Positions 1-64,000 of a stretch of 64,000 nucleotides of DNA are shown here, piece after piece (the first letter of the stretch is position 1; each line of letters opens with the position of its first letter). Made by a program: the position numbers and the translations under genes. The notes below the pieces were generated by a model, which was not told the DNA's origin, made no database searches, and worked only from the letters and a program-made list of their open reading frames with translations. The stretch covers positions 3,348,001 through 3,412,000 of the forward strand of contig NZ_JAAMPA010000001.1 of NCBI RefSeq assembly GCF_011758655.1. Reading direction: 5' to 3'. Origin of the DNA: Modestobacter marinus (GTDB taxonomy: Bacteria; Actinomycetota; Actinomycetes; Mycobacteriales; Geodermatophilaceae).

Positions 1-2781
1 AGGGTGCAGGCCCAGCTCCCCGCCGACGTCGAGCCCCAGGTGCTCGCCGGGTCGCTGGCCGACCTCCCGGTCGTGCAGCTGGCGATCGCCGCGCCGGGTG
101 ACACCGCCGCGCTGTCCGACCGCATCGACGCCGCCGTCGTCCCGCTGTTCGAGCAGGTCGAGGGCGTCCGCGACGTGACCGTCACCGGAGCCAGCGAGCC
201 CCGGGTGCAGGTCACCCTCGACCCGGCCGCGCTCGCGGCGGCCGGGGTCAGCCCGGCCGCGGTGACCACCGTGCTGGAGGAGAACGGCGTGGTGCTGCCC
301 GCCGGCACGGTGACCGAGGGCGAGCAGGCGCTCTCCGTGCAGGCCGGGGACCGGCTCACCTCGGTCGAGGAGCTCCGCGCGCTCCCGCTGACCGGCGCCG
401 GCGGTGCGGTCACCACGCTCGGCGAGGTCGCGACGGTCGAGCTCGGTGCGGCACCGGCGACGTCCTACTCCCGGGTCGACGGCCAGCCGGCGCTCTCGGT
501 CGGGCTGACCCAGACCCCCGACGGCAACACCGTCGACATCTCGCACGCCGTGGCGGACCTGCTCCCGCAGGTGCGCGAGCTGCTGGGCGAGGGCAGCACG
601 GTCGCCGTCGTGTTCGACCAGGCGCCCTTCATCGAGGAGTCGATCGAGGGCCTGGCCACCGAGGGCGGGCTCGGGCTGCTGTTCGCCCTGATCGTGATCC
701 TGGTGTTCCTGGGCTCGGTGCGCTCCACGCTGATCTCGGCGGTCTCGATCCCGGTGTCGCTGTGCGTCACCTTCATCGGCCTCCAGGTGGCCGGTTTCTC
801 GCTGAACATCCTCACCCTGGGCGCGCTGACCGTCTCGATCGGCCGCGTGGTCGACGACTCGATCGTGGTCATCGAGAACATCAAGCGGCACCTGTCCTAC
901 GGCGAGGCCCGCACCCGGGCGATCCTCGGCGGGGTCCGCGAGGTGGCCGGGGCGATCACCTCCTCGACCATCGCCACCGCGGCGGTCTTCCTGCCGATCG
1001 CACTGGTCGGGGGCCTGGTCGGCGAGCTGTTCCGGCCGTTCGCGCTCACCGTCGCGATCGCCCTGCTCGCCTCCCTGGTCGTCTCGCTGACCATCGTCCC
1101 GGTGATCGCCTCGGCGTTCCTCACGGCACCGGAGACCGACCGCGAGGACACCGCCGAGCTGGCCCGCGACCGGGAGGCGGCCGAGGCGGCCGAGCGCCGC
1201 ACCTGGCTGCAGCGGCTGTACGTGCCGGCGCTGCGCGGAGTGCTGGCGCACCGCCGGTGGACCGTCGCCGGCGCGCTCGTCGTCTTCGTCGGCACCCTGG
1301 CGCTCACCCCGCTGCTGCAGACCAACTTCATCGGCGACGCCGGCGAGGACACCGTCACCGTCACCGCCGCCTACCCGGCCGGTACCAGCCTGGCGGCGCA
1401 GGACGAGCGGGCCCGGGCGCTCGAGGAGGCGCTCGGCGAGGTGGCCGGGGTGCAGACCGTGCAGACCACCGTCGGCTCGGCCGGCGGGTTCGCCGCCTTC
1501 AGCGGGGGCGGCGGCACGCCCACGGCGACGTTCTCGCTCACCCTGGCCGAGGACGGCGACCCGGAGCAGACCCGCGCGGAGATCCGCACGGTCGCCGAGG
1601 AGCTCCCCGACGTCGGCGAGGTGACCGTGGCGGCGGCCGGCTCCGGGTTCGGCAGCTCGACGGTCGACGTGCTGGTCCAGGCCGCCGACGCCGACGTGCT
1701 GGCCGAGGCCGCCGACCAGGTGCAGCAGGCGGTGTCCGGGGTGCCCGGGGCCACCGACGTGACCAACGACCTGTCCGCCGGGCTGCCGGTGGTGCAGGTG
1801 GACGTCGACCCGCTGGCAGCGGCCCAGGCCGGGCTGACCGAGGCGCAGGTGACCCGCACCCTGGCCGGGCTGACCAACGCCGTCCCGCTGGGGGAGATCG
1901 ACGTCGACGACGCGAGCACCCCGGTCTACCTGGACCCGGTGCAGGCCCCGCAGACGGTGGCGCAGCTCCGCGCGGTCGTCCTGCCGACGGCCGGGGGCCC
2001 GGTGCCGCTGACCCAGCTGGCGACGATCGAGGAGGTGCAGGCGCCGAGCTCGATCACCCGGGTGGACGGCGAGCGCAGCGCGACGGTCTCGGCGACCCCG
2101 GCGGGCACCGACCTGGGCGCCCTCACCGCCGAGCTGCAGGCGGCGATCGACGGTCTGGACCTGCCGGCCGGCGCCGAGGTGTCGGTCGGCGGCGTCGCCG
2201 CCGACCAGGGCGAGGCCTTCGCCGACCTGGGCCTGGCGCTGGTGATCGCGGTGGTGATCGTCTACCTGGTGATGGTGGCGACCTTCCGCAGCCTCGCCCA
2301 GCCGTTCATCCTGCTCGTCTCGGTGCCGTTCGCTGCGACCGGTGCGCTGCTGATGCTGCTGGTCACCGGCACCCCGCTGGGCGTGCCGGCGCTGATCGGC
2401 GTGCTGATGCTGATCGGCATCGTGGTGACCAACGCGATCGTCCTCATCGACCTGGTCAACCAGTACCGCGAGCAGGGGCTGCCGCTGGCCGAGGCGGTCG
2501 GCGAGGGGGCCCGGCAGCGGCTGCGGCCGATCGTGATGACCGCGGCGGCGACGGTGCTGGCGCTGACCCCGATGGCCGTCGGGCTCACCGGCGGCGGGGT
2601 GTTCATCTCCCAGCCGCTGGCCCTGGTGGTGATCGGCGGGCTGATCAGCTCCACGTTGCTCACCCTGCTGCTGGTGCCGGTGCTCTACACCTCGCTGGAG
2701 ACCCGCCGCGAGCGGCGGGCGGCCAAGCGCGCGGCCGCCCGGGAGCCGGAGCCGGCGGCGGAGGAGCTGCAGCCGGCCTGA
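1..2781 (+). CDS. RND efflux pump, HAE1/AcrB-like (5' end outside window)
   Basis: The reading frame is open from the first base, so the N-terminus lies upstream; about 926 codons are visible, against about 1030-1060 for full-length AcrB-type pumps, so roughly the first 100 residues are missing. The protein exports lipophilic or drug-like compounds with proton motive force from the cytoplasmic membrane. The transmembrane block after base 660 contains VVDDSIVVIEN (about 847-880), the paired aspartates of the TM4 proton relay in this family. A second periplasmic repeat and a second membrane block (2220-2690) follow, giving the usual internal duplication. The tail after the last helix is charged and Arg/Ala rich. 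No membrane-fusion partner is visible downstream, so any partner gene must lie upstream. The substrate cannot be inferred. Confidence 0.93.
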   Translation, partial: RVQAQLPADVEPQVLAGSLADLPVVQLAIAAPGDTAALSDRIDAAVVPLFEQVEGVRDVTVTGASEPRVQVTLDPAALAAAGVSPAAVTTVLEENGVVLPAGTVTEGEQALSVQAGDRLTSVEELRALPLTGAGGAVTTLGEVATVELGAAPATSYSRVDGQPALSVGLTQTPDGNTVDISHAVADLLPQVRELLGEGSTVAVVFDQAPFIEESIEGLATEGGLGLLFALIVILVFLGSVRSTLISAVSIPVSLCVTFIGLQVAGFSLNILTLGALTVSIGRVVDDSIVVIENIKRHLSYGEARTRAILGGVREVAGAITSSTIATAAVFLPIALVGGLVGELFRPFALTVAIALLASLVVSLTIVPVIASAFLTAPETDREDTAELARDREAAEAAERRTWLQRLYVPALRGVLAHRRWTVAGALVVFVGTLALTPLLQTNFIGDAGEDTVTVTAAYPAGTSLAAQDERARALEEALGEVAGVQTVQTTVGSAGGFAAFSGGGGTPTATFSLTLAEDGDPEQTRAEIRTVAEELPDVGEVTVAAAGSGFGSSTVDVLVQAADADVLAEAADQVQQAVSGVPGATDVTNDLSAGLPVVQVDVDPLAAAQAGLTEAQVTRTLAGLTNAVPLGEIDVDDASTPVYLDPVQAPQTVAQLRAVVLPTAGGPVPLTQLATIEEVQAPSSITRVDGERSATVSATPAGTDLGALTAELQAAIDGLDLPAGAEVSVGGVAADQGEAFADLGLALVIAVVIVYLVMVATFRSLAQPFILLVSVPFAATGALLMLLVTGTPLGVPALIGVLMLIGIVVTNAIVLIDLVNQYREQGLPLAEAVGEGARQRLRPIVMTAAATVLALTPMAVGLTGGGVFISQPLALVVIGGLISSTLLTLLLVPVLYTSLETRRERRAAKRAAAREPEPAAEELQPA

Positions 2782-2791
2782 CGCCCGGTGC

Positions 2792-2833
2792 GCGGTCCCG
2801 GTCGCCGGGGGCGGCGGCTCCGCCCGGGACCGC
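2792..2833. terminator. Hairpin between convergent genes
   Basis: Perfect 10-base arms GCGGTCCCGG (2792-2801) and CCGGGACCGC (2824-2833) flank a GC-rich loop that can itself fold. It lies exactly between the stop of the RND pump and the stop of the convergent MFS gene. There is no U tract, as is usual for actinobacterial terminators. It could serve both strands. Confidence 0.6.
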
Positions 2834-4279
2834 TCACTCGGCGGCGGAGGAGGCGGGGGAGGTGGCCGGGGAGGACGGCGCCGGGGGCGGTGGGCCCCCG
2901 GCGCGGCGGGGCAGCAGGGCCGTGAGCACCGCCAGCGCCAGGCACGCCGCGCAGCCCACGGCGGCCAGCGCGGTGTAGCCGCTGGACGGCGGCAAATCCG
3001 CACCGGCGGGGGTGAGCGCCTCCAGCACCGTGGCGCTCAGCGCGCTGCCCAGCGCGAACCCGACGTAGCGGAGCACCTGGTTCAGGCTCATCGCGCTGCC
3101 GGTCTCCCCGGCCGGCACGGCGCCGACGATCAGCCCGGGCAGCGCGGCGAAGGTGAGGCCCACGCCGAAGCCGGCCACCGCCATGGCCACGAACAGCTGC
3201 CACAGCTCGTCGCGGACCAGGCCGAACAGCACCGTGCCGAGCAGGAGCACGAGGGCGCCCACCGGCAGCACCACCCGCGGCCCGGCGGCCCGGTCCAGCG
3301 GCCGGCCCACCCGGCTGGCCAGGAAGCTGGCGACCGAGAACGGCAGCAGGACCAGCCCGGCGACCACGATCGAGGTGCCGAAGCCGTAGCCGGAGGACTC
3401 CGGGGTCTGCGCCAGCCGGGGCACCGAGGACAACAGCAGGTAGTTGGCCAGGCCGACGAGCAGGGCGGCGCCGTGCGCGGTCGCCGGGACCCGGCCGCGG
3501 GCCAGCCGGAGGTCGACCAGCGGGGCCGCGGCGCGCAGCTGCCAGCACACCCAGGCGGCCAGCGCGAGGACGGCGACGGCGGCCAGCCCGAGGACCGAGG
3601 GGGAGGTCCAGCCCCAGGTGCCGGCCTCGCCGAGGGCCAGCAGGCCGGTGGACAGGGCGATCCCGAGCAGCACCGCACCGGCGACGTCGAGCCGCCGGGG
3701 CGGCACGTCCGGCGAGGGCGGGTACACCAGTGCGGCGGCGGCCAGGGCGAGCACGCTGGCCCCGGCGCCGAACCAGAAGGCGGCGTGCACCCCGCCGACC
3801 TCGGCGATGGCCCCGGTCAGCGGGTAGCCCAGCCCGACGCCCGCGGCGACGGTCACCGACAGCGCGGCGACCGTCGTCCGGGACCGCTCCCCGGTCAGCG
3901 CGGTGCGGGCGGTGGCGATCGCCAGCGGGGTCAACCCGAGGCCGAGCCCCTGCAGCCCGCGGCCGGCGACCAGCCAGCCCAGGCCCAGCGGCAGGGCGGC
4001 GAGCACGTTGCCCAGCAGCACCACCGTGAGGACGACGAGCACCACGGTGCGCCGGTGCCGGCCGTCGCCGAGCCGCCCGATCACCGGCGTGGCCACCGCA
4101 CCGACCACCAGGGTGATCGTCAGCGCCCACTGCGCGCTGGTGACCGAGACGTCGTTGGCCGCGGCGATGGCCGGCACCAGGGGCGCGCCCAGGCTGCTGA
4201 TGACCGCGACCAGCATGGCCAGGTAGATCAGCACCGGCACGAGGGCCGGCCGGGCCGGCGACGCGGGAGGAGCGCTCAC
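2834..4279 (-). CDS. MFS transporter, DHA2-like drug:H+ antiporter
   Basis: 481 residues and strongly hydrophobic, with about 14 predicted membrane segments. The cytoplasmic loop after the second helix carries GRLGDGRHRRTVV, the MFS motif A, and the size fits 14-helix DHA2 exporters. The start is set at GTG 4279 (VSAPPASPARPAL); an in-frame start at 4390 would add 37 residues of unlikely composition and run over the upstream region of the divergent GH13 gene. The C-terminus is Pro/Ser rich. The family exports drugs or metabolites; the substrate is unknown. It converges on the RND pump, so two exporters of different families meet tail to tail. Confidence 0.9.
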   Translation of the reverse strand: MSAPPASPARPALVPVLIYLAMLVAVISSLGAPLVPAIAAANDVSVTSAQWALTITLVVGAVATPVIGRLGDGRHRRTVVLVVLTVVLLGNVLAALPLGLGWLVAGRGLQGLGLGLTPLAIATARTALTGERSRTTVAALSVTVAAGVGLGYPLTGAIAEVGGVHAAFWFGAGASVLALAAAALVYPPSPDVPPRRLDVAGAVLLGIALSTGLLALGEAGTWGWTSPSVLGLAAVAVLALAAWVCWQLRAAAPLVDLRLARGRVPATAHGAALLVGLANYLLLSSVPRLAQTPESSGYGFGTSIVVAGLVLLPFSVASFLASRVGRPLDRAAGPRVVLPVGALVLLLGTVLFGLVRDELWQLFVAMAVAGFGVGLTFAALPGLIVGAVPAGETGSAMSLNQVLRYVGFALGSALSATVLEALTPAGADLPPSSGYTALAAVGCAACLALAVLTALLPRRAGGPPPPAPSSPATSPASSAAE

Positions 4280-4401
4280 GCCGACGACGGTAGTTGCGGT
4301 CTGCACCCGGGTGGGGGTGCCGCTTCCGCCCAGCGGCCGACCGGCACCGGCCGGTGGGTAGCGTCGCCGGTGCTGGTGCAGGTCGATCACGAGGGAGCGG
4401 G

Positions 4402-5718
4402 ATGCCGGACTGGGTGCAGGACGCGGTGTGGTGGCACGTCTACCCGCTGGGCTTCGTGGGCGCGGAGCGGGAGGCGACCGACGTCGTGGCGCACCGGCTC
4501 GACCGGATCACCGCCTGGCTGGACTACGCCGTCGAGCTGGGCGCCAACGGCCTGGCCCTGGGTCCGGTGTTCGCCTCCAGCACGCACGGCTACGACACCG
4601 TCGACCACCTGCGCATCGACCCCCGGCTGGGCGACGACGCGGACTTCGACGCGCTGGTCGCGGCCGCGCACGACCGTGGCCTGCGGGTGCTGCTGGACGG
4701 CGTCTTCAACCACGTCGGCCGTGACCACCCGGCCTTCCGGGCGGTGCTGGAGCAGGGGCCGGACGCCCCGACCGCCGACTGGTTCCGGCTGCGCTGGCCG
4801 CACGGCCCCGGTGCCGAGCCCGACTACGACACCTTCGAGGGCCACGGCCAGCTGGTCGCCCTGGACCACTCCGCGCCGGCGGTCGCCGACCAGGTGGCCG
4901 AGGTGATGACGCACTGGCTGGACCGCGGCGCCGACGGCTGGCGGCTGGACGCCGCCTACGCCGTCCCGAGCTCGTTCTGGGCCACCGTGCTGCCCCGGGT
5001 GCGCGAGCGGCACCCCGACGCCTACGTCGTCGGCGAGGTCATCCACGGCGACTACGCGCAGGTGGTGCGGGAGTCGGGGATGGACGCGGTCACCCAGTAC
5101 GAGCTGTGGAAGGCGATCTGGAGCTCGCTCAACGACGGCAACCTGCACGAGCTGGCGCACGCGCTGGGCCGGCACGACGGGTTCCTGGACACGTTCGTGC
5201 CGCTGACCTTCGTCGGCAACCACGACGTCACCCGGATCGCCAGCCGGCTGGACGACGCCGCGCACCTGCCGCACGCGCTGGTGGTGCTGTTCACCGTGGG
5301 CGGCACGCCGTCGGTCTACGCCGGCGACGAGCAGGCGTTCACCGGGGTCAAGGAGGACCGGGCCGGCGGGGACGACGCCGTCCGGCCGCCCTTCCCGGGC
5401 TCCCCGGCGGAGCTGGCGCCCTTCGGCGAGCCCACCCGGAGGCTGCACCAGGAGCTGATCGGGCTGCGCCGGCGGCACCGCTGGCTGCACACCGCCCGCA
5501 GCACGCCGCTGCACCGGGACAACCGCCAGCTCAGCTACGCGGTCGCCGGGGACGGGCAGCGGCTGGTCGTCGCCCTCAACCTGGCCGACGGCGAGGCGAC
5601 GGTGCCGGCCGCTGGCGCGGGGGAGCTGCTCGCCGGCGTGGGCACCGTCCGGCAGCCGGGCACCGACCGCGCGGCCGTCTCGCTCCCGGCGCACGGGTGG
5701 GCCATCCTGGCGGGGTGA
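4402..5718 (+). CDS. GH13 family alpha-glucosidase/amylase-like enzyme
   Basis: 438 residues starting MPDWVQDAVWW, with GGGAG a few bases before ATG 4402; longer in-frame starts have no such site. All GH13 signature regions are present: DGVFNH (99-104), GWRLDAAY with the nucleophile Asp183, VVGEV with the acid/base Glu212, and NHD (273-275). The fold is a (beta/alpha)8 barrel plus a short C-terminal beta domain with little else attached, so this is a small cytosolic enzyme; no signal peptide is seen. The family hydrolyses or transfers alpha-glucosidic bonds. The subfamily (oligo-glucosidase, maltogenic amylase or cyclomaltodextrinase type) cannot be fixed by eye. The next gene, an MFS carrier, starts 94 bases downstream on the same strand and may be co-expressed. 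Confidence 0.92.
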   Translation: MPDWVQDAVWWHVYPLGFVGAEREATDVVAHRLDRITAWLDYAVELGANGLALGPVFASSTHGYDTVDHLRIDPRLGDDADFDALVAAAHDRGLRVLLDGVFNHVGRDHPAFRAVLEQGPDAPTADWFRLRWPHGPGAEPDYDTFEGHGQLVALDHSAPAVADQVAEVMTHWLDRGADGWRLDAAYAVPSSFWATVLPRVRERHPDAYVVGEVIHGDYAQVVRESGMDAVTQYELWKAIWSSLNDGNLHELAHALGRHDGFLDTFVPLTFVGNHDVTRIASRLDDAAHLPHALVVLFTVGGTPSVYAGDEQAFTGVKEDRAGGDDAVRPPFPGSPAELAPFGEPTRRLHQELIGLRRRHRWLHTARSTPLHRDNRQLSYAVAGDGQRLVVALNLADGEATVPAAGAGELLAGVGTVRQPGTDRAAVSLPAHGWAILAG

Positions 5719-5812
5719 GCACCGACCGGGTGAGCCCCGCCCGGACTCCGGGTGAGCAAGTGCACAGCCCGATCCGGGAAGGACGGGCGGCGGGACGGCG
5801 TCGTCCCTGTAC

Positions 5813-7162
5813 GTGACCCAGCCAGCTGTCCGGACGCCGTCCCGCGCCTACGTGATCTGGCTGATCGGCCTGGTGGCCTACGCGGTCGCGATCTTCCACC
5901 GGGCGTCCCTGGGTGTCGCCGGCATCGAGGCGCAGGAGCGGTTCTCCGCCGGCGCGTCGGCGATCTCGCTGTTCCTGGTGCTCCAGCTGGCCGTCTACGC
6001 GGGGCTGCAGGTGCCGGTCGGCGTGCTGCTGGACCGGTTCGGCTCCCGCCGGATGATCGTCGCCGGTGCGCTGACCATGGCGGTCGGGCAGTTGGTGCTG
6101 GCGCTGGCCAGCGACGTGCCGACCGCCGTCGCGGCCCGGGTGCTGGTGGGCGCCGGTGACGCGATGACCTTCATCAGCGTGCTCCGGCTGGTGCCGCTGT
6201 GGTTCCCCGGGCGCACCGTCCCGGTGGTCACCCAGCTCACCGGCATCCTCGGGCAGGTGGGCCAGATCGTGGCCGCCTACCCGCTGGTCGCGCTGCTGCA
6301 CAGCGCCGGCTGGACGCCCACCTTCCTGGGGGCCGCGGCGGTCAGCGTGCTGGTCGGCGTCCTGGTGCTGGTCGCGCTGCGCGACGCCCCGCCCGGCACG
6401 CCGGCCCCGACGGTCGCCGGGATGGCCGCCGTCCGGGCGAACCTGGCCGCCGCTTGGCGGGAGCCGGGCACCCGGATCGGCCTCTACACGCACCTGGTCA
6501 CCCAGTTCTCCGGCACCGTCTTCGCGCTGCTGTGGGGCTACCCGTTCCTGACCGTGGGCCAGGGGCTGGCGCCGGCGACGGCGGCCGGGCTGCTGACCCT
6601 GCTGGTGCTGGTCGGCATGGGCTTCGGGCCGCTGCTGGGCCGGCTGGTCGGGCAGTGGCCGCTGCGCCGGTCCAACCTGGTCTTCGGCATCCTCACCGCC
6701 ACGGCGGCGGTCTGGACGGTCGTGCTGCTGTGGCCGGGCCCCGCACCGATGTGGCTGCTGGTCGTGCTGGTGGTCGTGCTGGGCACCAACGGCCCCGGGT
6801 CGATGATCGGCTTCGACTACGCCCGCACCGAGAACCCGGTCGAGCGGTCGGGCAGCGCCACCGGCTTCGTCAACGTCGGCGGGTTCTTCGCCTCGCTGTG
6901 CACCGTGCTGGCGATCGGCTTCGTGCTGGACGCGATGACCCCCGGCAGCTCCACGGACTACTCGCTGGACGCGTTCCGGGCGGCGTTCGCGGTGCAGTAC
7001 GTCTTCTGGGCGATCGGCCTGGTCGGGGTGCTGACCCACCGGCGGCAGCTGCGTGCGCGGATGGCCCGGGACGGCGTCGTCCTGGTGCCGCTGGTCACCG
7101 CGGTCAACGCCCGGCTGCGGGGACGGTCGGCCTACCCGGCACCGCCCCGCGAGGACGGCTGA
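5813..7162 (+). CDS. MFS transporter
   Basis: 449 residues with about 12 membrane segments, beginning at GTG 5813 (MTQPAVRTPSRAYVIWLIGL). LLDRFGSRRMIVAG after the second helix is a motif A-like loop, and a long loop divides the two six-helix halves. The N-terminal half, with its YAVAIFHRASLGVAG segment, resembles general metabolite or nitrate/sugar-phosphate type MFS carriers, but no substrate signature can be named. It follows the GH13 gene on the same strand, so uptake or release of a sugar is possible; this is only context. Downstream lies the convergent DUF2254 gene. Confidence 0.88.
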   Translation: MTQPAVRTPSRAYVIWLIGLVAYAVAIFHRASLGVAGIEAQERFSAGASAISLFLVLQLAVYAGLQVPVGVLLDRFGSRRMIVAGALTMAVGQLVLALASDVPTAVAARVLVGAGDAMTFISVLRLVPLWFPGRTVPVVTQLTGILGQVGQIVAAYPLVALLHSAGWTPTFLGAAAVSVLVGVLVLVALRDAPPGTPAPTVAGMAAVRANLAAAWREPGTRIGLYTHLVTQFSGTVFALLWGYPFLTVGQGLAPATAAGLLTLLVLVGMGFGPLLGRLVGQWPLRRSNLVFGILTATAAVWTVVLLWPGPAPMWLLVVLVVVLGTNGPGSMIGFDYARTENPVERSGSATGFVNVGGFFASLCTVLAIGFVLDAMTPGSSTDYSLDAFRAAFAVQYVFWAIGLVGVLTHRRQLRARMARDGVVLVPLVTAVNARLRGRSAYPAPPREDG

Positions 7163-7184
7163 CCGCCCCGCGAGGGCTGACCGG

Positions 7185-8510
7185 TCACATCGAGCGGGTC
7201 TCGCCGGCCCGGTCGGCGAAGGCGGCGACGAGTTCCCCGGTCAACGCCAGCTCGACCCGGCGGCGCATGTCCCGCACCGCCTCGGCGTCGGCCCCGGCCG
7301 CCTGCTCGGGCAGCTGCGCCAGGGTCTCGTCGGCCGCGCGGCGCACCTCGGCCCGCTGGGCGTCGTCCCGGCAGGAGACCGCGACGTCGCGGAGCATCTG
7401 CAGGACCGAGCCGAGGACGCTGGGCTCGCTGCCGCCGTACCGGCGCAGCTGCCCGCAGCACAGCTCCAGGTAGTAGCGCAGGTCCCGGTCGGGGACGATC
7501 GCCCGGCCGGCGCCGTCGGCGTCCCGGTGCAGCGTCGGTCCCGTGTGCGAGCCCACGACAAGGGTCAGCAGGTCGCCCATGTGGCCCAGCGCGGTGCTCG
7601 CGGTGACCGGGTCGTTGATCGCCGGGGAGACGGCCTTGACCGCGATGTCCGCCAGCTGGCGGAACCCGAACCCGGCGTCCTGGTCGAGGGTGCGCTCGTA
7701 CCCCAGGTCGACGGCCGCCCGCACCTCGCCGGCCAGCGCGCCGGCCACCTCACCACCGCGGCAGGCCCACACCGTCGCCACCGGGGTGTGCTGCACGACG
7801 TGGTCGCCCGGCCGGGTCTCGATCCGGACGACGGCGTCGTGCCGGCGAGCCGCCCGGACCAGCCGCTCGACGTCGACGCGGCGCACGTACCCGCTCCGCG
7901 GCGCGGCCACCAGCTCGCCCCGTGCCGGGTCCAGGTCCAGCTGGTCCGGGTCGTCGAGCGGCTCGTCGTGGCGGGGGTAGAACTTCGCGATCGCCGTCCG
8001 GGTCTCGTCGTGCACCTTGAGCATGAGGGTGTCCACCCGCAGCAGCCGGGTCATGTGGGTGATGAACGTCAGCCCGGCAGCGAACGCGGCGATGCCGAGC
8101 AGCATCGAGACGAGGGCACTGACCACCGGCACCGGTGAGGTGCTGTCGAGCTGGCGGATCGCCACGATGCTGTAGACGAACGCCGCCGTGAGCACGGCGA
8201 GCACGCCCTTCCAGACCCGGTCCCGGGTCACCTCGCGCAGCAACCGCGGGGAGAACTGCTGCGAGGCCAGTTGCAGGGCGACCACCGTCAAGCTGAAGGT
8301 CAGCGTGGTCACCGTGATCACCGACGTGACGACGACCTGGAACACGGTGTCGGCGGCGCTCTGGTCACCCGGCCAGAGGTGCGTCAGCCAGCCGCTGGTG
8401 GGCCGGATGGTGGTCAGCCAGAGCGCGGCGCCCGCCGCGACGACCCCGGCCGCGGACGGCCAGACCCACAGCGGTGACCGCGAGCCCTCGGCGCTGCCCC
8501 GGCCGGTCAC
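7185..8510 (-). CDS. DUF2254 membrane protein
   Basis: 441 residues with about four N-terminal membrane helices (residues about 15-145) followed by a long soluble domain. The segment around VTTLTFSLTVVALQLASQQFSPRLL and the later DIAVKAVSPAINDPVTA stretch are typical of DUF2254 (PF10011), a family of inner-membrane proteins with no settled function. GTG 8510 overlaps the stop of the preceding gene by four bases (GTGA), so the two are translationally coupled. Longer in-frame starts up to 8894 run through the neighbour and are rejected. The coupling to a spermidine-synthase-like protein is the only functional hint. Confidence 0.85.
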   Translation of the reverse strand: MTGRGSAEGSRSPLWVWPSAAGVVAAGAALWLTTIRPTSGWLTHLWPGDQSAADTVFQVVVTSVITVTTLTFSLTVVALQLASQQFSPRLLREVTRDRVWKGVLAVLTAAFVYSIVAIRQLDSTSPVPVVSALVSMLLGIAAFAAGLTFITHMTRLLRVDTLMLKVHDETRTAIAKFYPRHDEPLDDPDQLDLDPARGELVAAPRSGYVRRVDVERLVRAARRHDAVVRIETRPGDHVVQHTPVATVWACRGGEVAGALAGEVRAAVDLGYERTLDQDAGFGFRQLADIAVKAVSPAINDPVTASTALGHMGDLLTLVVGSHTGPTLHRDADGAGRAIVPDRDLRYYLELCCGQLRRYGGSEPSVLGSVLQMLRDVAVSCRDDAQRAEVRRAADETLAQLPEQAAGADAEAVRDMRRRVELALTGELVAAFADRAGETRSM

Positions 8511-9202
8511 CGGGGCGCTCCGGCGCGGCGGGCGAGCACGATCGCGTAGTCGAACCGGCGGCCGTCCCGCTCGACCGGCAGCGCCAGGTGCTCGACGTCG
8601 GCGACGCCGGGCAGCCCGGCGAGCCGGTCGGCCAGCTGGGGCGCGGGGTCGCTCGACCAGACGGCCAGGACGCCGCCGACCCGCAGGGCCGCGATCGCGG
8701 TGGTCAGGCCGGCCGGGGAGTAGAGCCCGGCGTTCGTCCGGTGCACCAGGAAACCCGGGCCGTTGTCCACGTCGAGCAGCGCGGCGTCGTACCGGCCGGG
8801 GGAGGCGGCGAGGTGGTCGGCCACGTCGATGACGTGCAGCGCCAGCCGCGGGTCGTCCGCCGGCAGGACCGGCAGCAGGCCCCGGCCGGCCCACTCGACC
8901 AGCGGGCCCTGCAGTTCGGCGACGTCGACCTCGGCGACGCGGGGGTCGGCCAGGGCGGTGGCCGCGGTCCAGCCCAGGCCGAGCCCGCCGACCAGCACCC
9001 GCAGCCGCTCGCCGGGGCAGCGGGCGAGCGCCTCGGTGGCCAGCGCCCGCTCGGTGGCGGTGTCCACGTCGTCCATCGCGAAGACGCCGTCGACGATCAG
9101 CTCGGTCACCGCGGTGCCGTCGGGGTGCGTGCGCCGGCGCAGGACCACCTCACCGTGCGCGCCGGACGCCCTCCCCAGCTCCACCAGCCCGTCGTCGAAC
9201 AC
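8507..9202 (-). CDS. Spermidine synthase-like (spermine/spermidine synthase domain) protein
   Basis: 231 residues. The Rossmann core shows LVGGLGLGWTA (motif I, about residues 69-79), VAEVDVAELQGPLVEWAG and LLDVDNGPGF (about 142-151), matching the spermidine/spermine synthase-type methyltransferase fold. It lacks the long N-terminal beta domain of classical SpeE, so true polyamine synthesis is doubtful; similar short actinobacterial proteins are annotated only by fold. GTG start at 9202. Its stop overlaps the start of the DUF2254 gene by four bases, so the pair forms a two-gene operon. Confidence 0.75.
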   Translation of the reverse strand: MFDDGLVELGRASGAHGEVVLRRRTHPDGTAVTELIVDGVFAMDDVDTATERALATEALARCPGERLRVLVGGLGLGWTAATALADPRVAEVDVAELQGPLVEWAGRGLLPVLPADDPRLALHVIDVADHLAASPGRYDAALLDVDNGPGFLVHRTNAGLYSPAGLTTAIAALRVGGVLAVWSSDPAPQLADRLAGLPGVADVEHLALPVERDGRRFDYAIVLARRAGAPR

Positions 9203-9258
9203 CGCGTGAGTCTGCGGCAGCGCCGGTCCGGCAGCGACCCGGACCCCGGCGGGCCGGG

Positions 9259-10095
9259 TCAGCGGGCGCGCAACCGCAGGGTCTGGCCGGGGCGCAGCTG
9301 GGCGCAGGTGTCGACGTCGGCGTCGCTCACGTACCCGATCACCGGGTAGCCGCCGGTCACCGGGTGGTCGGCGAGGAACAGCACCGGCAGCCCGGACGGC
9401 GGCACCTGCAGCGCCCCGCGGACCATCCCCTCGCTGGGCAGCTCACCGGTGCGCAGCCGCTCCAGCGGCGCGCCATCCAGCCGCAGGCCGACCCGGTTGC
9501 TCTCGCTGGTGACCGTCCAGGCCTGCCCGGTGAGCGCGGCCCAGCCGGGGTCGCCGAACCAGTCGGCCCGCGGCCCGGGCAGCACGGCCACCGCGACCTC
9601 GCCGGTGGCCGGCTCGGGCACCGGTGCGAGGTCGACGCCGGGAGCCGGGTCGACGGGGGTGCCGACCGGGAGCACGTCCCCGGTGGCGACCACCGCCGGC
9701 CCCAGCCCGGCCAGCAGGTCGGTGGCCCGCGAGCCGAGCACCGGCGGGACGTCGATGCCGCCGCGCACCGCGAGGTAGCTGCGCAGCCCGCTGGCCGGCG
9801 GGCCGAGCCGCAGCTCCTGCCCCCGGCGGAGCACCGTCGGCGCGGCGTGCGGCGCGCCGGGGCAGCGGGCGCCGGTGGTGACCACCAGCAGGTCGGCCTC
9901 GGCCCGGACGGCGAGCCCGCCGAAGGTCACCTCCAGCACCGCGGCGTCGGTGGGGTTGCCGACCAGTCGGTTGGCCAGCCCGGCCGACGCCCGGTCGCAG
10001 ACGCCGGAGCGGCCGATGCCCAGGGCGGCCTGCCCGGGGCGGCCGAGGTCCTGCACGGTGGTCAGCGGCCCGGTGGCCAGCACGGTCAGGCTCAT
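9259..10095 (-). CDS. pxpC: 5-oxoprolinase subunit C (biotin-dependent carboxyltransferase family)
   Basis: 278 residues beginning MSLTVLATGPLTTVQDLGRPG, the hallmark N-terminus of the KipA/PxpC family; SGVCDRASAGLANRLVGN and SNRVGLRLDG are further family signatures. With PxpA and PxpB it forms the ATP-dependent bacterial 5-oxoprolinase that opens L-5-oxoproline to glutamate. ATG 10095 overlaps the pxpB stop by four bases (ATGA), showing coupling. It is the last gene of the NRAMP-like/pxpA/pxpB/pxpC operon. Older annotations call such proteins allophanate hydrolase subunit 2. Confidence 0.93.
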   Translation of the reverse strand: MSLTVLATGPLTTVQDLGRPGQAALGIGRSGVCDRASAGLANRLVGNPTDAAVLEVTFGGLAVRAEADLLVVTTGARCPGAPHAAPTVLRRGQELRLGPPASGLRSYLAVRGGIDVPPVLGSRATDLLAGLGPAVVATGDVLPVGTPVDPAPGVDLAPVPEPATGEVAVAVLPGPRADWFGDPGWAALTGQAWTVTSESNRVGLRLDGAPLERLRTGELPSEGMVRGALQVPPSGLPVLFLADHPVTGGYPVIGYVSDADVDTCAQLRPGQTLRLRAR

Positions 10096-10706
10096 CGGCC
10101 GGCCACCACGAACCGCACCCGGGTGCCCGGCCGCAGCAGCGCGGCGGGCTCGCGGTGCAGGTCGAACACCGCGACGTCGGTGCGGCCGATCAGCTGCCAG
10201 CCGCCGGGGGACTCGCGCGGGTAGACGCCGCTGAACTCCCCGGCCAGCGCGACCGAGCCCGGGGGCACCTTGGTGCGCGGGCTCGCCCGGCGGGGCACGT
10301 CCCACTGCTCGCCGGGCTGGGTGAGGTAGCCGAAGCCGGGGGCGAAACCGCAGAAGGCCACCGTCCACTCCGCGCCGGTGTGCCGCTCGACCAGCCCCTC
10401 CGGCGTGAGGCCGAGCAGCTCGGCGGCCTCGGCCAGGTCGGCGCCGTCGTAGTGCACCGGCAGCTCGATGCGGTCGCCGACGGCCTGCGCGTCCGGCCGC
10501 GGCGTCGTCGCCCGGACGGCGTCGGCCACCGCGTCCAGCGTGGTGACCGCCGGGTCGGTCATCAGCAGCACCGTGCGGGCGGCCGGGACGACGTCCACCA
10601 CCCCGTGCGGCGGCTCGGCGCTGAGCGCGGCGTACAGCGCCAGGACGTCGTCCAGCCCGTCGAGCTCGACCAGCAGGGCGGCGCTCCCGCTGGGGAGCAG
10701 GCGCAT
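10092..10706 (-). CDS. pxpB: 5-oxoprolinase subunit B
   Basis: 204 residues, [17 protein letters not shown] at the start and WTVAFCGFAPGFGYL near residue 110, both characteristic of the KipI/PxpB (allophanate hydrolase subunit 1) family. It pairs with PxpC in the oxoprolinase. The start is ATG 10706, which shares one base with the pxpA stop (TGATG); the long upstream extension of the frame belongs to pxpA on another frame. In Bacillus subtilis the homologous KipI also inhibits the sporulation kinase KinA; nothing here suggests such a role. Confidence 0.93.
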   Translation of the reverse strand: MRLLPSGSAALLVELDGLDDVLALYAALSAEPPHGVVDVVPAARTVLLMTDPAVTTLDAVADAVRATTPRPDAQAVGDRIELPVHYDGADLAEAAELLGLTPEGLVERHTGAEWTVAFCGFAPGFGYLTQPGEQWDVPRRASPRTKVPPGSVALAGEFSGVYPRESPGGWQLIGRTDVAVFDLHREPAALLRPGTRVRFVVAGR

Positions 10707-11473
10707 CAGCCGGCGAAGGGGGCCAGCTCGACCCCCGCCGTGGTCAGCGCCGCGCGCACCTGCCGGGCGATCTCCACCGCGCCCTGGGTGTCGCCGTGCA
10801 CGCAGATGGAGTCCGGCCGGATCGTGAGCTCGCCGCCCTCGACGTCCCGGACCGGTTCGCCGGCGGCCATCGCCACGCACCGGGCGGCGATCTCGGCCGG
10901 GTCGTGCAGCACCGCGCCGGGCAGCCGCCGGGAGACCAGCGTGCCCTCCGGGGTGTAGGAGCGGTCGGCGAACGCCTCGTGCACCACGGTGAGCCCGGCC
11001 TCGCCGGCCAGCCGCAGCCACGCCGAGCCGGGCAGGCCGAGCACCGGCAAGGTCCGGTCGTAGGCGACGACGGCGGCCACCACCGCGGCCGCCTGCTCCT
11101 CGTGGTGCACGATCGCGTTGTAGAGCGCGCCGTGCGGCTTGACGTAGCGCACCCGGTCGCCGGCGATCCGGGCGAAGGCCTCGAGCGCGCCGATCTGGTA
11201 GACGACGTCGGCGGTCAGCGCCTCGGGCTCGACGTCGATGAACCGGCGGCCGAAGCCGGGCAGGTCGCGGTAGCCGACCTGGGCGCCGATGGCCACCCCT
11301 GACTCGACGGCCCTGGCGCAGACGCGCCGCATGATCGTGGCGTCACTGGCGTGGAAACCGCAGGCGACGTTGGCGCTGGTGACCAGCCCCAGCAGGGCGT
11401 CGTCGTCGCCGAGGGTCCACTGGCCGAAGCCCTCACCGAGGTCGGAGTTGAGGTCCACGCGTGCTGGCGTCAT
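10706..11473 (-). CDS. pxpA: 5-oxoprolinase subunit A (LamB/YcsF family)
   Basis: 255 residues. [13 protein letters not shown] at the N-terminus and [13 protein letters not shown] are the metal-site signatures of the LamB/YcsF family, and [10 protein letters not shown] follows near residue 100. Two ATG codons are possible, 11482 and 11473. An AGGAGG site lies directly against the first and nine bases before the second, so 11473 is chosen. The AGGAGG overlaps the stop of the upstream NRAMP-like gene, so transporter and enzyme are read from one transcript. It supplies the catalytic partner of PxpBC. Confidence 0.94.
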
Positions 11474-11487
11474 GGTGTGCATCCTCC

Positions 11488-12735
11488 TCAGGAGAACAGG
11501 TCGATGACGGGCTGGATCGACCGGACGGCCAGGTACAGGGTCAGCAGCCAGGCGACCCAGCCGATCACCAGCAGCCAGCGCGGGTAGCGGTAGCCGTTGA
11601 GCAGGTCGGTGCGGCGGGTGGCCACCCAGAGCAGGACGGCGATCCCGATCGGCAGCAGCAGGCCGTTGAACGCCCCGGCGAACACCAGCAGCGTGGTGGG
11701 TGCGGTGCCGATCAGCACGTAGACCAGCGAGGTGAACGCGATGAAGCCGACCACCAGCAGGCTGCGAGTGCGATCGGAGGTCGTCGTCCGGGAGGTCACG
11801 AACGAGACCGAGGTGTAGGAGGCGCCGATGACGCTGGTGATCGCCGCGGCCCACAGCACGATGCCGAACACCCGCAGGCCCACCTCGCCGGCGGCCTGCT
11901 CGAACGCCGACGCCGCCTGGTTGGTCGGGTCGAGGGCCGCGCCGCCGGTGACCACGCCGAGGATCGCCAGGAACAGCACGACCCGCATGACGGCGGTGAT
12001 CAGGATGCCGGTGACCGAGCCGCGGGTGATGTCCCGGACCCGGCCGGGGCCGGAGATGCCGGAGTCCAGCAGCCGGTGGGCGCCGGCGTAGACGATGTAG
12101 CCGCCGATGGTGCCGCCGACCAGCGTGGTGATCGCCAGGACGTCGATGTCCTCGGGCAGCACGACGTTGCGCAGTGCCTCGCCGACCGGCGGCCCGGAGG
12201 TGATCGCGACGTAGCTGGTCAGCACGATCATCACCAGCCCGAGGACGACGACGATCCGGTCGACCGCCACCCCGGCCCGCTTGCTCAGGAAGATGCCGAT
12301 GGCGATCAGCGCCGACAGCGCCCCGCCGAGCTTCGGGTCCAGGCCGAGCATGGCGTTGGTGCCCAGGCCCGCACCGCTGACGTTGCCGATGTTGAACACC
12401 AGCCCGCCGATCAGCAGGAAGGCGGCCATCACCCAGCCGAGCCCGGGGGCGACCAGGTTGCCCAGCTCCTGCGCGCGCCGGCCGCTGACGCCGATGACCC
12501 GCCAGACGTTCAGCTGCAGCGCGATGTCGATCAGGATCGAGATGACGATCGCGAAGGCGAACGCGGCGCCCAGCTGGACGGTGAAGGCGGTCGTCTGGGT
12601 GATGAACCCCGGGCCGATGGCCGAGGTCGCCATCAGGAACATCGCGCCGAGCAGGGTGGAGCGGGTGCTCGTGGCCAGCCGCCCGTTCGGTGCGGTGGAG
12701 GGCTCGGCGGGGGTGCGGTGCGGTTCGGCGGCCAT
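11488..12735 (-). CDS. NRAMP-like (YcsG-type) transporter lacking the canonical metal motifs
   Basis: 415 residues, about 11 helices, with the NRAMP fold. Aligning GPGFI (41-45) with the GPAFI-type segment of Nramp TM1 places TVQL (52-55) where canonical proteins have DPGN, and the TM6 segment [12 protein letters not shown] (209-220) has no MPH motif. The residues that bind Mn2+/Fe2+ in true Nramps are therefore missing. It is first in the operon before pxpABC, as ycsG is near ycsF-kipI-kipA in Bacillus. Import of 5-oxoproline or a related acid is a reasonable inference; metal transport is unlikely. ATG 12735 is preceded by GGGAG. Its promoter carries a GntR-type operator. Confidence 0.88.
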
Positions 12736-12790
12736 GGCTGCTCCCGGGTCGGGTGGGGTGGGCGCCGGTGGGAGGAGCCCTTGGCCGACG

Positions 12791-12820
12791 AACCTAGGGA
12801 GTTGTTGAACAATCCCTCAA
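12791..12820 (-). promoter_or_regulatory. Promoter of the NRAMP-like/pxpABC operon with GntR-type operator in the spacer
   Basis: Read on the minus strand: -35 TTGAGG (12820-12815), an 18-base spacer, and -10 TAGGTT (12796-12791). Inside the spacer lies the 11-base palindrome TTGTTGAACAA (12802-12812 on the plus strand), which fits the FadR/GntR pattern TnGTnnnACnA at every fixed position. The adjacent divergent gene encodes a GntR/FCD regulator, so repression by occlusion of RNA polymerase is inferred. Confidence 0.7.
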
Positions 12821-12876
12821 GGGGATCGGACGACATTTAACTGCGCGGACACATCAGGAGACGGCAGGATGACGGC

Positions 12877-13590
12877 ATGCCCGAGCCCGAGGACACCGCC
12901 TGGTTGCGCACCGTGGCGCACGAGGTGCGCAGCTTCGACCGCTCCAGCACGGCCGAGCGGGTGGCCGAGCTGCTGCGCTCCCGGGTGATCGAGGGCGACC
13001 TGCCGCCGGGCACCCGGCTGTCGGAGGAGCAGCTGGTCGAGGTGCTGCACGTCAGCCGGAACACCCTCCGCGAGGCGTTCCGGCTGCTCACCCACGAGGG
13101 GCTGCTGGTGCACCGGCTGCACCGCGGGGTCTTCGTGCCCGAGCTGGACGAGGACGACCTGGTCGACCTGTACCGGCTGCGGCGGACGATCGAGTGCGAC
13201 GTCGTCCGGCGGCTGGAGGGCCTGGACGCCGTCCGGCTGCGGCCGCTGCACGACGCCGTCGCCGCCGGGGAGGACGCCGCCCGGCGCGGCGACTGGGTCG
13301 CGGCCGGCACCGCGAACATGCGCTTCCACCAGCACCTGGTCGCGCTGGCCGGCAGCCGGCGGATCGACGAGACGACGGCCCGCGTGCTCGCCGAGCTGCG
13401 GCTCGCCTTCTCCGCCATCGCGGTGCCGCAGCGGCTGCACGAGCCCTACGTCAGCCGCAACCGCGCGCTGCTGGACCTGCTGACCGCCGGGGAGGTCGAG
13501 CAGGCCGCCAAGGAGCTCGAGGCCTACCTGCACGACTCGGAGGCCGAGCTGCGCGCCGCCCACCGCGACCGTCTCCGGAGGAGCTCGTGA
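12877..13590 (+). CDS. GntR family regulator, FCD (FadR-like) subfamily
   Basis: 237 residues. An N-terminal winged helix (about 20-88) contains [30 protein letters not shown], the usual GntR recognition-helix region (only its character is given here; core motif [12 protein letters not shown]). A helical FCD effector domain (about 95-225) follows, with the metal/acid-binding histidines suggested by NMRFHQHLV. It is divergent from the NRAMP-like/pxpABC operon and coupled by GTGA to a DUF1445 gene, so it probably senses 5-oxoproline or a related acid and controls both transcripts. In Bacillus the equivalent kip locus uses an IclR-type regulator, KipR, so the regulator class has been replaced here. 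Confidence 0.9.
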
Positions 13591-14372
13591 CCCTCGTCCC
13601 CGCCGCCGACCCCACCGCCGCCCGGGCCTCGTTCCGCGCCGGGCTCGCCGTGCCCTCGTCGGGCTGGGCGCCGGGGCACACCCAGGCGAACCTCGTCGTC
13701 CTGCCCCGGGACTGGGCCTGGGACATGCTGCTGTTCGGCCAGCGCAACCCGCAGCCGGTGCCGCTGCTGGACGTGACCGACGCCGGCTCGTACCGCACCG
13801 TGCTCGCCCCGGACGCCGACCTGCGCACCGACCTGCCGCGCTACCGCGTGTGGCGGGACGGCGAGCTGGTCGACGAGCCCACCGACGTCACCGGTCTGTG
13901 GACCGACGACCTGGTGGCCTTCCTGATCGGCTGCAGCTTCAGCTTCGAGACCGCGCTGCTGGACGCCGGGGTGCCGGTGCGCAACATCGAGCAGGGCCGC
14001 AACGTGTCGATGTACCGCACCGACCGGGAGTGCCGGCCGGCCGGGCGGCTGTCCGGGCCGCTCGTGGTGTCGATGCGCCCGGTGCCCGCGCACCTGGTGA
14101 CCACCGCCGTGCAGGTGACCGCCCGGATGCCGCAGGTGCACGGGGCGCCGGTGCACGTCGGGTCGCCGGCGGCGCTCGGCATCGCCGACCTGGCCCGGCC
14201 CGACTTCGGCGACCCGGTCGAGGCGGAGGACGGCGACGTCCCGGTGTTCTGGGCGTGCGGGGTGACGCCGCAGGCCGCGCTGATGGCCTCCCGCCCGCCG
14301 TTCGCGATCACCCACGCCCCGGGGCACATGTTCGTCACCGACGTCCCGGACGCGGTGTACCGGCAGCCCTGA
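13587..14372 (+). CDS. DUF1445 putative hydro-lyase (YcsI / D-glutamate cyclase-like)
   Basis: 261 residues starting at GTG 13587, which overlaps the regulator stop by four bases. [25 protein letters not shown] (about residues 112-125), [14 protein letters not shown] and [10 protein letters not shown] are characteristic of the DUF1445/UPF0317 family (PF07286), whose members include YcsI of the Bacillus ycsF-ycsG-ycsI-kip operon and mammalian D-glutamate cyclase, which converts D-glutamate to 5-oxo-D-proline. Its place in this oxoproline locus supports a role in D-glutamate/5-oxoproline chemistry, although the reaction is not proven for the bacterial proteins. It ends six bases before a convergent gene. 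Confidence 0.88.
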
Positions 14373-14378
14373 GCGGGC

Positions 14379-15428
14379 TCAACCCTCGCCGGCGCGGAAG
14401 CAGGCGGCGATCTCGTGCTCCCGGGCCGCCAGCTCCGCACTGCTGCTGTCGGAGTACGACGGGTCCTCGTAGTTCAGGTAGGCGCCGTTCTCCTGCAGCT
14501 CGACGCGGAGCCCGAGCGACTCCAGGCAGGGCGCGACGAGGGCGTTGTCGACCGGGCCGGTCGGGTACTCCGGCCAGGACGGCGGCTGCCCGTCCAGCAT
14601 CGGGAACAGCGGCTCCGAGGCGACACCGCCGACGATGACCCGTACCTCCCCGGCGCTCCAGATCACGGGGACGGGGACCACGCCCACCGGCACCCCGTCG
14701 ATCATCGGCAACGGGTCGAAGTCGCGCACCAGTTCGCCGCTGGGCGCCCGGTCCAGGCTGGGGGAGTACTCGGCCTCCAGCCCGGGCTCGCCGAGCACCA
14801 CGAGCGTGCCCGTCTCGGCCGAGGCGTCGATCAGCGCGAGCCGCTCCCGGGAGCCGAGTGGCATCGAGCCGAAGACCAGGGTCATCTCCGCAGGCTCCGC
14901 GCCCCGTGCGCCGGTGAACCACCCCCAGGCCCAGCCCGTGCCGGACCGGGCGACCACCACGGCCCACCGGTGGCCCCCGGGGACGTCGGCGGCGTACACC
15001 ACGCGGCTGGTGTCCAGGTCCGGCGTCGGTCCACCCCAGTACCCGATCTCGCCGTCCGGTCCCGCCGGACCGGTCCAGGGGGTGGCCGCCATGGCGGCCA
15101 GGAACTCCTCGTCGTCGGCGAGGGAACCGCGGACGGGGGAGTCGTACAGCGTGGGCGCCGGCGCGGCGTAGCTGCTGGTGCGGGGAGCCGGGGACAGGGA
15201 CGGGGACGGGGCTGCGGTCGACGGGTCGGTCACCGCCGAGCGGGCGAGCGAGGCGCCGGTGCCCAGCAGCACGACGGCGAGGACGCCGGCGCCCCAGCGC
15301 CCAGCGCGCCGACGGCGGCGACGGTCCACGGCGACGGCCCGTGCCGCGGTGCTGCCGTCCACCGGGTGTGCCCGCCCGGCGAGCTGGTGCAGCCGGGCGG
15401 CCACGGCCTGGGCGACGTCCCCGGTCAC
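14379..15428 (-). CDS. Membrane-anchored protein coupled to a SigE-like sigma factor
   Basis: 349 residues. A short cytosolic N-terminal part (about 1-45) with a basic run of arginines is followed by one membrane helix (about 47-65) and a Ser/Pro-rich linker, then an extracytoplasmic domain of about 260 residues that I do not recognise. The domain contains RVVYAADVPGGHRWAVVVA and a C-terminal part with two cysteines (APCLESLG and IAACFRAG). GTG 15428 overlaps the sigma-like gene stop by four bases. The layout is that of an anti-sigma or sensor partner, but the N-terminal part is too short to call an anti-sigma domain with confidence. Longer readings of this frame (to 16124) run through the sigma gene and are rejected. 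Confidence 0.75.
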   Translation of the reverse strand: MTGDVAQAVAARLHQLAGRAHPVDGSTAARAVAVDRRRRRRAGRWGAGVLAVVLLGTGASLARSAVTDPSTAAPSPSLSPAPRTSSYAAPAPTLYDSPVRGSLADDEEFLAAMAATPWTGPAGPDGEIGYWGGPTPDLDTSRVVYAADVPGGHRWAVVVARSGTGWAWGWFTGARGAEPAEMTLVFGSMPLGSRERLALIDASAETGTLVVLGEPGLEAEYSPSLDRAPSGELVRDFDPLPMIDGVPVGVVPVPVIWSAGEVRVIVGGVASEPLFPMLDGQPPSWPEYPTGPVDNALVAPCLESLGLRVELQENGAYLNYEDPSYSDSSSAELAAREHEIAACFRAGEG

Positions 15429-16408
15429 GTCGGCCGCCGGTAGATCGCGTCCGGGTCGTCGTCCTGGCAGGGCGGGACGGCGACCGGCGCCGGCGGCGTC
15501 GGCGGCCGGACGGGCGGGGGCGGCGGGGTCCCCGGGCGGCGGTAGATCGCGTAGGGGTCGGTGGCGGCGTCGGAGGTGATCGGGGGGCGGTGGATCGCAC
15601 CGCCGTCGGCGGCTGGGGTCCCCGGCCGGCGGTAGATCGCGGAGGGGTCGGCGGGATCCGGTCGGCGATGCGTCGCGGAGGCGTCGACGCCGTCCGCGGT
15701 ACCGGGGCGGCGGTAGGCCGCGTAGGGGTCGGTGACGACGTCGGTCGTCCCCGGTCGGTGGTGGGTCGCATGAGGGTCGGTGCCATCGGCGACGGAGGTC
15801 CCCGGGCGGCGGTAGACCGCAGCGGGGTCGGTGACGACGACGGAGACCCCCGGTCGACGGTGGGTCGCGTCGGCGGTGACGTCGTGCGGGACCGGCCTGT
15901 CCTGCGCCACCGCAGCCGACGGTGCCGGCGCGGTGTCCGGCTCGGCCGGGTCGCTCGCCAGCAGGGGCGCCAGCGTCTCCAGCGCGTCGGCCAGGGCGGC
16001 GCCCACCTCGGCCATGGAGCAGTCCAGCAGGGTCGCGACCTCGGCCTCGTCCCGGCCCTCGTGCAGCCGGAGCACGGTCACCGCGCGGGCGCGCGGGTCC
16101 AGCCCGGCGAGCGCCGCCAGCCACCGGTCGTCGGGGTCGTCCGCCGGCCCTGCCACGAGGACGCCGTCCCGACCGGTCGCGGGGAGGGGGGTGCGGCCCA
16201 GCGTGGCGGAGAGGAGCGCGTCGCGGGTGTCGGCGAGGGCGTCGGCCGGTGCGTCCAGCCGCCGCCAGCGGCGGTGGGTCCGGGCCAGGGCCGCCACCAG
16301 CAGGTCGTCGGCGGCGACGGGGTCGCCGGTGAGGAGCAGGGCGGTCCCGCGCAGCTCCTGCTCGTGCTCGGCCACGAAGGCGGCGAAGCCGTCCTGCCGC
16401 TGGTCCAC
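15425..16408 (-). CDS. SigE-like ECF sigma factor with C-terminal YRRPG repeat array
   Basis: 327 residues. The N-terminal part (about 1-150) resembles SigE-family sigma factors: FVAEHEQELRGTALLLTGD with DDLLVAALARTHRRWRRL is a region 2 start, and LDPRARAVTVLRLHEGRDEA with VATLLDCSMAEV is region 4. The remaining half is a low-complexity tail with nine degenerate copies of an (A)xYRRPG unit spaced 12-25 residues, joined by Asp/Pro/Thr-rich linkers. GTG 16408 is chosen because GGGAGG lies seven bases upstream; the frame is open to 16480. On the minus strand -35 CTGACG (16470-16465), 17 bases and -10 TACGGT (16447-16442) form a good promoter. The function of the tail is unknown. Confidence 0.8.
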   Translation of the reverse strand: MDQRQDGFAAFVAEHEQELRGTALLLTGDPVAADDLLVAALARTHRRWRRLDAPADALADTRDALLSATLGRTPLPATGRDGVLVAGPADDPDDRWLAALAGLDPRARAVTVLRLHEGRDEAEVATLLDCSMAEVGAALADALETLAPLLASDPAEPDTAPAPSAAVAQDRPVPHDVTADATHRRPGVSVVVTDPAAVYRRPGTSVADGTDPHATHHRPGTTDVVTDPYAAYRRPGTADGVDASATHRRPDPADPSAIYRRPGTPAADGGAIHRPPITSDAATDPYAIYRRPGTPPPPPVRPPTPPAPVAVPPCQDDDPDAIYRRPT

Positions 16409-16441
16409 GCCCACCCCTCCCGGCCCGCCGGTGATGGCGGC

Positions 16442-16470
16442 ACCGTATCGGGGCGATCGTGTTCCGTCAG
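16442..16470 (-). promoter_or_regulatory. Promoter of the SigE-like gene
   Basis: Minus-strand -35 CTGACG and -10 TACGGT with a 17-base spacer. The -10 fits the actinobacterial TAnnnT form, and the distance to GTG 16408 leaves room for the GGGAGG ribosome site. Confidence 0.5.
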
Positions 16471-16491
16471 CAGGCGGCACACTGGCCGCTG

Positions 16492-17262
16492 ATGTCCCCG
16501 GACCCGGATCCTGCCGTCGTCGCCCGGTTGCGTGCGGCGGGCTGCGTGTTCGCCGAGGAAGAGGCGGTGCTGCTGCTGGCCGAGGCCGCGTCGGCTGCCG
16601 AGCTCGACGGTCTGGTCGCGCGGCGGGTGTCGGGCGAGCCGCTGGAGCAGGTGCTGGGCTGGGCGGAGTTCTGCGGCCTGCGGCTCGCCGTCGAGCCGGG
16701 GGTGTTCGTGCCGCGGCAGCGCACCCGGCTGCTGGTGCGGGAGGCGGTGGCCCTCGCCGGCCCGGGGTCGGTCGTCCTGGACCTGTGCTGCGGGGTCGGC
16801 GCGGTGGGGGCGGCGGTGGCGGCCGCGGTCCCCTCGATCGAGCTGCACGCCGCCGACCTCGACCCGGCCGCCGTCCGCTGCGCGCGGCGCAACGTGCCGG
16901 GCCCGGTCCACGAGGGCGACCTGTACGGGCCGCTGCCGGACGCGCTGCGCGGCCGGGTCGACGTCCTGGTGGCCAACGCGCCGTACGTGCCCACCGAGGC
17001 GATCGCCCTGATGCCGCCGGAGGCGCGTGACCACGAGGCGCGGGCCGCGCTGGACGGCGGGGCTGACGGGCTGGACGTGCAGCGCCGGGTGGCGGCGGGG
17101 GCGCCGGACTGGCTGGCGCCCGGTGGTGCGCTGCTCATCGAGACGGGCCGGCAGCAGGCTCCCGCGACCCTGGCCGCGTGCACCGGCGCCGGGCTGACCG
17201 GCCGGGTGGTCGAGGACGACGACCTGGCAGCCACCGTGGTCGTCGCCGTCCGCGGGGCCTGA
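16492..17262 (+). CDS. PrmC/HemK-related protein-glutamine methyltransferase (PrmC_rel type)
   Basis: 256 residues from ATG 16492 (a GTG at 16459 is an alternative; neither has a clear ribosome site). LEQVLGWAEFCGLRL and FVPRQRTRLLVREA in the N-terminal part are typical of HemK relatives. The SAM motif is VLDLCCGVGAVGAA and the substrate motif is NAPYVP in place of the NPPY of PrmC. That change is characteristic of the actinobacterial PrmC-related subfamily (TIGR03704 type), whose substrate is not known. It is therefore not expected to be the release-factor methyltransferase itself. The gene is followed by strong terminator hairpins. Confidence 0.88.
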   Translation: MSPDPDPAVVARLRAAGCVFAEEEAVLLLAEAASAAELDGLVARRVSGEPLEQVLGWAEFCGLRLAVEPGVFVPRQRTRLLVREAVALAGPGSVVLDLCCGVGAVGAAVAAAVPSIELHAADLDPAAVRCARRNVPGPVHEGDLYGPLPDALRGRVDVLVANAPYVPTEAIALMPPEARDHEARAALDGGADGLDVQRRVAAGAPDWLAPGGALLIETGRQQAPATLAACTGAGLTGRVVEDDDLAATVVVAVRGA

Positions 17263-17265
17263 GAT

Positions 17266-17332
17266 GCGAACGGCCCCCTCCCGGTGCGGGAGGGGGCCGT
17301 TCGCAGTTGGGGCCTCCTGCGGGGGCAGGAGG
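17266..17332. terminator. Two tandem hairpins between convergent genes
   Basis: The first hairpin has perfect 18-base arms (17266-17283 and 17287-17304) with a three-base loop, directly after the methyltransferase stop. The second has eight-base arms CCTCCTGC (17313-17320) and GCAGGAGG (17325-17332), just before the stop of the minus-strand CitE-like gene. One probably serves each strand; neither has a U tract. Confidence 0.8.
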
Positions 17333-17340
17333 GTCCTTCG

Positions 17341-18177
17341 TCAGGCGGGCTCGACGCCGAAGGCGGTGGCCAGCTTCTCGATCTTGCGGGCCCGGCCGAG
17401 GCGGGGGAGGTCACTGCCGTCGCGGATGACCTGGCCGCGGGCGTCGAAGTCGGCCAGGAAGTCCCGGGCCCAGGCGACGTCCGAGGGCGCCGGGCTGATG
17501 ACCTCGTTGATCACCGGGAGCTGGTCCAGCTGCAGGCACAGCTTGCCGGTGAGGCCCAGGGAGACCGTCAGCGCCGACTGCTCGCGCAGGATCGGGTGGC
17601 TGGTGCCCACCGTGGGGCCGTCGATCGGGCCGGGCAGGCCGCCGACCCGGCTGGCGATGACCAGGCGGCTGCGGGGGTAGGCCATCGCCAGGTCGTCGGC
17701 GCTGGTGCCGGTGTCGCGCCGGTAGTCACCGCTGCCGAAGGCGAGCCGGAACGCACCGCGGGCCGAGGCGATCCGCACGGCCTCCTCGATGCCCAGCGCC
17801 GACTCGACCAGCGCCAGCACCGGGGTGGCGCCACCCAGCCGGTCGTAGGTCTCGGTGACGTGCTCGGCGGCCTCGGTCTTGGCGAGCATGACGCCGGCCA
17901 GACCGGGGAGCCCGGCGAGCGCGGCGACGTCGTCGGCCCAGAAGGGGGTCGCGTGGTCGTTGATCCGCACCCACGCCCGGTTGCCGGGGGCGGAGAGCCA
18001 CTCGACGACGTCGGCCCGGGCATCGGGCTTGCGGGCCGGGTCGACCGCGTCCTCGATGTCCAGCACGATCTGGTCGGCGCGCGACTGGTGCGCCTCGTCG
18101 AACAGCTCGGTGCGGGCGCCGTTGACGAGCAGCCACGAGCGCGCGATTCCGGGGTCTACGTTCCTGCCTCTGTGCAC
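17341..18177 (-). CDS. HpcH/HpaI aldolase-citrate lyase family protein (CitE-like CoA ester lyase)
   Basis: 278 residues from GTG 18177. The TIM-barrel signatures of the CitE family are present: VLDIEDAVDPARK (about 39-51), ALVESALGIEEA (about 122-133) with the metal-binding Glu, and FGSGDYRRDTG. Relatives cleave or hydrolyse (S)-citramalyl-, malyl- or related CoA esters, and free-standing bacterial copies often act as thioesterases. No citrate lyase alpha or gamma subunits are nearby, so it works outside a citrate lyase complex. The exact CoA ester cannot be stated. Confidence 0.88.
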   Translation of the reverse strand: MHRGRNVDPGIARSWLLVNGARTELFDEAHQSRADQIVLDIEDAVDPARKPDARADVVEWLSAPGNRAWVRINDHATPFWADDVAALAGLPGLAGVMLAKTEAAEHVTETYDRLGGATPVLALVESALGIEEAVRIASARGAFRLAFGSGDYRRDTGTSADDLAMAYPRSRLVIASRVGGLPGPIDGPTVGTSHPILREQSALTVSLGLTGKLCLQLDQLPVINEVISPAPSDVAWARDFLADFDARGQVIRDGSDLPRLGRARKIEKLATAFGVEPA

Positions 18178-18261
18178 CGGGACATTGTGGTGTCCGGGCT
18201 CACGGACGTGCCGCGCGGGGTCCCCGCCGGGGTGTCGGTCGCGGTGCCCACCGCCGGCCGG

Positions 18262-18858
18262 TCAGGCTGCGCGCCGGCCGAGGAGGTCGAGCAGGCCCAC
18301 CCGCCAGTCGACGTCCACCCGCCGCCCGGCCCAATCGCGCGGACGGACGAGGTCGAACCGGACCAGTTCCGGCGCCCGGCCGGGTGTGCGGGCATCGGCC
18401 CACAGCAGCGCCAGGTGGTCGCGCCGGCGCAGGTCGGGGGCACCGTCGATCGCCAGCTGCAGGCGCTGCTGGGCGACCGGCGCCTGCCGGTAGAAGTCGC
18501 GCAGGCCCTGGGTGTCGGCGGCCGGCAGCTCGCCGTCGTCGGAGTGCCACACCCGCAGCACCTCGCTGGGGGTGCGCAGGATCAACCCGCTCATCGGCAG
18601 CCCGAGGTTCTCGTTGCCCGGGTCGACCAGCTCCAGCTGCGTGCCGAACGGGTGGTCGTCGTGCTCGGCGTAGGGGCGCAGCCGCTCCATCGCCTCCCGG
18701 CGGACCAGCTGGTGGTCCAGGTGCCGGTCGGCGGCCGGCTGCCAGCCGTGCGCCGCGTGGATCTCGCGGCTGACGGTCAGGCCGCCGAGCAGTGCGTCGC
18801 GCACCTCGACCAGCAGCGGCTGCAGACGCCGGAAGGCGGCCTCGGGGCTGTTGTCCAC
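18262..18858 (-). CDS. Conserved-looking hypothetical protein
   Basis: 198 residues from GTG 18858 (VDNSPEAAFRRLQPLLVEV), ending 85 bases before the CitE-like start. I do not recognise the family. It has a mixed helical N-terminal half (residues 5-70) with EAMERLRPYAEHDDHPFGTQLELVDPG in the middle, a segment ILRTPSEVLRVWHSDDGELP, and a basic C-terminal third. No membrane segment or signal peptide. Codon third positions are strongly G/C as in neighbours, which supports coding. The frame continues far upstream but only as antisense to the SDR gene. Divergent from that SDR gene with 60 bases between starts. Confidence 0.65.
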   Translation of the reverse strand: MDNSPEAAFRRLQPLLVEVRDALLGGLTVSREIHAAHGWQPAADRHLDHQLVRREAMERLRPYAEHDDHPFGTQLELVDPGNENLGLPMSGLILRTPSEVLRVWHSDDGELPAADTQGLRDFYRQAPVAQQRLQLAIDGAPDLRRRDHLALLWADARTPGRAPELVRFDLVRPRDWAGRRVDVDWRVGLLDLLGRRAA

Positions 18859-18918
18859 GTCGAGCAGTCTGCCGGGCGGGGGTGACAGTCCCCCGGCGCC
18901 GGGCGGCAGGATCAGCAG

Positions 18919-19689
18919 GTGTCCTCCCCACAGTCGCCCGCTGGTCGTCCGGTCACCGTCGTCACCGGTGGGAGCCGGGGCATCGGTGCCGCCACCGTCG
19001 ACCACCTCGCCCGGCAGGGCCACGACGTGGTCGTCGGCCACCGGTCCGGGGTCGACGAGGCGGCGCAGGTGGTGGCGGCGGCGCGGGCGCACGGGGTGCG
19101 GGCGGTCGCCGTCCGGGCCGACGTCGCCGACCCCGACGACGTCGACGCGCTGTTCGCCGCCGCCGCCGAGCAGCTGGGGCCGGTCACCGGGCTGGTCGCC
19201 AACGCCGGGCTGACCGCCCACCTCGGCGACCTGGCCGACACCCCGGTGGACGTCGTCCGGCAGGTGATCGACGTGAACCTGCTCGGCGTCGTCCTCTGCG
19301 TCCGCCGGGCCGCGCAGGTGATGTCCCGGCGGCGGGGCGGACCGGGCGGCGCGATCGTCACCGTCTCCTCGAGCGCGGCGACGCTGGGGTCGGCACACGA
19401 GTACGTGCACTACGCGGCGGCGAAGGCCGGGGTGGACGCGCTGACCGTGGGGCTGGCGAAGGAGCTCGCCGACGACGGGGTCCGGGTCAACGCGGTGGCG
19501 CCGGGCCTGGTGCGCACCGGCATCCACGCCGGAGCCGGCGACGCCGGCCGGCTGGAGCGGGTGAGCGCCCGGGTGCCGATGGGCCGCCCGGGGGAGCCGG
19601 ACGAGATCGCCCCGGCGATCGCCTGGCTGCTGGGCCCGGAGGCCGGCTACGTCTCCGGCGCCGTGCTGCGGGTGGCCGGCGGGCTGTAG
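18919..19689 (+). CDS. SDR family oxidoreductase (FabG-like)
   Basis: 256 residues. TGGSRGIG (about 16-23) is the dinucleotide-binding motif, NAG follows near residue 95, and the catalytic Ser, Tyr and Lys lie in VSSSAAT and YAAAK. The C-terminal RPGEPDEIAPAIAWLLGPEAGYVSGAVLRVAGG is typical of FabG-type 3-ketoacyl or alcohol dehydrogenases (only the core YVSGAVLRVAGG needs matching). Basic Arg after the glycine motif (HRSG) suggests NADP(H). Start GTG 18919. The substrate is unknown; no fatty-acid synthesis genes are adjacent. Confidence 0.9.
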   Translation: MSSPQSPAGRPVTVVTGGSRGIGAATVDHLARQGHDVVVGHRSGVDEAAQVVAAARAHGVRAVAVRADVADPDDVDALFAAAAEQLGPVTGLVANAGLTAHLGDLADTPVDVVRQVIDVNLLGVVLCVRRAAQVMSRRRGGPGGAIVTVSSSAATLGSAHEYVHYAAAKAGVDALTVGLAKELADDGVRVNAVAPGLVRTGIHAGAGDAGRLERVSARVPMGRPGEPDEIAPAIAWLLGPEAGYVSGAVLRVAGGL

Positions 19690-19887
19690 GTCACCAGGTC
19701 GGGACCGTCGAGTCGCGCGGTCGGACTCCCGCCGGTTGCCGCGCGGTCGGCTCGCCGGCGGCGAGGGGCGGGCGAGACCTCTGGTGCAGGTGGGGCAGGC
19801 GTGCCCAGAGGGGGAGGACTGCAGTCCCGGGGATCGAGTGGCCCGGTTCGAGTCACAGCAGGCGCACGACGGACCGATAGACGCATC

Positions 19888-20181
19888 GTGATCCGTCATC
19901 ACCTCGCAGCGAGCTCGGCGCGGAGCCCTCAGTGGTTCGACCCGGAGCACCAGGCCGACATCCTCGCGGCCTTCGACAGCCAGCTCGCCGCGGGCCTGCA
20001 CGATCGCGGGCCGAACAGCCCGCGGCCGGAGCGGGTCCGCGAGCTGGGTCAGCTGGCAGCGGCCAGCGCGCTCCCGGCCCGCGCGGCGCTGCTGCGCTGG
20101 GGCGCACTGCCGGGCTCGGTGCGCGCGCACCTGCTGACCAGCTGGTACGGCAGTCAGGTCGCCCGGAGCTCAGCCGCCTGA
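19888..20181 (+). CDS. Small hypothetical protein
   Basis: 97 residues from GTG 19888 (VIRHHLAASSARSPQWFDPEHQ). No known domain is recognised. Predicted mostly helical, with DILAAFDSQLAAGLHDRG and VRELGQLAAASALPARAALLRWG as amphipathic stretches. Codon third positions are almost all G or C across the frame, unlike the flanking spacer, so it is probably real, but there is no strong ribosome site and the start is uncertain (the frame is open to 19801). Confidence 0.45.
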   Translation: MIRHHLAASSARSPQWFDPEHQADILAAFDSQLAAGLHDRGPNSPRPERVRELGQLAAASALPARAALLRWGALPGSVRAHLLTSWYGSQVARSSAA

Positions 20182-20237
20182 CCTGGGCGCCGGCCCACCA
20201 GGCCGGCGACGACCTGGGCGCCCCGGTGCCCGCGCGT

Positions 20238-20297
20238 CACACCGGACGGCCGCACACCGGACGGCCGCGCAGCGGACCGCCGCCCACCGGACAGCTG
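20238..20297. repeat. Four degenerate tandem copies of a 15-base repeat
   Basis: The unit CACACCGGACGGCCG occurs perfectly twice (20238-20252 and 20253-20267), followed by two decayed copies to about 20297. It lies in the non-coding gap between the small gene ending at 20181 and the minus-strand zinc-ribbon gene ending at 20327. Confidence 0.7.
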
Positions 20298-20326
20298 CCC
20301 GGGGCCGGTGCGCCAGCCGTGGACGG

Positions 20327-20482
20327 TCAGTCCCAGGGCTCGCCGCAGGAGGCGCAGCGGCCGGCCGCCGTCCGCTCGGCCAGCCGGCCGCAGGCCGGAC
20401 ACACCTGGTCCAGCCAGCACGCGGGGTCGCCACCCTCCGGATCACGTCGCGCCGGCTCGGGGCGTGCCGGCTCCGTGGGCAC
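20327..20482 (-). CDS. 51-residue zinc-ribbon protein
   Basis: A very short gene from GTG 20482, eight bases after the stop of the DyP peroxidase on the same strand. The C-terminal half carries VCPACGRL and, thirteen residues later, RCASCGEPWD, a clean CPxC...CxxC zinc ribbon. The N-terminal half is Pro/Arg/Glu rich. GAGAG upstream of the start could serve as a ribosome site. Its position suggests an operon with the peroxidase and cupin genes. The function is unknown; a metal-binding or protein-contact role is likely. Confidence 0.6.
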   Translation of the reverse strand: MPTEPARPEPARRDPEGGDPACWLDQVCPACGRLAERTAAGRCASCGEPWD

Positions 20483-20490
20483 GACCGCTC

Positions 20491-21402
20491 TCAGTCCTCG
20501 TCCGGCGGCGCGAAGCGCGCGAGGGCGTCGATCGACGGGCAGACGTAGTAGGCGCCGGTCAGCGGGGTCAGGTAGCCGGTGAGCCCGTCGCGGATCCCGT
20601 CGGTCGCCCCGGCCATCCGGCGGAGCATCTCGGTCAGCCGCCACTGGTCGCGGGCGAACCCGACGAACGCCGTCCCGTGGTCGGTGACCCCGCCGTAGGC
20701 CACGTTGCGCCGGAAGACCTGCTTCTCCTCGCCGTCCACCTCGACGGACGTGCGGGCGACGTGCGCGCTGGGCAGCATCACGTCCTCGGGCAGCTCGACG
20801 CTGTCGGGCTTCGTCCGGCCCATCATCATCTCCTGGCCGTGCACGCCCAGGCTCTCCCAGGTCGCGGTGTCGTGCCGCCACAGCTGGTACAGCACGATGC
20901 TGGCCCCCGCGCCCGGCTCACCCGCCGGCACCGCCGCGACCTCGGCGGCGGTCAGTAGCGACGGGTTCTCCGTGCCGTCGATGAAACCGGTCAGGTCCCG
21001 GTCGTGCCGGTACAGCCACCCGGTGACCTCCGCGCCCACCCGGGCCACGCCCGCCAGCGCGGCGAGCACGGCGCGGGCGTTGTCGAACACCGCCGTCCGG
21101 TCCCCGCCGGCGACCCAGAGCCAGGCGTCGTGCTGGGTGGCCGGCATCCGGTAGCGGCCGGCGCCGACGAGGTCCTCGGTCCAGCCCGCGGCGTCCGCCG
21201 GGGCGTCGTCCGGTGCGACCGCGGCCCACAGCTCCGGCCGGAAGCCGACCACCAGGTTCACCCCGCCGGTGGAGGACAGCGGACCGGTGAGCCCGGCCAC
21301 CCCGCGGACCAGGTCCGCCGCGGAGCAGCCGGGCTCGAGGTCCAGCTCCAGGTAGCAGTGCTCGGGGGTGCCGAGGGCGAAGATGCCCGGCTGCGTCGTC
21401 AC
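20491..21402 (-). CDS. DyP-type heme peroxidase
   Basis: 303 residues from GTG 21402 (VTTQPGIFALGT); a GTG at 21426 would add eight residues. The GxxDG motif appears as GFIDGTENP near residue 140, with the catalytic Asp. A later segment has EMMMGRTKPDS, PSAHVARTS (likely proximal heme His) and FRRNVAYGG (distal Arg region). Length and motifs fit the B-type (YfeX/DypB) group, which is cytosolic or loaded into encapsulins. No encapsulin gene is in the window and the C-terminus FAPPDED has no obvious encapsulin-targeting peptide. It is followed by a tiny zinc-ribbon gene and preceded by a cupin gene on the same strand. Confidence 0.92.
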   Translation of the reverse strand: MTTQPGIFALGTPEHCYLELDLEPGCSAADLVRGVAGLTGPLSSTGGVNLVVGFRPELWAAVAPDDAPADAAGWTEDLVGAGRYRMPATQHDAWLWVAGGDRTAVFDNARAVLAALAGVARVGAEVTGWLYRHDRDLTGFIDGTENPSLLTAAEVAAVPAGEPGAGASIVLYQLWRHDTATWESLGVHGQEMMMGRTKPDSVELPEDVMLPSAHVARTSVEVDGEEKQVFRRNVAYGGVTDHGTAFVGFARDQWRLTEMLRRMAGATDGIRDGLTGYLTPLTGAYYVCPSIDALARFAPPDED

Positions 21403-21435
21403 GCGGTCAGCCTGCCCGATCGGCACACCCCGGGC

Positions 21436-21828
21436 TCAGCTGGTCGGCGGCTCGTCCTTGCCGGCCTCCTCGAGCGCGTCGGCCTCCTCCTTGGTCTTGT
21501 GCACGGCCTTGTCGGCGTGCTCCGGCGGGCCGTAGACCGTGTAGAGCACCAGCGGGTTCACGCCGGTGTTGAGGAAGTTGTGCTTCTTGCCGGCGGGGAC
21601 GACGACGAGGTCACCCTGCGCGACGTTCTTCTTCTGCCCGCCCACGACGGCCTGGCCGGTGCCGCTGACGAAGGTGAGGATCTGGTCGATCTCCTCGTGC
21701 ACCTCCTCGCCGATCTCCCCGCCCGGCGGGATCGTCATGATCACCAGCTGGGTGTGCTCGCCGGTCCACAGCACCCGACGGAAGTCGGCGCTCTCCTCGG
21801 CGACGGTGGCGATGGTGAAGTGCTCCAT
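21436..21828 (-). CDS. Small cupin-domain protein
   Basis: 130 residues. A single cupin barrel: PPGGEIGEEVHEEIDQILTF (metal motif 1 with Glu and His) and GDLVVVPAGKKHNFLNTG (motif 2). The C-terminal 25 residues are charged and helical. ATG 21828 is preceded by a strong AGGAGGAA at a suitable distance. It lies 33 bases upstream of the DyP gene on the same strand, so the two may be co-transcribed. Cupins of this size are often mannose-6-phosphate-isomerase-like or quercetinase-like; the substrate cannot be told. Confidence 0.88.
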   Translation of the reverse strand: MEHFTIATVAEESADFRRVLWTGEHTQLVIMTIPPGGEIGEEVHEEIDQILTFVSGTGQAVVGGQKKNVAQGDLVVVPAGKKHNFLNTGVNPLVLYTVYGPPEHADKAVHKTKEEADALEEAGKDEPPTS

Positions 21829-22043
21829 GGCTGCCGTTCCTCCTCGATCCAGTCGTTCCTGCCGGCGTGCGCCGGCCCAGGAGAAGTGAAGAGCAGTGCG
21901 GCCTCCGGCGCGATCCGAGCCCGCCGGTCGGGCGACACGAGCCGGTCAGGCCCTCCGACCCTGCCGTTCTCCCGGCCGGTGGGAGAGGCTGTCCGGTGCC
22001 GGGTACCGGCAGAGCACGGACGGACGAGCACAGGAGGACGGCG

Positions 22044-22598
22044 TTGACGCAGCAGCCAGGAGACCAGCCGGGGGACGCAGCCCTCACGGCCGAGCGGGAC
22101 GAGGCGGCCACCGAACTGGCCGGGGTCGAGGGTGAGGTCTCGACGCGTGCCGTGGTGGACGGCGGCGTCGTCGTCGGGCACGACGGCTCCGACTGCGCCC
22201 AGGAGGCGCTCCAGTGGGCGGCCGGCCTGGCCGAGCGCGCCTCGTGGCCGCTGCACGTCGTCCGCGGCTGGCGGATCGCCACCGCACCGCAGCCGGCCAG
22301 CTGGGAGCCGGGCTACGTCCCGCCGATCAGCGAGTACGAGCAGGCGGTGCAGGCCGACCTGGAGGCCGACGTCCGGGCCGCGCTGGGCGCGGAGCGCGCC
22401 CGTGCGGTCAGCTGCCACGTCGTGCACGCCGCGCCGGTGCGCTCCCTGATCGAGGCGGCCCAGCACGCCGACCTCCTCGTTGTCGGCGCCCGCGGGCGGG
22501 GCGGCTTCGCCGGGCTGCTGCTCGGCTCGGTCAGCGACCAGGTCACCCGGCACGCCCCGTGCCCGGTGACCGTCGTGCGCACCCAGCACAAGGCCTGA
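22044..22598 (+). CDS. Universal stress protein (UspA family, ATP-binding type)
   Basis: 184 residues from TTG 22044; a perfect AGGAGG at 22032-22037 six bases upstream fixes this unusual start. Residues 1-32 are an acidic extension, then VVVGHDGSDCAQEAL begins the Usp fold, and the nucleotide motif G-x2-G-x9-G-S is present as GARGRGGFAGLLLGS near residue 155. Such proteins bind ATP and help survival under stress or dormancy. A methyltransferase gene begins five bases after the stop, forming an operon. Confidence 0.9.
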   Translation: MTQQPGDQPGDAALTAERDEAATELAGVEGEVSTRAVVDGGVVVGHDGSDCAQEALQWAAGLAERASWPLHVVRGWRIATAPQPASWEPGYVPPISEYEQAVQADLEADVRAALGAERARAVSCHVVHAAPVRSLIEAAQHADLLVVGARGRGGFAGLLLGSVSDQVTRHAPCPVTVVRTQHKA

Positions 22599-22602
22599 CC
22601 GC

Positions 22603-23250
22603 GTGGTGGTCCAGCAGCCCGTCCCACCGGCCTTCCTGCGGGCGCACACCCGGCTGGACCGCCCCTCCCTCGTCCCCGAGGTGCAGCTGCACGTCGCCGA
22701 CGACGTCGTCGCCCTGTGGGAGGCGATGGAGACCGAGGGCGGCGGCGCCGGCGAGGACCCGCCGTTCTGGGCCGCGGCCTGGCCGGGCGGGCAGGCCCTG
22801 GCCCGGCACGTCCTCGACTACCCGGAGCTCGTCGCCGGCCGCCGGGTCCTGGACCTGGGGGCCGGCAGCGGCCTGGTCGCCGTCGCCGCGCTGCTGGCCG
22901 GCGCCGGCGGGGTGCTGGCCAGCGACGTCGACCCGTACTCGCACGCGGCGGTCGGGCTGAACGCCGAGGTGAACGGGGTCACCGGCGTCGAGGTCGTCGG
23001 CGACGTGCTCGACGAGGAGCTGCCGGAGATCGACGTCGTCTTGGCCGGCGACGTCTGCTACGACCGCGAGATGACCGCGCGGGTGTTGCCCTTCCTCGGG
23101 GCGGCCTGGCTGCGCGGGGCCACCGTGCTGCTGGGCGACCCCGGGCGCGCGTACGTCCCGAAGGAGGGGCTGCTCGCCCAGGCGGAGTACGACGTGCCCG
23201 ACGCCGCCGGGGGTGGGGTGCGCCGGACGACGGTGTGGCGGCTCCCCTGA
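22603..23250 (+). CDS. Class I SAM methyltransferase (ETFB-lysine/PrmA-like)
   Basis: 215 residues from GTG 22603. DPPFWAAAWPGGQALARHV precedes the SAM motif VLDLGAGSGLVAVAAL (about 84-99), and GDVCYDREM follows, a combination seen in the ETFB lysine methyltransferase/METTL20-like and nicotinamide N-methyltransferase-like group. Protein lysine methylation is therefore likely, although the target is unknown. It is the second gene of the universal stress protein operon. A large inverted repeat follows the stop. Confidence 0.82.
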   Translation: MVVQQPVPPAFLRAHTRLDRPSLVPEVQLHVADDVVALWEAMETEGGGAGEDPPFWAAAWPGGQALARHVLDYPELVAGRRVLDLGAGSGLVAVAALLAGAGGVLASDVDPYSHAAVGLNAEVNGVTGVEVVGDVLDEELPEIDVVLAGDVCYDREMTARVLPFLGAAWLRGATVLLGDPGRAYVPKEGLLAQAEYDVPDAAGGGVRRTTVWRLP

Positions 23251-23307
23251 GAGCACCCACGGGGCGACCGCCCTGGTGCTCCAGCGGGGCGGCTGTCCTG
23301 GGTGCTC
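23251..23307 (+). terminator. Inverted repeat after the usp/methyltransferase operon
   Basis: Nine-base arms GAGCACCCA (23251-23259) and TGGGTGCTC (23299-23307) enclose further GC-rich self-complementary sequence, forming a branched hairpin directly after the methyltransferase stop. Confidence 0.5.
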
Positions 23308-23381
23308 CGTCACATGTGCCCCACTGGTTCGGCGGTGACCAGGGCGAACGTGGCAGATGTCGACGAGTCCGGCGCCGGGCA

Positions 23382-23411
23382 TTGTCACGAGCGGGTCACG
23401 GCCTCTACCTT
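23382..23411 (+). promoter_or_regulatory. Promoter of the riboswitch-controlled transglycosylase gene
   Basis: -35 TTGTCA (23382-23387), 18 bases, -10 TACCTT (23406-23411). It sits about 50 bases before the riboswitch, in the 368-base gap between the methyltransferase and the transglycosylase-like gene. Confidence 0.6.
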
Positions 23412-23460
23412 GGCCGGGTCCGGTCGGACGTCTCGTCCCCACCCGGGGAGCCCGCACCGG

Positions 23461-23600
23461 ATGCCGCCGAGTCGCTGCTCGCAGCGAACCGGGGACCCAC
23501 CGCACCACTGGGGTGAATCCCGCCCGGGCACCGCCCGGCCGGGTAGGGCGCCTTCCCGCCCGAACCCGTCAGCTGACCCGGTAGGCGGCCGCGGAAGACC
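23461..23600 (+). ncRNA. ydaO/yuaA-type cyclic di-AMP riboswitch
   Basis: The conserved blocks of the ydaO aptamer appear in order: ACCGGGGACCCA (about 23488-23499), GGGGTGAATC (23510-23519), GCCCGAACCCGTCAGCT (from about 23558) and ACCCGGTAGGCGG (to about 23588), with variable stems between. This class binds c-di-AMP, and in actinobacteria it commonly precedes cell-wall hydrolase genes and turns them off when the ligand is high. The transglycosylase-like ATG lies about 20-30 bases downstream, so control by termination or by access to the ribosome site is possible. Confidence 0.88.
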
Positions 23601-23618
23601 CACGGAGCCCCTCTCTCG

Positions 23619-24518
23619 ATGTCCCGTCGCACCACCGTGTCCTCGTCGGACGAGCAGTTGCCCGCCACCGAGGTGCTCCCGCTCCCGGCCGGTGCCGAGG
23701 AGGCGCCGATCGCCCGGCGCACCCGTCGTCAGCCCCCCGGTGGCCTCCGCCGGCCCACCCTGTACCTCGGCGTCGCCGCCGCCGGCGCGATCCTGGTCAA
23801 CGTCCTCGTCGGCGCGGAGCCGGACGCCCGGGCCGAGGCCGCCGTCGAGCCCGCCGGCATCGCCTCCCAGCTCGACCTGGGCTCGCAGCAGACCGGTACC
23901 GCCGTCGCCGACGGTCGGCTGACCGACCGGCTCGGCCAGCTGGCGGCCAACCGCAGTCAGCGCGAGGCCGCGCAGGTCGCCGCCGCGCAGGCGCAGGCCG
24001 CCGCCGACCAGGCGGTGCTGGACGCCCAGGCCGCCGAGGCCGCCCGGCTCGCCGCCGAGGCCCAGGCCGCGGAGGAGGCCCGGATCGCCGCCGAGGCGCA
24101 GGCCGCCGCGGAGGCCCAGGCCGCGGAGGAGGCGGCTGCGGCCGAGCGGGCCGCCGCCCGCGCGCCCGCGCCGGCCGCGCCCGCCCCCGCCCGCGCGCCG
24201 GCGGCGGCCCCGGCCGCGTCGTCCGGCTCCGGCTCCTTCCAGGACTACGCCCTGGGCAAGCTCGGGGGTGACCAGGCGGAGTTCTCCTGCCTGGAGAGCC
24301 TCTGGGGCAAGGAGAGCGGCTGGAACCCCAACGCCCAGAACCCGAACAGCACCGCCTACGGCATCCCGCAGTTCCTGGACTCCACCTGGGCGAGCACCGG
24401 GATCGCCAAGACCTCCGACGGCTACCGGCAGATCGACGCCGGGCTGATCTACATCGAGAACCGCTACGGCTCGCCGTGCGGCGCGTGGGCGCACTCGAAG
24501 GCCAAGGGCTGGTACTGA
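23619..24518 (+). CDS. Exported transglycosylase-like cell-wall protein (SLT/aggregation-promoting-factor C-terminal type)
   Basis: 299 residues. A basic, unusually long N-terminus (1-45) precedes one membrane/signal segment (about 46-65), then a coiled-coil Ala/Gln/Glu repeat region (about 105-185), a Pro/Ala linker and a C-terminal domain (205-299). The C-terminal domain has WGKESGWNPNAQNPNS, AYGIPQFLDSTW and a terminal GAWAHSKAKGWY, typical of the lysozyme-like fold found in actinobacterial resuscitation-type proteins. The Glu of WGKESGW is the likely catalytic acid. Cys residues (FSCLE and SPCGAW) may form a disulfide. Expression is under the upstream c-di-AMP riboswitch, linking wall remodelling to that messenger. 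Confidence 0.88.
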   Translation: MSRRTTVSSSDEQLPATEVLPLPAGAEEAPIARRTRRQPPGGLRRPTLYLGVAAAGAILVNVLVGAEPDARAEAAVEPAGIASQLDLGSQQTGTAVADGRLTDRLGQLAANRSQREAAQVAAAQAQAAADQAVLDAQAAEAARLAAEAQAAEEARIAAEAQAAAEAQAAEEAAAAERAAARAPAPAAPAPARAPAAAPAASSGSGSFQDYALGKLGGDQAEFSCLESLWGKESGWNPNAQNPNSTAYGIPQFLDSTWASTGIAKTSDGYRQIDAGLIYIENRYGSPCGAWAHSKAKGWY

Positions 24519-24532
24519 GCCACCGGCGCTCC

Positions 24533-24572
24533 GCAGCGAGGCCCGGGTCCCGCGGGACCCGGGCCTCGCTGC
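24533..24572 (+). terminator. Perfect 19-base hairpin
   Basis: Arms 24533-24551 and 24554-24572 are perfectly complementary with a two-base gap, 14 bases after the transglycosylase-like gene stop. No U tract follows. Confidence 0.85.
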
Positions 24573-24667
24573 GCCCGGGCCGCGTACCGGTGGCCCACCT
24601 GTGCGCCGGCGCGGGACCATCGGGGAGGATCGAACAGTTCGACCACCGAGAAGAGGAGCGCTGACCC

Positions 24668-25267
24668 GTGGGCAAGCACCGCGCACCCGAGGGCGCCGCG
24701 ACGGACTTCGACGCCGCCACCAGCGCCCTGGCAGACGTGACCGGCGACTACACCGTCGACGTCACGCACACCCGGATCGGCGTCCGGGCCCGGCACGCCA
24801 TGGTGACCACCGTGCGGGGTGCCTTCACCGACTTCTCCGGCACCGCCCACCTGGACGTCGCGACGCCGGCGGCCAGCAGCGTGCAGCTGCGGATCGCGAC
24901 CGCGAGCATCGACACCGGCACCCCGGACCGGGACGCGCACCTGCGCTCGGCCGACTTCCTGGACGTCGAGCAGCACCCGGAGATGGTGTTCGTCTCCACG
25001 GCGGTCGAGCAGGTCGACCGGGACGTCTACCGGGTCACCGGCGACCTCACGATCAAGGCGGTCACCCGGCCGGTCTCGATCGACTTCACCCTCACCGGCT
25101 CGGCGCTGGACCCGTTCGGCAACATGCGGGTCGGCTTCGAGGGCGCGCTGGCGATCAAGCGCAGCGAGTGGGACCTCACCTGGAACGCGATGCTCGACAC
25201 CGGTGGCGTGCTGGTCAGCGACCGGGTCCAGGTGGAGTTCGACGTCTCGGCGATCAAGGACTCCTGA
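24668..25267 (+). CDS. YceI family protein
   Basis: 199 residues from GTG 24668 with GAAGAGGAG upstream. The YceI lipocalin-like fold is shown by YTVDVTHTRIGVRARHAMVT (about 33-52), GAFTDFSG, RDAHLRSADFLDVEQHPEM and LTIKAVTRPVSIDF. There is no signal peptide, so unlike E. coli YceI it is probably cytosolic, as many actinobacterial members are. The family binds polyisoprenoids or other amphiphiles. It stands alone between the transglycosylase-like gene and mftD. Confidence 0.93.
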   Translation: MGKHRAPEGAATDFDAATSALADVTGDYTVDVTHTRIGVRARHAMVTTVRGAFTDFSGTAHLDVATPAASSVQLRIATASIDTGTPDRDAHLRSADFLDVEQHPEMVFVSTAVEQVDRDVYRVTGDLTIKAVTRPVSIDFTLTGSALDPFGNMRVGFEGALAIKRSEWDLTWNAMLDTGGVLVSDRVQVEFDVSAIKDS

Positions 25268-25302
25268 CCCCGCGGGCTGTGTCCCAGCACACTCCCTGCC
25301 GC

Positions 25303-25323
25303 TAGGGTGGCACTCAGTGCCAC
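25303..25323 (+). promoter_or_regulatory. -10 box overlapping a 17-base palindrome upstream of mftD
   Basis: TAGGGT (25303-25308) is a TAnnnT -10 element; no good -35 is visible. GTGGCACTCAGTGCCAC (25307-25323) is a perfect palindrome with eight-base arms and one central base, starting inside the -10 and covering the likely transcription start, a typical place for a TetR-type repressor. Confidence 0.55.
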
Positions 25324-25416
25324 GCAGGGTGCCGTCGTCCCGGACGACGCCTGCGGCGGCGACCCCGGCCGACGACGGTGTCGGCCGGGACGGGTCGAGC
25401 AGCAGGGGGTCCACAG

Positions 25417-26649
25417 ATGGCGAACGCGTGGTTCGAGTCGGTGGCGGAGGCACAGCGGCGGGCGAAGCGCCGGCTGCCCAAGGGCGTCTACGGTGCGCTG
25501 GTCGCCGGCTCCGAACGGGGGCTCACCGCGGAGGACAACCTCGCCGCCTTCGCCGAGCTGGGCTTCGCGCCGCACACCGCCGGGCTGAGCAACGACAAGC
25601 AGATGGCCACCCGCGTCATGGGGCAGGACGTCGCGCTGCCGGTGCTGATCAGCCCGACCGGCGTCCAGGCGGTCGACCCCGACGGTGAGGTCGCCGTCGC
25701 CCGGGCCGCGGCCTCCCGCGGCACCGCCATGGGGCTGTCCTCGATGGCCAGCAAGCCGATGGAGGAGGTCATCGCGGCCAACCCGCAGACCTTCTTCCAG
25801 CTGTACTGGGTCGGTGACCGCGACCTGATGGCCGCCAAGGTCGAGCGCGCCCGCCGGGCCGGGGCCGCCGGGCTGATCGCCACCCTGGACTGGTCGTTCG
25901 CCTACGGCCGGGACTGGGGGAGCCCCTTCATCCCCGAGCGGATCGACCTCGAGGCGGTGCGCCGGTACGCGCCCCAGGTCGCGCTGAAGCCCCGCTGGCT
26001 GTGGGAGTTCGCCAAGACCAGGAAGCTGCCCGACCTCACCGTGCCGAACATGGTCGGCACCCCCGGCGAGAAGGCGCCGACCTTCTTCGAGGCCTACGGC
26101 CAGTGGATGCAGTCGCCCATGCCCACCTGGGAGGACGTCGCGTGGCTCCGCGAGCTGTGGGGTGACCAGCCGTTCATGCTCAAGGGCGTCATGCGCGTGG
26201 ACGACGCCAAGCGCGCCGTGGACGCCGGGGTCACCGCGATCTCGGTCTCCAACCACGGGGGCAACAACCTCGACGGCACCCCGGCCGCGATCCGCGCGCT
26301 GCCCGCGGTCGCCGAGGCCGTGGGCGACCAGGTCGAGGTGCTGATGGACGGCGGCATCCGCCGCGGGGGCGACGTCGCGAAGGCCCTCGCCCTGGGCGCC
26401 AAGGCGGTGATGATCGGCCGCGCCTACCTGTGGGGGCTGGCCGCCAACGGCGAGGCCGGGGTGGGCAACGTGCTGGACCTCCTGCGCGACGGCCTCGGCT
26501 CGGCCCTCGTCGGCCTGGGCCACACCTCGATCGACGAGCTCAGCCCGGCCGACCTCGTCGTCCCGCCGCACTTCGAGCGCCACCTCGGCGAGGACGGCGC
26601 CGACGCCCCGGAGGCGCAGCGGTCCGCGGGCAAGGGCACCACCGCCTGA
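25417..26649 (+). CDS. mftD: Pre-mycofactocin synthase MftD (FMN-dependent, alpha-hydroxy-acid oxidase family)
   Basis: 410 residues from ATG 25417 (MANAWFESVAEAQRRAKRRL). The full length follows the MftD/LldD1 pattern: LGFAPH, LPVLISPTGVQAVDP, MGLSSMASKP, LDWSFAYGRDWGSP, FMLKGVMRVDDAKRAVDAG, SVSNHGGNNLDGTP (catalytic His) and LMDGGIRRGGDVAKALALGA (FMN phosphate region). MftD deaminates and oxidises the AHDP intermediate to pre-mycofactocin. No mftA, B, C, E or F gene is in this window, so this is either a detached copy or part of a scattered pathway. The next gene is a serine hydrolase, 84 bases downstream. Confidence 0.88.
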   Translation: MANAWFESVAEAQRRAKRRLPKGVYGALVAGSERGLTAEDNLAAFAELGFAPHTAGLSNDKQMATRVMGQDVALPVLISPTGVQAVDPDGEVAVARAAASRGTAMGLSSMASKPMEEVIAANPQTFFQLYWVGDRDLMAAKVERARRAGAAGLIATLDWSFAYGRDWGSPFIPERIDLEAVRRYAPQVALKPRWLWEFAKTRKLPDLTVPNMVGTPGEKAPTFFEAYGQWMQSPMPTWEDVAWLRELWGDQPFMLKGVMRVDDAKRAVDAGVTAISVSNHGGNNLDGTPAAIRALPAVAEAVGDQVEVLMDGGIRRGGDVAKALALGAKAVMIGRAYLWGLAANGEAGVGNVLDLLRDGLGSALVGLGHTSIDELSPADLVVPPHFERHLGEDGADAPEAQRSAGKGTTA

Positions 26650-26733
26650 CGGTGCCGGCGGCCGGTGCGATGACTTCGACCGGCCGCCGCGGTCCTCCCT
26701 GCTGAGTGCACCCCTCGGACGCAGGAGGACCCC

Positions 26734-27873
26734 ATGTCGGACCTGTCCCGGTTCGTCACCGTCTGGTCGTTGCTCGAGGCCCGGGTGGAGAGCGGCCGGC
26801 TGCCCGGCTACGCCGCCGCGGTGCGGTACCGCGGCGAGGTCGAGGTGCGCACCGGCGGGTGCCTCGACCCGGCGGGCGCCACGCGGGTGGGCCCGGACTC
26901 GCTGTACCGGCTGGCGTCGCTGTCCAAGCCGTTCGCCGGCGTGCTCACCCTGTCCCTGGCCGAGGACGGTCTGCTGGACCTCGACGCCCCGGTCGACCGC
27001 TGGCTGCCCGAGCTCGCCGAGCCGAGGGTGCTGCGCGACCGGGCCGGCGCGCTGGCGGACACGGTGCCCACCGAACGCCCGATCACCGTGCGCCACCTGC
27101 TGACCAGCACACCCGGCTTCGGCGCCCTCTGGGACGACTCGCCACTGGACCGGGCCGTGGTCGCGGCCGGCCTCGGGGCGGGGCCCCTGCCGCCGGAGCT
27201 GACGCACGAGGAGTACCTGGCCCGGCTGGGGGAGCTGCCCCTGGCCGCGCAGCCGGGCGCCAGCTGGCTCTACCAGCTCAGCACCGAGGTGCTGTCGGTG
27301 CTGCTGACCCGGGTCGCCGGCTGCCCGCTGCACGACCTGCTGCGCGACCGGGTCACCGGCCCGCTGGGCCTGACCGACACCGGCTTCTGGGCGGCCGACC
27401 CCGCCCGGCTCGGGCCCGCGTACCTGCCGGCCGGCGACGGCGTCGAGCTCCTCGACCCGGCGGACGGGCGGTCGTCCCGGCCACCGGAGTTCGAGGGGCT
27501 GGCGGCCGGGCTGGTCTCCAGCGCGCCGGACGTGCTGACCCTCCTCAGCGCCCTGGCCGACGGGGGCGGGCCGCTGCTGGGCCCCGGCTCGGTCGCCGCC
27601 ATGACCACCGGCGCGCTCACCACGGCGCAGCGGGCGGAGGCCGCCGAGTTCCTCGGCCCCGGCTGTTCCTGGGGCCTCCAGGTCGGCGTGCAGGTCGAAC
27701 CGGGCCCGCCGTGGGCCCAGCCGGGCCGGTTCGGCTGGGACGGCGGCACCGGCACGACCGGCTACGCCGACCCGGACCGGGACCTGGTCGGGGTGCTGCT
27801 GACCAACGCCGGCATGGCCGGTCCGGAGGACGGGCTGGACTGGTTCTGGCGCGCGCTCTACCGCTGCCTCTGA
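26734..27873 (+). CDS. Serine hydrolase, beta-lactamase/class C family
   Basis: 379 residues from ATG 26734 with GGAGG upstream. The nucleophile motif SxxK is SLSK (in RLASLSKPF, about residue 63), the YxN equivalent is YQLS (near 180), and the HxG/KTG equivalent is GWDGGTGT near the C-terminus. LLTSTPGFG is a further conserved segment. No signal peptide, so a cytosolic esterase or peptidase is more likely than a secreted beta-lactamase. Its last 16 bases overlap the end of the convergent alpha/beta hydrolase gene. Confidence 0.9.
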   Translation: MSDLSRFVTVWSLLEARVESGRLPGYAAAVRYRGEVEVRTGGCLDPAGATRVGPDSLYRLASLSKPFAGVLTLSLAEDGLLDLDAPVDRWLPELAEPRVLRDRAGALADTVPTERPITVRHLLTSTPGFGALWDDSPLDRAVVAAGLGAGPLPPELTHEEYLARLGELPLAAQPGASWLYQLSTEVLSVLLTRVAGCPLHDLLRDRVTGPLGLTDTGFWAADPARLGPAYLPAGDGVELLDPADGRSSRPPEFEGLAAGLVSSAPDVLTLLSALADGGGPLLGPGSVAAMTTGALTTAQRAEAAEFLGPGCSWGLQVGVQVEPGPPWAQPGRFGWDGGTGTTGYADPDRDLVGVLLTNAGMAGPEDGLDWFWRALYRCL

Positions 27874-28724
27874 CCGCGCGCCCCGTCGGCGCCCAGCGCC
27901 AGGACCGTGCGCAGCGCGGTGACCAGGGCCAGTGGCTGGTCCAGCATCGGGTGGTGGCCGCTGTCGGGCAGGTCGACCACGGGCATCCCGGCCCGGGTCA
28001 GGCCGGCCATGTCGGTCGCCATCTCCGGGCTGACCAGGCCGTGCTCGCAGCGCAGGAAGGTCAGCGGGACGGCGACGCCCGGCAGCAGGTCGCGCAGCCG
28101 CAGCCGGGTGCCGAAGAAGTCCGGGTCGAACTTCCACGTCCAGCCGCCCTCGACCGCCTGCAGCGAGCCGGCGGCCACGTGCTCGCGGACGAAGGGGAGC
28201 AGCACGTCCTGCGGCGGCAGCGTCCGGAAGCGGGCCCGGGCCTCTGCCGGGTCCGCGTACACCCGGTGCGGCCGGCGGCGCTCCCGCAGCCGGCGCTCGT
28301 CCGGGGGCTGGTCGTTGAGCGGGGAGTCCACGACGACGACCGAGCCGATCTCGGCCGGGTGCTCGACGCCCACGGTCACCGACACCCAGCCGCCCATGCT
28401 GTGACCGACGACGACCGGCCGGTCCAGGCCCTCCTCGGCCGCGACGGCGACCACCTCCCGCGCCCACAGCAGCGGGTCGTACTGCTCGCGCCGGTCGCTG
28501 TCGCCGTGCCCGGTCAGGTCCAGGGCGACCACCCGGCGGCCGGTGAGCTGCGGGGCGACGTGGTCCCACCAGCCGGAGTGGGCCGCCCCGCCGTGCACCA
28601 GCACCACACCCGGCGCCCCGGCCGGCCCCCAGGCCCGGTAGTGCACCCGGGCACCGGCGACGACGACGTCCCGGTGGTCCGGCTGCTGGGCGAGGGCCTG
28701 GGTGAACCACGTCGGCGGGGTCAT
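27858..28724 (-). CDS. Alpha/beta hydrolase
   Basis: 288 residues. HGGAAHSGWW is the oxyanion-hole segment (about 45-54), GHSMGG the nucleophile elbow (Ser about 109) and DSGHHPMLD carries the catalytic His near residue 260. A lid region (about 140-200) contains ERRRPHRVYADPAEARARF. Substrates cannot be inferred. The stop (TAG, 27858) lies inside the serine hydrolase gene on the other strand, giving a 16-base convergent overlap. Confidence 0.9.
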   Translation of the reverse strand: MTPPTWFTQALAQQPDHRDVVVAGARVHYRAWGPAGAPGVVLVHGGAAHSGWWDHVAPQLTGRRVVALDLTGHGDSDRREQYDPLLWAREVVAVAAEEGLDRPVVVGHSMGGWVSVTVGVEHPAEIGSVVVVDSPLNDQPPDERRLRERRRPHRVYADPAEARARFRTLPPQDVLLPFVREHVAAGSLQAVEGGWTWKFDPDFFGTRLRLRDLLPGVAVPLTFLRCEHGLVSPEMATDMAGLTRAGMPVVDLPDSGHHPMLDQPLALVTALRTVLALGADGARGQRQR

Positions 28725-28761
28725 CCCCGGATCCTGCCCGACGGCCCCGGGCCCACGAGAA

Positions 28762-28807
28762 CGGGCTGGGGGCTGCCTCCGGTACGTCGGAGGCAGCCCC
28801 CAGCCCG
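28762..28807 (-). terminator. Perfect 20-base hairpin
   Basis: Arms 28762-28781 and 28788-28807 are perfectly complementary with a six-base loop GTACGT. It follows the FMN reductase stop and precedes the alpha/beta hydrolase start on the same strand, so it probably ends the flavin operon transcript. Confidence 0.85.
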
Positions 28808-28826
28808 ATGTCGAGCCGAGCGGGCG

Positions 28827-29447
28827 TCAGCGGCCCTTGAGCAGCTCCTCGAAGGAGGTGGCGGGGTCGGCGAAGGGGTCGGCCGGGCGGGCGGCCACCG
28901 GACGCCCGGTGACCAGGCCGGCGAGCTCGCCGGCCGCCCGCTCGACCCGGCCGGCCAGCGAGCGGTCGATCCCACCGCCGGCCCAGTCCTCGGCGGCGGC
29001 GAAGACGCCCGTGGGCACGACGACCGCGCGCAGGTAGGCGAACAGCGGGCGCATCGCGTGCTCGACGACGAGGGAGTGGCGGGGCGTCCCGGCGGTGGCG
29101 CCGAGCAGCACGGGCTTGCCGGTCAGCGCCTCCTTGTCCAGCACGTCGAAGAAGGTCTTGAACAGGCCGCTGTAGGAGGCGGAGAACACCGGCGTGACGG
29201 CGATCAGCCCGTCGGCGCCGACGACCGTGTCGATCGCCGTCTGCAGCGGCTGGTTGGCGAAGCCGCTGGTCAGGTCGTCGGCGAGGTCGCGGGCGTGCCC
29301 GCGGAGCTCGACCACCTCCACGGTGGTGTCGTCCCCGCGGGCACGCAGCGCGTCCACGGTGGCCGCGGTGAGCCGGTCGGCCAGCAGCCGGGTCGAGCTG
29401 GGGGTGCTCAGCCCGGCGCTGACGACGGCCAGGGTGCGGGTGGCCAT
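28827..29447 (-). CDS. NAD(P)H:FMN reductase (CE1759-like)
   Basis: 206 residues with a flavodoxin-like fold: LAVVSAGLSTPSSTRLLADRL at the N-terminus (phosphate loop) and AVTPVFSASYSGLFKTFFD, the typical NADPH-dependent FMN reductase segment, near residue 85. ATG 29447 shares one base with the stop of the LLM monooxygenase (TGATG), so the two are coupled. It would supply reduced FMN to that monooxygenase. The pairing is like the CE1758/CE1759 pair of corynebacteria. Confidence 0.9.
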   Translation of the reverse strand: MATRTLAVVSAGLSTPSSTRLLADRLTAATVDALRARGDDTTVEVVELRGHARDLADDLTSGFANQPLQTAIDTVVGADGLIAVTPVFSASYSGLFKTFFDVLDKEALTGKPVLLGATAGTPRHSLVVEHAMRPLFAYLRAVVVPTGVFAAAEDWAGGGIDRSLAGRVERAAGELAGLVTGRPVAARPADPFADPATSFEELLKGR

Positions 29448-30592
29448 CAGGCCTGCGCTCCTTCCACGGTGCGGCCGGTGACGGCGTCGGCCGGGGCGGG
29501 CACCGTGGCGTCCTTCGCGCAGCCGGCGGCGGCGACCAGGCTGGCGTGGGTCGGCGCGTCCGGCACGTGGGCCGGCTTGAGCGCGGCGAACTCGCGGCGG
29601 AGCACCGGCACGACCTCCTCGCCGAGGATGTCCAGCTGCTCGAGCACCGTCTTCAGCGGCAACCCGGCGTGGTCGATGAGGAACAGCTGCCGCTGGTAGT
29701 CACCGACGTAGTCGCGGAAGCCCAGGGTCCGCTCGATCACCTGCTCCGGGGAGCCCACCGTCAGCGGCGTCTGGGAGGTGAACTCCTCCAGCGACGGGCC
29801 ACCGCCGTAGACCGGGGCGGAGTCGAAGTACGGGCGGAACTCCCGGACGGCGTCCTGGGAGTTCTTCCGCATGAACACCTGCCCGCCCAGCCCGACGATG
29901 GCCTGGTCGGCGCTGCCGTGGCCGTAGTGCTCGAACCGGCGGCGGTAGAACTCGACCATCCGCTCGGTGTGCTCCGGCGGCCAGAAGATGTGGTTGTGGA
30001 AGAACCCGTCGCCGTAGTACGCCGCCTGCTCGGCGATCTGCGGGCTGCGGATCGACCCGTGCCAGACGAACGGCGGGACGCCGTCCAGCGGGCGAGGGGT
30101 GGAGGTGAAGCCCTGCAGCGGGGTGCGGAACTTCCCCTCCCAGTTGACGACGTCCTCCCGCCACAGCCGGCGCAGCAGCTGGTAGTTCTCCACGGCCAGC
30201 GGGATGCCGTCCCGGATGTCCTTGCCGAACCACGGGTAGACCGGGCCGGTGTTGCCCCGGCCCATCATCAGGTCGACCCGGCCGTCGGCGACGTGCTGCA
30301 GGGTGGCGAAGTCCTCGGCGATCTTCACCGGGTCGGTGGTGGTGATCAGCGTCGTGGACGTCGACAGGACCAGCTTCTCGGTCTTGGCCACGATGTAGCC
30401 CAGCGTGGTGGTGGGGGAGGAGACCACGAACGGCGGGTTGTGGTGCTGCCCCTGGGCGAAGACGTCGAGCCCGACCTCCTCGGCCTTGAGCGCGATCGTG
30501 ATCAGCGACTTGACCCGCTCGGCCTCGGTGGGGGCCCGGCCGGTGGTCGGGTCGGGGGTGACGTCGCCGACGCTGAAGATCCCGAACTGCAT
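29447..30592 (-). CDS. LLM-class flavin-dependent oxidoreductase (CE1758-like)
   Basis: 381 residues from ATG 30592 (MQFGIFSVGDVTPDPTTG), with GAGGGAG upstream; the longer frame to 31003 is not coding. The bacterial luciferase-like barrel shows AEEVGLDVFAQGQHHNPPF, STSTTLITTTDPVKIAEDFA, RVDLMMGRGNTGPVYPWFG and VWHGSIRSPQIAE. The C-terminal 40 residues are less conserved and Ala/Pro rich. It uses FMNH2 from the coupled reductase to oxygenate an unknown substrate; catabolic or sulfonate-type roles are known in the family. Confidence 0.9.
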   Translation of the reverse strand: MQFGIFSVGDVTPDPTTGRAPTEAERVKSLITIALKAEEVGLDVFAQGQHHNPPFVVSSPTTTLGYIVAKTEKLVLSTSTTLITTTDPVKIAEDFATLQHVADGRVDLMMGRGNTGPVYPWFGKDIRDGIPLAVENYQLLRRLWREDVVNWEGKFRTPLQGFTSTPRPLDGVPPFVWHGSIRSPQIAEQAAYYGDGFFHNHIFWPPEHTERMVEFYRRRFEHYGHGSADQAIVGLGGQVFMRKNSQDAVREFRPYFDSAPVYGGGPSLEEFTSQTPLTVGSPEQVIERTLGFRDYVGDYQRQLFLIDHAGLPLKTVLEQLDILGEEVVPVLRREFAALKPAHVPDAPTHASLVAAAGCAKDATVPAPADAVTGRTVEGAQA

Positions 30593-30690
30593 CTCGTGCT
30601 CCCTCTCGTCTGAGCCGCACTGGTTGAGAGCGCAACTACTGCTACGGAGAACCGTACGGCACCCCGGTGCATTCCCCGCCCCGGACGCGG

Positions 30691-30725
30691 CAGCGCCCCC
30701 CGGCCGGGTGGGCCGGGGGGCGCTG
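30691..30725 (-). terminator. 15-base perfect hairpin
   Basis: Arms CAGCGCCCCCCGGCC (30691-30705) and its complement (30711-30725) with a five-base loop, located downstream of the acyl-CoA dehydrogenase pair and before the LLM operon start on the same strand. Confidence 0.8.
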
Positions 30726-30767
30726 TACTGGCCCCGTGCGAGCGGTGCGCTGCGGGGGTCCTCCTGG

Positions 30768-31904
30768 TTACTGGAGTGCGTCGACCGTCTCGTGCTCGTC
30801 GACCGAGCGGGCGAGCCGGGCCAGGGCCCAGTCGCCGTCGCCGAGGAGGTGGTCGATCGCGGTGAGCCGGCTGGTGTAGTGGCCCACCTTGTACTCGGCC
30901 GTGACGCCGATCCCGCCGTGCAGCTGGATGGCCTCCTTGCCGATGTGCCGCGACGCCCGGCTGGCCTGCAGCCGGGCCCGGTCGGCCGCGGCGACCACGT
31001 CACCGTCGGCGTCGACGACCAGGGTCGCCCACATGACGGTGCTGCGGGCCAGCTCCAGGGAGACGTACATGTCCGCCGCCCGGAAGGTCAGCGCCTGGAA
31101 CTTGTTCAGCGGCACCCCGAACTGCTTGCGGGCCTTGAGGTACTCCGCCGTCGTGGTCAGCGCCGTCTCCATCGCACCCAGCGCCTCGTGCCCGTAGGCG
31201 ACCCGCGCGCGTGCCTGGGCCTTCTCGATGGCGGCGCTCTGGTCGGCGGTGCCCTCACCCAGCGGCTGGGCCGGGGTGCCGGCGAAGGTGACCTTCGCCG
31301 AGCGGGTGCCGTCGTGGTTGCGGTGCCCGGTGCGGGTGAGCCCCTCGGCGTCGCCCGGCACCAGGAACAGCCGGGTCGCGCCGTCCACGCGTGCGCTGAC
31401 GACCAGCAGGTCGGCGCGCGCACCGTGCGGCACGGGCTCCTTCACCCCGGTCAGCCGCCAGGTGCCGCCGTCCTCGGTCGCGGTGACCGCCTGCGCCGAG
31501 GCCTGCCAGCGGGAGCCGACCTCGGTGTGCGCGAACGCCGGGAGCAGCGTGCCCTCGGCCAGCGCCCCGAGCACCTCGGCGCGCTGGGTGTCGGTGCCGA
31601 GGTCGGCCACCAGCCCACCGGCGAGGACGACCGCCTCCACGAACGGCTCCGGTGCCAGCACCCGGCCGATCTCCTCGGCCACGATGGACACCTCGACCGG
31701 GCCGGCGCCCATGCCGCCGTCGGACTCCGCGAACGGCAGCCCGAGCACGCCCATCTCGGCCAGCTGGCCCCAGGTCTTCTCGTCGAAGCCCGGGTCGGTG
31801 CCGACCACCCGCCGGCGCTGCTCGCTGTCGCCGTACGCCCGGGACAGCAGTGCGCTCACCGCCTCCCGGAGACCGTTCTGCTCGTCGTCGTAGCTGAACT
31901 CCAC
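30768..31904 (-). CDS. Acyl-CoA dehydrogenase, beta-type subunit of a heteromeric pair
   Basis: 378 residues from GTG 31904, ending in TAA, a rare stop in this window. The fold is that of acyl-CoA dehydrogenases: LPFAESDGGMGAG, TGVKEPVPHGARADLLVV, YLKARKQFGVPLNKFQALTF and QLHGGIGVTAEYKVGHY. At the helix where the partner has NERVGIARI this chain has RARVAYGHEALG, without a Glu, so it probably lacks the catalytic base. It begins seven bases after the stop of the other subunit. Such alpha2beta2 pairs (ChsE-type) dehydrogenate steroid side-chain or other bulky CoA esters. Confidence 0.88.
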   Translation of the reverse strand: MEFSYDDEQNGLREAVSALLSRAYGDSEQRRRVVGTDPGFDEKTWGQLAEMGVLGLPFAESDGGMGAGPVEVSIVAEEIGRVLAPEPFVEAVVLAGGLVADLGTDTQRAEVLGALAEGTLLPAFAHTEVGSRWQASAQAVTATEDGGTWRLTGVKEPVPHGARADLLVVSARVDGATRLFLVPGDAEGLTRTGHRNHDGTRSAKVTFAGTPAQPLGEGTADQSAAIEKAQARARVAYGHEALGAMETALTTTAEYLKARKQFGVPLNKFQALTFRAADMYVSLELARSTVMWATLVVDADGDVVAAADRARLQASRASRHIGKEAIQLHGGIGVTAEYKVGHYTSRLTAIDHLLGDGDWALARLARSVDEHETVDALQ

Positions 31905-31911
31905 GGTGACC

Positions 31912-33087
<1,176 letters not shown>

Positions 33088-33101
33088 GGGACCTCATTCC
33101 T

Positions 33102-33136
33102 GACGGCAACCCTGCCGTCTCGACGTGGGGTGTCGA
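33102..33136. promoter_or_regulatory. Two inverted repeats upstream of the acyl-CoA dehydrogenase operon
   Basis: GACGGCA and TGCCGTC (33102-33108, 33113-33119) are separated by four bases, and TCGAC and GTCGA (33120-33124, 33132-33136) by seven. They lie 15-50 bases before ATG 33087 and could be operators, for example for a TetR-type regulator. The rest of the 245-base gap to 33333 shows no gene. Confidence 0.35.
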
Positions 33137-33332
33137 AGATCCCACATCCGCTACCGGGCAGTAACCGGGGGTCGGTCCGGACGCCCGGCGTCACCCGCCG
33201 TGGTCGCGGTCGGGCCACTCGCCCCGAAGGAGGGAAGTCGGTCCGCTCGGCTGGAGAGCCGCTCCCGGCGGGACGACGCTGTGGGCAAGGCCGCGCCGAC
33301 GCGTCCGGGTGGTCGGCGGGGAGAGGAACCAG

Positions 33333-35441
33333 ATGTCAGCACGGGCCCAGGCGGTGAGCGGGCCACCGGTGACCCTCGAGATCGTCGCCGCTGTCTTCCA
33401 CGGGGTGGCCGTCAGCGACGCCGTCGCCGTGCTCGTGGTGGAGCAGCGGGACGGCGTGCCGCGGGTCGGCTGGAGCAACGAGCAGGTCGCGACGTTGCTC
33501 GGCTACGGCCCCGAGGACCTCCGGGCGGTGGCGGTCGAGCAGCTGCTGCCCACCCTCGGCGGCGGGGAGCTCAAGCTGCTGCTCCGCCGGGAGCGGACCG
33601 TGCACATGACGCTGCCGGTGCGGTGCGCCAGTGGCGCCCTGCTGGAGTGCGTGGTCGCCGCGGTGCCGGTCCCGCCACCGGCCGGCCGGCGCTGGACCCT
33701 CCGGGTGACCTCCACCGCCACCGAGGCCGAGCGGGCGCTGCGGGCGACCGCCGACGCGCACGAACGCCGGTTCGCGACCCTCACCGAGCGGTCCCCGGTG
33801 CCCACGCTGCTGTCCGAGCAGGGCATGCGGCTCGCCCACGTCAACGACGCGTTCTGCGCCCTGGTGGGCCGCCAGGCCGAGCAGCTGCTGGGCACCGGCT
33901 GGCTGGACGCCGTGCACCCCGACGACCTCGAGACGGTGGTCGAACAGGCGATCACGGTGCTGGAGGGCGGTGACCGCGAGGCGCAGGCCCGCCTGGTCCG
34001 GCAGGACGGGAGCGAGCGCAGCACCGTCATCCGCTTCGCGCACGTGTTCACCCCGGGGGCGGGCGCCGGCTTCATCGGCACCATTGAGGACATCACCGAC
34101 CGGCTGGCCTTCGAGGCCCGGCTGGCCCACCAGGCCAACCACGACCCGCTGACCGGGCTGCCCAACCGCACGCTGCTGTCCGAGCACGTGGCCGCCCGTT
34201 TCCGCCCCGGCGCCGGGGGCCTGGCGTGCATCTTCCTGGACCTGGACAACTTCAAGGTGGTCAACGACTCGCTCGGGCACACCGTCGGCGACGCCCTGCT
34301 GGTCGAGGTGGCCGACCGGCTGCGGGCGACGGTGCGGCCGGGTGACCTGGTGGCCCGCTTCGGCGGCGACGAGTTCGTCGTCGTCTGCCAGCAGGTCTCC
34401 GAGGACGGCGCCGTGGCGCTCGCCGAGCGGATCGGGGAGGCGCTGCACCGGCCGCTCACCCTCGCCGGGGTCGAGCTGCACCCCCGGGCCAGCGTCGGGG
34501 TCACCGTGCAGACCGCCGAGCACGCCGCGGCCGAGGAGCTGATCCGCGACTGCGACATCGCGATGTACCAGGCCAAGGCCGGCGGCAAGGGCCGGGTCAC
34601 CGTGCTGGACGCCGAGGCGCGGGCGCAGGCCCGGGACAAGCTGCGGCTGGTCGCCGACCTCCGCGAGGCGATCGGCCGCCGCGAGATCACCCTGATGTAC
34701 CAGCCGATCTTCAGCACCGCCGACGGCAGCGCGGTCGCCGTGGAGTCGCTGGCCCGGTGGCAGCACCCCGAGCGCGGGGCCATCCCGCCCGGCACGTTCG
34801 TCCCGCTGGCGGAGGAGAGCGGGCTGGTGTCTGCGCTGGGCCTGCTGGTGCTCGACGAGACCTGCCGGCAGCTGGCCGAGTGGGACCGCCGGCTGGGCGA
34901 CCGCGCCCCGCAGCGGGCCAACGTCAACGTCTCCGCGCTGCAGCTGGACGTCAACCTGCCCGGCCACGTCCGCTCGGCGCTGCAGCGCCACGGCCTGCCG
35001 GCGCGCCGGCTGTCCATCGAGATCACCGAGTCCGCCCTGATGACCGACCCGGCCACCGCCCGCGCCGTCCTGCTGGACCTGCGCGAGCTCGGCGTGCAGG
35101 TCTCCATCGACGACTTCGGCACCGGCTACTCCTCGCTGGCCTACCTGCGGCGCCTGCCGGTCGACTGCCTCAAGGTCGACCGGTCCTTCGTCGCCGAGCT
35201 GGCCGACGGGCACGCCGAGATCACCTCCGCGGTCATCGCCCTGGCCCGCAGCCTCGGCCTGTCCACCGTCGCCGAGGGCGTGGAGACCCAGGAGCAGGCC
35301 GACGAGCTCGCCCGGCTGGGCGCCACCTACCTGCAGGGCTTCAGCCTCGCCGCACCGCTGTCTGGTGCCGACGCCGCCGCCTGGTTCGCCGGGACACGGA
35401 CCGCCACCCCCACCGACACCCCTGACCTGGAGCTGACGTGA
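33333..35441 (+). CDS. PAS-GGDEF-EAL cyclic di-GMP signalling protein
   Basis: 702 residues from ATG 33333 with GAGAGGAA upstream. Two sensory PAS-like regions (about 15-135 and 145-265), a GGDEF domain (about 275-430) and an EAL domain (about 445-690). The GGDEF motif is intact at 344-348, and RPGD five residues before it is an intact inhibitory I-site. In the EAL domain the first motif is ESLAR (Glu471), with later NVNVSALQ, ITESALM, DDFGTGYSS, LKVDRSFV and EGVET, so the phosphodiesterase residues look complete. Both making and breaking c-di-GMP are possible. No membrane helix, so it is cytosolic. Coupled by GTGA to an HDOD gene. Confidence 0.93.
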   Translation: MSARAQAVSGPPVTLEIVAAVFHGVAVSDAVAVLVVEQRDGVPRVGWSNEQVATLLGYGPEDLRAVAVEQLLPTLGGGELKLLLRRERTVHMTLPVRCASGALLECVVAAVPVPPPAGRRWTLRVTSTATEAERALRATADAHERRFATLTERSPVPTLLSEQGMRLAHVNDAFCALVGRQAEQLLGTGWLDAVHPDDLETVVEQAITVLEGGDREAQARLVRQDGSERSTVIRFAHVFTPGAGAGFIGTIEDITDRLAFEARLAHQANHDPLTGLPNRTLLSEHVAARFRPGAGGLACIFLDLDNFKVVNDSLGHTVGDALLVEVADRLRATVRPGDLVARFGGDEFVVVCQQVSEDGAVALAERIGEALHRPLTLAGVELHPRASVGVTVQTAEHAAAEELIRDCDIAMYQAKAGGKGRVTVLDAEARAQARDKLRLVADLREAIGRREITLMYQPIFSTADGSAVAVESLARWQHPERGAIPPGTFVPLAEESGLVSALGLLVLDETCRQLAEWDRRLGDRAPQRANVNVSALQLDVNLPGHVRSALQRHGLPARRLSIEITESALMTDPATARAVLLDLRELGVQVSIDDFGTGYSSLAYLRRLPVDCLKVDRSFVAELADGHAEITSAVIALARSLGLSTVAEGVETQEQADELARLGATYLQGFSLAAPLSGADAAAWFAGTRTATPTDTPDLELT

Positions 35442-36268
35442 CCCCGTCCGCCGCACCGTCCCTGACCGTCGCCCCGGTCTTCGACCTGGAGCGGGTGCTG
35501 GGCAGCATCGACAGCATGGCCGCGCAGCGGCCGGTCGCCGCCCAGGTCGTCGCCGAGGCCAACTCCGACCGGGCGAGCGCCAAGGAGCTGTCCCGGCTGC
35601 TCGGCGCCGACGTGGCGCTGGCCGGCCGGGTGATGAAGCTGGCGAACTCCGCCTTCTACGGGATGCGTGGGCGGGTGACCTCGCTGCAGTTCGCGGTCAC
35701 CGTCGTCGGCTTCGGCACGGTGCGCACGATGGCCACGGTCGCCCTCACCGACCTGGACGACGAGTCGCTGCTGCCCGAGGACTTCTGGGAGGTCTGCACG
35801 ACCCTGGCCCTGGCCGCCTCCACCCTGGCGCCCCGGTTCGCCGAGCGCCCGCAGGACGCCCTCTGCCTCGGGCTGCTGGCGCAGATGGGCGTGGCGCTGC
35901 TGCACCACAACGACCCCGCCGGCTACGCCGAGCTGTGGAGCACCCACCGGTCGGCGGTCGCCCGCCGCACGGCGGAGGTGCAGCGGTACGGCATCTCGGC
36001 GCTGCGGCTGACCTCCGTGGCGCTGGAGCAGTGGGGCTTCCCGGCGGGCATGCTCGTCCCGCTCACCCAGGTGGACGACGACGCGTCCTTCTCCGGCGCC
36101 CTGCTCCGGTCCGCCTTCGAGGTCACCGGGCGGCTCACCGACGGCGACCACGCCGAGACCGCGATCGAGCGGGTCAGCTGCGGTCAGCTCCGGGAGCGGG
36201 ACGTCGCCCCGGTGCTGGCCCAGGTCCGCACCGATGCGGAGGAGCTGCGCGCCGCCCTGCTCGGGTGA
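35438..36268 (+). CDS. HDOD domain protein
   Basis: 276 residues from GTG 35438, overlapping the stop of the GGDEF/EAL gene by four bases. Residues about 20-215 form an HDOD domain: MAAQRPVAAQVVAEANSDRA, LAGRVMKLANSAFYGMRG and AVTVVGFGTVRTMATVAL. HDOD is related to HD phosphohydrolases but lacks the metal ligands and acts as a signalling or scaffold domain. Translational coupling to a c-di-GMP enzyme suggests it is an output or partner protein. A hairpin spans its stop codon. Confidence 0.92.
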   Translation: MTPSAAPSLTVAPVFDLERVLGSIDSMAAQRPVAAQVVAEANSDRASAKELSRLLGADVALAGRVMKLANSAFYGMRGRVTSLQFAVTVVGFGTVRTMATVALTDLDDESLLPEDFWEVCTTLALAASTLAPRFAERPQDALCLGLLAQMGVALLHHNDPAGYAELWSTHRSAVARRTAEVQRYGISALRLTSVALEQWGFPAGMLVPLTQVDDDASFSGALLRSAFEVTGRLTDGDHAETAIERVSCGQLRERDVAPVLAQVRTDAEELRAALLG

Positions 36269-36281
36269 GCAGGGCGGCGCG
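36248..36281 (+). terminator. Hairpin spanning the HDOD stop codon
   Basis: Perfect 15-base arms CGCGCCGCCCTGCTC (36248-36262) and its complement (36267-36281) with a GGGT loop; the TGA at 36266-36268 lies in the loop and the start of the right arm. The last codons of the gene thus form part of the terminator. Confidence 0.75.
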
Positions 36282-36342
36282 TCAGGCCCCCCTCCAGGGG
36301 CCCGCCACGAGCTCGCGAGCGGTGGGGAGGAGGGGTCCTCCG

Positions 36343-38067
36343 TCAGGTGGCGGGCTCGGGGTTGTCCGGCTGCGGGTCCGCACCGACCGTGGGCAGGTAG
36401 CCCGGAGCCTCGCGGGCCGCGGTCTGGTCCTCGAAGTCCGCGGCGATGTCCAGCAGCTGGGCGTCGTCCCAACGGGCCCCGAAGAAGGAGACCCCGATCG
36501 GCAGCGAGTCCCGGGGGCCGGCGAAGCCGGCGGGCACCGAGACGTTCGGGTAGCCGGCCACCGCGGCCGGGGTGGAGGTGGCGTAGACGAACGCGTCGGC
36601 CTCCCCGTCCAGGTACTCGTAGCGGGTCTGCCAGGCCGGGGTGTTGGTCAGGCCGACGATGGCGTCCAGGTCGTCCTCGGGGCCGGCGCCCTGGGCGAGC
36701 ACCTCGTCGATCGAGGCGCGGGCCAGCGTGCGGATCCGATCGCGGGTCTCCCGGATCGCGGCGTCCTCCTCCGGCACGGTGGTCGCCTGGGCCTGCTCGA
36801 GCAGCTCCTGGCCGAAGTAGGCGAGCTCGACCGGGTCCTGCTCGTTGAACTCGATGATGCCGGCCAGGTCCGCCGGGTGGTCACCGGGCGTGGCGGCCAG
36901 GTAGGCGTTCAGGTCCCGCTTGAACTCCGCCAGCAGCGCCGGGAACTCGCCCGCGCCGATCTCCTCCTGGTAGGCCAGCTGCACCGGGACGGCGGTCGCA
37001 CCGGCGGCCTCGATCTGCTTCACCGCCGCCGCGAACACCTCCTCGGTCCGGTCGTCCACCACCGCGGCCTGCTCGGCCGTGAGCGTCCAGACGCCGATCC
37101 GGGCCCCCTCCAGCGCGTCGAGGTCCAGGTCGGCGAAGTCGGTGGCCAGGTCGGCGGGGATCTCCGCGGTGGCGGCATCGGCGTCGTCGGTGCCGGCGAG
37201 CACCTCCAGCATCAGCGCCGCGTCGACGGCGTGCCGGGCCATCGGGCCGGCGGTGTCCTGCTCGGCCGAGATCGGCACGATGCCGGTCCGGCTGACCAGG
37301 CCGAGGGTCGGCTTGAACCCGACCACCCCGTTGGCCCCGGCCGGGCAGACGATCGAGCCGTCGGTCTCCGTGCCGATCGCCACCTGGGCCAGCGAGGCGG
37401 CCACCCCTGCGCCGGAGCCGGAGGAGGAACCACACGGGTTGCGGTCCAGCACGTACGGGTTGGCGGTCTGCCCGCCCACGCCGCTCCAGCCGCTGGACGA
37501 GGCCTCGCCGCGGAAGTTGGCCCACTCGGAGAGGTTGGCCTTGCCCAGCACGATCGCCCCGGCGTCCCGGAGCCGCCGGGTGATCTCCGCGTCGTCGGGG
37601 CGGCTGTCCAGCAGCGCCCGGGAACCCGCGGTGGTCGGCAGCTGCTCGGTGTCGACGTTGTCCTTCAGCAGGATCGGGATGCCCTCGAGCGGACCGCGCG
37701 CCTGGTTGCGCTGCCGGGTCCGGTCGCTGGCGGCGGCGTCGCGCAGCGCCTCGGGGTTGATGCTGAGCACCGCACCGAGGTCGTCGTTGACGGCGGCGAT
37801 CCGGGCCAGGTAGGCCGTGGTGAGCTGGACGGCGGTCAGGCTGCCGTCGTCCATCCGGGCCTGCAGTTCGGGGATGGTCAGCGCGTTCAGGTCGAGGCCG
37901 CGGATCGGCAGGGTCCCGGAGCCGGCCGCGTCCACCCCGGTGCCGGTGCCGGGCTGGCCCGGGTCCGACGGGGCGGCAGCGGTCGCGCTGGCCGGGACCA
38001 GCAGGGCGGCGGCGAGCGCGGCGGTGACCGCGGCCCTCCGGCGCAGGGGCAGGGCGGGTACGCGCAT
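36343..38067 (-). CDS. Exported amidase (amidase signature family)
   Basis: 574 residues from ATG 38067 with GGAGGAA upstream; the in-frame ATG at 38088 lies before that site and is rejected. MRVPALPLRRRAAVTAALAA starts a signal peptide of about 35 residues ending near ASATAAA. The Ser-cisSer-Lys triad is visible: LLKDN (about residue 140), CGSSSGSGAGVAASLAQVA and GTETDGSIVCPA. GVVGFKPTLG and GPMARHAVDAA complete the signature. Length and layout fit secreted peptide or aryl-amide amidases of actinobacteria. It stands alone, divergent from a hypothetical gene. Confidence 0.93.
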   Translation of the reverse strand: MRVPALPLRRRAAVTAALAAALLVPASATAAAPSDPGQPGTGTGVDAAGSGTLPIRGLDLNALTIPELQARMDDGSLTAVQLTTAYLARIAAVNDDLGAVLSINPEALRDAAASDRTRQRNQARGPLEGIPILLKDNVDTEQLPTTAGSRALLDSRPDDAEITRRLRDAGAIVLGKANLSEWANFRGEASSSGWSGVGGQTANPYVLDRNPCGSSSGSGAGVAASLAQVAIGTETDGSIVCPAGANGVVGFKPTLGLVSRTGIVPISAEQDTAGPMARHAVDAALMLEVLAGTDDADAATAEIPADLATDFADLDLDALEGARIGVWTLTAEQAAVVDDRTEEVFAAAVKQIEAAGATAVPVQLAYQEEIGAGEFPALLAEFKRDLNAYLAATPGDHPADLAGIIEFNEQDPVELAYFGQELLEQAQATTVPEEDAAIRETRDRIRTLARASIDEVLAQGAGPEDDLDAIVGLTNTPAWQTRYEYLDGEADAFVYATSTPAAVAGYPNVSVPAGFAGPRDSLPIGVSFFGARWDDAQLLDIAADFEDQTAAREAPGYLPTVGADPQPDNPEPAT

Positions 38068-38204
38068 GGGTTCCTCCGAGTGGGCCATGGCCGGGGTAGG
38101 TGCACGCTAGGCCCGTCGCCCGGAGCCCGCTCGGTCAACGCGGGGACACTCGCGCGACGCGCCGTCGGGTCACCCGGGACCGCCCGGGAGGGCATGGTGG
38201 AGGG

Positions 38205-39056
38205 GTGTTCGACAGCGACTTCGGCCCGGACCTCATCGCCCTGCTCAGCCGGGAGGTGCTCCGCGAGCGCGCCGGCGCCCTGATCGCGGAGGCCTGCGCC
38301 TGGTCGGTCGGGCTCTCCGACCACGACCACCACCTGCGGGTCCGCGGCCGCGTGACGACCACCGGGCTGACCCTCGGCGCCCGGGCGGTCACCGGGCAGC
38401 CGCTGAGCGGGGAGGAGGACGGCCGCCTCGAGCTGGGGGACGCCCGGCCCGGCAGCTTCCAGGACGCGCTCAACGCGGTCACCGCCGACGGCACCCTCTA
38501 CGCCGAGCACTTCGACCGCGAGGTCGTCGAGCCGTTCGTGCTCGCCACCTGCGTCGCCGCCGCAGAGCGCGCCCGGGCGACCCGGCCCGCCGACTGGGCC
38601 GAGCTCCTCGACGAGCTCGGCGAGGACGGCGGCGACCTGGTCGAGGTGGTCCGGGTGGGGGAGTGGGAGGCGCCGCTGCGGATCGACGCCGAGCACCTGG
38701 TGCTGGCGGCTCTGGGCACGGTGCCGCTGGTCGAGGTGGAGGCCGAGGGCCTGCCGCTGTCCCTGGTGCGGGCGGCGGAGGCGGTCACCCGGGCCGCGGC
38801 GCCCCCCGCCGTCCCGGAGACCGGGCCGGCGGCGGACGAGCTGGCGGGTGCGCTGTTCCTCGCCGAGGCGGCGATCGGCACCTCGGGCCTCCCGCTGCCG
38901 GTCCCGGTGTCCGCCGCCGACCGGCTGCTCGACGTGCTGCTGGCCGAGGGACTGCTGCCCGAGGAGCTCCCCGCGCTGCTGCCGCACCTCCCGGTGGAGC
39001 CGGCCACGGCGGCCGAGCTGCGGGCGACGATCGCCGCCCTCGGGCAGGGGGCGTGA
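38205..39056 (+). CDS. Hypothetical protein
   Basis: 283 residues from GTG 38205 (VFDSDFGPDLIALLSREVL), with GGAGGGG very close upstream. I do not recognise a family. It is acidic, soluble and largely helical. The N-terminal half contains ACAWSVGLSDHDHHLRVRGRV with a HDHH cluster that could bind metal, the middle has FDREVVEPFVLATCVAAAERAR, and the C-terminal half has Leu/Ala-rich helices. No signal peptide or membrane helix. Its stop lies one base before the end of the convergent DUF3616 gene. Confidence 0.7.
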   Translation: MFDSDFGPDLIALLSREVLRERAGALIAEACAWSVGLSDHDHHLRVRGRVTTTGLTLGARAVTGQPLSGEEDGRLELGDARPGSFQDALNAVTADGTLYAEHFDREVVEPFVLATCVAAAERARATRPADWAELLDELGEDGGDLVEVVRVGEWEAPLRIDAEHLVLAALGTVPLVEVEAEGLPLSLVRAAEAVTRAAAPPAVPETGPAADELAGALFLAEAAIGTSGLPLPVPVSAADRLLDVLLAEGLLPEELPALLPHLPVEPATAAELRATIAALGQGA

Positions 39057-39057
39057 C

Positions 39058-40149
39058 TCAGCCGGCGGTGGCCGGCGGGGGCAGCCGGACGACGTCGGCG
39101 GTCACCCCGTGCTCGTGCAGCCGCTCGGGCGCCGGGCTGTCGTAGACGACCAGCAGCCGCGGGCCGGCCGTGTCGTCGTCCAGCAGGCCAATGCCCTCGG
39201 CGTGGTCGACCCCGACGCCGAACGGCAGGTCGACCTCGCGGGTCAGCAGGTCGCCCCGGACCACCTGCGGGGTGTCCGCGGTCAGGGCACCGTGCCAGCG
39301 GTACACGTGCACCGGGCCGTCGAGGTCCATCGTCGGGCCGGCGAGCACCAGCAGGTCGGCTCCGTGCGGGCACAGGTCGCGCACCCCGAGCCCGGCGAGG
39401 TCGAGCACGTGCTTGCGGTACCGGCGGCCGTCCTCGAACGGCTCGAGCACCAGCCGTCCGGGATCGGCCGGGTCGACGGCGGGGCGGAGCTCCAGCACCA
39501 TCGCCCAGCCGCGCAGCACCGGGCCGCGCAGGCCCAGGTACACCCGCTCCCCGGCCACCGCGATGCCCTCGACGTCCAGGCCGTTGTCCTTGCCCGGGAT
39601 GGGCAGGAACGGGGCCAGGTGCTCGTCGTCGGCGAGCAGGTCGCGCAGGTCCGGGCCGTGCGCCCCGAAGACGGCGGCCCGCTGGGTCCGGCCCGCCACG
39701 GTGGCCTCCCGCACCGGGGTGGGCAGCCCGTCGACGTCGGTGACCGGCATGCGCACGAGGACCTGCCGGTTGGCCTGGCCGGTCACCCGGGCGAGCCGGC
39801 GCAGCGCCTTGTCCCCGTCGTGCCGGGCCTTGATCCGCTTGCGCCGCAGGCTGTGCGACCCGACGGCCCAGAGGAAGTCGCCGGCCCGGGCGATGCCCTC
39901 GATGTCGGCCTCCTCGTCGGCGTCCTCGCCCGGGAGCTCGACCAGGTCGGCGAGCCGGCAGCTGGTCTGGTCGGCGTACGCCCGCGGCTCGTGCGGGTCG
40001 TCGGCGACCAGCCGCTCGATCGTGGCGGTCTCGTCGCCGGCGACCCAGAGCACCGGGCCGTCACTGCGGACGGCGGAGAGGTTGGTGTGGGTGCCGGCCT
40101 CCCGGGCCCCGGAGGTGAAGGACAGCAGGACGGTCCGCTCGATGCTCAC
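39058..40149 (-). CDS. DUF3616 protein
   Basis: 363 residues from GTG 40149 (VSIERTVLLSF); a GTG at 40158 adds three residues. The sequence has a beta-propeller-like pattern with VLWVAGDETATIERL, EADIEGIARAGDFLWAVGSHSL, DNGLDVEGIAVAGERVYLGLRGPVLRGWA and DLCPHGADLLVLAGPT, which I recognise as the DUF3616 family. Function is unknown; the fold suggests binding or a phytase/esterase-like activity, but this is speculative. No signal peptide is seen. Confidence 0.83.
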   Translation of the reverse strand: MSIERTVLLSFTSGAREAGTHTNLSAVRSDGPVLWVAGDETATIERLVADDPHEPRAYADQTSCRLADLVELPGEDADEEADIEGIARAGDFLWAVGSHSLRRKRIKARHDGDKALRRLARVTGQANRQVLVRMPVTDVDGLPTPVREATVAGRTQRAAVFGAHGPDLRDLLADDEHLAPFLPIPGKDNGLDVEGIAVAGERVYLGLRGPVLRGWAMVLELRPAVDPADPGRLVLEPFEDGRRYRKHVLDLAGLGVRDLCPHGADLLVLAGPTMDLDGPVHVYRWHGALTADTPQVVRGDLLTREVDLPFGVGVDHAEGIGLLDDDTAGPRLLVVYDSPAPERLHEHGVTADVVRLPPPATAG

Positions 40150-40254
40150 GCCCGCCACCTTGGCACGGGCGCGACCCCGCGCACGGGGGTCTTCTCACGG
40201 CCGCCACCCGGGGTGACCATGGGAGGGCACGGACCCTGTTGGGAGGACAGTGCC

Positions 40255-40479
40255 ATGAGCAGCTCTGCCGACCGCGCCCGCCGGCCGCACCCCGACCCGC
40301 TCACCATGACCCCGGCGGAGAAGGTGATCGCCGAGTGGGAGGCCCGCCACGACGTCGCGGCCCGGGGCTCCCGGCCCAGCTTCGGGACGGTGCAGCACTA
40401 CCTGTCCGAGACCCGGTCCCGGGAACGCTGCGAGGAGGCGGCCCGGCCCCGCCCGGCCGAGCGGCGCGGCAAGCGCTGA
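40255..40479 (+). CDS. Small hypothetical protein
   Basis: 74 residues from ATG 40255, with GGGAGGACAG a good distance upstream. Basic, with PHPDPLTMTPAEKVIAEWEA and SFGTVQHYLSETRSRERCEE as the more ordered parts. No family recognised. A 61-base palindrome (40567-40627) lies 88 bases beyond its stop and could end its transcript. Confidence 0.65.
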   Translation: MSSSADRARRPHPDPLTMTPAEKVIAEWEARHDVAARGSRPSFGTVQHYLSETRSRERCEEAARPRPAERRGKR

Positions 40480-40566
40480 CCCGGAACTGGTCGAGCACCA
40501 CAGTCGCTGACCGGTGCGCCGGCCCGCTGTCGGGCACGGACGCCGCCTGGAGACCGAGCGGCGCGC

Positions 40567-40627
40567 GCCGAGATCGGCCTGGGAGCGGTCACCCGGCCGA
40601 CGAGACGACCACCAGGCCGATCTCGGC
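40567..40627. repeat. 61-base palindromic element, copy 1
   Basis: Perfect 16-base arms GCCGAGATCGGCCTGG (40567-40582) and its complement (40612-40627) around a 29-base centre containing GCGGTCACCCGGCC. An element of the same length and about 80% identity lies at 41066-41126, on the other side of the 116-codon gene. It may be a terminator or a member of a dispersed palindromic repeat family. Confidence 0.75.
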
Positions 40628-40699
40628 GACGCAACCGGGGTGGGCCCCGCCGTCCCGCAGAGTGTTGCCCGACCGGTCCGGGCGGGGTAGGGGAGCGGC

Positions 40700-41050
40700 A
40701 TGCCTGACTACGACGTGAACGAGGCCGGGGTCGCCCACGCCCGGGAGCTGATCGACGCCGGGGAGTACGACGACGAGACCGAGTGGTCCGACGCCGCACC
40801 GTCGACCGACGAGGAGAACGAGGAGCGGGAGGACGAGGGCCAGGAGGGCTACGCGCAGTGGCACCTGGCCGTCGACCCGGACAAGGGCGAGGGCACCAAG
40901 GGCCGCTACCGGTTCCCCTACGGCGACTTCTCGAAGGTCAACCGGGCGGCGCTGATCCACGCCAAGCAGCGCGCCAGCCAGAACGACCACCCGGAGATCG
41001 AGAAGGCCGCCGACGAGCTGCTGCAGCGCCTGGACGCCAAGCGGGGCTGA
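40700..41050 (+). CDS. Small acidic protein of unknown function
   Basis: 116 residues from ATG 40700 with GGGGAG upstream. Very acidic N-terminal two-thirds (DDETEWSDAAPSTDEENEER region) followed by a basic conserved-looking part, KGRYRFPYGDFSKVNRAALI and HAKQRASQNDHPEIEKAADE. I do not recognise the family with certainty; the C-terminal part resembles short helical modules found in small actinobacterial and phage proteins. Flanked on both sides by copies of a 61-base palindrome. Confidence 0.75.
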   Translation: MPDYDVNEAGVAHARELIDAGEYDDETEWSDAAPSTDEENEEREDEGQEGYAQWHLAVDPDKGEGTKGRYRFPYGDFSKVNRAALIHAKQRASQNDHPEIEKAADELLQRLDAKRG

Positions 41051-41065
41051 CCGAGCACTGCCCCC

Positions 41066-41126
41066 GCCGAGATCGGGCTGGTGGCGGTCACCCGGCCTGG
41101 GAGGCCGCCAGCAGCCCGGTCTCGGC
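41066..41126. repeat. 61-base palindromic element, copy 2
   Basis: Arms of 22 bases (41066-41087 and 41105-41126) pair with two mismatches or wobbles. It shares GCCGAGATCGG, then GCGGTCACCCGGCC, then TCTCGGC with copy 1. Position 12 is C paired with G in copy 1 and G paired with C in copy 2, a compensatory change. It lies 15 bases after the acidic-protein stop and 18 bases before the stop of the convergent CoA-transferase gene, so it may act as a bidirectional terminator. Confidence 0.75.
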
Positions 41127-41143
41127 GCCGTGCCGGACGGAGG

Positions 41144-42661
41144 TCAGCCGGGCAGCATGCTGCCGGTCTCGAGGTAGCGGGTGTGCCAGCTCAACGCCTC
41201 GGTGAGCAGGTGCGGGGTGTGCCGGCCGTACGCGCTGCGCTCGGCCCGCTCGTAGTAGTCGGTCAGCAGCGGCCGGTAGTCCGGGTGGGCGCACTCGTCG
41301 ATCACCAGCTGCGCCCGCTTGCGCGGCGGCAGGCCCCGCAGGTCGGCGAGCCCGTGCTCGGTGACGACGACCGACACGTCGTGCTCGGTGTGGTCGACGT
41401 GGGACACCATCGGCACGATCGAGGAGATCGCGCCGCCCTTGGCCGTCGACGGGGTGAGGAAGAACGAGACGTAGGCGTTGCGGGCGAAGTCCCCCGAGCC
41501 GCCGATCCCGTTCTGGATCCGGCTGCCCATCAGGTGCGTGGAGTTCACGTTGCCGTACAGGTCGGCCTCGATCATCCCGTTCATCGCCAGCACCCCCAGC
41601 CGGCGGACTATCTCCGGGTGGTTGCTGATCTCCTGCGGCCGCAGCAGGATCCGGTCGCGGAACTCGTCGATCTGCGCCTCGAACTCGGTGATCGCCGCGG
41701 GGCTGAGCGAGAACGCGGTGGCCGAGGCGGAGACCAGCGTGCCCGAGCGCAGCAGGTCGAGCATGCCGTCCTGCACCACCTCGGTGTAGGCGGTCAGCTG
41801 CTCGAACCGGGACTCCTGCAGCCCGGACAGCACGGCGTTGGCCACGTTCCCGACGCCGGACTGCAGCGGCAGCAGCTCGGCCGGCAGCCGGCCGCGGGCC
41901 ACCTGGTGCTCCAGGTACTCGATCAGGTGCCCGGCGATGGAGCGGGCGACGTCGTCGGGTTCGCTGAACGGGGTGTTCCGGTCCGGGGCGTGGGTCTCGA
42001 CGACGGCGACGACCTTGTCCGGGTCGACCCGCAGGTGCGGCACCCCGATCCGGTCGCCGGGCCGGGTGAGCTGCACCGGCCGGCGGTTCGGGGGCAGCGC
42101 CGTCCCGTAGTAGACGTCGTGCATGCCGTCCAGCCCGGCCGGCTGCCAGCTGTCGACCTCCAGCACGACCCGGTCGGCGAGGTCCAGCCAGGTCTTGTTG
42201 TTCCCGACCGAGGACGACGGGACGAGGTGCCCGTCCTCGGTGATCCCGCTGACCTCGACGACGGCGACGTCCAGCGGGCCGAGGAAGCCCTCCCACGCCA
42301 GCTGGGCCACGTGGGACAGGTGGACGTCGACGTAGTCGATCTCCCCGGCGTTGATCTTCTGCCGGGCGACCGGGTCGGACTGGTAGGGCAGTCGCAGCCC
42401 GATGGCGTCGGCGGCGGCCAGCGCGCCGTCCAGCTCCGGTGCGGTGGAGGCCCCGGTCCACAGGTCGACCCGGAACTCCTCGCCGGCGGCGTGCGCGGCG
42501 GTGATCCGCTGGGCCAGCAGCTCCGGGACCGCCTTCGGGTGGCCGGCGCCGGTGAACCCGCTCATGCCGAGCGTGTCGCCGGGCCGGATGAGCGCGGCCG
42601 CCGCGTCGGCCGGCACCACCTTGCGGGCCAGCGCTGCGTTGCGGATGCGACCGGTGTCCAT
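41144..42661 (-). CDS. Acetyl-CoA hydrolase/succinyl-CoA:acetate CoA-transferase family protein
   Basis: 505 residues from ATG 42661 with GGAGG upstream. Two alpha/beta CoA-transferase domains: GDTLGMSGFTGAGHPKAVPE (about 28-47), LPLQSGVGNVANAVLSGL (about 260) and NGIGGSGDFARNAYVSFFL (about 390), followed by HDVSVVVTEHGLADLRGLPP. These match the acetyl-CoA hydrolase/transferase family (Cat1, Ach1, AarC type), which moves CoA between succinate or propionate and acetate. A catalytic Glu is expected between the two domains. It stands alone on the minus strand after PhoD. Confidence 0.92.
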   Translation of the reverse strand: MDTGRIRNAALARKVVPADAAAALIRPGDTLGMSGFTGAGHPKAVPELLAQRITAAHAAGEEFRVDLWTGASTAPELDGALAAADAIGLRLPYQSDPVARQKINAGEIDYVDVHLSHVAQLAWEGFLGPLDVAVVEVSGITEDGHLVPSSSVGNNKTWLDLADRVVLEVDSWQPAGLDGMHDVYYGTALPPNRRPVQLTRPGDRIGVPHLRVDPDKVVAVVETHAPDRNTPFSEPDDVARSIAGHLIEYLEHQVARGRLPAELLPLQSGVGNVANAVLSGLQESRFEQLTAYTEVVQDGMLDLLRSGTLVSASATAFSLSPAAITEFEAQIDEFRDRILLRPQEISNHPEIVRRLGVLAMNGMIEADLYGNVNSTHLMGSRIQNGIGGSGDFARNAYVSFFLTPSTAKGGAISSIVPMVSHVDHTEHDVSVVVTEHGLADLRGLPPRKRAQLVIDECAHPDYRPLLTDYYERAERSAYGRHTPHLLTEALSWHTRYLETGSMLPG

Positions 42662-42801
42662 CGTCCTCCGACCTCGTCGTCCCGGGCCGGTCCGGCCCAT
42701 GCGCCCGACGCTACGGGCGGGACGACGGTCCTGCCCGGGGAGGTCGGGGGCCCGGGCTGCGGGTCCGGGCACGCCGGACCCGCTGCCCGGGCCTGGCGGG
42801 C

Positions 42802-44595
42802 TCAGGCCCCCCGGGGGGTGTCCGAGCGCGGGCCCAGCTCGGCCGTCGGGCCGCTGACCCTGCGCGAGCCCTTCACCGTGGCGAACGAGGTCTCGTAGCC
42901 GACCGTCGCCTGCGGGTCCAGCCGCGGGTCGACGGCCAGCCCCTTGTCGCCGTTGCTGCGGATGAACCAGTAGTCCGCCTGCACCCGCTGCGGCGTCACG
43001 TCCAGGACGACGAAGCCGTGCCCGATGCCCTCCAGGTAGCGCACCCAGGGGTTGGCCGACTGGAACGCGGCGGTGGTCGCGGTCGCCGCGGCCGCGGAGC
43101 CGACGGCCTCCTTGAACCCGTTGCTGGTCACCGACGGGCAGACGAACTCCACGCCGACGGAGTTGCCGTCGGTGGGGTAGCCGGCGACGTCGGTCGGGAG
43201 GTCGTTGGCCCAGGAGGAGTGGATGTCGCCGGTGAGCACGACCGGGTCGGTGCCGGCGGCGGCCATCGCGTCCAGCACCGCGCGCTGGTCGGCCTGGTAG
43301 CCGTCCCACTGGTCGGTGTTGAACACCGAGCCGGGCACGGTGCCCGGCCGCGGGACGGCGAACACCCGGGCGAACACGGTCTGGTTGCCGACCAGGTGCC
43401 AGTCGGTGCGGCCGGTGCGGATGCCCCTGGTCAGCCAGTCCAGCTGCGGCGGCTCGGGCAGGTGGCGCCGGGGGTCGGCCAGCGCCGGGTTGACCGCGCC
43501 GTCGACGGTGCCGGGCACCTGCTCGCTGCGGTTCTGCCGGGTGTCGACCACCGACAGCTCGGCCAGGTCGCCGAAGCCGAAGCGGCGGAAGAACTGCCGG
43601 CCCTTGCTGGGGCGTGGCTGCCACATCGCGGGCTCGCGGATCGGCATCCACTCCAGGTAGGCCTGGAACGCCTTGGCCCGGCGGAAGAGGAAGTCGCCCT
43701 CGGGCTTGATGCCGTCGGGCTTGCCCGGCTCGGTGTAGGGGGTGTCCGGGTCGTCGTCCCGCTCGTGGTTCTCCGCCCCGAAGTCATAGGCGTCGTTGGT
43801 GATCTCGTGGTCGTCGAAGATCACGATCCACGGGTGCTGCTGGTGCGCCCGCTGCAGGTCCGGGTCGGTCTTGTACAGCGCGTGCCGGATCCGGTAGTCC
43901 TCCAGCGACACCATCTCGTGGACCGGCTCGTGGTCCCGGATGCCGATCAGCGCGTTGGGCCCGTACCGGTCGCCGGAGCCGGCGGCGCCGGCGACCCGCG
44001 GGGCGTTGCCGTACTCGTAGAGGTAGTCGCCCAGGTGCAGCACGAAGTCGAGGTCGTCGCGGGCGGCGATCCCGCGGTAGGCGGTGAAGTACCCGCCGGT
44101 CCAGTTGCTGCAGGAGGCGAAGGCCATCCGCAGCGCGTGGGTCTGCCCGGGCTCGTCCGGGGCGGTCTGGGTGCGGCCGACCGGGGAGGTCTGGCCGGCG
44201 CAGGTGAACCGGTAGAAGTACCGCGTGTACGGGGTCAGCCGGTTCACCACGACCTTGACGGTGTGGTCGCGGCTGACGTCGGCGACGACGTTCCCGCTGC
44301 GCACGACGCGGGTGAACGCCTCGTCGGCGGCGACCTCCCAGCGGACCGGGACGGCCGGCCCGCGGCGGCTGCCGGGCAGCGACTCGGGGGTGGGCGTCGC
44401 CCGGGTCCAGAGGAGCAGCTCGGTGGCGGTGGGGTCGCCGCTGGCGACGCCGAAGCCGAAGACGCCGGAGCGGGCGGTCTCGGCCACGGCCGCGCGGGCG
44501 GCCTCGCTGGTGAGCCCACCGAAGGTCAGGGCGGCGGCGGTGACCGCGCCGCCCTTCAGCACGGTGCGGCGGGACAGGGGGGCGTCGAGGGGCAT
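42802..44595 (-). CDS. phoD: PhoD-type alkaline phosphatase with Tat signal
   Basis: 597 residues from ATG 44595. SRRTVLK near the N-terminus followed by a hydrophobic stretch is a twin-arginine signal, so the enzyme is exported folded. An N-terminal fibronectin-like domain (about 45-145) precedes the metallophosphatase domain with ASCSNW, LHLGDYLYEY, FDDHEITND, TGDIHSSWAND and GIGHGFV, which supply the Fe/Ca ligands of PhoD. The family releases phosphate from phosphate diesters and monoesters under phosphate limitation. No clear ribosome site is visible. Divergent from the aldehyde dehydrogenase gene; no Pho box was identified by eye in the 199-base gap. Confidence 0.93.
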   Translation of the reverse strand: MPLDAPLSRRTVLKGGAVTAAALTFGGLTSEAARAAVAETARSGVFGFGVASGDPTATELLLWTRATPTPESLPGSRRGPAVPVRWEVAADEAFTRVVRSGNVVADVSRDHTVKVVVNRLTPYTRYFYRFTCAGQTSPVGRTQTAPDEPGQTHALRMAFASCSNWTGGYFTAYRGIAARDDLDFVLHLGDYLYEYGNAPRVAGAAGSGDRYGPNALIGIRDHEPVHEMVSLEDYRIRHALYKTDPDLQRAHQQHPWIVIFDDHEITNDAYDFGAENHERDDDPDTPYTEPGKPDGIKPEGDFLFRRAKAFQAYLEWMPIREPAMWQPRPSKGRQFFRRFGFGDLAELSVVDTRQNRSEQVPGTVDGAVNPALADPRRHLPEPPQLDWLTRGIRTGRTDWHLVGNQTVFARVFAVPRPGTVPGSVFNTDQWDGYQADQRAVLDAMAAAGTDPVVLTGDIHSSWANDLPTDVAGYPTDGNSVGVEFVCPSVTSNGFKEAVGSAAAATATTAAFQSANPWVRYLEGIGHGFVVLDVTPQRVQADYWFIRSNGDKGLAVDPRLDPQATVGYETSFATVKGSRRVSGPTAELGPRSDTPRGA

Positions 44596-44794
44596 GCCGG
44601 CACTGTGGTTGCACCGGGCGACGAGTGGGCGGTGCCTGCGTGAACGCCCGGCGTCTCCCGCTCGGCCGTTTCCCCTCCGGGGGTGACGGGCAGGTGAGAC
44701 CGGCAGGCGAGCTCTGCCGGACCGCCCGAGCGCCCCCTCCGCGGGCGCCGCCGTCCGGCACCGACCCGCGACCAGCACGACGACGGGAGACCCC

Positions 44795-46219
44795 ATGGCC
44801 ATCGCCACGATCAACCCCACCACCGGGGAGACGCTGAAGACCTACGAGCCGCTGTCCGACGACGCGCTCGAGGGGAAGATCGCTCGCGCGGCCGCCGCGT
44901 ACCGAAGCTACCGGCGCACCTCGGTGCAGGACCGGGTGCGCTGGCTGCGGGCCGCGGCCGACGTGCTGGACGCCGACACCGACGCCGTCGCCGAGCTGAT
45001 GACCACCGAGATGGGCAAGCCGCTGGCCGCGGCGAAGGCCGAGGTCGGCAAGTGCGCGAAGGCGCTGCGGTACTACGCCGAGCACGGGCCGGCGATGCTC
45101 GAGCCGCAGGAGCTGGACTCCGACGCGGTCGGCGCCCGGCAGGCGTACGTCTCCTACCAGCCGCTGGGCGTGGTGCTGGCGGTCATGCCGTGGAACTTCC
45201 CGCTCTGGCAGGCGATGCGGTTCGCCGCCCCGGCGCTGATGGCCGGGAACGTCGGGCTGCTCAAGCACGCCAGCAACGTGCCGCAGACCGCGCTGTACAT
45301 GGAGGAGCTGTTCCGCAAGGCGGGCTTCCCCGACGACGTCTTCCAGACCCTGCTCATCGGGTCCTCGACGATCGAGCGGGTCATCCGGGACGACCGGGTG
45401 GTCGCCGCGACGCTGACCGGCAGCGCGCCGGCCGGCCAGTCGGTGGCCTCCATCGCCGGGGACGCGCTCAAGCCCACCGTGCTGGAGCTCGGCGGTTCCG
45501 ACCCGTTCATCGTGATGCCCTCGGCGGACCTGGAGGCTGCGGCCGGGGTCGCGGTGACCTCGCGGAACCAGAACAACGGGCAGAGCTGCATCGCGGCCAA
45601 GCGGTTCTTCGTGCACCGCGACGTCGCCGAGGAGTTCACCCGGCTGTTCGCCGAGAGGATCGGCGCGCTGACCGTGGGCGACCCGATGGAGGAGGGCGCC
45701 GAGGTCGGTCCGCTGGCCACCGAGTCCGGTGTCCAGGACGTCGAGGCCTACGTGGACGACGCCCGGGCCAAGGGCGCCACCGTCGTGGTCGGCGGCTCGC
45801 GGGTGGACCGGCCGGGCTGGTTCTACGAGCCGACCCTGCTCACCGGCATCACCCCGGAGATGGACCTCTACGCCGAGGAGGTCTTCGGGCCGGTCGCGGC
45901 GCTGTGGACCGTCGACTCCCTCGACGAGGCGATCGAGATCGCCAACAGCCACCCCTACGGCCTGGGCTCGAACCTGTGGAGCGAGGACGAGGCCGAGCGG
46001 GCGCAGTTCGTCCGCGACATCGAGTCGGGCATGGCCTTCGTCAACGGCATGACGACCAGCTACCCGGAGCTGCCCTTCGGCGGGGTGAAGCAGAGCGGCT
46101 ACGGCCGGGAGCTCACCGAGCGGGGCATGCGTGAGTTCATGAACGCCAAGACCGTCTGGGTCGGTGCGCCCAGCAGCGAGCAGCGCGCCGGCGACTCCGC
46201 GGGCTCGGCCAACGAGTGA
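44795..46219 (+). CDS. gabD1: NAD(P)-dependent succinate-semialdehyde dehydrogenase
   Basis: 474 residues from ATG 44795 with GGGAG upstream. MAIATINPTTGETLKTYEPL, VMPWNFPLWQAMRFAAPALM, LELGGSDPF (catalytic Glu) and NNGQSCIAAKR (catalytic Cys) place it in the GabD1/SSADH group, and the C-terminal ELPFGGVKQSGYGRELTERG is standard. It oxidises succinate semialdehyde to succinate, usually with NADP+. No gabT transaminase is nearby. A strong hairpin follows. Confidence 0.9.
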   Translation: MAIATINPTTGETLKTYEPLSDDALEGKIARAAAAYRSYRRTSVQDRVRWLRAAADVLDADTDAVAELMTTEMGKPLAAAKAEVGKCAKALRYYAEHGPAMLEPQELDSDAVGARQAYVSYQPLGVVLAVMPWNFPLWQAMRFAAPALMAGNVGLLKHASNVPQTALYMEELFRKAGFPDDVFQTLLIGSSTIERVIRDDRVVAATLTGSAPAGQSVASIAGDALKPTVLELGGSDPFIVMPSADLEAAAGVAVTSRNQNNGQSCIAAKRFFVHRDVAEEFTRLFAERIGALTVGDPMEEGAEVGPLATESGVQDVEAYVDDARAKGATVVVGGSRVDRPGWFYEPTLLTGITPEMDLYAEEVFGPVAALWTVDSLDEAIEIANSHPYGLGSNLWSEDEAERAQFVRDIESGMAFVNGMTTSYPELPFGGVKQSGYGRELTERGMREFMNAKTVWVGAPSSEQRAGDSAGSANE

Positions 46220-46221
46220 CC

Positions 46222-46257
46222 CCGGAGGGGCCGGAGTCGCGACCCCGGCCCCTCCGG
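46222..46257. terminator. 13-base perfect hairpin between convergent genes
   Basis: Arms CCGGAGGGGCCGG (46222-46234) and its complement (46245-46257) with a ten-base loop, between the stops of the convergent aldehyde dehydrogenase and [2Fe-2S] protein genes. Confidence 0.8.
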
Positions 46258-46659
46258 TCAGCTCAGCCGGGGAGCCGGGCCGACGCCGGCCACGACGGTG
46301 CGCAGGCACTCCGGCAGCCCGGCGCTCGTACCCGTGACCCCGGGCCCGCCGGCGCTGACCCAGGCGACCAGGCCGGCGGTCCGTTCCGGTGTCTGCACCT
46401 CGGTCAGCCAGACCGCGGGGCCGGGGCGGCCAGTGCCGGGCTCTCGCCAGGCCAGCCCGGCGACCGCCGCCCGGTCGCAGGCGCCGACGCAGCCGGCGGT
46501 GACGAGCACCGCGCCCGTCGTGTGCCGGACCGCCTCGGCCACCTGGTCGACGCCGTCGGCGGTACCGGCGAGCCGGCGCAGCGCGGCGCACCGGTGCCCG
46601 ATGCACAGGGCGACCAGCGGCCCACCTGCGTCCCCGCCCGGCACCGGGCGGCGGGTCAC
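46258..46659 (-). CDS. Thioredoxin-like [2Fe-2S] ferredoxin-domain protein
   Basis: 133 residues from GTG 46659, overlapping the rpmF stop by four bases. Four cysteines are spaced C-x4-C-x32-C-x3-C (LCIGHRC and GCVGAC), the arrangement of NuoE/thioredoxin-like ferredoxins, so a [2Fe-2S] cluster is likely. The C-terminal part is hydrophobic with a further Cys. As the last gene of the mrf-rpmE-rpmF transcript it should be expressed under zinc starvation. Its role there is not known; cobaltochelatase-type partners have similar domains but none is nearby. Confidence 0.75.
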
Positions 46660-46817
46660 GGCAACAGCCCGCGTTCGGCGGCCGTGCGCAGCCGCTGCGG
46701 CACGAGCCGGACGACGCCGTCCACGGTCACCGGCACCAGCGGCACCGGGGTCGCCTTCCACTGCGACCGGCGCGAGCGGGTGTTGGAGCGCGACGTCCTC
46801 CGCTTCGGGACGGCCAT
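46656..46817 (-). CDS. rpmF: Ribosomal protein L32, zinc-free paralogue
   Basis: 53 residues beginning [20 protein letters not shown], the L32 N-terminus, and continuing [17 protein letters not shown]. There is no CxxC pair, so this is the C-minus form that replaces zinc-bound L32. It starts three bases after the L31 stop and its own stop overlaps the next gene by four bases. Too short to be found by length alone but unmistakable by sequence. Confidence 0.93.
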
Positions 46818-46820
46818 CGG

Positions 46821-47072
46821 TCAGCCCCGCTTCCGGGCGCCGTAGCGCTGGTTGAACCGCTCGACCCGGCCGGCGGTGTCCAGCACCCGCTGGTTGCCGG
46901 TCCAGAACGGGTGCGAGGCCGCGCTGATCTCCACGTTGACCACCGGCAGGGTCTCGCCGTCCAGGTCGATCGTCTGCTCGGTGCTGATCGTGGAGCGGGT
47001 GCGGTAGGTGGCGCCGCTGGCGGTGTCGCGGAACACCACGGTGCGGTACTCGGGGTGGATGCCGGCTCTCAT
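46821..47072 (-). CDS. rpmE2: Ribosomal protein L31, type B (zinc-free)
   Basis: 83 residues: [29 protein letters not shown] and [11 protein letters not shown] are the L31 type B signature. Cysteines of the zinc form are absent. In many bacteria this paralogue is induced by Zur when zinc is low and displaces the zinc-binding L31, freeing metal. ATG 47072 overlaps the end of the mrf-like gene by four bases. Confidence 0.95.
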
Positions 47073-48379
47073 CGGGAGTGGTCCTCTCGGTCGGTGGTGC
47101 TGGTGTGCAGGTCAGCGGCGTCCGCGGGGCCGGCGGCCTCGCAGGGGTCCTCATGCCAGGCGCTGAACGGGTCGGGCAGGGTGCGCCAGCTCTCCTCACC
47201 GGCGGCCAGCTCCTCGTCGGTGAGCAGGGCGGCGGTGAGCGCGGCGGTGATCAACTCGGCCGGCTGCCCGTGGGTGAGCACGACCAGCTCGACGTCCCGG
47301 TCGCCGTGCAGCGGGTCCCAGCGCAGCGCTGCGGCCGCCGAACGCGCCGGGTCGACCTGGCTCCACAGCTCGGCGTCGTCGCCCAGGGTGGCCAGCCACG
47401 GGCCGGCGTCGCCGATCCGCAGGCCTCCGCCGGCCGACTCCAGCCAGATCGCCCGGTCCGGTTGGCTGGCCAGCCACAGCCGGCCGCGGCTGCAGACCAC
47501 GCCGGTCATCAGCACGTCGATCGCCTCGTGCAGCCGCTCGGGGGAGAAGGGGCGGGTGGCGGAGAAGCGCACCAGTTGCACGTCGGCGACCGCGTCCAGC
47601 GGTGGCTGACCGGCCAGCAGGGCGTCGTGCGGGGTGGGCATCCGGCCGCGCTTCGCCGTCACCGGGAGCGCGGTGAGCAGCTCGTCGGGGTGGGTGCTGC
47701 CGAGCCGGCCCCGGGGCGCGCCGGGCACGAGGCGGTCGAGCACGGCGGTCAGCCGGACCGCGGCCCAGCCGTCGTCCGGCGCCCCGGCGAGCAGGACCGC
47801 GTCGGCGGCGGTGAGCTGGCCGACGGCGACCTGCGCCAGCGTCCGCTCGTCGTCGACGGTCGCGGCGAGCCCGCGGTCGTCCATCGTCTCCTCGCCGGTG
47901 GCGGCGTCCAGCCAGCTGCCCGCGTCGACGGCGACGAGCACGCCGGCCACCTCGACCCAGTCACCGGCGGTCTCGCCGTCGGCGTCCGGCCCGGTGCTCC
48001 CGTCCAGTTCGGTGTCCTCGTCCAGCAGCACCTCCTCGAACGCCCAGCACAGGTGTTCGGGCTCCAGCGCGGGGTCCAGCTGCAGCACGATCCGGTGGAC
48101 GTCGTCCCGGCGGGCCAGGGTGCGCAGCAGGGGCAGCAGGTCCAGCCGGAGCGTGCAGGACAGGCAGCCGTGGGCGAGCTCGATCGCGGCGGTGGACTCC
48201 ACGACGCCGGTGTCCCGCTGCTCGCGGAGGGTGCGGACGACGACGCCCTGGCCGAGGGCCCGCACGTCGTGGTGGACCACCACGGTGCCGGGCCGGTCCA
48301 GCAGGGGGGCGGCGGCCTGCGCGATCAGGTGCCGGTCCAGGCCGCTGACGAGCACCAGGGGGGTGCGGCGGGTGTTCAT
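47069..48379 (-). CDS. mrf: CobW-family protein, MRF-like ribosome-hibernation recruitment factor
   Basis: 436 residues. The N-terminal domain should carry a P-loop but has [15 protein letters not shown] (about 9-23) with no GxxGx[12 protein letters not shown] (about 73-81) corresponds to the CxCC zinc motif with one Cys missing. A CobW C-terminal domain follows (about 265-390) with [18 protein letters not shown] and [20 protein letters not shown]. This degenerate CobW pattern beside zinc-free ribosomal proteins is that of mycobacterial MRF, which recruits the hibernation factor MPY under zinc starvation. A -10 box TAGGGT ends six bases before ATG 48379, so the mRNA is probably leaderless. 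Confidence 0.82.
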
Positions 48380-48385
48380 GCCGAC

Positions 48386-48422
48386 ACCCTAGCTGCACAC
48401 GACAATCATGTTCATCTAGTGT
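48386..48422. promoter_or_regulatory. Bidirectional promoter with Zur-like box (mrf operon / zinc-free ribosomal operon)
   Basis: A Zur-like box at 48400-48414 (CGACAATCATGTTCA) matches TGAnAATnATTnTCA at 10 of 12 fixed positions. Plus strand: -35 TGCACA (48394-48399), 17 bases, -10 TAGTGT (48417-48422) for rpmB. Minus strand: -35 TGAACA (48414-48409), 17 bases, -10 TAGGGT (48391-48386) for mrf. The box lies between both sets, so one bound repressor could silence both operons. Confidence 0.7.
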
Positions 48423-48464
48423 CTGGAGCTGCTCCCGCCCATCGACCCCCGGAGGCAGCCGACG

Positions 48465-48734
48465 ATGGCCACCTACTGCGAGGTGACCGGACGCACGCCG
48501 AGCTTCGGCAAGTCCGTGAGCCACTCGCACCGCCGCACCAACCGCCGCTTCGACCCGAACCTGCAGTCCAAGCGGTTCTTCCTGGCCAGTGAGAACCGCT
48601 GGATCCGGCTCACCGTGTCCACCAAGGGCATCAAGACCATCGACGTCCAGGGCATCGAGGCCGTCGTGGCCCGCATCCGGGCGACCGACCCCGCCGCCCG
48701 CCGTCGGCTGGGTGCGGGGCGGGGGAACGGCTGA
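48465..48734 (+). CDS. rpmB2: Ribosomal protein L28, zinc-free paralogue
   Basis: 89 residues: [20 protein letters not shown], then [17 protein letters not shown] and [15 protein letters not shown] single Cys remains (residue 5) and the other zinc ligands are gone, so it cannot form the zinc site. First gene of the plus-strand operon L28-L33-S14-S18. A GGAGG precedes the ATG. Shares one base with the L33 start (TGATG). Confidence 0.95.
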
Positions 48735-48901
48735 TGGCCCGCGGCAACGACATCCGCCCGATCATCAAGCTCACGTCCACGGCCGGCACCGGCTACACGT
48801 ACGTGACCCGGAAGAACCGCCGCAACGACCCCGACCGGCTCGTGCTCAGGAAGTACGACCCGAAGGTGCGCAAGCACGTCGACTTCCGCGAGGAGCGCTG
48901 A
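48734..48901 (+). CDS. rpmG2: Ribosomal protein L33, zinc-free paralogue
   Basis: 55 residues: [34 protein letters not shown] and [17 protein letters not shown]. No CxxC pair, so zinc-free. It lies between L28 and S14 with overlap or a single base between genes, and is too short for length-based detection. Confidence 0.94.
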
Positions 48902-48902
48902 G

Positions 48903-49205
48903 ATGGCCAAGAAGTCCATGATCGCCAAGGACCGGCAGCGGCGGGAGGTCGTCGCCCGGCACGCCGAGCGCCGCGCCGAGCTCAAGGAGGCCGCCCGCAC
49001 CGCGGCCACCCCGGAGGCCCGCGCCGAGGCGCAGGCCGCACTGCAGCGGCTCCCGCGCGACGCCAGCCCGACCCGGCTGCGCAACCGCGACGTCGCCGAC
49101 GGCCGGCCGCGGGGTCACCTGCGGAAGTTCGGCCTGTCCCGCGTGCGCTTCCGCGAGATGGCGCACGCCGGCGAGCTGCCGGGCATCCGGAAGAGCTCCT
49201 GGTGA
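48903..49205 (+). CDS. rpsN2: Ribosomal protein S14, zinc-free long form
   Basis: 100 residues: [20 protein letters not shown] and the C-terminal [20 protein letters not shown] and [20 protein letters not shown]. This is the long S14 without CxxC motifs, in contrast to the short zinc-binding type used by actinobacteria in zinc-replete cells. Third gene of the operon; S18 follows 79 bases later. Confidence 0.95.
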
Positions 49206-49284
49206 GCCCCGCGATGACGGCGGGGGAGCGAGCATCGCAGGGAGCGCCAGCGACCGAGGAGCGGAACGACTCCGGAGTCGAGCG

Positions 49285-49509
49285 ATGAGTCCTGCCCCGC
49301 GACCGGTGCGGCCCCGCAAGAAGCTCCGGCTCGACGGCCCGGTCGACTGGAAGGACGTCGGCCAGCTGCGCACCTTCATCTCCGACCGCGGCAAGATCCG
49401 TGCCCGCCGGGTCACCGGCCTGACCCCTGAGCAGCACCGGCAGGTGGCCCGGGCGATCAAGAACGCCCGCGAGATGGCCCTGCTGCCCTACCCGGGCACC
49501 GGTCGCTGA
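49285..49509 (+). CDS. rpsR2: Ribosomal protein S18, zinc-free paralogue
   Basis: 74 residues: [38 protein letters not shown] and [17 protein letters not shown]. Lacks the cysteines of the zinc-type S18. Last gene of the plus-strand operon, ending before a hairpin and the convergent znuB. The 79 bases upstream have no gene. Confidence 0.95.
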
Positions 49510-49592
49510 CCACCGTCACCGTGTGGCGGGACCGCGACGACCGGATGCTGCTCGCCCTCCGCTGACCCGGCTCCCCGTTCCGGCTCTGCCCT

Positions 49593-49624
49593 CGTTCCAC
49601 CGACATGGCCATCCTGGTGGAACG
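49593..49624. terminator. Hairpin between rpsR2 and znuB ends
   Basis: Nine-base arms CGTTCCACC (49593-49601) and GGTGGAACG (49616-49624) with a 14-base loop, between two convergent genes. Confidence 0.6.
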
Positions 49625-49632
49625 GGGGCGGG

Positions 49633-50499
49633 TCAGGGGAGCGACTCCGCGGGCAGGGCGGCGGGGCGGTCGTGGACGACGGTCCCGGCGTGGGCGGGGG
49701 AACGGCGGCGGGCGATCCGCGCGACGCCGAGGACGGCGTAGGCGGCCACCGCCATCAGCACGATGGTGCCGCCGGAAGGGGTGTCGGCGTAGTAGGAGAC
49801 CACCGTGCCGCTCACCGATACGGACACCCCGATCAGCACCGCGACGGCCAGGCTGGACCGGAAGCTGCGGGCGACCAGCTGGGCGCAGCCGGCGGGCAGC
49901 ACCATCAGCCCGCTGATCAGCAGCAGCCCCAGCACCCGCATCGACAGGGTGACGGTGGTGGCGGTGACCACGGCCAGCAGCAGGTTCAGCGGCAGCACGG
50001 GCAGGCCGCTGGCCCGGGCGTGCTCCTCGTCGAGCGCAACGGTGAACAGCGACCGGCCCAGCCCGACCGTCACCCCGAGGACGACGGCGGCCATCACGGC
50101 GAACACCACCAGGTCGGCCCGGGTCGTGGTGGTGAGCGCGCCGAACAGGTAGCTGTCCAGCGTGATCGGCGTGCCCGCCGGGGCGCGGGTGACCACGACG
50201 ACGCCCCCGGCCAGCCCGCCGTAGAACATGATCGCCAGCGCGACGTCGGCGCTGGCCGACCGCCGCGCGCGCAGCACCTCGACCGTCACCGCGCCGACCA
50301 CGGTGGTCAGCAGTGCGGTGAGCACCGGCGCGGAGCGGGTGACCAGGCCGACCGCCACCCCCAGCAGCGCGACGTGCCCGAGGCCGTCGCCGATCAGGGA
50401 CAGCCGGCGCTGCACCAGGTAGACGCCCACCGTGGGCGCGGTGAGACCGACGAGCACCGCGGCCGCCAGCGCCAGCCGCATGAACTCGTAGCTCAGCAC
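49633..50499 (-). CDS. znuB: Zinc ABC transporter permease
   Basis: 288 residues, about eight or nine helices. MRLALAAAVLVGLTAPTVGVYLVQRR with GDGLGHVALLGVAVG near the N-terminus and VTATTVTLSMRVLGLLLISGLMVLPAG in the C-terminal third are typical of the ZnuB/MntB metal permease family (the core motif is LISGLMVLPA). GTG 50499 overlaps the end of znuC by seven bases; ATG 50481 is an alternative. Last gene of znuA-znuC-znuB. Confidence 0.93.
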   Translation of the reverse strand: MLSYEFMRLALAAAVLVGLTAPTVGVYLVQRRLSLIGDGLGHVALLGVAVGLVTRSAPVLTALLTTVVGAVTVEVLRARRSASADVALAIMFYGGLAGGVVVVTRAPAGTPITLDSYLFGALTTTTRADLVVFAVMAAVVLGVTVGLGRSLFTVALDEEHARASGLPVLPLNLLLAVVTATTVTLSMRVLGLLLISGLMVLPAGCAQLVARSFRSSLAVAVLIGVSVSVSGTVVSYYADTPSGGTIVLMAVAAYAVLGVARIARRRSPAHAGTVVHDRPAALPAESLP

Positions 50500-51197
50500 G
50501 GGGCCGCCGCACCCGGGAGGGTGACCACGCGGGTGACGACGTCGGCCAGCGGGCCCAGCTCGTGCAGCACCACGACGACGGCAGTGCCGGCCTCGGCGAG
50601 CCCGGCGAGGGTCGCGGCGAGCACCCGCTGGCTGGCCGCGTCGACGCCGGCGGTCGGCTCGTCCAGCAGCAGCAGCTCCGGGTCGCCGGCCAGCGCCCGG
50701 GCCACCAGCGCCCGGCGCTGCTGGCCGCCGGAGAGCTCGGCGAGCGGCCGGCGGTCGAACCCGGCCAGCGCCGTGCCCTCCAGGGCGCAGTCGACCGCGC
50801 AGCGGTCGGCCTCGCCGAAGCGCTGCCAAGGCCGCAGCCGGTTCAGCCGCCCGGTGGAGACGAGCTCCCGCACGGTCACCGGCACCCCACCGGCGACCGT
50901 GTGCCGCTGCGGCACGTAGCCGACCCGGTGCCAGTCGCGGAACCGGGCGCGGGGCCGGTCGAACAACCGCACCTCTCCGGCGTGCACCTCGCACAGGCCC
51001 AGCAGCCCGCGGACCAGCGTCGACTTGCCGGACCCGTTGGGGCCACGGACGGCGACCACCTCCCCGGGGGTGACGGTCAGGTCGACCCCGGTGAGCACCG
51101 GCTGCCTGCCGTGGCCGAACGCGCCGCCGCGCACCGACAGGACGGCGTCCGACGTGGGCGCGTGAGGCCGGGCCGGGGCGCTGGCGCTCAGGAGCAC
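50493..51197 (-). CDS. znuC: Zinc ABC transporter ATP-binding protein
   Basis: 234 residues. Walker A GPNGSGKST (about 52-60), a Q-loop at YVPQRH, signature LSGGQQRR and Walker B LLLLDEPTAGVD. The small size and close link to ZnuA and ZnuB fit the zinc/manganese family. GTG 51197 overlaps the znuA end by ten bases, so translation is coupled. Confidence 0.93.
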   Translation of the reverse strand: MLLSASAPARPHAPTSDAVLSVRGGAFGHGRQPVLTGVDLTVTPGEVVAVRGPNGSGKSTLVRGLLGLCEVHAGEVRLFDRPRARFRDWHRVGYVPQRHTVAGGVPVTVRELVSTGRLNRLRPWQRFGEADRCAVDCALEGTALAGFDRRPLAELSGGQQRRALVARALAGDPELLLLDEPTAGVDAASQRVLAATLAGLAEAGTAVVVVLHELGPLADVVTRVVTLPGAAAPC

Positions 51198-52213
51198 TGC
51201 TGGCCCTCGCGGAGACTGGCCAGGTTGGCCCGCATGATCTCCAGGTAGTCCTCGCCCCGTGAGGCGTCGGTGAGCCCCTCGATGGGGTCCAGCTGCCGGG
51301 TCTGCGCGCCGGTCTCCCGCGCGACGGTCTCCGCGACGGCCGGGCTGACCAGCGTCTCGAAGTAGATGGTCGCCACGTCGTGCTCCCGGACGAACTCGGT
51401 CGCCTCGGTCAGCGCGTCGGTGGAGGGTTCCGCGTCCGGCGCCAGCCCGCTGATGCCGAACTGCTCCAGGCCGAAGGAGCCGGCGAGGTAGCCGAAGGCG
51501 GTGTGGCTGGTCACCAGCTCCCGGCTGGCGCAGTCGGCCAGGCCGGTGCGGAACTCCTCGTCCAGCTGCTCGAGCTCGGCGCGCAGCTCCGCGGCGTTGG
51601 CGGTGTACTCCTCGGCGTTGGCCTCGTCCACGGTGCCCAGGCGCTCGGCCAACGCGTCACCGACGTCGGCCATCCGCATCGGGTCGTGCCAGAAGTGCGG
51701 GTCGGTCACCACCTCGTCGGCGTGCCCCTCCTCGTCGACGTGCTCCTCCTCGTCGGCGTGCGCGTCTTCGTCGGCGTCTTCGTCGGCGTCCTCGTCGGCG
51801 TGCTCGTGGTCGTGGGCCTGGTAGGTGAGCGAGAGGTCGGCCGGCTCGCCGGCGTCGAAGGCGGAGTCGGCGGCCTGCTGCTCGATCGCGGCGTCCACGG
51901 CCGGCTGCAACGTCGGCAGGTGCACGACGACGTCGGCCTCGGCGACGGCGGCGACGTCCCGTGGGGTGAGCTCGTACTCGTGCGGCTCGGCGCCGTCCGG
52001 GGTGAGGGAGGTGACGTCGGCCAGGTCCCCGGCCACCTGCTCGCTGAGCCACGCGAGCGGGTAGAACGCCGCCACGACCGTCAGCCCGCCGTCGTCGGTG
52101 CCGGCGTCGGCGTCGGCGGTGCCGGAACAGCCGGCCAGTGCCACGGCCGTGGCGCAGGCGAGGGTCACCGTGGACAGCGAGCGGGAGGTGGTGCGTCGGG
52201 AGGAGGACGGCAT
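51188..52213 (-). CDS. znuA: Zinc-binding lipoprotein of the ZnuABC importer
   Basis: 341 residues from ATG 52213. A signal peptide ends in VALAGC, a lipobox. EPHEYELTP, DPHFWHDP, TSHTAFGYL and LDPIEGL provide the three His and one acidic ligand of the cluster A-I family, and an acidic His/Asp/Glu loop lies between residues about 150 and 185, as in zinc ZnuA proteins. The DNA of the loop is a set of short GTCGTC/CTCGTCGGCG-type repeats. -10 GACGAT ends six bases before the ATG, so the mRNA is probably leaderless. An earlier in-frame ATG (52261) lies upstream of the promoter and is rejected. Confidence 0.94.
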   Translation of the reverse strand: MPSSSRRTTSRSLSTVTLACATAVALAGCSGTADADAGTDDGGLTVVAAFYPLAWLSEQVAGDLADVTSLTPDGAEPHEYELTPRDVAAVAEADVVVHLPTLQPAVDAAIEQQAADSAFDAGEPADLSLTYQAHDHEHADEDADEDADEDAHADEEEHVDEEGHADEVVTDPHFWHDPMRMADVGDALAERLGTVDEANAEEYTANAAELRAELEQLDEEFRTGLADCASRELVTSHTAFGYLAGSFGLEQFGISGLAPDAEPSTDALTEATEFVREHDVATIYFETLVSPAVAETVARETGAQTRQLDPIEGLTDASRGEDYLEIMRANLASLREGQQCS

Positions 52214-52219
52214 GGCCCG

Positions 52220-52248
52220 ATCGTCGCCATGATGAGAATCATTGTCAA
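52220..52248 (-). promoter_or_regulatory. znuA promoter with perfect Zur-like box
   Basis: Minus strand: -35 TTGACA (52248-52243, consensus), 17 bases, -10 GACGAT (52225-52220). TGAGAATCATTGTCA at 52233-52247 fits TGAnAATnATTnTCA at all 12 fixed positions and covers the -35 and spacer. Zinc-bound Zur would block znuACB transcription. Confidence 0.85.
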
Positions 52249-52273
52249 ATAAGGCGATCATGGGAAGGGCCGC

Positions 52274-54064
52274 TCAACCCACCGCAGCGGGCTGCTGCGG
52301 GGACGGGGCCGTCGTCCCGGTCGCCACCGGTGCCGGTGTGGCCGGCCGCCGCTGCCTGCGGCTGAGCCCGGACAGCGACACCGCGAGCACGGCGGCGGTC
52401 ACCAGCGCGCCGGTCGGGGCGAGCACCGCCCACGGCGCCCGCTCCACGTAGGGCATCCCCTCGGCCAGCAGCAGACCCCACTCGGGGGTCGGCGGCGCCG
52501 CCCCCAGGCCGAGGAAGCCCAGCGCGGCCAGCGCCAGGGCGATGCCCGGCAGCCGCAGCACGGCGTTGCGGGCGGCGGCGGGCAGCACCGCGGGCACCAC
52601 GTAGCGCCAGGTGATCGCCGCCGGCCCCACCCCGAGCACCGGCAGCACGGTCACGTGCCGCTGCCGCCGGACCTCCTCCGATGCGGCCGCCACGTAGGCG
52701 GCGATCGGCGCCCACGCCACCAGGGCCACGGCCAGGGCCGCTCCGGACTGCGACGTGCCCAGCACCGCGGCGACCAGCACGCCGACGATCACCGGGGGAG
52801 CGGCGTTGGCCACCTCCACCGGCCCGACGGACGCCCGGGGGACCAGCCCCACCAGGACGCCGACCACCAGGGTGGCCACGACCACCAGCGCCGCCGTCCC
52901 GACGGTCTGCACCGCACCGTGCGCCACGCGGGCCAGCAGGTCCCGCCCGCTCGCGTCGGCACCGAAGGGCAGGGCGGCGCTGGGCGCGGCCAGCCGGGGA
53001 TGTGCGGAGACGAAGGGGTCGCGCCCCAGTCCGGCGGCGACGACGCCCGCCAGGAGCGCGGCGGCACCGGCCGGCAGCAACCAGTCGCGGCGGCGGGACG
53101 GGGTGGCGCGGGCCGGCACCGGCACGCTGCCGCTGCGCAGCGCCCGCCCCAGCAAGAGCGCCCGGGTGAGCGCGGCCAGGCCGCCGAGGACCGCGGACAC
53201 CCCGAGCAGCAGCAGCATGCCCGCCTGCAGGGTCGGCAGGTCCTGCGCCTGCGCGGCACCCAGCACCGCCCGTCCCAGCCCGGGGACGGCGAACACCTCC
53301 TCGACGGCGACGGCCCCACCGGTGAGGCCGACGAGCACCAGCGCCACCTGGGTGGTCAGCGCGGGCAGCGTGCGGCGCACCAGGGCCCGGGCGAGCTGCC
53401 CGGTCGAGGCGCCGGCCACCTGCCAGGTGGCCACCCAGCGCTCGGTGCCGGTGACGCTCAGCCCGTCGGCCACCAGGCGGCCGATCAGCCCGCCGGCCGG
53501 CAGGCCCATGGCCAGCGCCGGGAGCACCACCGAGGGCAGCCCGGTCCAGCCGTAGGGCTCGAACCAGCCCAGCCACACCGCCCCGACCAGGAGCAGCACC
53601 GAGGCCAGCAGGAACTCCGGCAGCGCGGTGAGCGCGGCGCCCGCGGCACCACCGGTCCGCCCGGACCGGCCGCGGGCGACCCGGCGCAACGGGGGCACGC
53701 ACAACAGTGCCGCGGTGACCAGGGCCACCACGAGCGCGGAGCCCATGAGCGTCACCGACACCCCGAGGGCGCGGATGATGCCCGGGCCCACGGGTCCGCC
53801 GGAGATCCAGGAGGTGCCCAGGTCGCCGCGCAGCAGCCCGGACAGCCAGTGCCCGAGCAGTCCCAGCGGCCCGGCGTCCAGACCGAGCTCGGCCCGGATC
53901 GCCGCCAGCGCCTCCGGGGTCGCCTCCTGCTCGGCCGAGCGTGCCCGGAGGATCGACAGCTCCGGGCTGCGCCCGGACAGCCAGGGCAGCACCCCGACCA
54001 GGGCGACCACGCCGAGGACGGTGGCCACCCGGGACGCAGCGGTCACCCATCCCCGGCGCGGCAC
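52274..54064 (-). CDS. Fused two-domain permease of a Dpp/Nik/Cnt-type ABC importer (copy A)
   Basis: 596 residues from GTG 54064, with two complete permease units in one chain. Unit 1 (about 1-300) has DLGTSWISGGPV and the coupling loop GASTGQLARALVRRTLPAL; unit 2 (about 325-560) has GADASGRDLLARVAHG and LGVGPAAITWRYVVPAVLPA. In most systems these are separate DppB and DppC (CntB/CntC, NikB/NikC) proteins. It is the last gene of importer A, four bases after the substrate-binding protein and 60 bases before znuA on the same strand. A parallel fusion begins at 62591. Confidence 0.88.
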   Translation of the reverse strand: MPRRGWVTAASRVATVLGVVALVGVLPWLSGRSPELSILRARSAEQEATPEALAAIRAELGLDAGPLGLLGHWLSGLLRGDLGTSWISGGPVGPGIIRALGVSVTLMGSALVVALVTAALLCVPPLRRVARGRSGRTGGAAGAALTALPEFLLASVLLLVGAVWLGWFEPYGWTGLPSVVLPALAMGLPAGGLIGRLVADGLSVTGTERWVATWQVAGASTGQLARALVRRTLPALTTQVALVLVGLTGGAVAVEEVFAVPGLGRAVLGAAQAQDLPTLQAGMLLLLGVSAVLGGLAALTRALLLGRALRSGSVPVPARATPSRRRDWLLPAGAAALLAGVVAAGLGRDPFVSAHPRLAAPSAALPFGADASGRDLLARVAHGAVQTVGTAALVVVATLVVGVLVGLVPRASVGPVEVANAAPPVIVGVLVAAVLGTSQSGAALAVALVAWAPIAAYVAAASEEVRRQRHVTVLPVLGVGPAAITWRYVVPAVLPAAARNAVLRLPGIALALAALGFLGLGAAPPTPEWGLLLAEGMPYVERAPWAVLAPTGALVTAAVLAVSLSGLSRRQRRPATPAPVATGTTAPSPQQPAAVG

Positions 54065-54068
54065 CGGG

Positions 54069-55577
54069 TCAGCCCTCCCCGAGGGTGGTCTCGCTGGTGA
54101 TCAGCGCCCGCTCCCGCGGGTCGCGGACCGCGCCGGACACCCCGGCGGCCTCGCCCTGGATGACCCGCTCGTGCAGCATCGGCACGGCGGCACCGGTGTC
54201 CAGGATCGCCCGCTCGGCGTCGATCACCGCCTGCTGGCGCTGCGGGCCGGGCTCCGCGGCCGCGGCCACCTCCAGGGCGGCGTCCACGGCGGGGTCGCAC
54301 AGCTGGGCGATGTTGAACGAGCCCTCGCAGGCGAAGTCGCTGTACATGTAGGCGACCGGGTCGCCGGAGTCCAGCACCGTCGCCCGGGACAGGATGAACG
54401 CGTCGAACGCCCCGGCCAGGGCGTCGGCCTCGATGAACGCGTACTCCCGCACGTCCTGCTCCACGGTGAACCCGACGGCCTCCAGCTGCTGCTCCAGCAG
54501 CACGGCGACCTCGGGCAGCTCCGCCCGGTCGGTGAAGGTGCCCAGCGTGATCGTGGTGCCGGCCGGGACGGCGGGCGCGGACGGGTCCGCCCGGTCCTCG
54601 CGCAGCTCGGCGGCCCAGGGGATCGCCGGGCCCAGCAGGCCCTCGGCGATGTCGGCGCGGCCCTCGTAGACGGTGTCCACGATCGTCGCCCGGTCGACGG
54701 CGGCCCGGGCCGCGGCGCGCACCGCCGGGTCGGCGAACGGTCCGGAGGTGGTGTTGAGGTACAGGGTGTTGGTGCGCGGCATCGGCACCTCGTGCACCAG
54801 TTCCTCGTCGATCAGCCCGGCCTGCGAGACCGGCACCGCCTCGGCGATGTCGGCGGTGCCGGTGCGCAGCGAGGCGGCCCGTGCGGTGCCGTCGGGGACG
54901 AAGGAGACGTCGATGCCGGCGGCCGCGGCGGGGTCGCCCCAGTAGCCGTCGAAGCGGTCCAGGGTCGCGCCGGAGGTGCCGTCCACGGCGACGAGCTCGA
55001 ACGGTCCGGTGCCGTGCCCGACCGGGTCGACCCGGCCGTCGGTGCCGTAGGCGGCCGCGGCCAGCACCGCCAGCTGCGGGCTGGACAGCCGCTGCGGGAC
55101 CAGCGGGTCGGCCTCGCCGGTGGTCACCACGACGTCCTGCCCGTCGGCCTCGGCGGTCAGCTCGACGCCGTCCAGGATCCGCGGCCGGGGCGAGGCCTGG
55201 TCGGCAGCGGTCAGCGCTGCGGCGGCCTGCTCCGCGGTCAGCTCGGTGCCGTCGTGGAACTCGACCCCCTCGCGCACGGTGAACCGCCAGGTCAGGTCGT
55301 CGATCTGGGTCCACTCGGTGGCCAGCGCCGGCTGGGCGTCGCCGTCGGGGTCCAGGACCACCAGCGTCTCGGCCGTGCTCCACCGGGACAGCTTGAAGGC
55401 GTCGTCGGTCAGCGGGTTCAGCCCCGAGCGCGGTGGCTGCAGCATGGCCAGGGAGATGCGGGCGTCGCCGGCGGCATCGGTGCCGCCGCCGGCGGGGGAG
55501 CTGCTGAAGCAGCCGCTGGTGAGCAGGGCGACCGAGGCGCCCAGGACGAGTACGCGGGTGGTGCGGGAGGGGGACAT
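54069..55577 (-). CDS. Dpp/Cnt-type substrate-binding lipoprotein (copy A)
   Basis: 502 residues. Signal peptide with lipobox LLTSGC (about residue 23), then a family 5 binding-protein fold: LNPLTDDAFKLSRWSTAETL, EFHDGTELTAEQAAAAL, ADIAEGLLGPAIPW and CEGSFNIAQLCDPAVDAAL with two Cys that may pair. It lacks any obvious signature for peptides. Its paralogue in importer B is clearly similar in the C-terminal half (CEGSYNLARLCDPAVDAAV). Family members bind peptides, nickel or metallophore-metal complexes; the zinc context favours the last. Confidence 0.9.
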   Translation of the reverse strand: MSPSRTTRVLVLGASVALLTSGCFSSSPAGGGTDAAGDARISLAMLQPPRSGLNPLTDDAFKLSRWSTAETLVVLDPDGDAQPALATEWTQIDDLTWRFTVREGVEFHDGTELTAEQAAAALTAADQASPRPRILDGVELTAEADGQDVVVTTGEADPLVPQRLSSPQLAVLAAAAYGTDGRVDPVGHGTGPFELVAVDGTSGATLDRFDGYWGDPAAAAGIDVSFVPDGTARAASLRTGTADIAEAVPVSQAGLIDEELVHEVPMPRTNTLYLNTTSGPFADPAVRAAARAAVDRATIVDTVYEGRADIAEGLLGPAIPWAAELREDRADPSAPAVPAGTTITLGTFTDRAELPEVAVLLEQQLEAVGFTVEQDVREYAFIEADALAGAFDAFILSRATVLDSGDPVAYMYSDFACEGSFNIAQLCDPAVDAALEVAAAAEPGPQRQQAVIDAERAILDTGAAVPMLHERVIQGEAAGVSGAVRDPRERALITSETTLGEG

Positions 55578-55616
55578 CGGTCCGATCTCTGTTGGGGTGT
55601 GCCGGGGCGGTGCGGG

Positions 55617-56417
55617 TCAGACGGGGAGGGTGGGGACGGCGGCGAGCAGCTCGCGGGTCCTCGGGTGGTCGGGGGAGGCGAGCAGGTCGGCGGTGGGCCG
55701 GTCCTCGAGCACCCGGCCATCGCCCAGCACCACCGTGCGGTCGCACAGCCGGGCGACGACGGCCAGGTCGTGGGAGACCAGCAGCAGGCCCAGCCCCTGC
55801 CGGGCCGACAGCTCGGCGAGCACCTCGACCACCTGGTCGCGCACGGGGAGGTCCAGCCCGCTGACCGGTTCGTCGGCCAGCAGCAGCGCCGGGCCGGGGG
55901 CCAGTGCCCGGGCCAGGGCGACCCGCTGGGCCTGCCCGCCGGAGAGCTCCCCGGGCCGCCGACCGGCGAGCTCGGGGTCCAGGCCCACGCGCCGCAGGGC
56001 GGTGGCCACCGTGGCGTCGTGGTCGCCGGGCACCTGCAGGTGGCGCAGCGGCACCGCGACCAGGTCGCGGACGGTCGCGCGCGGGTCCAGCGAGCCGGCC
56101 GGGTCCTGGGGCACGTACTGGACGAGTCGGCGGTACCAGCGCAGCGACGCCGTCGGGCCCGGCCGGACGGGGCGGCCGGCGAAGGTGACCGTGCCGCGGT
56201 CGGGGCTCTCCAGGCCGAGCAGGCAGCGCAGCAGCGTCGACTTGCCCGAGCCCGACGTGCCGACCAGGCCGACCCGCTCGCCGGCGCCGACCCGCAGGTC
56301 GACGGCCTGCAGGGCGGTGACGACGTCCCGTGGGCCCCAGGGTCGGGCACGGGGCAGCGCGTAGCTGCGCTCGATGCCCGTGGCGGAGAGGACCGGGTCG
56401 ACGGCCGGAACGCTCAC
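55617..56417 (-). CDS. ABC importer ATP-binding protein, NikE/CntF-like (copy A)
   Basis: 266 residues from GTG 56417, overlapping the upstream ATPase stop by four bases. Walker A GTSGSGKST, Q-loop YVPQDP, signature LSGGQAQR and Walker B LLADEPVSGLD are present. It has no C-terminal oligopeptide extension with Cys residues, so its size matches NikE/CntF rather than OppF. It should pair with the neighbour to form an ATPase heterodimer. Confidence 0.9.
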   Translation of the reverse strand: MSVPAVDPVLSATGIERSYALPRARPWGPRDVVTALQAVDLRVGAGERVGLVGTSGSGKSTLLRCLLGLESPDRGTVTFAGRPVRPGPTASLRWYRRLVQYVPQDPAGSLDPRATVRDLVAVPLRHLQVPGDHDATVATALRRVGLDPELAGRRPGELSGGQAQRVALARALAPGPALLLADEPVSGLDLPVRDQVVEVLAELSARQGLGLLLVSHDLAVVARLCDRTVVLGDGRVLEDRPTADLLASPDHPRTRELLAAVPTLPV

Positions 56418-57232
56418 GACGTCGCTCCGACCGGGGTCGGGAGTGCGCCGGCGCGGGCGGCGCGGACCAGCGCGGCGGTCTGCTCGTGCTGCGGGTCGCT
56501 CAGCAGCCGGGTGATCGGGGCGTCCTCGACCACGGTCCCCTCGTGCAGCACCACCGCGCGGTCGCACAGCGCGGCCGCGACCGCGAGGTCGTGGGTGATG
56601 AACAGCAGGGCCGTGTCCCGGGTGGCCTCGCGGAGCAGGGCGACCACCTGCGCCTGGGTGACCAGGTCGAGCGCGGTGGTCGGCTCGTCGGCGACCACGA
56701 GCCCGGCGCGGGAGGCGAGCGCCAGGGCGATGCAGACGCGCTGCCGCTGGCCGCCGGACAGCTCCCCCGGCGTGCTGGCGAGCACCCGACGGGAGTCGGT
56801 CAGCCCGACCGTCGCGAGCAGCCCGGCGCGCTCCCGGTCGAGCGCGGCGCCGCGGAGCCCACGGTGGGCGCGCAGCGGCAGGGCCAGCTGCGCGCCCACG
56901 GCGACCAGTGGGTTCAGGGCCGCCGCCGGGTCCTGCCCCACCCCGGCGACGCGGGCGGCGGGCGGCCGGCGGGCGGGTGCCCGCCCGGTGACGTCGACGC
57001 CGGCCACGTGCACGCTGCCGCCGACCTCGGCGCCGGCGGGCAGGGTGCCCAGCACCGCCGCGGCGGTCAGCGACTTCCCGGACCCGGAGGCGCCGATGAG
57101 CGCCACCCGTTCGGTCCCCGCGACCTCGAGCCGGACCCCGTGCACCAGCCGGCGGCCGCTCACGGCGACCGTGAGGCCGTCGACGAGGAGGGCCGGTGAG
57201 CGGCCCTGCGACGAAGCTGGAGCGACAATCAT
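56414..57232 (-). CDS. ABC importer ATP-binding protein, NikD/CntD-like (copy A, first gene)
   Basis: 272 residues from ATG 57232 (MIVAPASSQGRSPALL). Walker A GASGSGKSL, signature LSGGQRQR and Walker B LVVADEPTTALD. The start codon lies inside a Zur-like box (57224-57236), and -10 TATCTT ends seven bases before the ATG, which suggests a leaderless mRNA. First gene of importer A (ATPase-ATPase-binding protein-permease). Longer in-frame starts run to 57406 but through the box and promoter. Confidence 0.87.
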   Translation of the reverse strand: MIVAPASSQGRSPALLVDGLTVAVSGRRLVHGVRLEVAGTERVALIGASGSGKSLTAAAVLGTLPAGAEVGGSVHVAGVDVTGRAPARRPPAARVAGVGQDPAAALNPLVAVGAQLALPLRAHRGLRGAALDRERAGLLATVGLTDSRRVLASTPGELSGGQRQRVCIALALASRAGLVVADEPTTALDLVTQAQVVALLREATRDTALLFITHDLAVAAALCDRAVVLHEGTVVEDAPITRLLSDPQHEQTAALVRAARAGALPTPVGATS

Positions 57233-57245
57233 TGTCGTCAAGATA
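57224..57245 (-). promoter_or_regulatory. Zur-like box and -10 over the start of importer A
   Basis: CGACAATCATTGTCG (57223-57237) is a palindrome around one central base and matches TGAnAATnATTnTCA at 10 of 12 fixed positions. On the minus strand -10 TATCTT (57245-57240) is followed by seven bases and the ATG at 57232. The -35 is weak. Zur would cover the transcription and translation start of importer A. Confidence 0.8.
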
Positions 57246-57298
57246 GCCGATGACGTTCGCCCGGTCGCCGGCTGCCCTCCCCGGGCCGGTCGCCTTCC

Positions 57299-57320
57299 TG
57301 CAAACGGCTTGCAATACGGT
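57299..57320 (+). promoter_or_regulatory. Possible promoter and operator of importer B operon
   Basis: TGCAA-N5-TTGCA inverted repeat (57299-57313) lies just before a TAnnnT -10, TACGGT (57315-57320). No good -35 is seen, so an activator or repressor could bind the repeat. It does not match the Zur pattern. Confidence 0.45.
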
Positions 57321-57396
57321 TCCCGGTGCGAGACCCCCTCGCGGCCCGGCTCGAGCGCTCCCACGCCGCCGGCACGACCCCACCAGGAGGAACCCC

Positions 57397-58209
57397 TTGG
57401 CCGCACGCACCCCCTCCGGTCGCCGGGTGGGCGCCGTCCGCCCCGAGCTGGCCGACCTGCTCCGTCCCACCGGGGTGCTCCCGCAGTCGGCCGGCAGCGT
57501 CGCCGAGGCGCGCGAGCTGCTCGCCCGGGACGGCGCGGTCGTGGTGGCCGAGCCCGGCCCCGGGCCCGAGGCGCTGCCGGTGGTGGCCGCGCAGGTCTAC
57601 GGCGACCGCTTGCGGCAGCTGTTCGCCGTCCGCCCGCTGCGCCAGCAGGCCGGTGAGCTGCTCGGGCTGCACAGTGACGGGGCGTACGTGGTGGTCGACG
57701 TGCACGGCCGCACGGTCAGCCTGCGCGACCCGGACGAGGACGGGCTGCTGCAGCGCTGCGTCCGGCCGGCACCCGAGGGCGGGGACTCCTTCCTGGTCGA
57801 CGGGTACGCCCTGGTCGACGCGCTGGCCACCGGGTGCCCGGAGCTGCACGCCTTCCTGACCGGCACCGACGTCGACTACTTCGGCGGCTGGCAGACCGCA
57901 CCCCACGAGGTCCCGCGCACCCCCTTGGTGCGCCGGCTGGTCGAGCACACCCGGGCCGGCCGCCGCGTGGTGCGGGCCAGCGAGACCGCCGTCCCGGTGC
58001 CGCGCGAGCCGTGCGCCGCCGAGCACGAGGCGCACCTGGACCTGTGGGCCGACGTGCTGGCCACCGCCGTGGACGTGGTGCCGCACTTCCGGCTGGAGGC
58101 CGGCGAGGTGCTGGTCGTCGACAACTACCGCTGCCTGCACGGCCGCGACCCCTTCACCGGCCAGCGGGACGTCGACGTGCTGACCGTGCTGACCGCGGAC
58201 GCCTGGTGA
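57397..58209 (+). CDS. TauD/TfdA-type Fe(II)/2-oxoglutarate oxygenase
   Basis: 270 residues from TTG 57397, with AGGAGG six bases upstream; longer in-frame starts lack a site. The 2-His-1-carboxylate metal triad is visible as H92-S-D94 (LLGLHSDGAYV) and H248 (CLHGRDPF), with Arg250 in place to bind 2-oxoglutarate. Such enzymes hydroxylate small molecules including amino acids; CAS-like and TfdA-type members act on siderophore or antibiotic precursors. It is first in importer B and coupled by GTGA to an ATPase gene, so hydroxylation of the transported compound or its precursor is a plausible role. No substrate can be named. Confidence 0.87.
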   Translation: MAARTPSGRRVGAVRPELADLLRPTGVLPQSAGSVAEARELLARDGAVVVAEPGPGPEALPVVAAQVYGDRLRQLFAVRPLRQQAGELLGLHSDGAYVVVDVHGRTVSLRDPDEDGLLQRCVRPAPEGGDSFLVDGYALVDALATGCPELHAFLTGTDVDYFGGWQTAPHEVPRTPLVRRLVEHTRAGRRVVRASETAVPVPREPCAAEHEAHLDLWADVLATAVDVVPHFRLEAGEVLVVDNYRCLHGRDPFTGQRDVDVLTVLTADAW

Positions 58210-59003
58210 CCGACGGCCTCCCTCTGCTGCGGGTGCGGGACCTCACCATCGGCTTCGCCGGGCGCACCGTGGTGGCCGGCGTCTCCTTCGACGTCGCCGC
58301 GGGGGAACGGGTCGCCCTGGTCGGCGCCTCCGGCTCGGGCAAGACGCTGACCACGCTGGCGCTGCTCGGGCTCCTCCCGCCCGACGCCGAGGTGTCCGGC
58401 AGTGTCCAGCTGGCCGGCACCGAGGTGGTGGGCGCCGCCGAGCGGGACCTGCGTCCGCTGCGCGGGCCGGTCACCGCCCTCGTGCCGCAGGACCCGGGCA
58501 CGTCGCTCAACCCGCAGGTGCGGGTGGGCCGGCAGGTGGCCGCGCCGCTGCGCCGGGCCGGCGTGGGTCGCCGGCCGGCCGCGGCCCGGGCAGACGAGCT
58601 GCTGGCGGAGATGCGGCTGCCGGCCGGCACCGGGCGGCGGTTCCCGGTGCAGCTCTCCGGCGGGCAGCGGCAGCGGGCCGCGCTCGCCATGGCGCTGGCC
58701 GGGGCACCCCGGCTGCTGGTCGCCGACGAGCCGACGTCCGCGCTGGACGCCACCGCCCAGCACGGCGTGCTCGCGGTGCTCGGCCGCGCCACCCGTGAGC
58801 GCGGCGCCGGGCTGCTGCTGGTCACCCACGACCTGGCCGCCGCGGCGACCACCTGCGACCGGGTGCTGGTGCTCGACGAGGGCCGGCTGCTCGCCGACGG
58901 GCCGCTGCGCGAGGTGCTGGCCGGGCACGCCCATCCGGCGGTGCGCGCGCTGGTCGAGGCCACCGCCGCGCTCAGCCCGCCGGCCCTGGTGGGTGCCCGG
59001 TGA
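58206..59003 (+). CDS. ABC importer ATP-binding protein, NikD/CntD-like (copy B)
   Basis: 265 residues from GTG 58206, overlapping the oxygenase stop (GTGA). Walker A GASGSGKTL, Q-loop LVPQDPGTSL, signature LSGGQRQR and Walker B LLVADEPTSALD. Paralogue of the copy A ATPase at 56414. It ends with a GTGA overlap into the second ATPase gene. Confidence 0.9.
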   Translation: MTDGLPLLRVRDLTIGFAGRTVVAGVSFDVAAGERVALVGASGSGKTLTTLALLGLLPPDAEVSGSVQLAGTEVVGAAERDLRPLRGPVTALVPQDPGTSLNPQVRVGRQVAAPLRRAGVGRRPAAARADELLAEMRLPAGTGRRFPVQLSGGQRQRAALAMALAGAPRLLVADEPTSALDATAQHGVLAVLGRATRERGAGLLLVTHDLAAAATTCDRVLVLDEGRLLADGPLREVLAGHAHPAVRALVEATAALSPPALVGAR

Positions 59004-59782
59004 GCCCAGAGCTGGTGAGCGCAGAGCCGCTGCTGGCCGCCCGCGGGCTGACCCGCCGGTACCGGGGCAGCGACGTCCCGGCGCTGGACGGCGTCGACCT
59101 GGTGGTCGGCGCCGGGCGGCGGGTGGCCGTGGTCGGGGAGTCCGGTGCCGGCAAGTCCACCCTCACCCGGCTGCTGCTCGCGCTGGAGCGCCCCGACGCC
59201 GGGGAGGTCACCTACCGCGGACGGCCGGTGCACCCGGGCCGGCCGCGCTCGCTGCACTGGTTCCGCCGGGCGGTCCAGGTGGTGCCCCAGGACCCCGGCC
59301 GTTCGCTGAGCCCGCGGATGCGGGTCGGGGAGGCCGTCGCCGAGCCGCTGCGCTGCCTGCGGGTGGCCGGGGACCACCGTGCCCGGGTCGCCGAGCTGCT
59401 GCTCGCGGTCGGGCTCGACCCGGACGCCGCGACGCGGCTGCCGAACGAGTTCTCCGGCGGCCAGCGCCAGCGGATCGCGCTGGCCCGCGCGCTCGCCCCG
59501 CGCCCGGAGGTGCTGATCGCCGACGAGCCGGTCAGCGCGCTGGACGCCGCCGTCCGGCTCCAGGTGGTCGACCTGCTGCGCGAGGTCAGCGACGCCGAGG
59601 GCGTGGCGCTGCTGGTCGTCTCGCACGACCTGGGCGTGGTCGCCGCGCTCTGCTCCGACGTCGTGGTGCTCGCCGGCGGCCGGGTCGCCGAGGCCGGGCC
59701 GACCGACCGGGTGCTCACCGACCCGGTCAGCCGCGAGGCGCACGCGCTGGTCGCCGCCGTCCCGCGGCTGGTGCTGGCGTGA
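59000..59782 (+). CDS. ABC importer ATP-binding protein, NikE/CntF-like (copy B)
   Basis: 260 residues from GTG 59000. Walker A GESGAGKST, Q-loop VVPQDPGRSL, signature FSGGQRQR and Walker B VLIADEPVSALD. Lacks a C-terminal Cys-rich peptide-transporter extension. Coupled on both sides by four-base overlaps. Confidence 0.9.
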   Translation: MSPELVSAEPLLAARGLTRRYRGSDVPALDGVDLVVGAGRRVAVVGESGAGKSTLTRLLLALERPDAGEVTYRGRPVHPGRPRSLHWFRRAVQVVPQDPGRSLSPRMRVGEAVAEPLRCLRVAGDHRARVAELLLAVGLDPDAATRLPNEFSGGQRQRIALARALAPRPEVLIADEPVSALDAAVRLQVVDLLREVSDAEGVALLVVSHDLGVVAALCSDVVVLAGGRVAEAGPTDRVLTDPVSREAHALVAAVPRLVLA

Positions 59783-61092
59783 CCGGCCGGATCAGCTGGG
59801 CGCCGTTCGTGCTCTTCCGGCGGCTGCCCGCCGTGCCCCGCCTGCTCCTGCTGTCCCAGCTGGCCTTCAACGTCGGCTTCTACCTGGTGGTGCCCTTCCT
59901 CGCGGTGCACCTCACCGAGGACCTGGCGCTGGCCGGCGGGCTGGTCGGCCTGGTGCTCGGCGTGCGCACCTTCAGCCAGCAGGGGCTGTTCTTCCTCGGC
60001 GGCGGGCTGGCCGACCGGTTCGGGGTGAAACCGGTCGTGGTCATCGGCTGCCTGATCCGGATCGCCGGGTTCGGCGTGCTCGCCGGAGCCACCTCGCTGC
60101 CCGCGGTGCTCGCCGGCACCGTGCTGGTCGGCTTCGCGGCCGCGCTGTTCTCCCCGGCGGTGGAGTCGGCGCTCGCCGACCAGGGGCACCGGCTGGAGGC
60201 CGCCGGGGTGGTCACCCGGGCCGAGGTGTTCGGCCTGGATGCGATCGCCAGCAAGCTCGGCTCGGTCACCGGCCCGGCGCTCGGCGCCGTCCTGCTCACC
60301 GTGCCGTTCAGCCTCACCTGCTGGATCTCCGCCGGGGTCTTCGGCGTCGTGCTCGCCGCCCACCTGCGCTGGCTGCCGCGCGACCTGCGCACCGAGGGCA
60401 GCGGTGAGGAGAGCGTGCTCGCCGGCTGGGGGCACGTGCTGCGCAACCGCACCTTCCTGGCCTTCACCGCCTGCTACTGCACCTACCTGCTCAGCTACAA
60501 CCAGCTCTACCTCGCCCTCCCCGTGGAGCTGTCCCGGGCGACCGGCGGCCAGGGGGCCCTGGGCTGGCTGTTCGTGCTGGCCGCGGTGTCGGTGCTGCTG
60601 TTCCAGCTGCGGGTCACCGCCCGCGCCCGGCGGGCCGGGGCGCACCGGGCGCTGCCGTTCGGCTTCGCACTGATGAGCGCCTCGTTCCTGCTGGTCGCGC
60701 TGTGCGCCCCGTTCGCCCCGCCGTCCGGGATCTGGGCGCTGGCGCCGGCCGTGGGCATGGTGCTCCTGCTCTACACCGGCCAGATGGTCGCCGTCCCGCT
60801 CGCCCAGGACCTGGTGCCCCGGCTGGCCGGGGAGCGGCGGCTGGGCGCCCACTTCGGCTTCCTCGCCTCCGCCGGCGGCGCCGCGGTGCTCGTCGGCAGC
60901 ACCGGCGTGGGCGCCCTGCTCGATCTCGCCGATCGCCCGCAGCCGGCCGCCGCCGTCCCGTGGCTGGTGCTCGCCACCCTGCCGGCTGCCTCGGCCGTCG
61001 GCCTGGCGGTGCTCACCCGGCGGATCGCCCGCACCCCGAAGGCACGGCCGCCGGCCCCCGCCGTCCCGGCCGAGGAACCGGCGCACCCGTGA
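59779..61092 (+). CDS. MFS exporter within importer B (CntE-like position)
   Basis: 437 residues from GTG 59779, coupled to the ATPase stop by GTGA; about 12 helices. GLADRFGVKPVVVIG is motif A, and FNVGFYLVVPFLAVHL forms the first helix. The fold and length fit single-substrate exporters such as EntS/MdtH and CntE. A CntE-type exporter beside a Nik/Cnt-type importer is the layout of opine metallophore loci, in which CntE secretes the metal-free ligand. That function is inferred from context only. It continues into the binding-protein gene. Confidence 0.85.
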   Translation: MTGRISWAPFVLFRRLPAVPRLLLLSQLAFNVGFYLVVPFLAVHLTEDLALAGGLVGLVLGVRTFSQQGLFFLGGGLADRFGVKPVVVIGCLIRIAGFGVLAGATSLPAVLAGTVLVGFAAALFSPAVESALADQGHRLEAAGVVTRAEVFGLDAIASKLGSVTGPALGAVLLTVPFSLTCWISAGVFGVVLAAHLRWLPRDLRTEGSGEESVLAGWGHVLRNRTFLAFTACYCTYLLSYNQLYLALPVELSRATGGQGALGWLFVLAAVSVLLFQLRVTARARRAGAHRALPFGFALMSASFLLVALCAPFAPPSGIWALAPAVGMVLLLYTGQMVAVPLAQDLVPRLAGERRLGAHFGFLASAGGAAVLVGSTGVGALLDLADRPQPAAAVPWLVLATLPAASAVGLAVLTRRIARTPKARPPAPAVPAEEPAHP

Positions 61093-61115
61093 CCACCCCA
61101 CCGAGAAGAGGAACC

Positions 61116-62594
61116 GTGTCCCGCGCCGCTGGTGCACTGCTCGCGCTGCCCCTCCTGCTGGCCGGCTGCTTCGCCCCGGCCGCGGAGGAGCCGACCGACG
61201 GCGGGCAGCGGCTCGCGCTGGCGCTGGCCTTCCCGCCGGTCGCCGCGCTGTCCCCGTTCACCGAGGACGCCCTGTTGCTCACCCGGATGGGGGTGGCGGA
61301 GACCCTCGTCGGCCTGGACGAGACCGGCGCGCCGACCCCGCTGCTGGCCGAGAGCTGGGACCGGGTCGACGACCGGACCGTCACCCTCGACCTGCGGGAC
61401 GGCGTCCGGTTCCACGACGGGACGCCGCTGGACGCCGAGGCCGCTGCCGGCGCGCTGACCACGGCGGCCGCCGCCAGCCCCGCCCCGCGGTCGATCGACG
61501 GCCTGGGCCTCACCGCCACCGCCGTGGACGAGGACACGGTGCAGGTGCAGCTGGCCGAGCCCGATCCGTTGCTGGTGCAGCGGTTGGCCGCCCCGGGCAT
61601 GGTGGTGCTCGCGCCGGCCGCCTACACCGACCCCACGGCGCCGGACCCGGTCGGCACCGGCACCGGGCCGTTCGAGCTCACCGAGCTGCGCGGCGCATCC
61701 GGCGCCACCCTGACCGCCGACCCCGACCACTGGGCCGGGGCGCCCGAGCTGGACGGCGTGGATGTCACCTTCCCCGCCGACGCGGCCGCCCGCACCGCCG
61801 GGCTGCGCGCCGGCGAGCTGGACGTGGCGGTCACCCTGCCGATCGCCCAGCTGCCCACCCTGACCGACACGGAGGTGCTCTCGGTCCCGCTGCCCCGGCT
61901 GGTCTCCCTCTCCCTGGACACCGCGGACGGTCCGTTCGCCGACCCGGGCCTGCGCGCGGCCGCCGCGGCGGCGATCGACCCGCAGCCGGTGGTCGACGGC
62001 GTCTTCGAGGGCCGGGCCGACGTCGCCGAGGGGCTGTTCACCGACGACACCGTCGGCGGGGCGTCCCGGCCGGCGGTCAGCCTGCCCCCGGCCACCGACC
62101 CGGCCGGGACGAGCATCCGGCTGGCCACCTACTCCGACCGGGCGGAGCTGCCGGAGGCGGCCGCGGTGCTCGCCGAGCAGCTGCGGCAGGCCGGCTTCAC
62201 GGTGGAGGTCGTGGTCGCCGAGTACGCCGCCCTGGAGACCGACCTGCTCGCCGGCACCTACGACGCGGTGCTGGGCAGCCGGCTCTACCTGGGCGACACC
62301 GGCGACCCGGTCGGCTACCTCGCCGCCGACCTGACCTGCGAGGGCAGCTACAACCTGGCCCGGCTCTGCGACCCGGCCGTCGACGCCGCCGTGGCCGAGG
62401 CCGCGGCACTGGCCGACCCGCAGGAGCGTCGGGCGGCGGCGCTGGCTGCCGAGGCCCGGGTGCTGTCCACCGGCGCGGTGGTCCCGGTGCTGCACGAGCG
62501 CACGCACACCGGGTACGCGCCCGGGGTCAGCGGCCTGGCCGGCGACCCGTTCGACCGGCGGCTGCTCACCGTCGAGACGACGGTCCAGGGGTGA
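61116..62594 (+). CDS. Dpp/Cnt-type substrate-binding lipoprotein (copy B)
   Basis: 492 residues from GTG 61116 with AGAGGA upstream; GTG 61089 (GTGA overlap) is an alternative start. Signal peptide with lipobox LLAGC. Family 5 binding-protein segments VRFHDGTPLDAEAAAGAL, ADVAEGLFTDD and TCEGSYNLARLCDPAVDAAV parallel copy A, including the Cys pair. The two copies have clearly diverged in their N-terminal halves, so they may bind different ligands. It is followed by the fused permease with a GTGA overlap. Confidence 0.9.
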   Translation: MSRAAGALLALPLLLAGCFAPAAEEPTDGGQRLALALAFPPVAALSPFTEDALLLTRMGVAETLVGLDETGAPTPLLAESWDRVDDRTVTLDLRDGVRFHDGTPLDAEAAAGALTTAAAASPAPRSIDGLGLTATAVDEDTVQVQLAEPDPLLVQRLAAPGMVVLAPAAYTDPTAPDPVGTGTGPFELTELRGASGATLTADPDHWAGAPELDGVDVTFPADAAARTAGLRAGELDVAVTLPIAQLPTLTDTEVLSVPLPRLVSLSLDTADGPFADPGLRAAAAAAIDPQPVVDGVFEGRADVAEGLFTDDTVGGASRPAVSLPPATDPAGTSIRLATYSDRAELPEAAAVLAEQLRQAGFTVEVVVAEYAALETDLLAGTYDAVLGSRLYLGDTGDPVGYLAADLTCEGSYNLARLCDPAVDAAVAEAAALADPQERRAAALAAEARVLSTGAVVPVLHERTHTGYAPGVSGLAGDPFDRRLLTVETTVQG

Positions 62595-64000
62595 CCGCCG
62601 TCGACCGGGCCGGGGTGAGCGCCCCGGCCCGGCGGCGGCGAGCTCCGGGGCGGGGACTGCTCCGATCCGTGCTCACCGGGGGAGCGGCCGTCGCCGGCAC
62701 CGGGCTGCTCGTCGGCGCGCTGCCCTGGCTGTCCGGCGACGACCCGGCCCGCACCGTGCTGCACGCCCGGGAGGTGGAGCGCGAGCCCGACCCGGCCGTG
62801 CTGGACGCGGTGCGCGCGCAGCTGGACCTCCCCGCCGACCCGGTGCGCGGCACGCTGTCCTGGCTCGGGCACGCCGCCACCGGCGACCTGGGCACCTCCT
62901 GGGTGAGCGGTCAGCCGGTCACCGACGTCGTCCCGCCGGCGCTGGGGGTGTCGGCGACCCTGGCCGGGACCGCGGCGGTGGTGGCGATCGGGCTGGCCGT
63001 GCTGCTCGCGCTGCCCGCCGTGCGCCGGGCCGCCGACGGTCGGGTGGACGGCGGTGCCGCCACCGGGGTGCTGGCCGCGGCGCTGGCCGCGCTGCCGGAG
63101 TTCGTCCTCGCCGTCGTCGGCGTCGCGGTGGTGGCCGTGGGCTGGGGATTGCTGCCGACCTCGGGGTTCACCGGCCCCGAGCACCTGGTGCTGCCCGTGC
63201 TCGCGCTCGCCCTGCCGGCCGGTGGGCTGCTGGGCCGGGTGCTGGCCGGGGCCGTGCGGGAGACCGCGGGGGAGGGGTGGGTGCGCACCTGGCGGGCCGC
63301 CGGGGTCTCCCGTGCCGCGGTGCAGCGCGCGGTCACCCGGCGGGCGCTGACCGTCCTCGTCCCGCAGGTGCTGCTGCTCCTGGTCGGGCTGCTGGGGGCC
63401 GGCGCGGTGATCGAGGCGGTGTTCGACGTGCCCGGGCTCGGCCGGGTGGCGCTGGCCGCCGCGCTGGCCCAGGACCTGCCGGTGGTGCAGGCCGCCGTCG
63501 CCCTGCTGGTGCTGCTCGGCCTGGCCGCCGGTGGTGCCGGGGTGCTGGTGCACCGCGCGCTGCTCGGGCCGGCCGCGACGGACGGCGGGCTCTCCCCGGA
63601 GCTCCCGCCCCCGGCACCGGGCACCGGGCGCTGGGCGGTCGGGCTGCTGTGCGTGCTGCTGCTGGTCGTCGCCGCCGGCCTGCTGCGCGACCCGCGCGCC
63701 CAGGACCTCGGCGACCGGCTGGCCGCGCCGTCCTGGGCACACCCGCTCGGCGCGGACGCCCTCGGCCGCGACGTGCTCGCCCGGTTCGGCGCCGGCGCGC
63801 TGCCCTCGGTCGGGCTGGCGCTGGGGATCAGCGCGGTTGTGCTCGGCGTGGGCGTCGCGGCCGGGCTGGCCGGGCGCGGGCGGGCCGGGCTGGCCGACGT
63901 GCTCAACGCGCTGCCCGCGGTGGTGGTGGGCATCGCGGTGGCCGCGGTCGCCGGCCCCAGCCTGGCCGGAGCGGCGGTGGCGGTGGGCCTGGTCGCCTGG
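62591..64000 (+). CDS. Fused two-domain permease of importer B (3' end outside window)
   Basis: Open frame from GTG 62591, overlapping the binding-protein stop by four bases, to the right edge, 470 codons with no stop. Unit 1 has DLGTSWVSGQPV and AAGVSRAAVQRAVTRRALTVL; unit 2 begins near residue 350 with LGADALGRDVLARFGAG. The order and motifs match the 596-residue copy A permease, so the whole chain should be about 590 residues and about 120-130 remain outside. It is therefore another DppB-DppC-type fusion. What follows it is unknown. Confidence 0.9.
   Translation, partial: MTAVDRAGVSAPARRRRAPGRGLLRSVLTGGAAVAGTGLLVGALPWLSGDDPARTVLHAREVEREPDPAVLDAVRAQLDLPADPVRGTLSWLGHAATGDLGTSWVSGQPVTDVVPPALGVSATLAGTAAVVAIGLAVLLALPAVRRAADGRVDGGAATGVLAAALAALPEFVLAVVGVAVVAVGWGLLPTSGFTGPEHLVLPVLALALPAGGLLGRVLAGAVRETAGEGWVRTWRAAGVSRAAVQRAVTRRALTVLVPQVLLLLVGLLGAGAVIEAVFDVPGLGRVALAAALAQDLPVVQAAVALLVLLGLAAGGAGVLVHRALLGPAATDGGLSPELPPPAPGTGRWAVGLLCVLLLVVAAGLLRDPRAQDLGDRLAAPSWAHPLGADALGRDVLARFGAGALPSVGLALGISAVVLGVGVAAGLAGRGRAGLADVLNALPAVVVGIAVAAVAGPSLAGAAVAVGLVAW

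Follow-up and report, generated by a model that had tools for sequence, protein, structure and literature searches.

The window analysed here is a 64,000-nucleotide stretch of a Modestobacter genome. Gene calls and family searches showed that two importers, copy A and copy B, point away from each other within it, with some 165 bp of spacer between them (Table 1). Copy A lies on the minus strand in the order ATPase, ATPase, lipoprotein and fused permease, followed by znuA, znuC and znuB, and copy B on the plus strand in the order TauD oxygenase, ATPase, ATPase, MFS protein, lipoprotein and fused permease. Every gene named in the original prediction of a mirror-image layout was recovered with Pfam or NCBIfam models, and znuACB directly follows copy A as had been stated. 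For ATPase 1 of copy A, a slightly longer frame was used in the family searches and the start was taken from the sequence.

Table 1. Features of the facing importers and of the genes beside them (window positions).
Feature	Position	Strand	Evidence or remark
Type B bL31, zinc-sparing	46821-47072	-	NF002462 119.5 bits, cut-off 86
MRF GTPase (ribosome hibernation factor recruiter)	47069-48379	-	NF047431 509.6 bits, cut-off 375
Zur-like box between MRF and L28	48400-48414		2 mismatches to TGANAATNATTNTCA
L28 paralogue	48465-48734	+	Ribosomal_L28 88.7 bits
S14 paralogue	48903-49205	+	NF006477 131 bits, cut-off 77
znuC and znuB	49633-51197	-	ABC_tran 92 bits; ABC-3 199.9 bits
znuA	51188-52213	-	ZnuA 259 bits, scored from alternative open upstream ATG at 52261
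Predicted Zur box TGAGAATCATTGTCA, znuA promoter	52233-52247		0 mismatches to TGANAATNATTNTCA
Copy A fused permease, NikB-like and NikC-like halves	52274-54064	-	BPD_transp_1
Copy A substrate-binding lipoprotein, NikA type	54069-55577	-	SBP_bac_5 192 bits
Copy A ATPase 2, NikE-like	55617-56420	-	ABC_tran
Copy A ATPase 1, NikD-like	56414-57232	-	ABC_tran
Predicted Zur box CGACAATCATTGTCG, over copy A start codon	57223-57237		2 mismatches to TGANAATNATTNTCA
Copy A probable -10, TATCTT	57240-57245	-	7 nt before ATG (leaderless)
Candidate Nur-type box CTGCAAACGGCTTGCAA	57298-57314		1 mismatch to tTGCaa-N5-ttGCAA
Copy B probable -10, TACGGT	57315-57320	+	adjoins Nur-type dyad
TauD/TfdA-family Fe(II)/2-oxoglutarate oxygenase	57397-58209	+	Pfam TauD 72.6 bits; TTG start after AGGAGG
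Copy B ATPase 1	58206-59003	+	ABC_tran
Copy B ATPase 2	59000-59782	+	ABC_tran
Putative MFS exporter, MdtH-like	59779-61092	+	MFS_1; NCBIfam MdtH 136 bits vs cut-off 469
Copy B substrate-binding lipoprotein, NikA type	61089-62594	+	SBP_bac_5
Copy B fused permease	62591-64354	+	ends 354 bp beyond window

The two importers are paralogous, as had been proposed, with identities of 49% for ATPase 1, 56% for ATPase 2, 49% for the lipoprotein and 48% for the permease. The possibility of a local tandem duplication was ruled out by the tree, in which A and B are old paralogues: copy A groups with other genera and families, its lipoprotein in a clade with Zur-boxed orthologues, and copy B groups with operons that a second genus carries at its rplT locus (100/99). 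A gene of about 260 aa ahead of copy B in that genus was considered as a substitute for the oxygenase but rejected once it proved to encode a SpoU-type rRNA methylase. By eye, it sits behind an apparent rplT.

The substrate class of the importers was evaluated by sequence and fold. The displayed NCBIfam matches were all under the cut-offs for a NikABCDE equivalog assignment, including Opp1B (15-293) and Opp2C (353-567) in the copy A permease and Opp5A_nikA, the top match of the copy A lipoprotein; no copy A or B protein exceeded a Cnt family cut-off. The model of the copy B lipoprotein (pLDDT 80.5) had 3t66 as its top fold, with SaNikA and NikA among the first matches. Nickel binders took ranks 1, 3 and 4 of the fold search, peptide-type binders also scored high, and 3t66 came first by both sequence and fold. 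Nickel-chelate binders being nearest on both counts, the proteins are probably NikA-like binders of metal chelates, as originally suggested. PMC11091072 reports that complexes of AMA with Ni, Zn and Co are all bound by NikA and that cells can be fed with Ni-AMA.

The surroundings of both copies are a zinc-starvation island comprising znuACB, MRF, bL31B, L28, S14, COG0523 and Zur genes. The Zur-like Fur-family gene (C2:4837) scored 169 bits to 3mwm, which we take to be ScoZur, and 152 bits to M. tuberculosis Zur/FurB (2o03). Zur boxes were searched with the pattern TGANAATNATTNTCA, a 7-1-7 palindrome (tGaNNatSatNNtCa). At up to 3 mismatches there were 3 matches in the 64 kb where 0.33 were expected, a number reached in 0 of 100 shuffles. 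At up to 2 mismatches, 11 sites were found genome-wide (10 distinct, a contig overlap counting one twice) and none with the reversed pattern. The znuA promoter box had been called perfect; it fits the full consensus, but its palindrome is imperfect. The box over the copy A start was confirmed in position, with the ATG at 57232-57230 inside it, and is a perfect palindrome with both outer bases off consensus.

The start-codon box is kept in the spacers of all seven oxygenase-bearing Modestobacter, where it is the best-conserved 15-column block, sharing first place with a segment of the copy A coding sequence; by eye, TAnnnT occupies the same -10 position in the 7 aligned spacers. Among 14 loci of copy A orthologues outside Modestobacter, 5 carry a Zur-like box no more than about 130 nt from where the operon begins, two of them (L181 and L182) on the start codon as in the window, and 2 more sit in zinc islands. 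Of the other 7, six have neither box nor island, and L190 has its box 456 nt off, next to a divergent gene. Conservation of the box, the island and the Zur orthologue together support the predicted link of copy A to Zur.

The Nur-like element of the spacer was missing from the earlier reading of the window. It is the sole site within 1 mismatch of the Nur consensus in 5.1 Mb, with 0.34 such sites expected genome-wide from base composition and 1.1e-5 in 165 bp. The consensus comes from Streptomyces; its first T is missing from the site in the window, and other copies are short of at least one base, those of the rplT-locus operons having 3-4 mismatches to the published box. Sites at the 2-mismatch level were not enriched genome-wide (4 real vs 6 for the reversed pattern), and one of three such sites precedes a CbiM-family nickel/cobalt ECF gene. 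The element overlaps the promoter of copy B itself and is present in 7/7 oxygenase-bearing Modestobacter loci. Its core, TGCRA-N5-YYGCA, was found in all 15 copy-B-clade promoters examined (the window, 6 further Modestobacter, genome G092 and 7 rplT-locus operons of the other genus; decoy 0/15), and in 0 of 20,000 random 260-nt draws from the window, draws at the site itself being skipped. By eye, TAnnnT follows the dyad by 1-2 nt in the 15 listed promoters. Furthermore, 1-mismatch Nur boxes lie upstream of the lipoprotein gene in 4/4 loci of a related clade (family f16). A copy-B-clade operon of family f15 (L206) carries Zur-like boxes instead, and another regulator reading TGC-N9-GCA could act at the dyad.

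A Nur-like Fur-family gene is present at C1:1984083, with 120 bits to S. coelicolor Nur (3eyy) and 49 to the next match. It adjoins a YgfZ-like gene (Pfam GCV_T, YgfZ assigned by eye), and nur of S. coelicolor likewise adjoins ygfZ (PMC4531530). NiSOD was found in 22 of 23 genomes of the genus.

The window oxygenase resembles the TmpA/gamma-butyrobetaine dioxygenase family in fold (model pLDDT 92, best fold TmpA 6npb) and in its Fe(II)/2OG residues. The HxD...H motif and downstream Arg (H92, D94, H248, R257) are invariant in 42 sequences, namely the window and 41 of 68 oxygenase rows; L030, with an internal TGA in its match, was kept out. Unlike that family, however, it scores at best 53 and 44 bits against cut-offs of 400 and 415, and its neighbourhood differs. 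Its relatives are found repeatedly in the company of importers of two types and MFS proteins of two families; their neighbours include exporters, SbnA-like genes and importers of the siderophore type, and many of these loci stand under Zur-like boxes. These associations favour a metallophore role. At loci of Streptomyces, Lentzea and Saccharothrix the gene often follows an MFS gene, with SbnA-like, DUF364, GHMP-kinase and methyltransferase genes alongside. Zur-like boxes were found at 31 of 47 oxygenase operons of other genera and none with the decoy, 9 of 80 named loci without a called oxygenase gene being excluded from this and the 71-locus count. The proposed tie of the oxygenase to metal import and export is therefore favoured by comparison of its relatives. 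Zur or Nur control was rejected for the Pseudonocardia loci, where neither box occurs within 2 mismatches (0/18). A use of the oxygenase in an isonitrile-lipopeptide (kupyaphore-type) pathway was considered and set aside, no ACP, ligase or NRPS gene being recognised nearby by eye.

Taken together, these data suggest, with a rough probability of 0.6, that the locus comprises a zinc arm (Zur, copy A) and a nickel arm (Nur, copy B) of NikA-type metal-chelate importers, the spacer acting as a two-metal switch between old sister importers. Zinc-bound Zur on the copy A start codon would repress copy A along with the rest of the island, and nickel-bound Nur on the copy B promoter would repress copy B. 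Both arms would import chelator-bound metal through the lipoproteins and fused NikBC permeases, and the metal would be released in the cytoplasm. The ligand is the probable substrate of the oxygenase: hydroxylation and oxidative N-dealkylation would each make it hold metal less tightly. The ligand, or what the enzyme turns it into, may then be exported by the MFS protein. This exporter seems to be of use to the zinc arm as well, because the G092 locus retains both boxes and, behind them, copy A and just the MFS gene of copy B (no second lipoprotein or oxygenase match in that genome), and MFS genes lie inside or end copy A operons in 4 of the 14 loci outside Modestobacter.

The original prediction treated both copies as one zincophore system. 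Its zinc setting stands, but the term covers at most half of the locus, because the half with the oxygenase and exporter, copy B, is headed by a clade-conserved Nur-type operator of its own. A single Zur box serving both sides, with the dyad read by another factor or by nothing, is unlikely. Such an arrangement would agree with the zinc-linked island, the Zur-like box in every oxygenase-bearing Modestobacter spacer, the boxed oxygenase operons of other genera and the Zur-boxed L206 operon. Moreover, the start-codon box lies 78 bp upstream of the copy B -10, so joint Zur control of copy B is possible. However, that box sits on the copy A start codon at this distance from the copy B promoter, whereas the Nur-type dyad overlaps that promoter and stays with copy B in a different genus and at a different locus, the rplT-locus operons having no Zur-like box.

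A further possibility is that the oxygenase serves as a hydroxylase in biosynthesis, the strain producing the metallophore itself from genes in other parts of the genome. The gene neighbours in Streptomyces, Lentzea and Saccharothrix would fit this, as would two methyltransferase genes and an FAD oxidoreductase gene in the island, 9-12 kb from the spacer. The reading beyond 64 kb took in 8.9 kb further along contig C1 and the opening 20 kb of C2, and yielded further zinc-starvation genes and the two methyltransferases. No NRPS, CntL/M or SbnA-like gene was recognised there by eye, and ten of the proteins were also run against families. Nicotianamine synthase (PF03059, CntL-like) was found in 0 of 23 genus genomes and 1 of 14 control genomes, and CntL/M chemistry was set aside. 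Opine dehydrogenase (PF10100, CntM-like) scored in 0/23, but likewise in none of the control genomes. SbnA-like matches in the window genome are just 25-29% identical, and DUF364 is found in 0/7 oxygenase-bearing Modestobacter as against 3 of 4 other genomes searched, one being the query source. This reading is unlikely, no ligand synthesis gene having been found in Modestobacter, and scavenging of the ligand is likelier, because Modestobacter is without the DUF364 gene of the related clusters. Ordinary peptide or free nickel uptake beside znu by chance, with a catabolic oxygenase of taurine or betaine type, is very unlikely: SBP_bac_5 includes peptide binders and the solved-structure relatives of the oxygenase are BBOX and TmpA, but the boxes, the island, the clade-wide operators, the first rank of a nickel binder and the repeated company of the oxygenase argue against it.

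The reading of a zinc and a nickel arm was compared with known systems. The S. coelicolor literature describes a Nur-repressed nikABCDE and a Zur-repressed znuABC. The Fur-family repressors, the box types, a NikA-type importer under Nur and znu under Zur are common to both; here, in contrast, a second NikA-type importer stands under a Zur box, both importers face across a single spacer carrying both predicted operators, and an MFS exporter and oxygenase accompany the Nur arm. An Opp/Nik-type importer with an MFS exporter in a zinc-starvation context recalls the Cnt/opine systems (staphylopine, bacillopaline), as outlined in PMC7438024, but no nicotianamine-synthase gene and no opine dehydrogenase (control silent) was found here. 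EDDS, the Amycolatopsis japonicum zincophore, is under Zur control, and its synthesis departs from the usual NRPS route; AMA (aspergillomarasmine) chelates Zn and Ni and is a ligand of NikA (PMC11091072). Both are small chelators, for which synthesis genes were not found in the window genome; the likeness is drawn from the SbnA-like gene that adjoins distant relatives of the oxygenase, EDDS being set alongside by description. Titles and abstract openings in a literature search gave no recognised account of a facing Zur/Nur importer pair or of Zur-boxed SbnA-like clusters.

As a tentative and rather unlikely extension, a single aminopolycarboxylate-like chelator from neighbours might be both zincophore and nickelophore, the Zur arm taking its Zn form, the Nur arm its Ni form, the shared MFS protein re-exporting it, and the oxygenase cutting or hydroxylating it to free tightly held metal. 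If so, a NikA-type importer would have a nickelophore route dedicated to it, and the oxygenase would be one that processes metallophores. PMC11091072 (2024) states that no bacterial nickelophore specific to NikABCDE is known so far, and a Nur-type operator on a NikA-type importer with an exporter and a ligand-type enzyme provides a direct candidate. With the facing zinc arm, the splitting of one chelator between two metals could be studied at a single locus. Furthermore, used as a marker, the oxygenase leads to the Zur-boxed SbnA-like clusters of Streptomyces and relatives, which are candidate zincophore producers.

The gene order originally predicted for copies A and B was borne out by gene calling and family searches, with gene starts taken from a simple codon-usage caller and reading by eye. 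The permease of copy B stops at 64354, beyond the window end, and counterparts in the two copies are 48-56% identical, part by part. Both copies are flanked by genes for zinc starvation: znuACB, an MRF GTPase (509.6 bits, cut-off 375), a type B bL31 and paralogues of L28 and S14. Beyond the window lie genes for a P-type ATPase, accompanied by an ArsR-type gene, and for a SAM methyltransferase. A five-gene operon there has an exact Zur box upstream, and its 90-aa protein had no Pfam or NCBIfam match. The contig, C1, terminates after this region. Since 1345 identical bases are common to its end and the start of contig C2, C2 very probably continues C1; it carries another P-type ATPase and a Zur gene.

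Positions of the features discussed (L numbers, fetched loci; plain numbers, window numbering)
Feature	Position	Content
Zur box	57223-57237	on copy A start codon
Nur-type box	57298-57314	before copy B
Copy B lipoprotein	61089-62594	NikA-type
Five-gene operon	L004:10637-14902 (~67.6-71.9 kb, window numbering)	90-aa protein, COG0523 GTPase, WD40 protein, FAD/NAD oxidoreductase, second SAM methyltransferase
Bases common to C1 and C2	L004:14578-15922; L016:1-1345	C1 end; C2 start
Second Zur-boxed zinc ABC operon	L017:4555-9504 (C1:1150554-1155503)	AztC equivalog 361.9 bits, cut-off 350
MT1 methyltransferase genes	L004:9757-10592; L188:10652-11461; L126	SAM-methyltransferase family
Face-to-face pair, family f16	L192:8175-11385	NikA-type lipoprotein and permease

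The 5.1 Mb genome contains 10 distinct sites within two mismatches of TGANAATNATTNTCA, and the reversed pattern gave none. Genes, assigned by reading, relate to zinc or metals at eight of them: znuA, MRF/L28, the A/B spacer, the COG0523 operon, the AztC-type operon (twice), another ZnuA-family gene and an ArsR-family gene. The other two fall within a transporter-like gene and where no gene was called. In seven aligned Modestobacter spacers the Zur box was the best-conserved 15-column block, a rank shared with a segment of the copy A coding sequence. It covers the copy A ATG, which follows a TAnnnT -10 element by only 7 nt, suggesting that the copy A message would be leaderless.

On the copy B side, CTGCAAACGGCTTGCAA has one mismatch to the printed Nur box, is followed immediately 3' by TACGGT, and is the sole site in the genome within one mismatch of the Nur pattern. 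When two mismatches were allowed, the window alone gave one match against 0.08 expected, a count reached in 8 of 100 shuffles; the case for Nur therefore rests on position and conservation. Genome-wide, four real matches at this threshold stood against six forward matches for the reversed pattern, so that two-mismatch sites are not enriched overall; one of them precedes a CbiM-family gene. We infer every regulatory step at these two predicted operators from sequence.

The Nur dyad core was found in all 15 copy-B-clade promoters examined, namely those of seven oxygenase-bearing Modestobacter, of genome G092 and of seven operons from another genus in the same family. The last seven lie behind rplT, lack the oxygenase and show 3-4 mismatches to the full pattern; being close relatives, they are not seven independent cases. 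In family f16, one-mismatch Nur boxes stand just before a related lipoprotein gene in four loci. Across 33 fetched neighbourhoods, 13 Zur-like and 7 Nur-like sites were found within two mismatches, with no decoy matches for either. The lipoprotein is present in 38 of 298 genomes of the order and 15 of 76 genera (E 1e-45 or better), and neighbourhoods were fetched for a subset of these genomes. Outside Modestobacter, 5 of 14 fetched copy A orthologue loci had a Zur-like box within ~130 nt of the operon start, and 6 of 14 had neither box nor zinc island. L181 and L182 repeat the arrangement seen in the window, the box covering the start codon of the corresponding ATPase gene; the L190 box is 456 nt off and closer to a divergent gene; L180 and L183 are inside zinc islands with no box at the operon. 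The face-to-face pair in L192 showed no Zur-like or Nur-like box within two mismatches. A GNAT-type acetyltransferase gene, assigned by a Pfam run on the L195 protein only, adjoins Nur-boxed (L195, L199) or Zur-boxed (L206) lipoprotein operons and is possibly another ligand-modifying enzyme.

In a tree of 64 lipoproteins, Modestobacter copy A grouped with Zur-boxed or zinc-island lipoproteins of the same family (100/99), Nur-boxed lipoproteins formed one clade (100/100), and copy B joined the rplT group (100/99), with Pseudonocardia separate; the L206 row is long and its placement unsure. These groupings indicate an old paralogy between copies A and B, which were then brought into their facing arrangement. 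Cys residues 417 and 427 of the copy B lipoprotein are invariant in 26 lipoproteins and, by eye in a HMMER alignment, fall about at the NikA metal-binding His416 loop.

The two arms may share a ligand. The G092 locus has an intact copy A and, behind the same two boxes, keeps only the MFS gene of copy B, without its oxygenase, ATPases, lipoprotein and permease; searches of that genome matched a single lipoprotein and no oxygenase. Copy-A-type operons in L184-L187 include, internally or as the last gene, an MFS gene from the same broad family. From these loci, the predicted exporter seems to be of use even where only the zinc arm is present. A precedent is NikA, which is known to bind the polycarboxylic chelator AMA in complex with Zn, Ni or Co (PMC11091072).

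The oxygenase occurs in 7 of 11 listed genomes of the genus and 12 of 298 of the order. Its Fe(II) and 2OG residues do not vary among 42 sequences, and TmpA and BBOX are the nearest folds to its model (pLDDT 92). The gene was called in 71 of 80 named loci: 6 Modestobacter, 18 Pseudonocardia and 47 others, mostly Streptomyces and Pseudonocardiaceae. Across the 71 loci, genes found within 10 genes of it were FecCD-type permease (42 loci), FecB-type (39), an unrelated MFS family (34), SbnA-like PLP enzyme (31), DUF364 (28), GHMP kinase (17) and small methyltransferase (16). Of the 47 other loci, 31 have a Zur-like box no more than 350 bp from the oxygenase operon (decoy, 0) and 16 have none there. 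Across the 56 loci of the set, 14 Nur-like sites were counted within two mismatches (decoy, 1); in six loci (L080, L084, L092, L100, L103, L105) such a site is close to the oxygenase, MFS or FecB gene. In Pseudonocardia, 17 of 18 loci have an MFS gene with a NikA-B-C-type set, in an operon without ATPases, and none of the 18 has a Zur-like or Nur-like box within two mismatches. Since one enzyme family accompanies importers of two types and exporters from two families, often under zinc-type boxes, its varied neighbours would be best explained by a shared metallophore. In L056-L073, 13 of 17 spacers separating the MFS and lipoprotein genes have, to within three mismatches, a dyad resembling ATATGC-N8-GCACAT, followed by a TTGACA-like -35; it is weak because similar sites occur elsewhere in the same loci.

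Whether the chelator would be self-made or stolen had been left undecided by the original prediction. DUF364 was found in none of the seven oxygenase-bearing Modestobacter and in 3 of 4 other genomes searched, including the query source and one Pseudonocardia. SbnA-like matches in the window genome are only 25-29% identical, and nicotianamine synthase (PF03059) is absent from 23 genomes of the genus. Barring a novel chemistry, the strain thus more probably imports a foreign chelator than makes one. The methyltransferases and FAD oxidoreductase of the island might still have a synthetic role. Possible counterparts of the island genes are known elsewhere: Zur controls both a COG0523 gene and an oxidoreductase gene in Corynebacterium glutamicum (PMC2823685), and a methyltransferase depends on Zur and zinc in Mycobacterium smegmatis (PMC7174638).

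The AztC operon also encodes two further lipoprotein-like proteins, and the one without a Pfam match may, as a guess by place, be AztD-like. The MT1 family recurs beside Zur-like boxes. Its gene in the window genome has a weak one (3 mismatches) 14 nt upstream, and in L188 the MT1 gene adjoins a copy-A-type lipoprotein gene.
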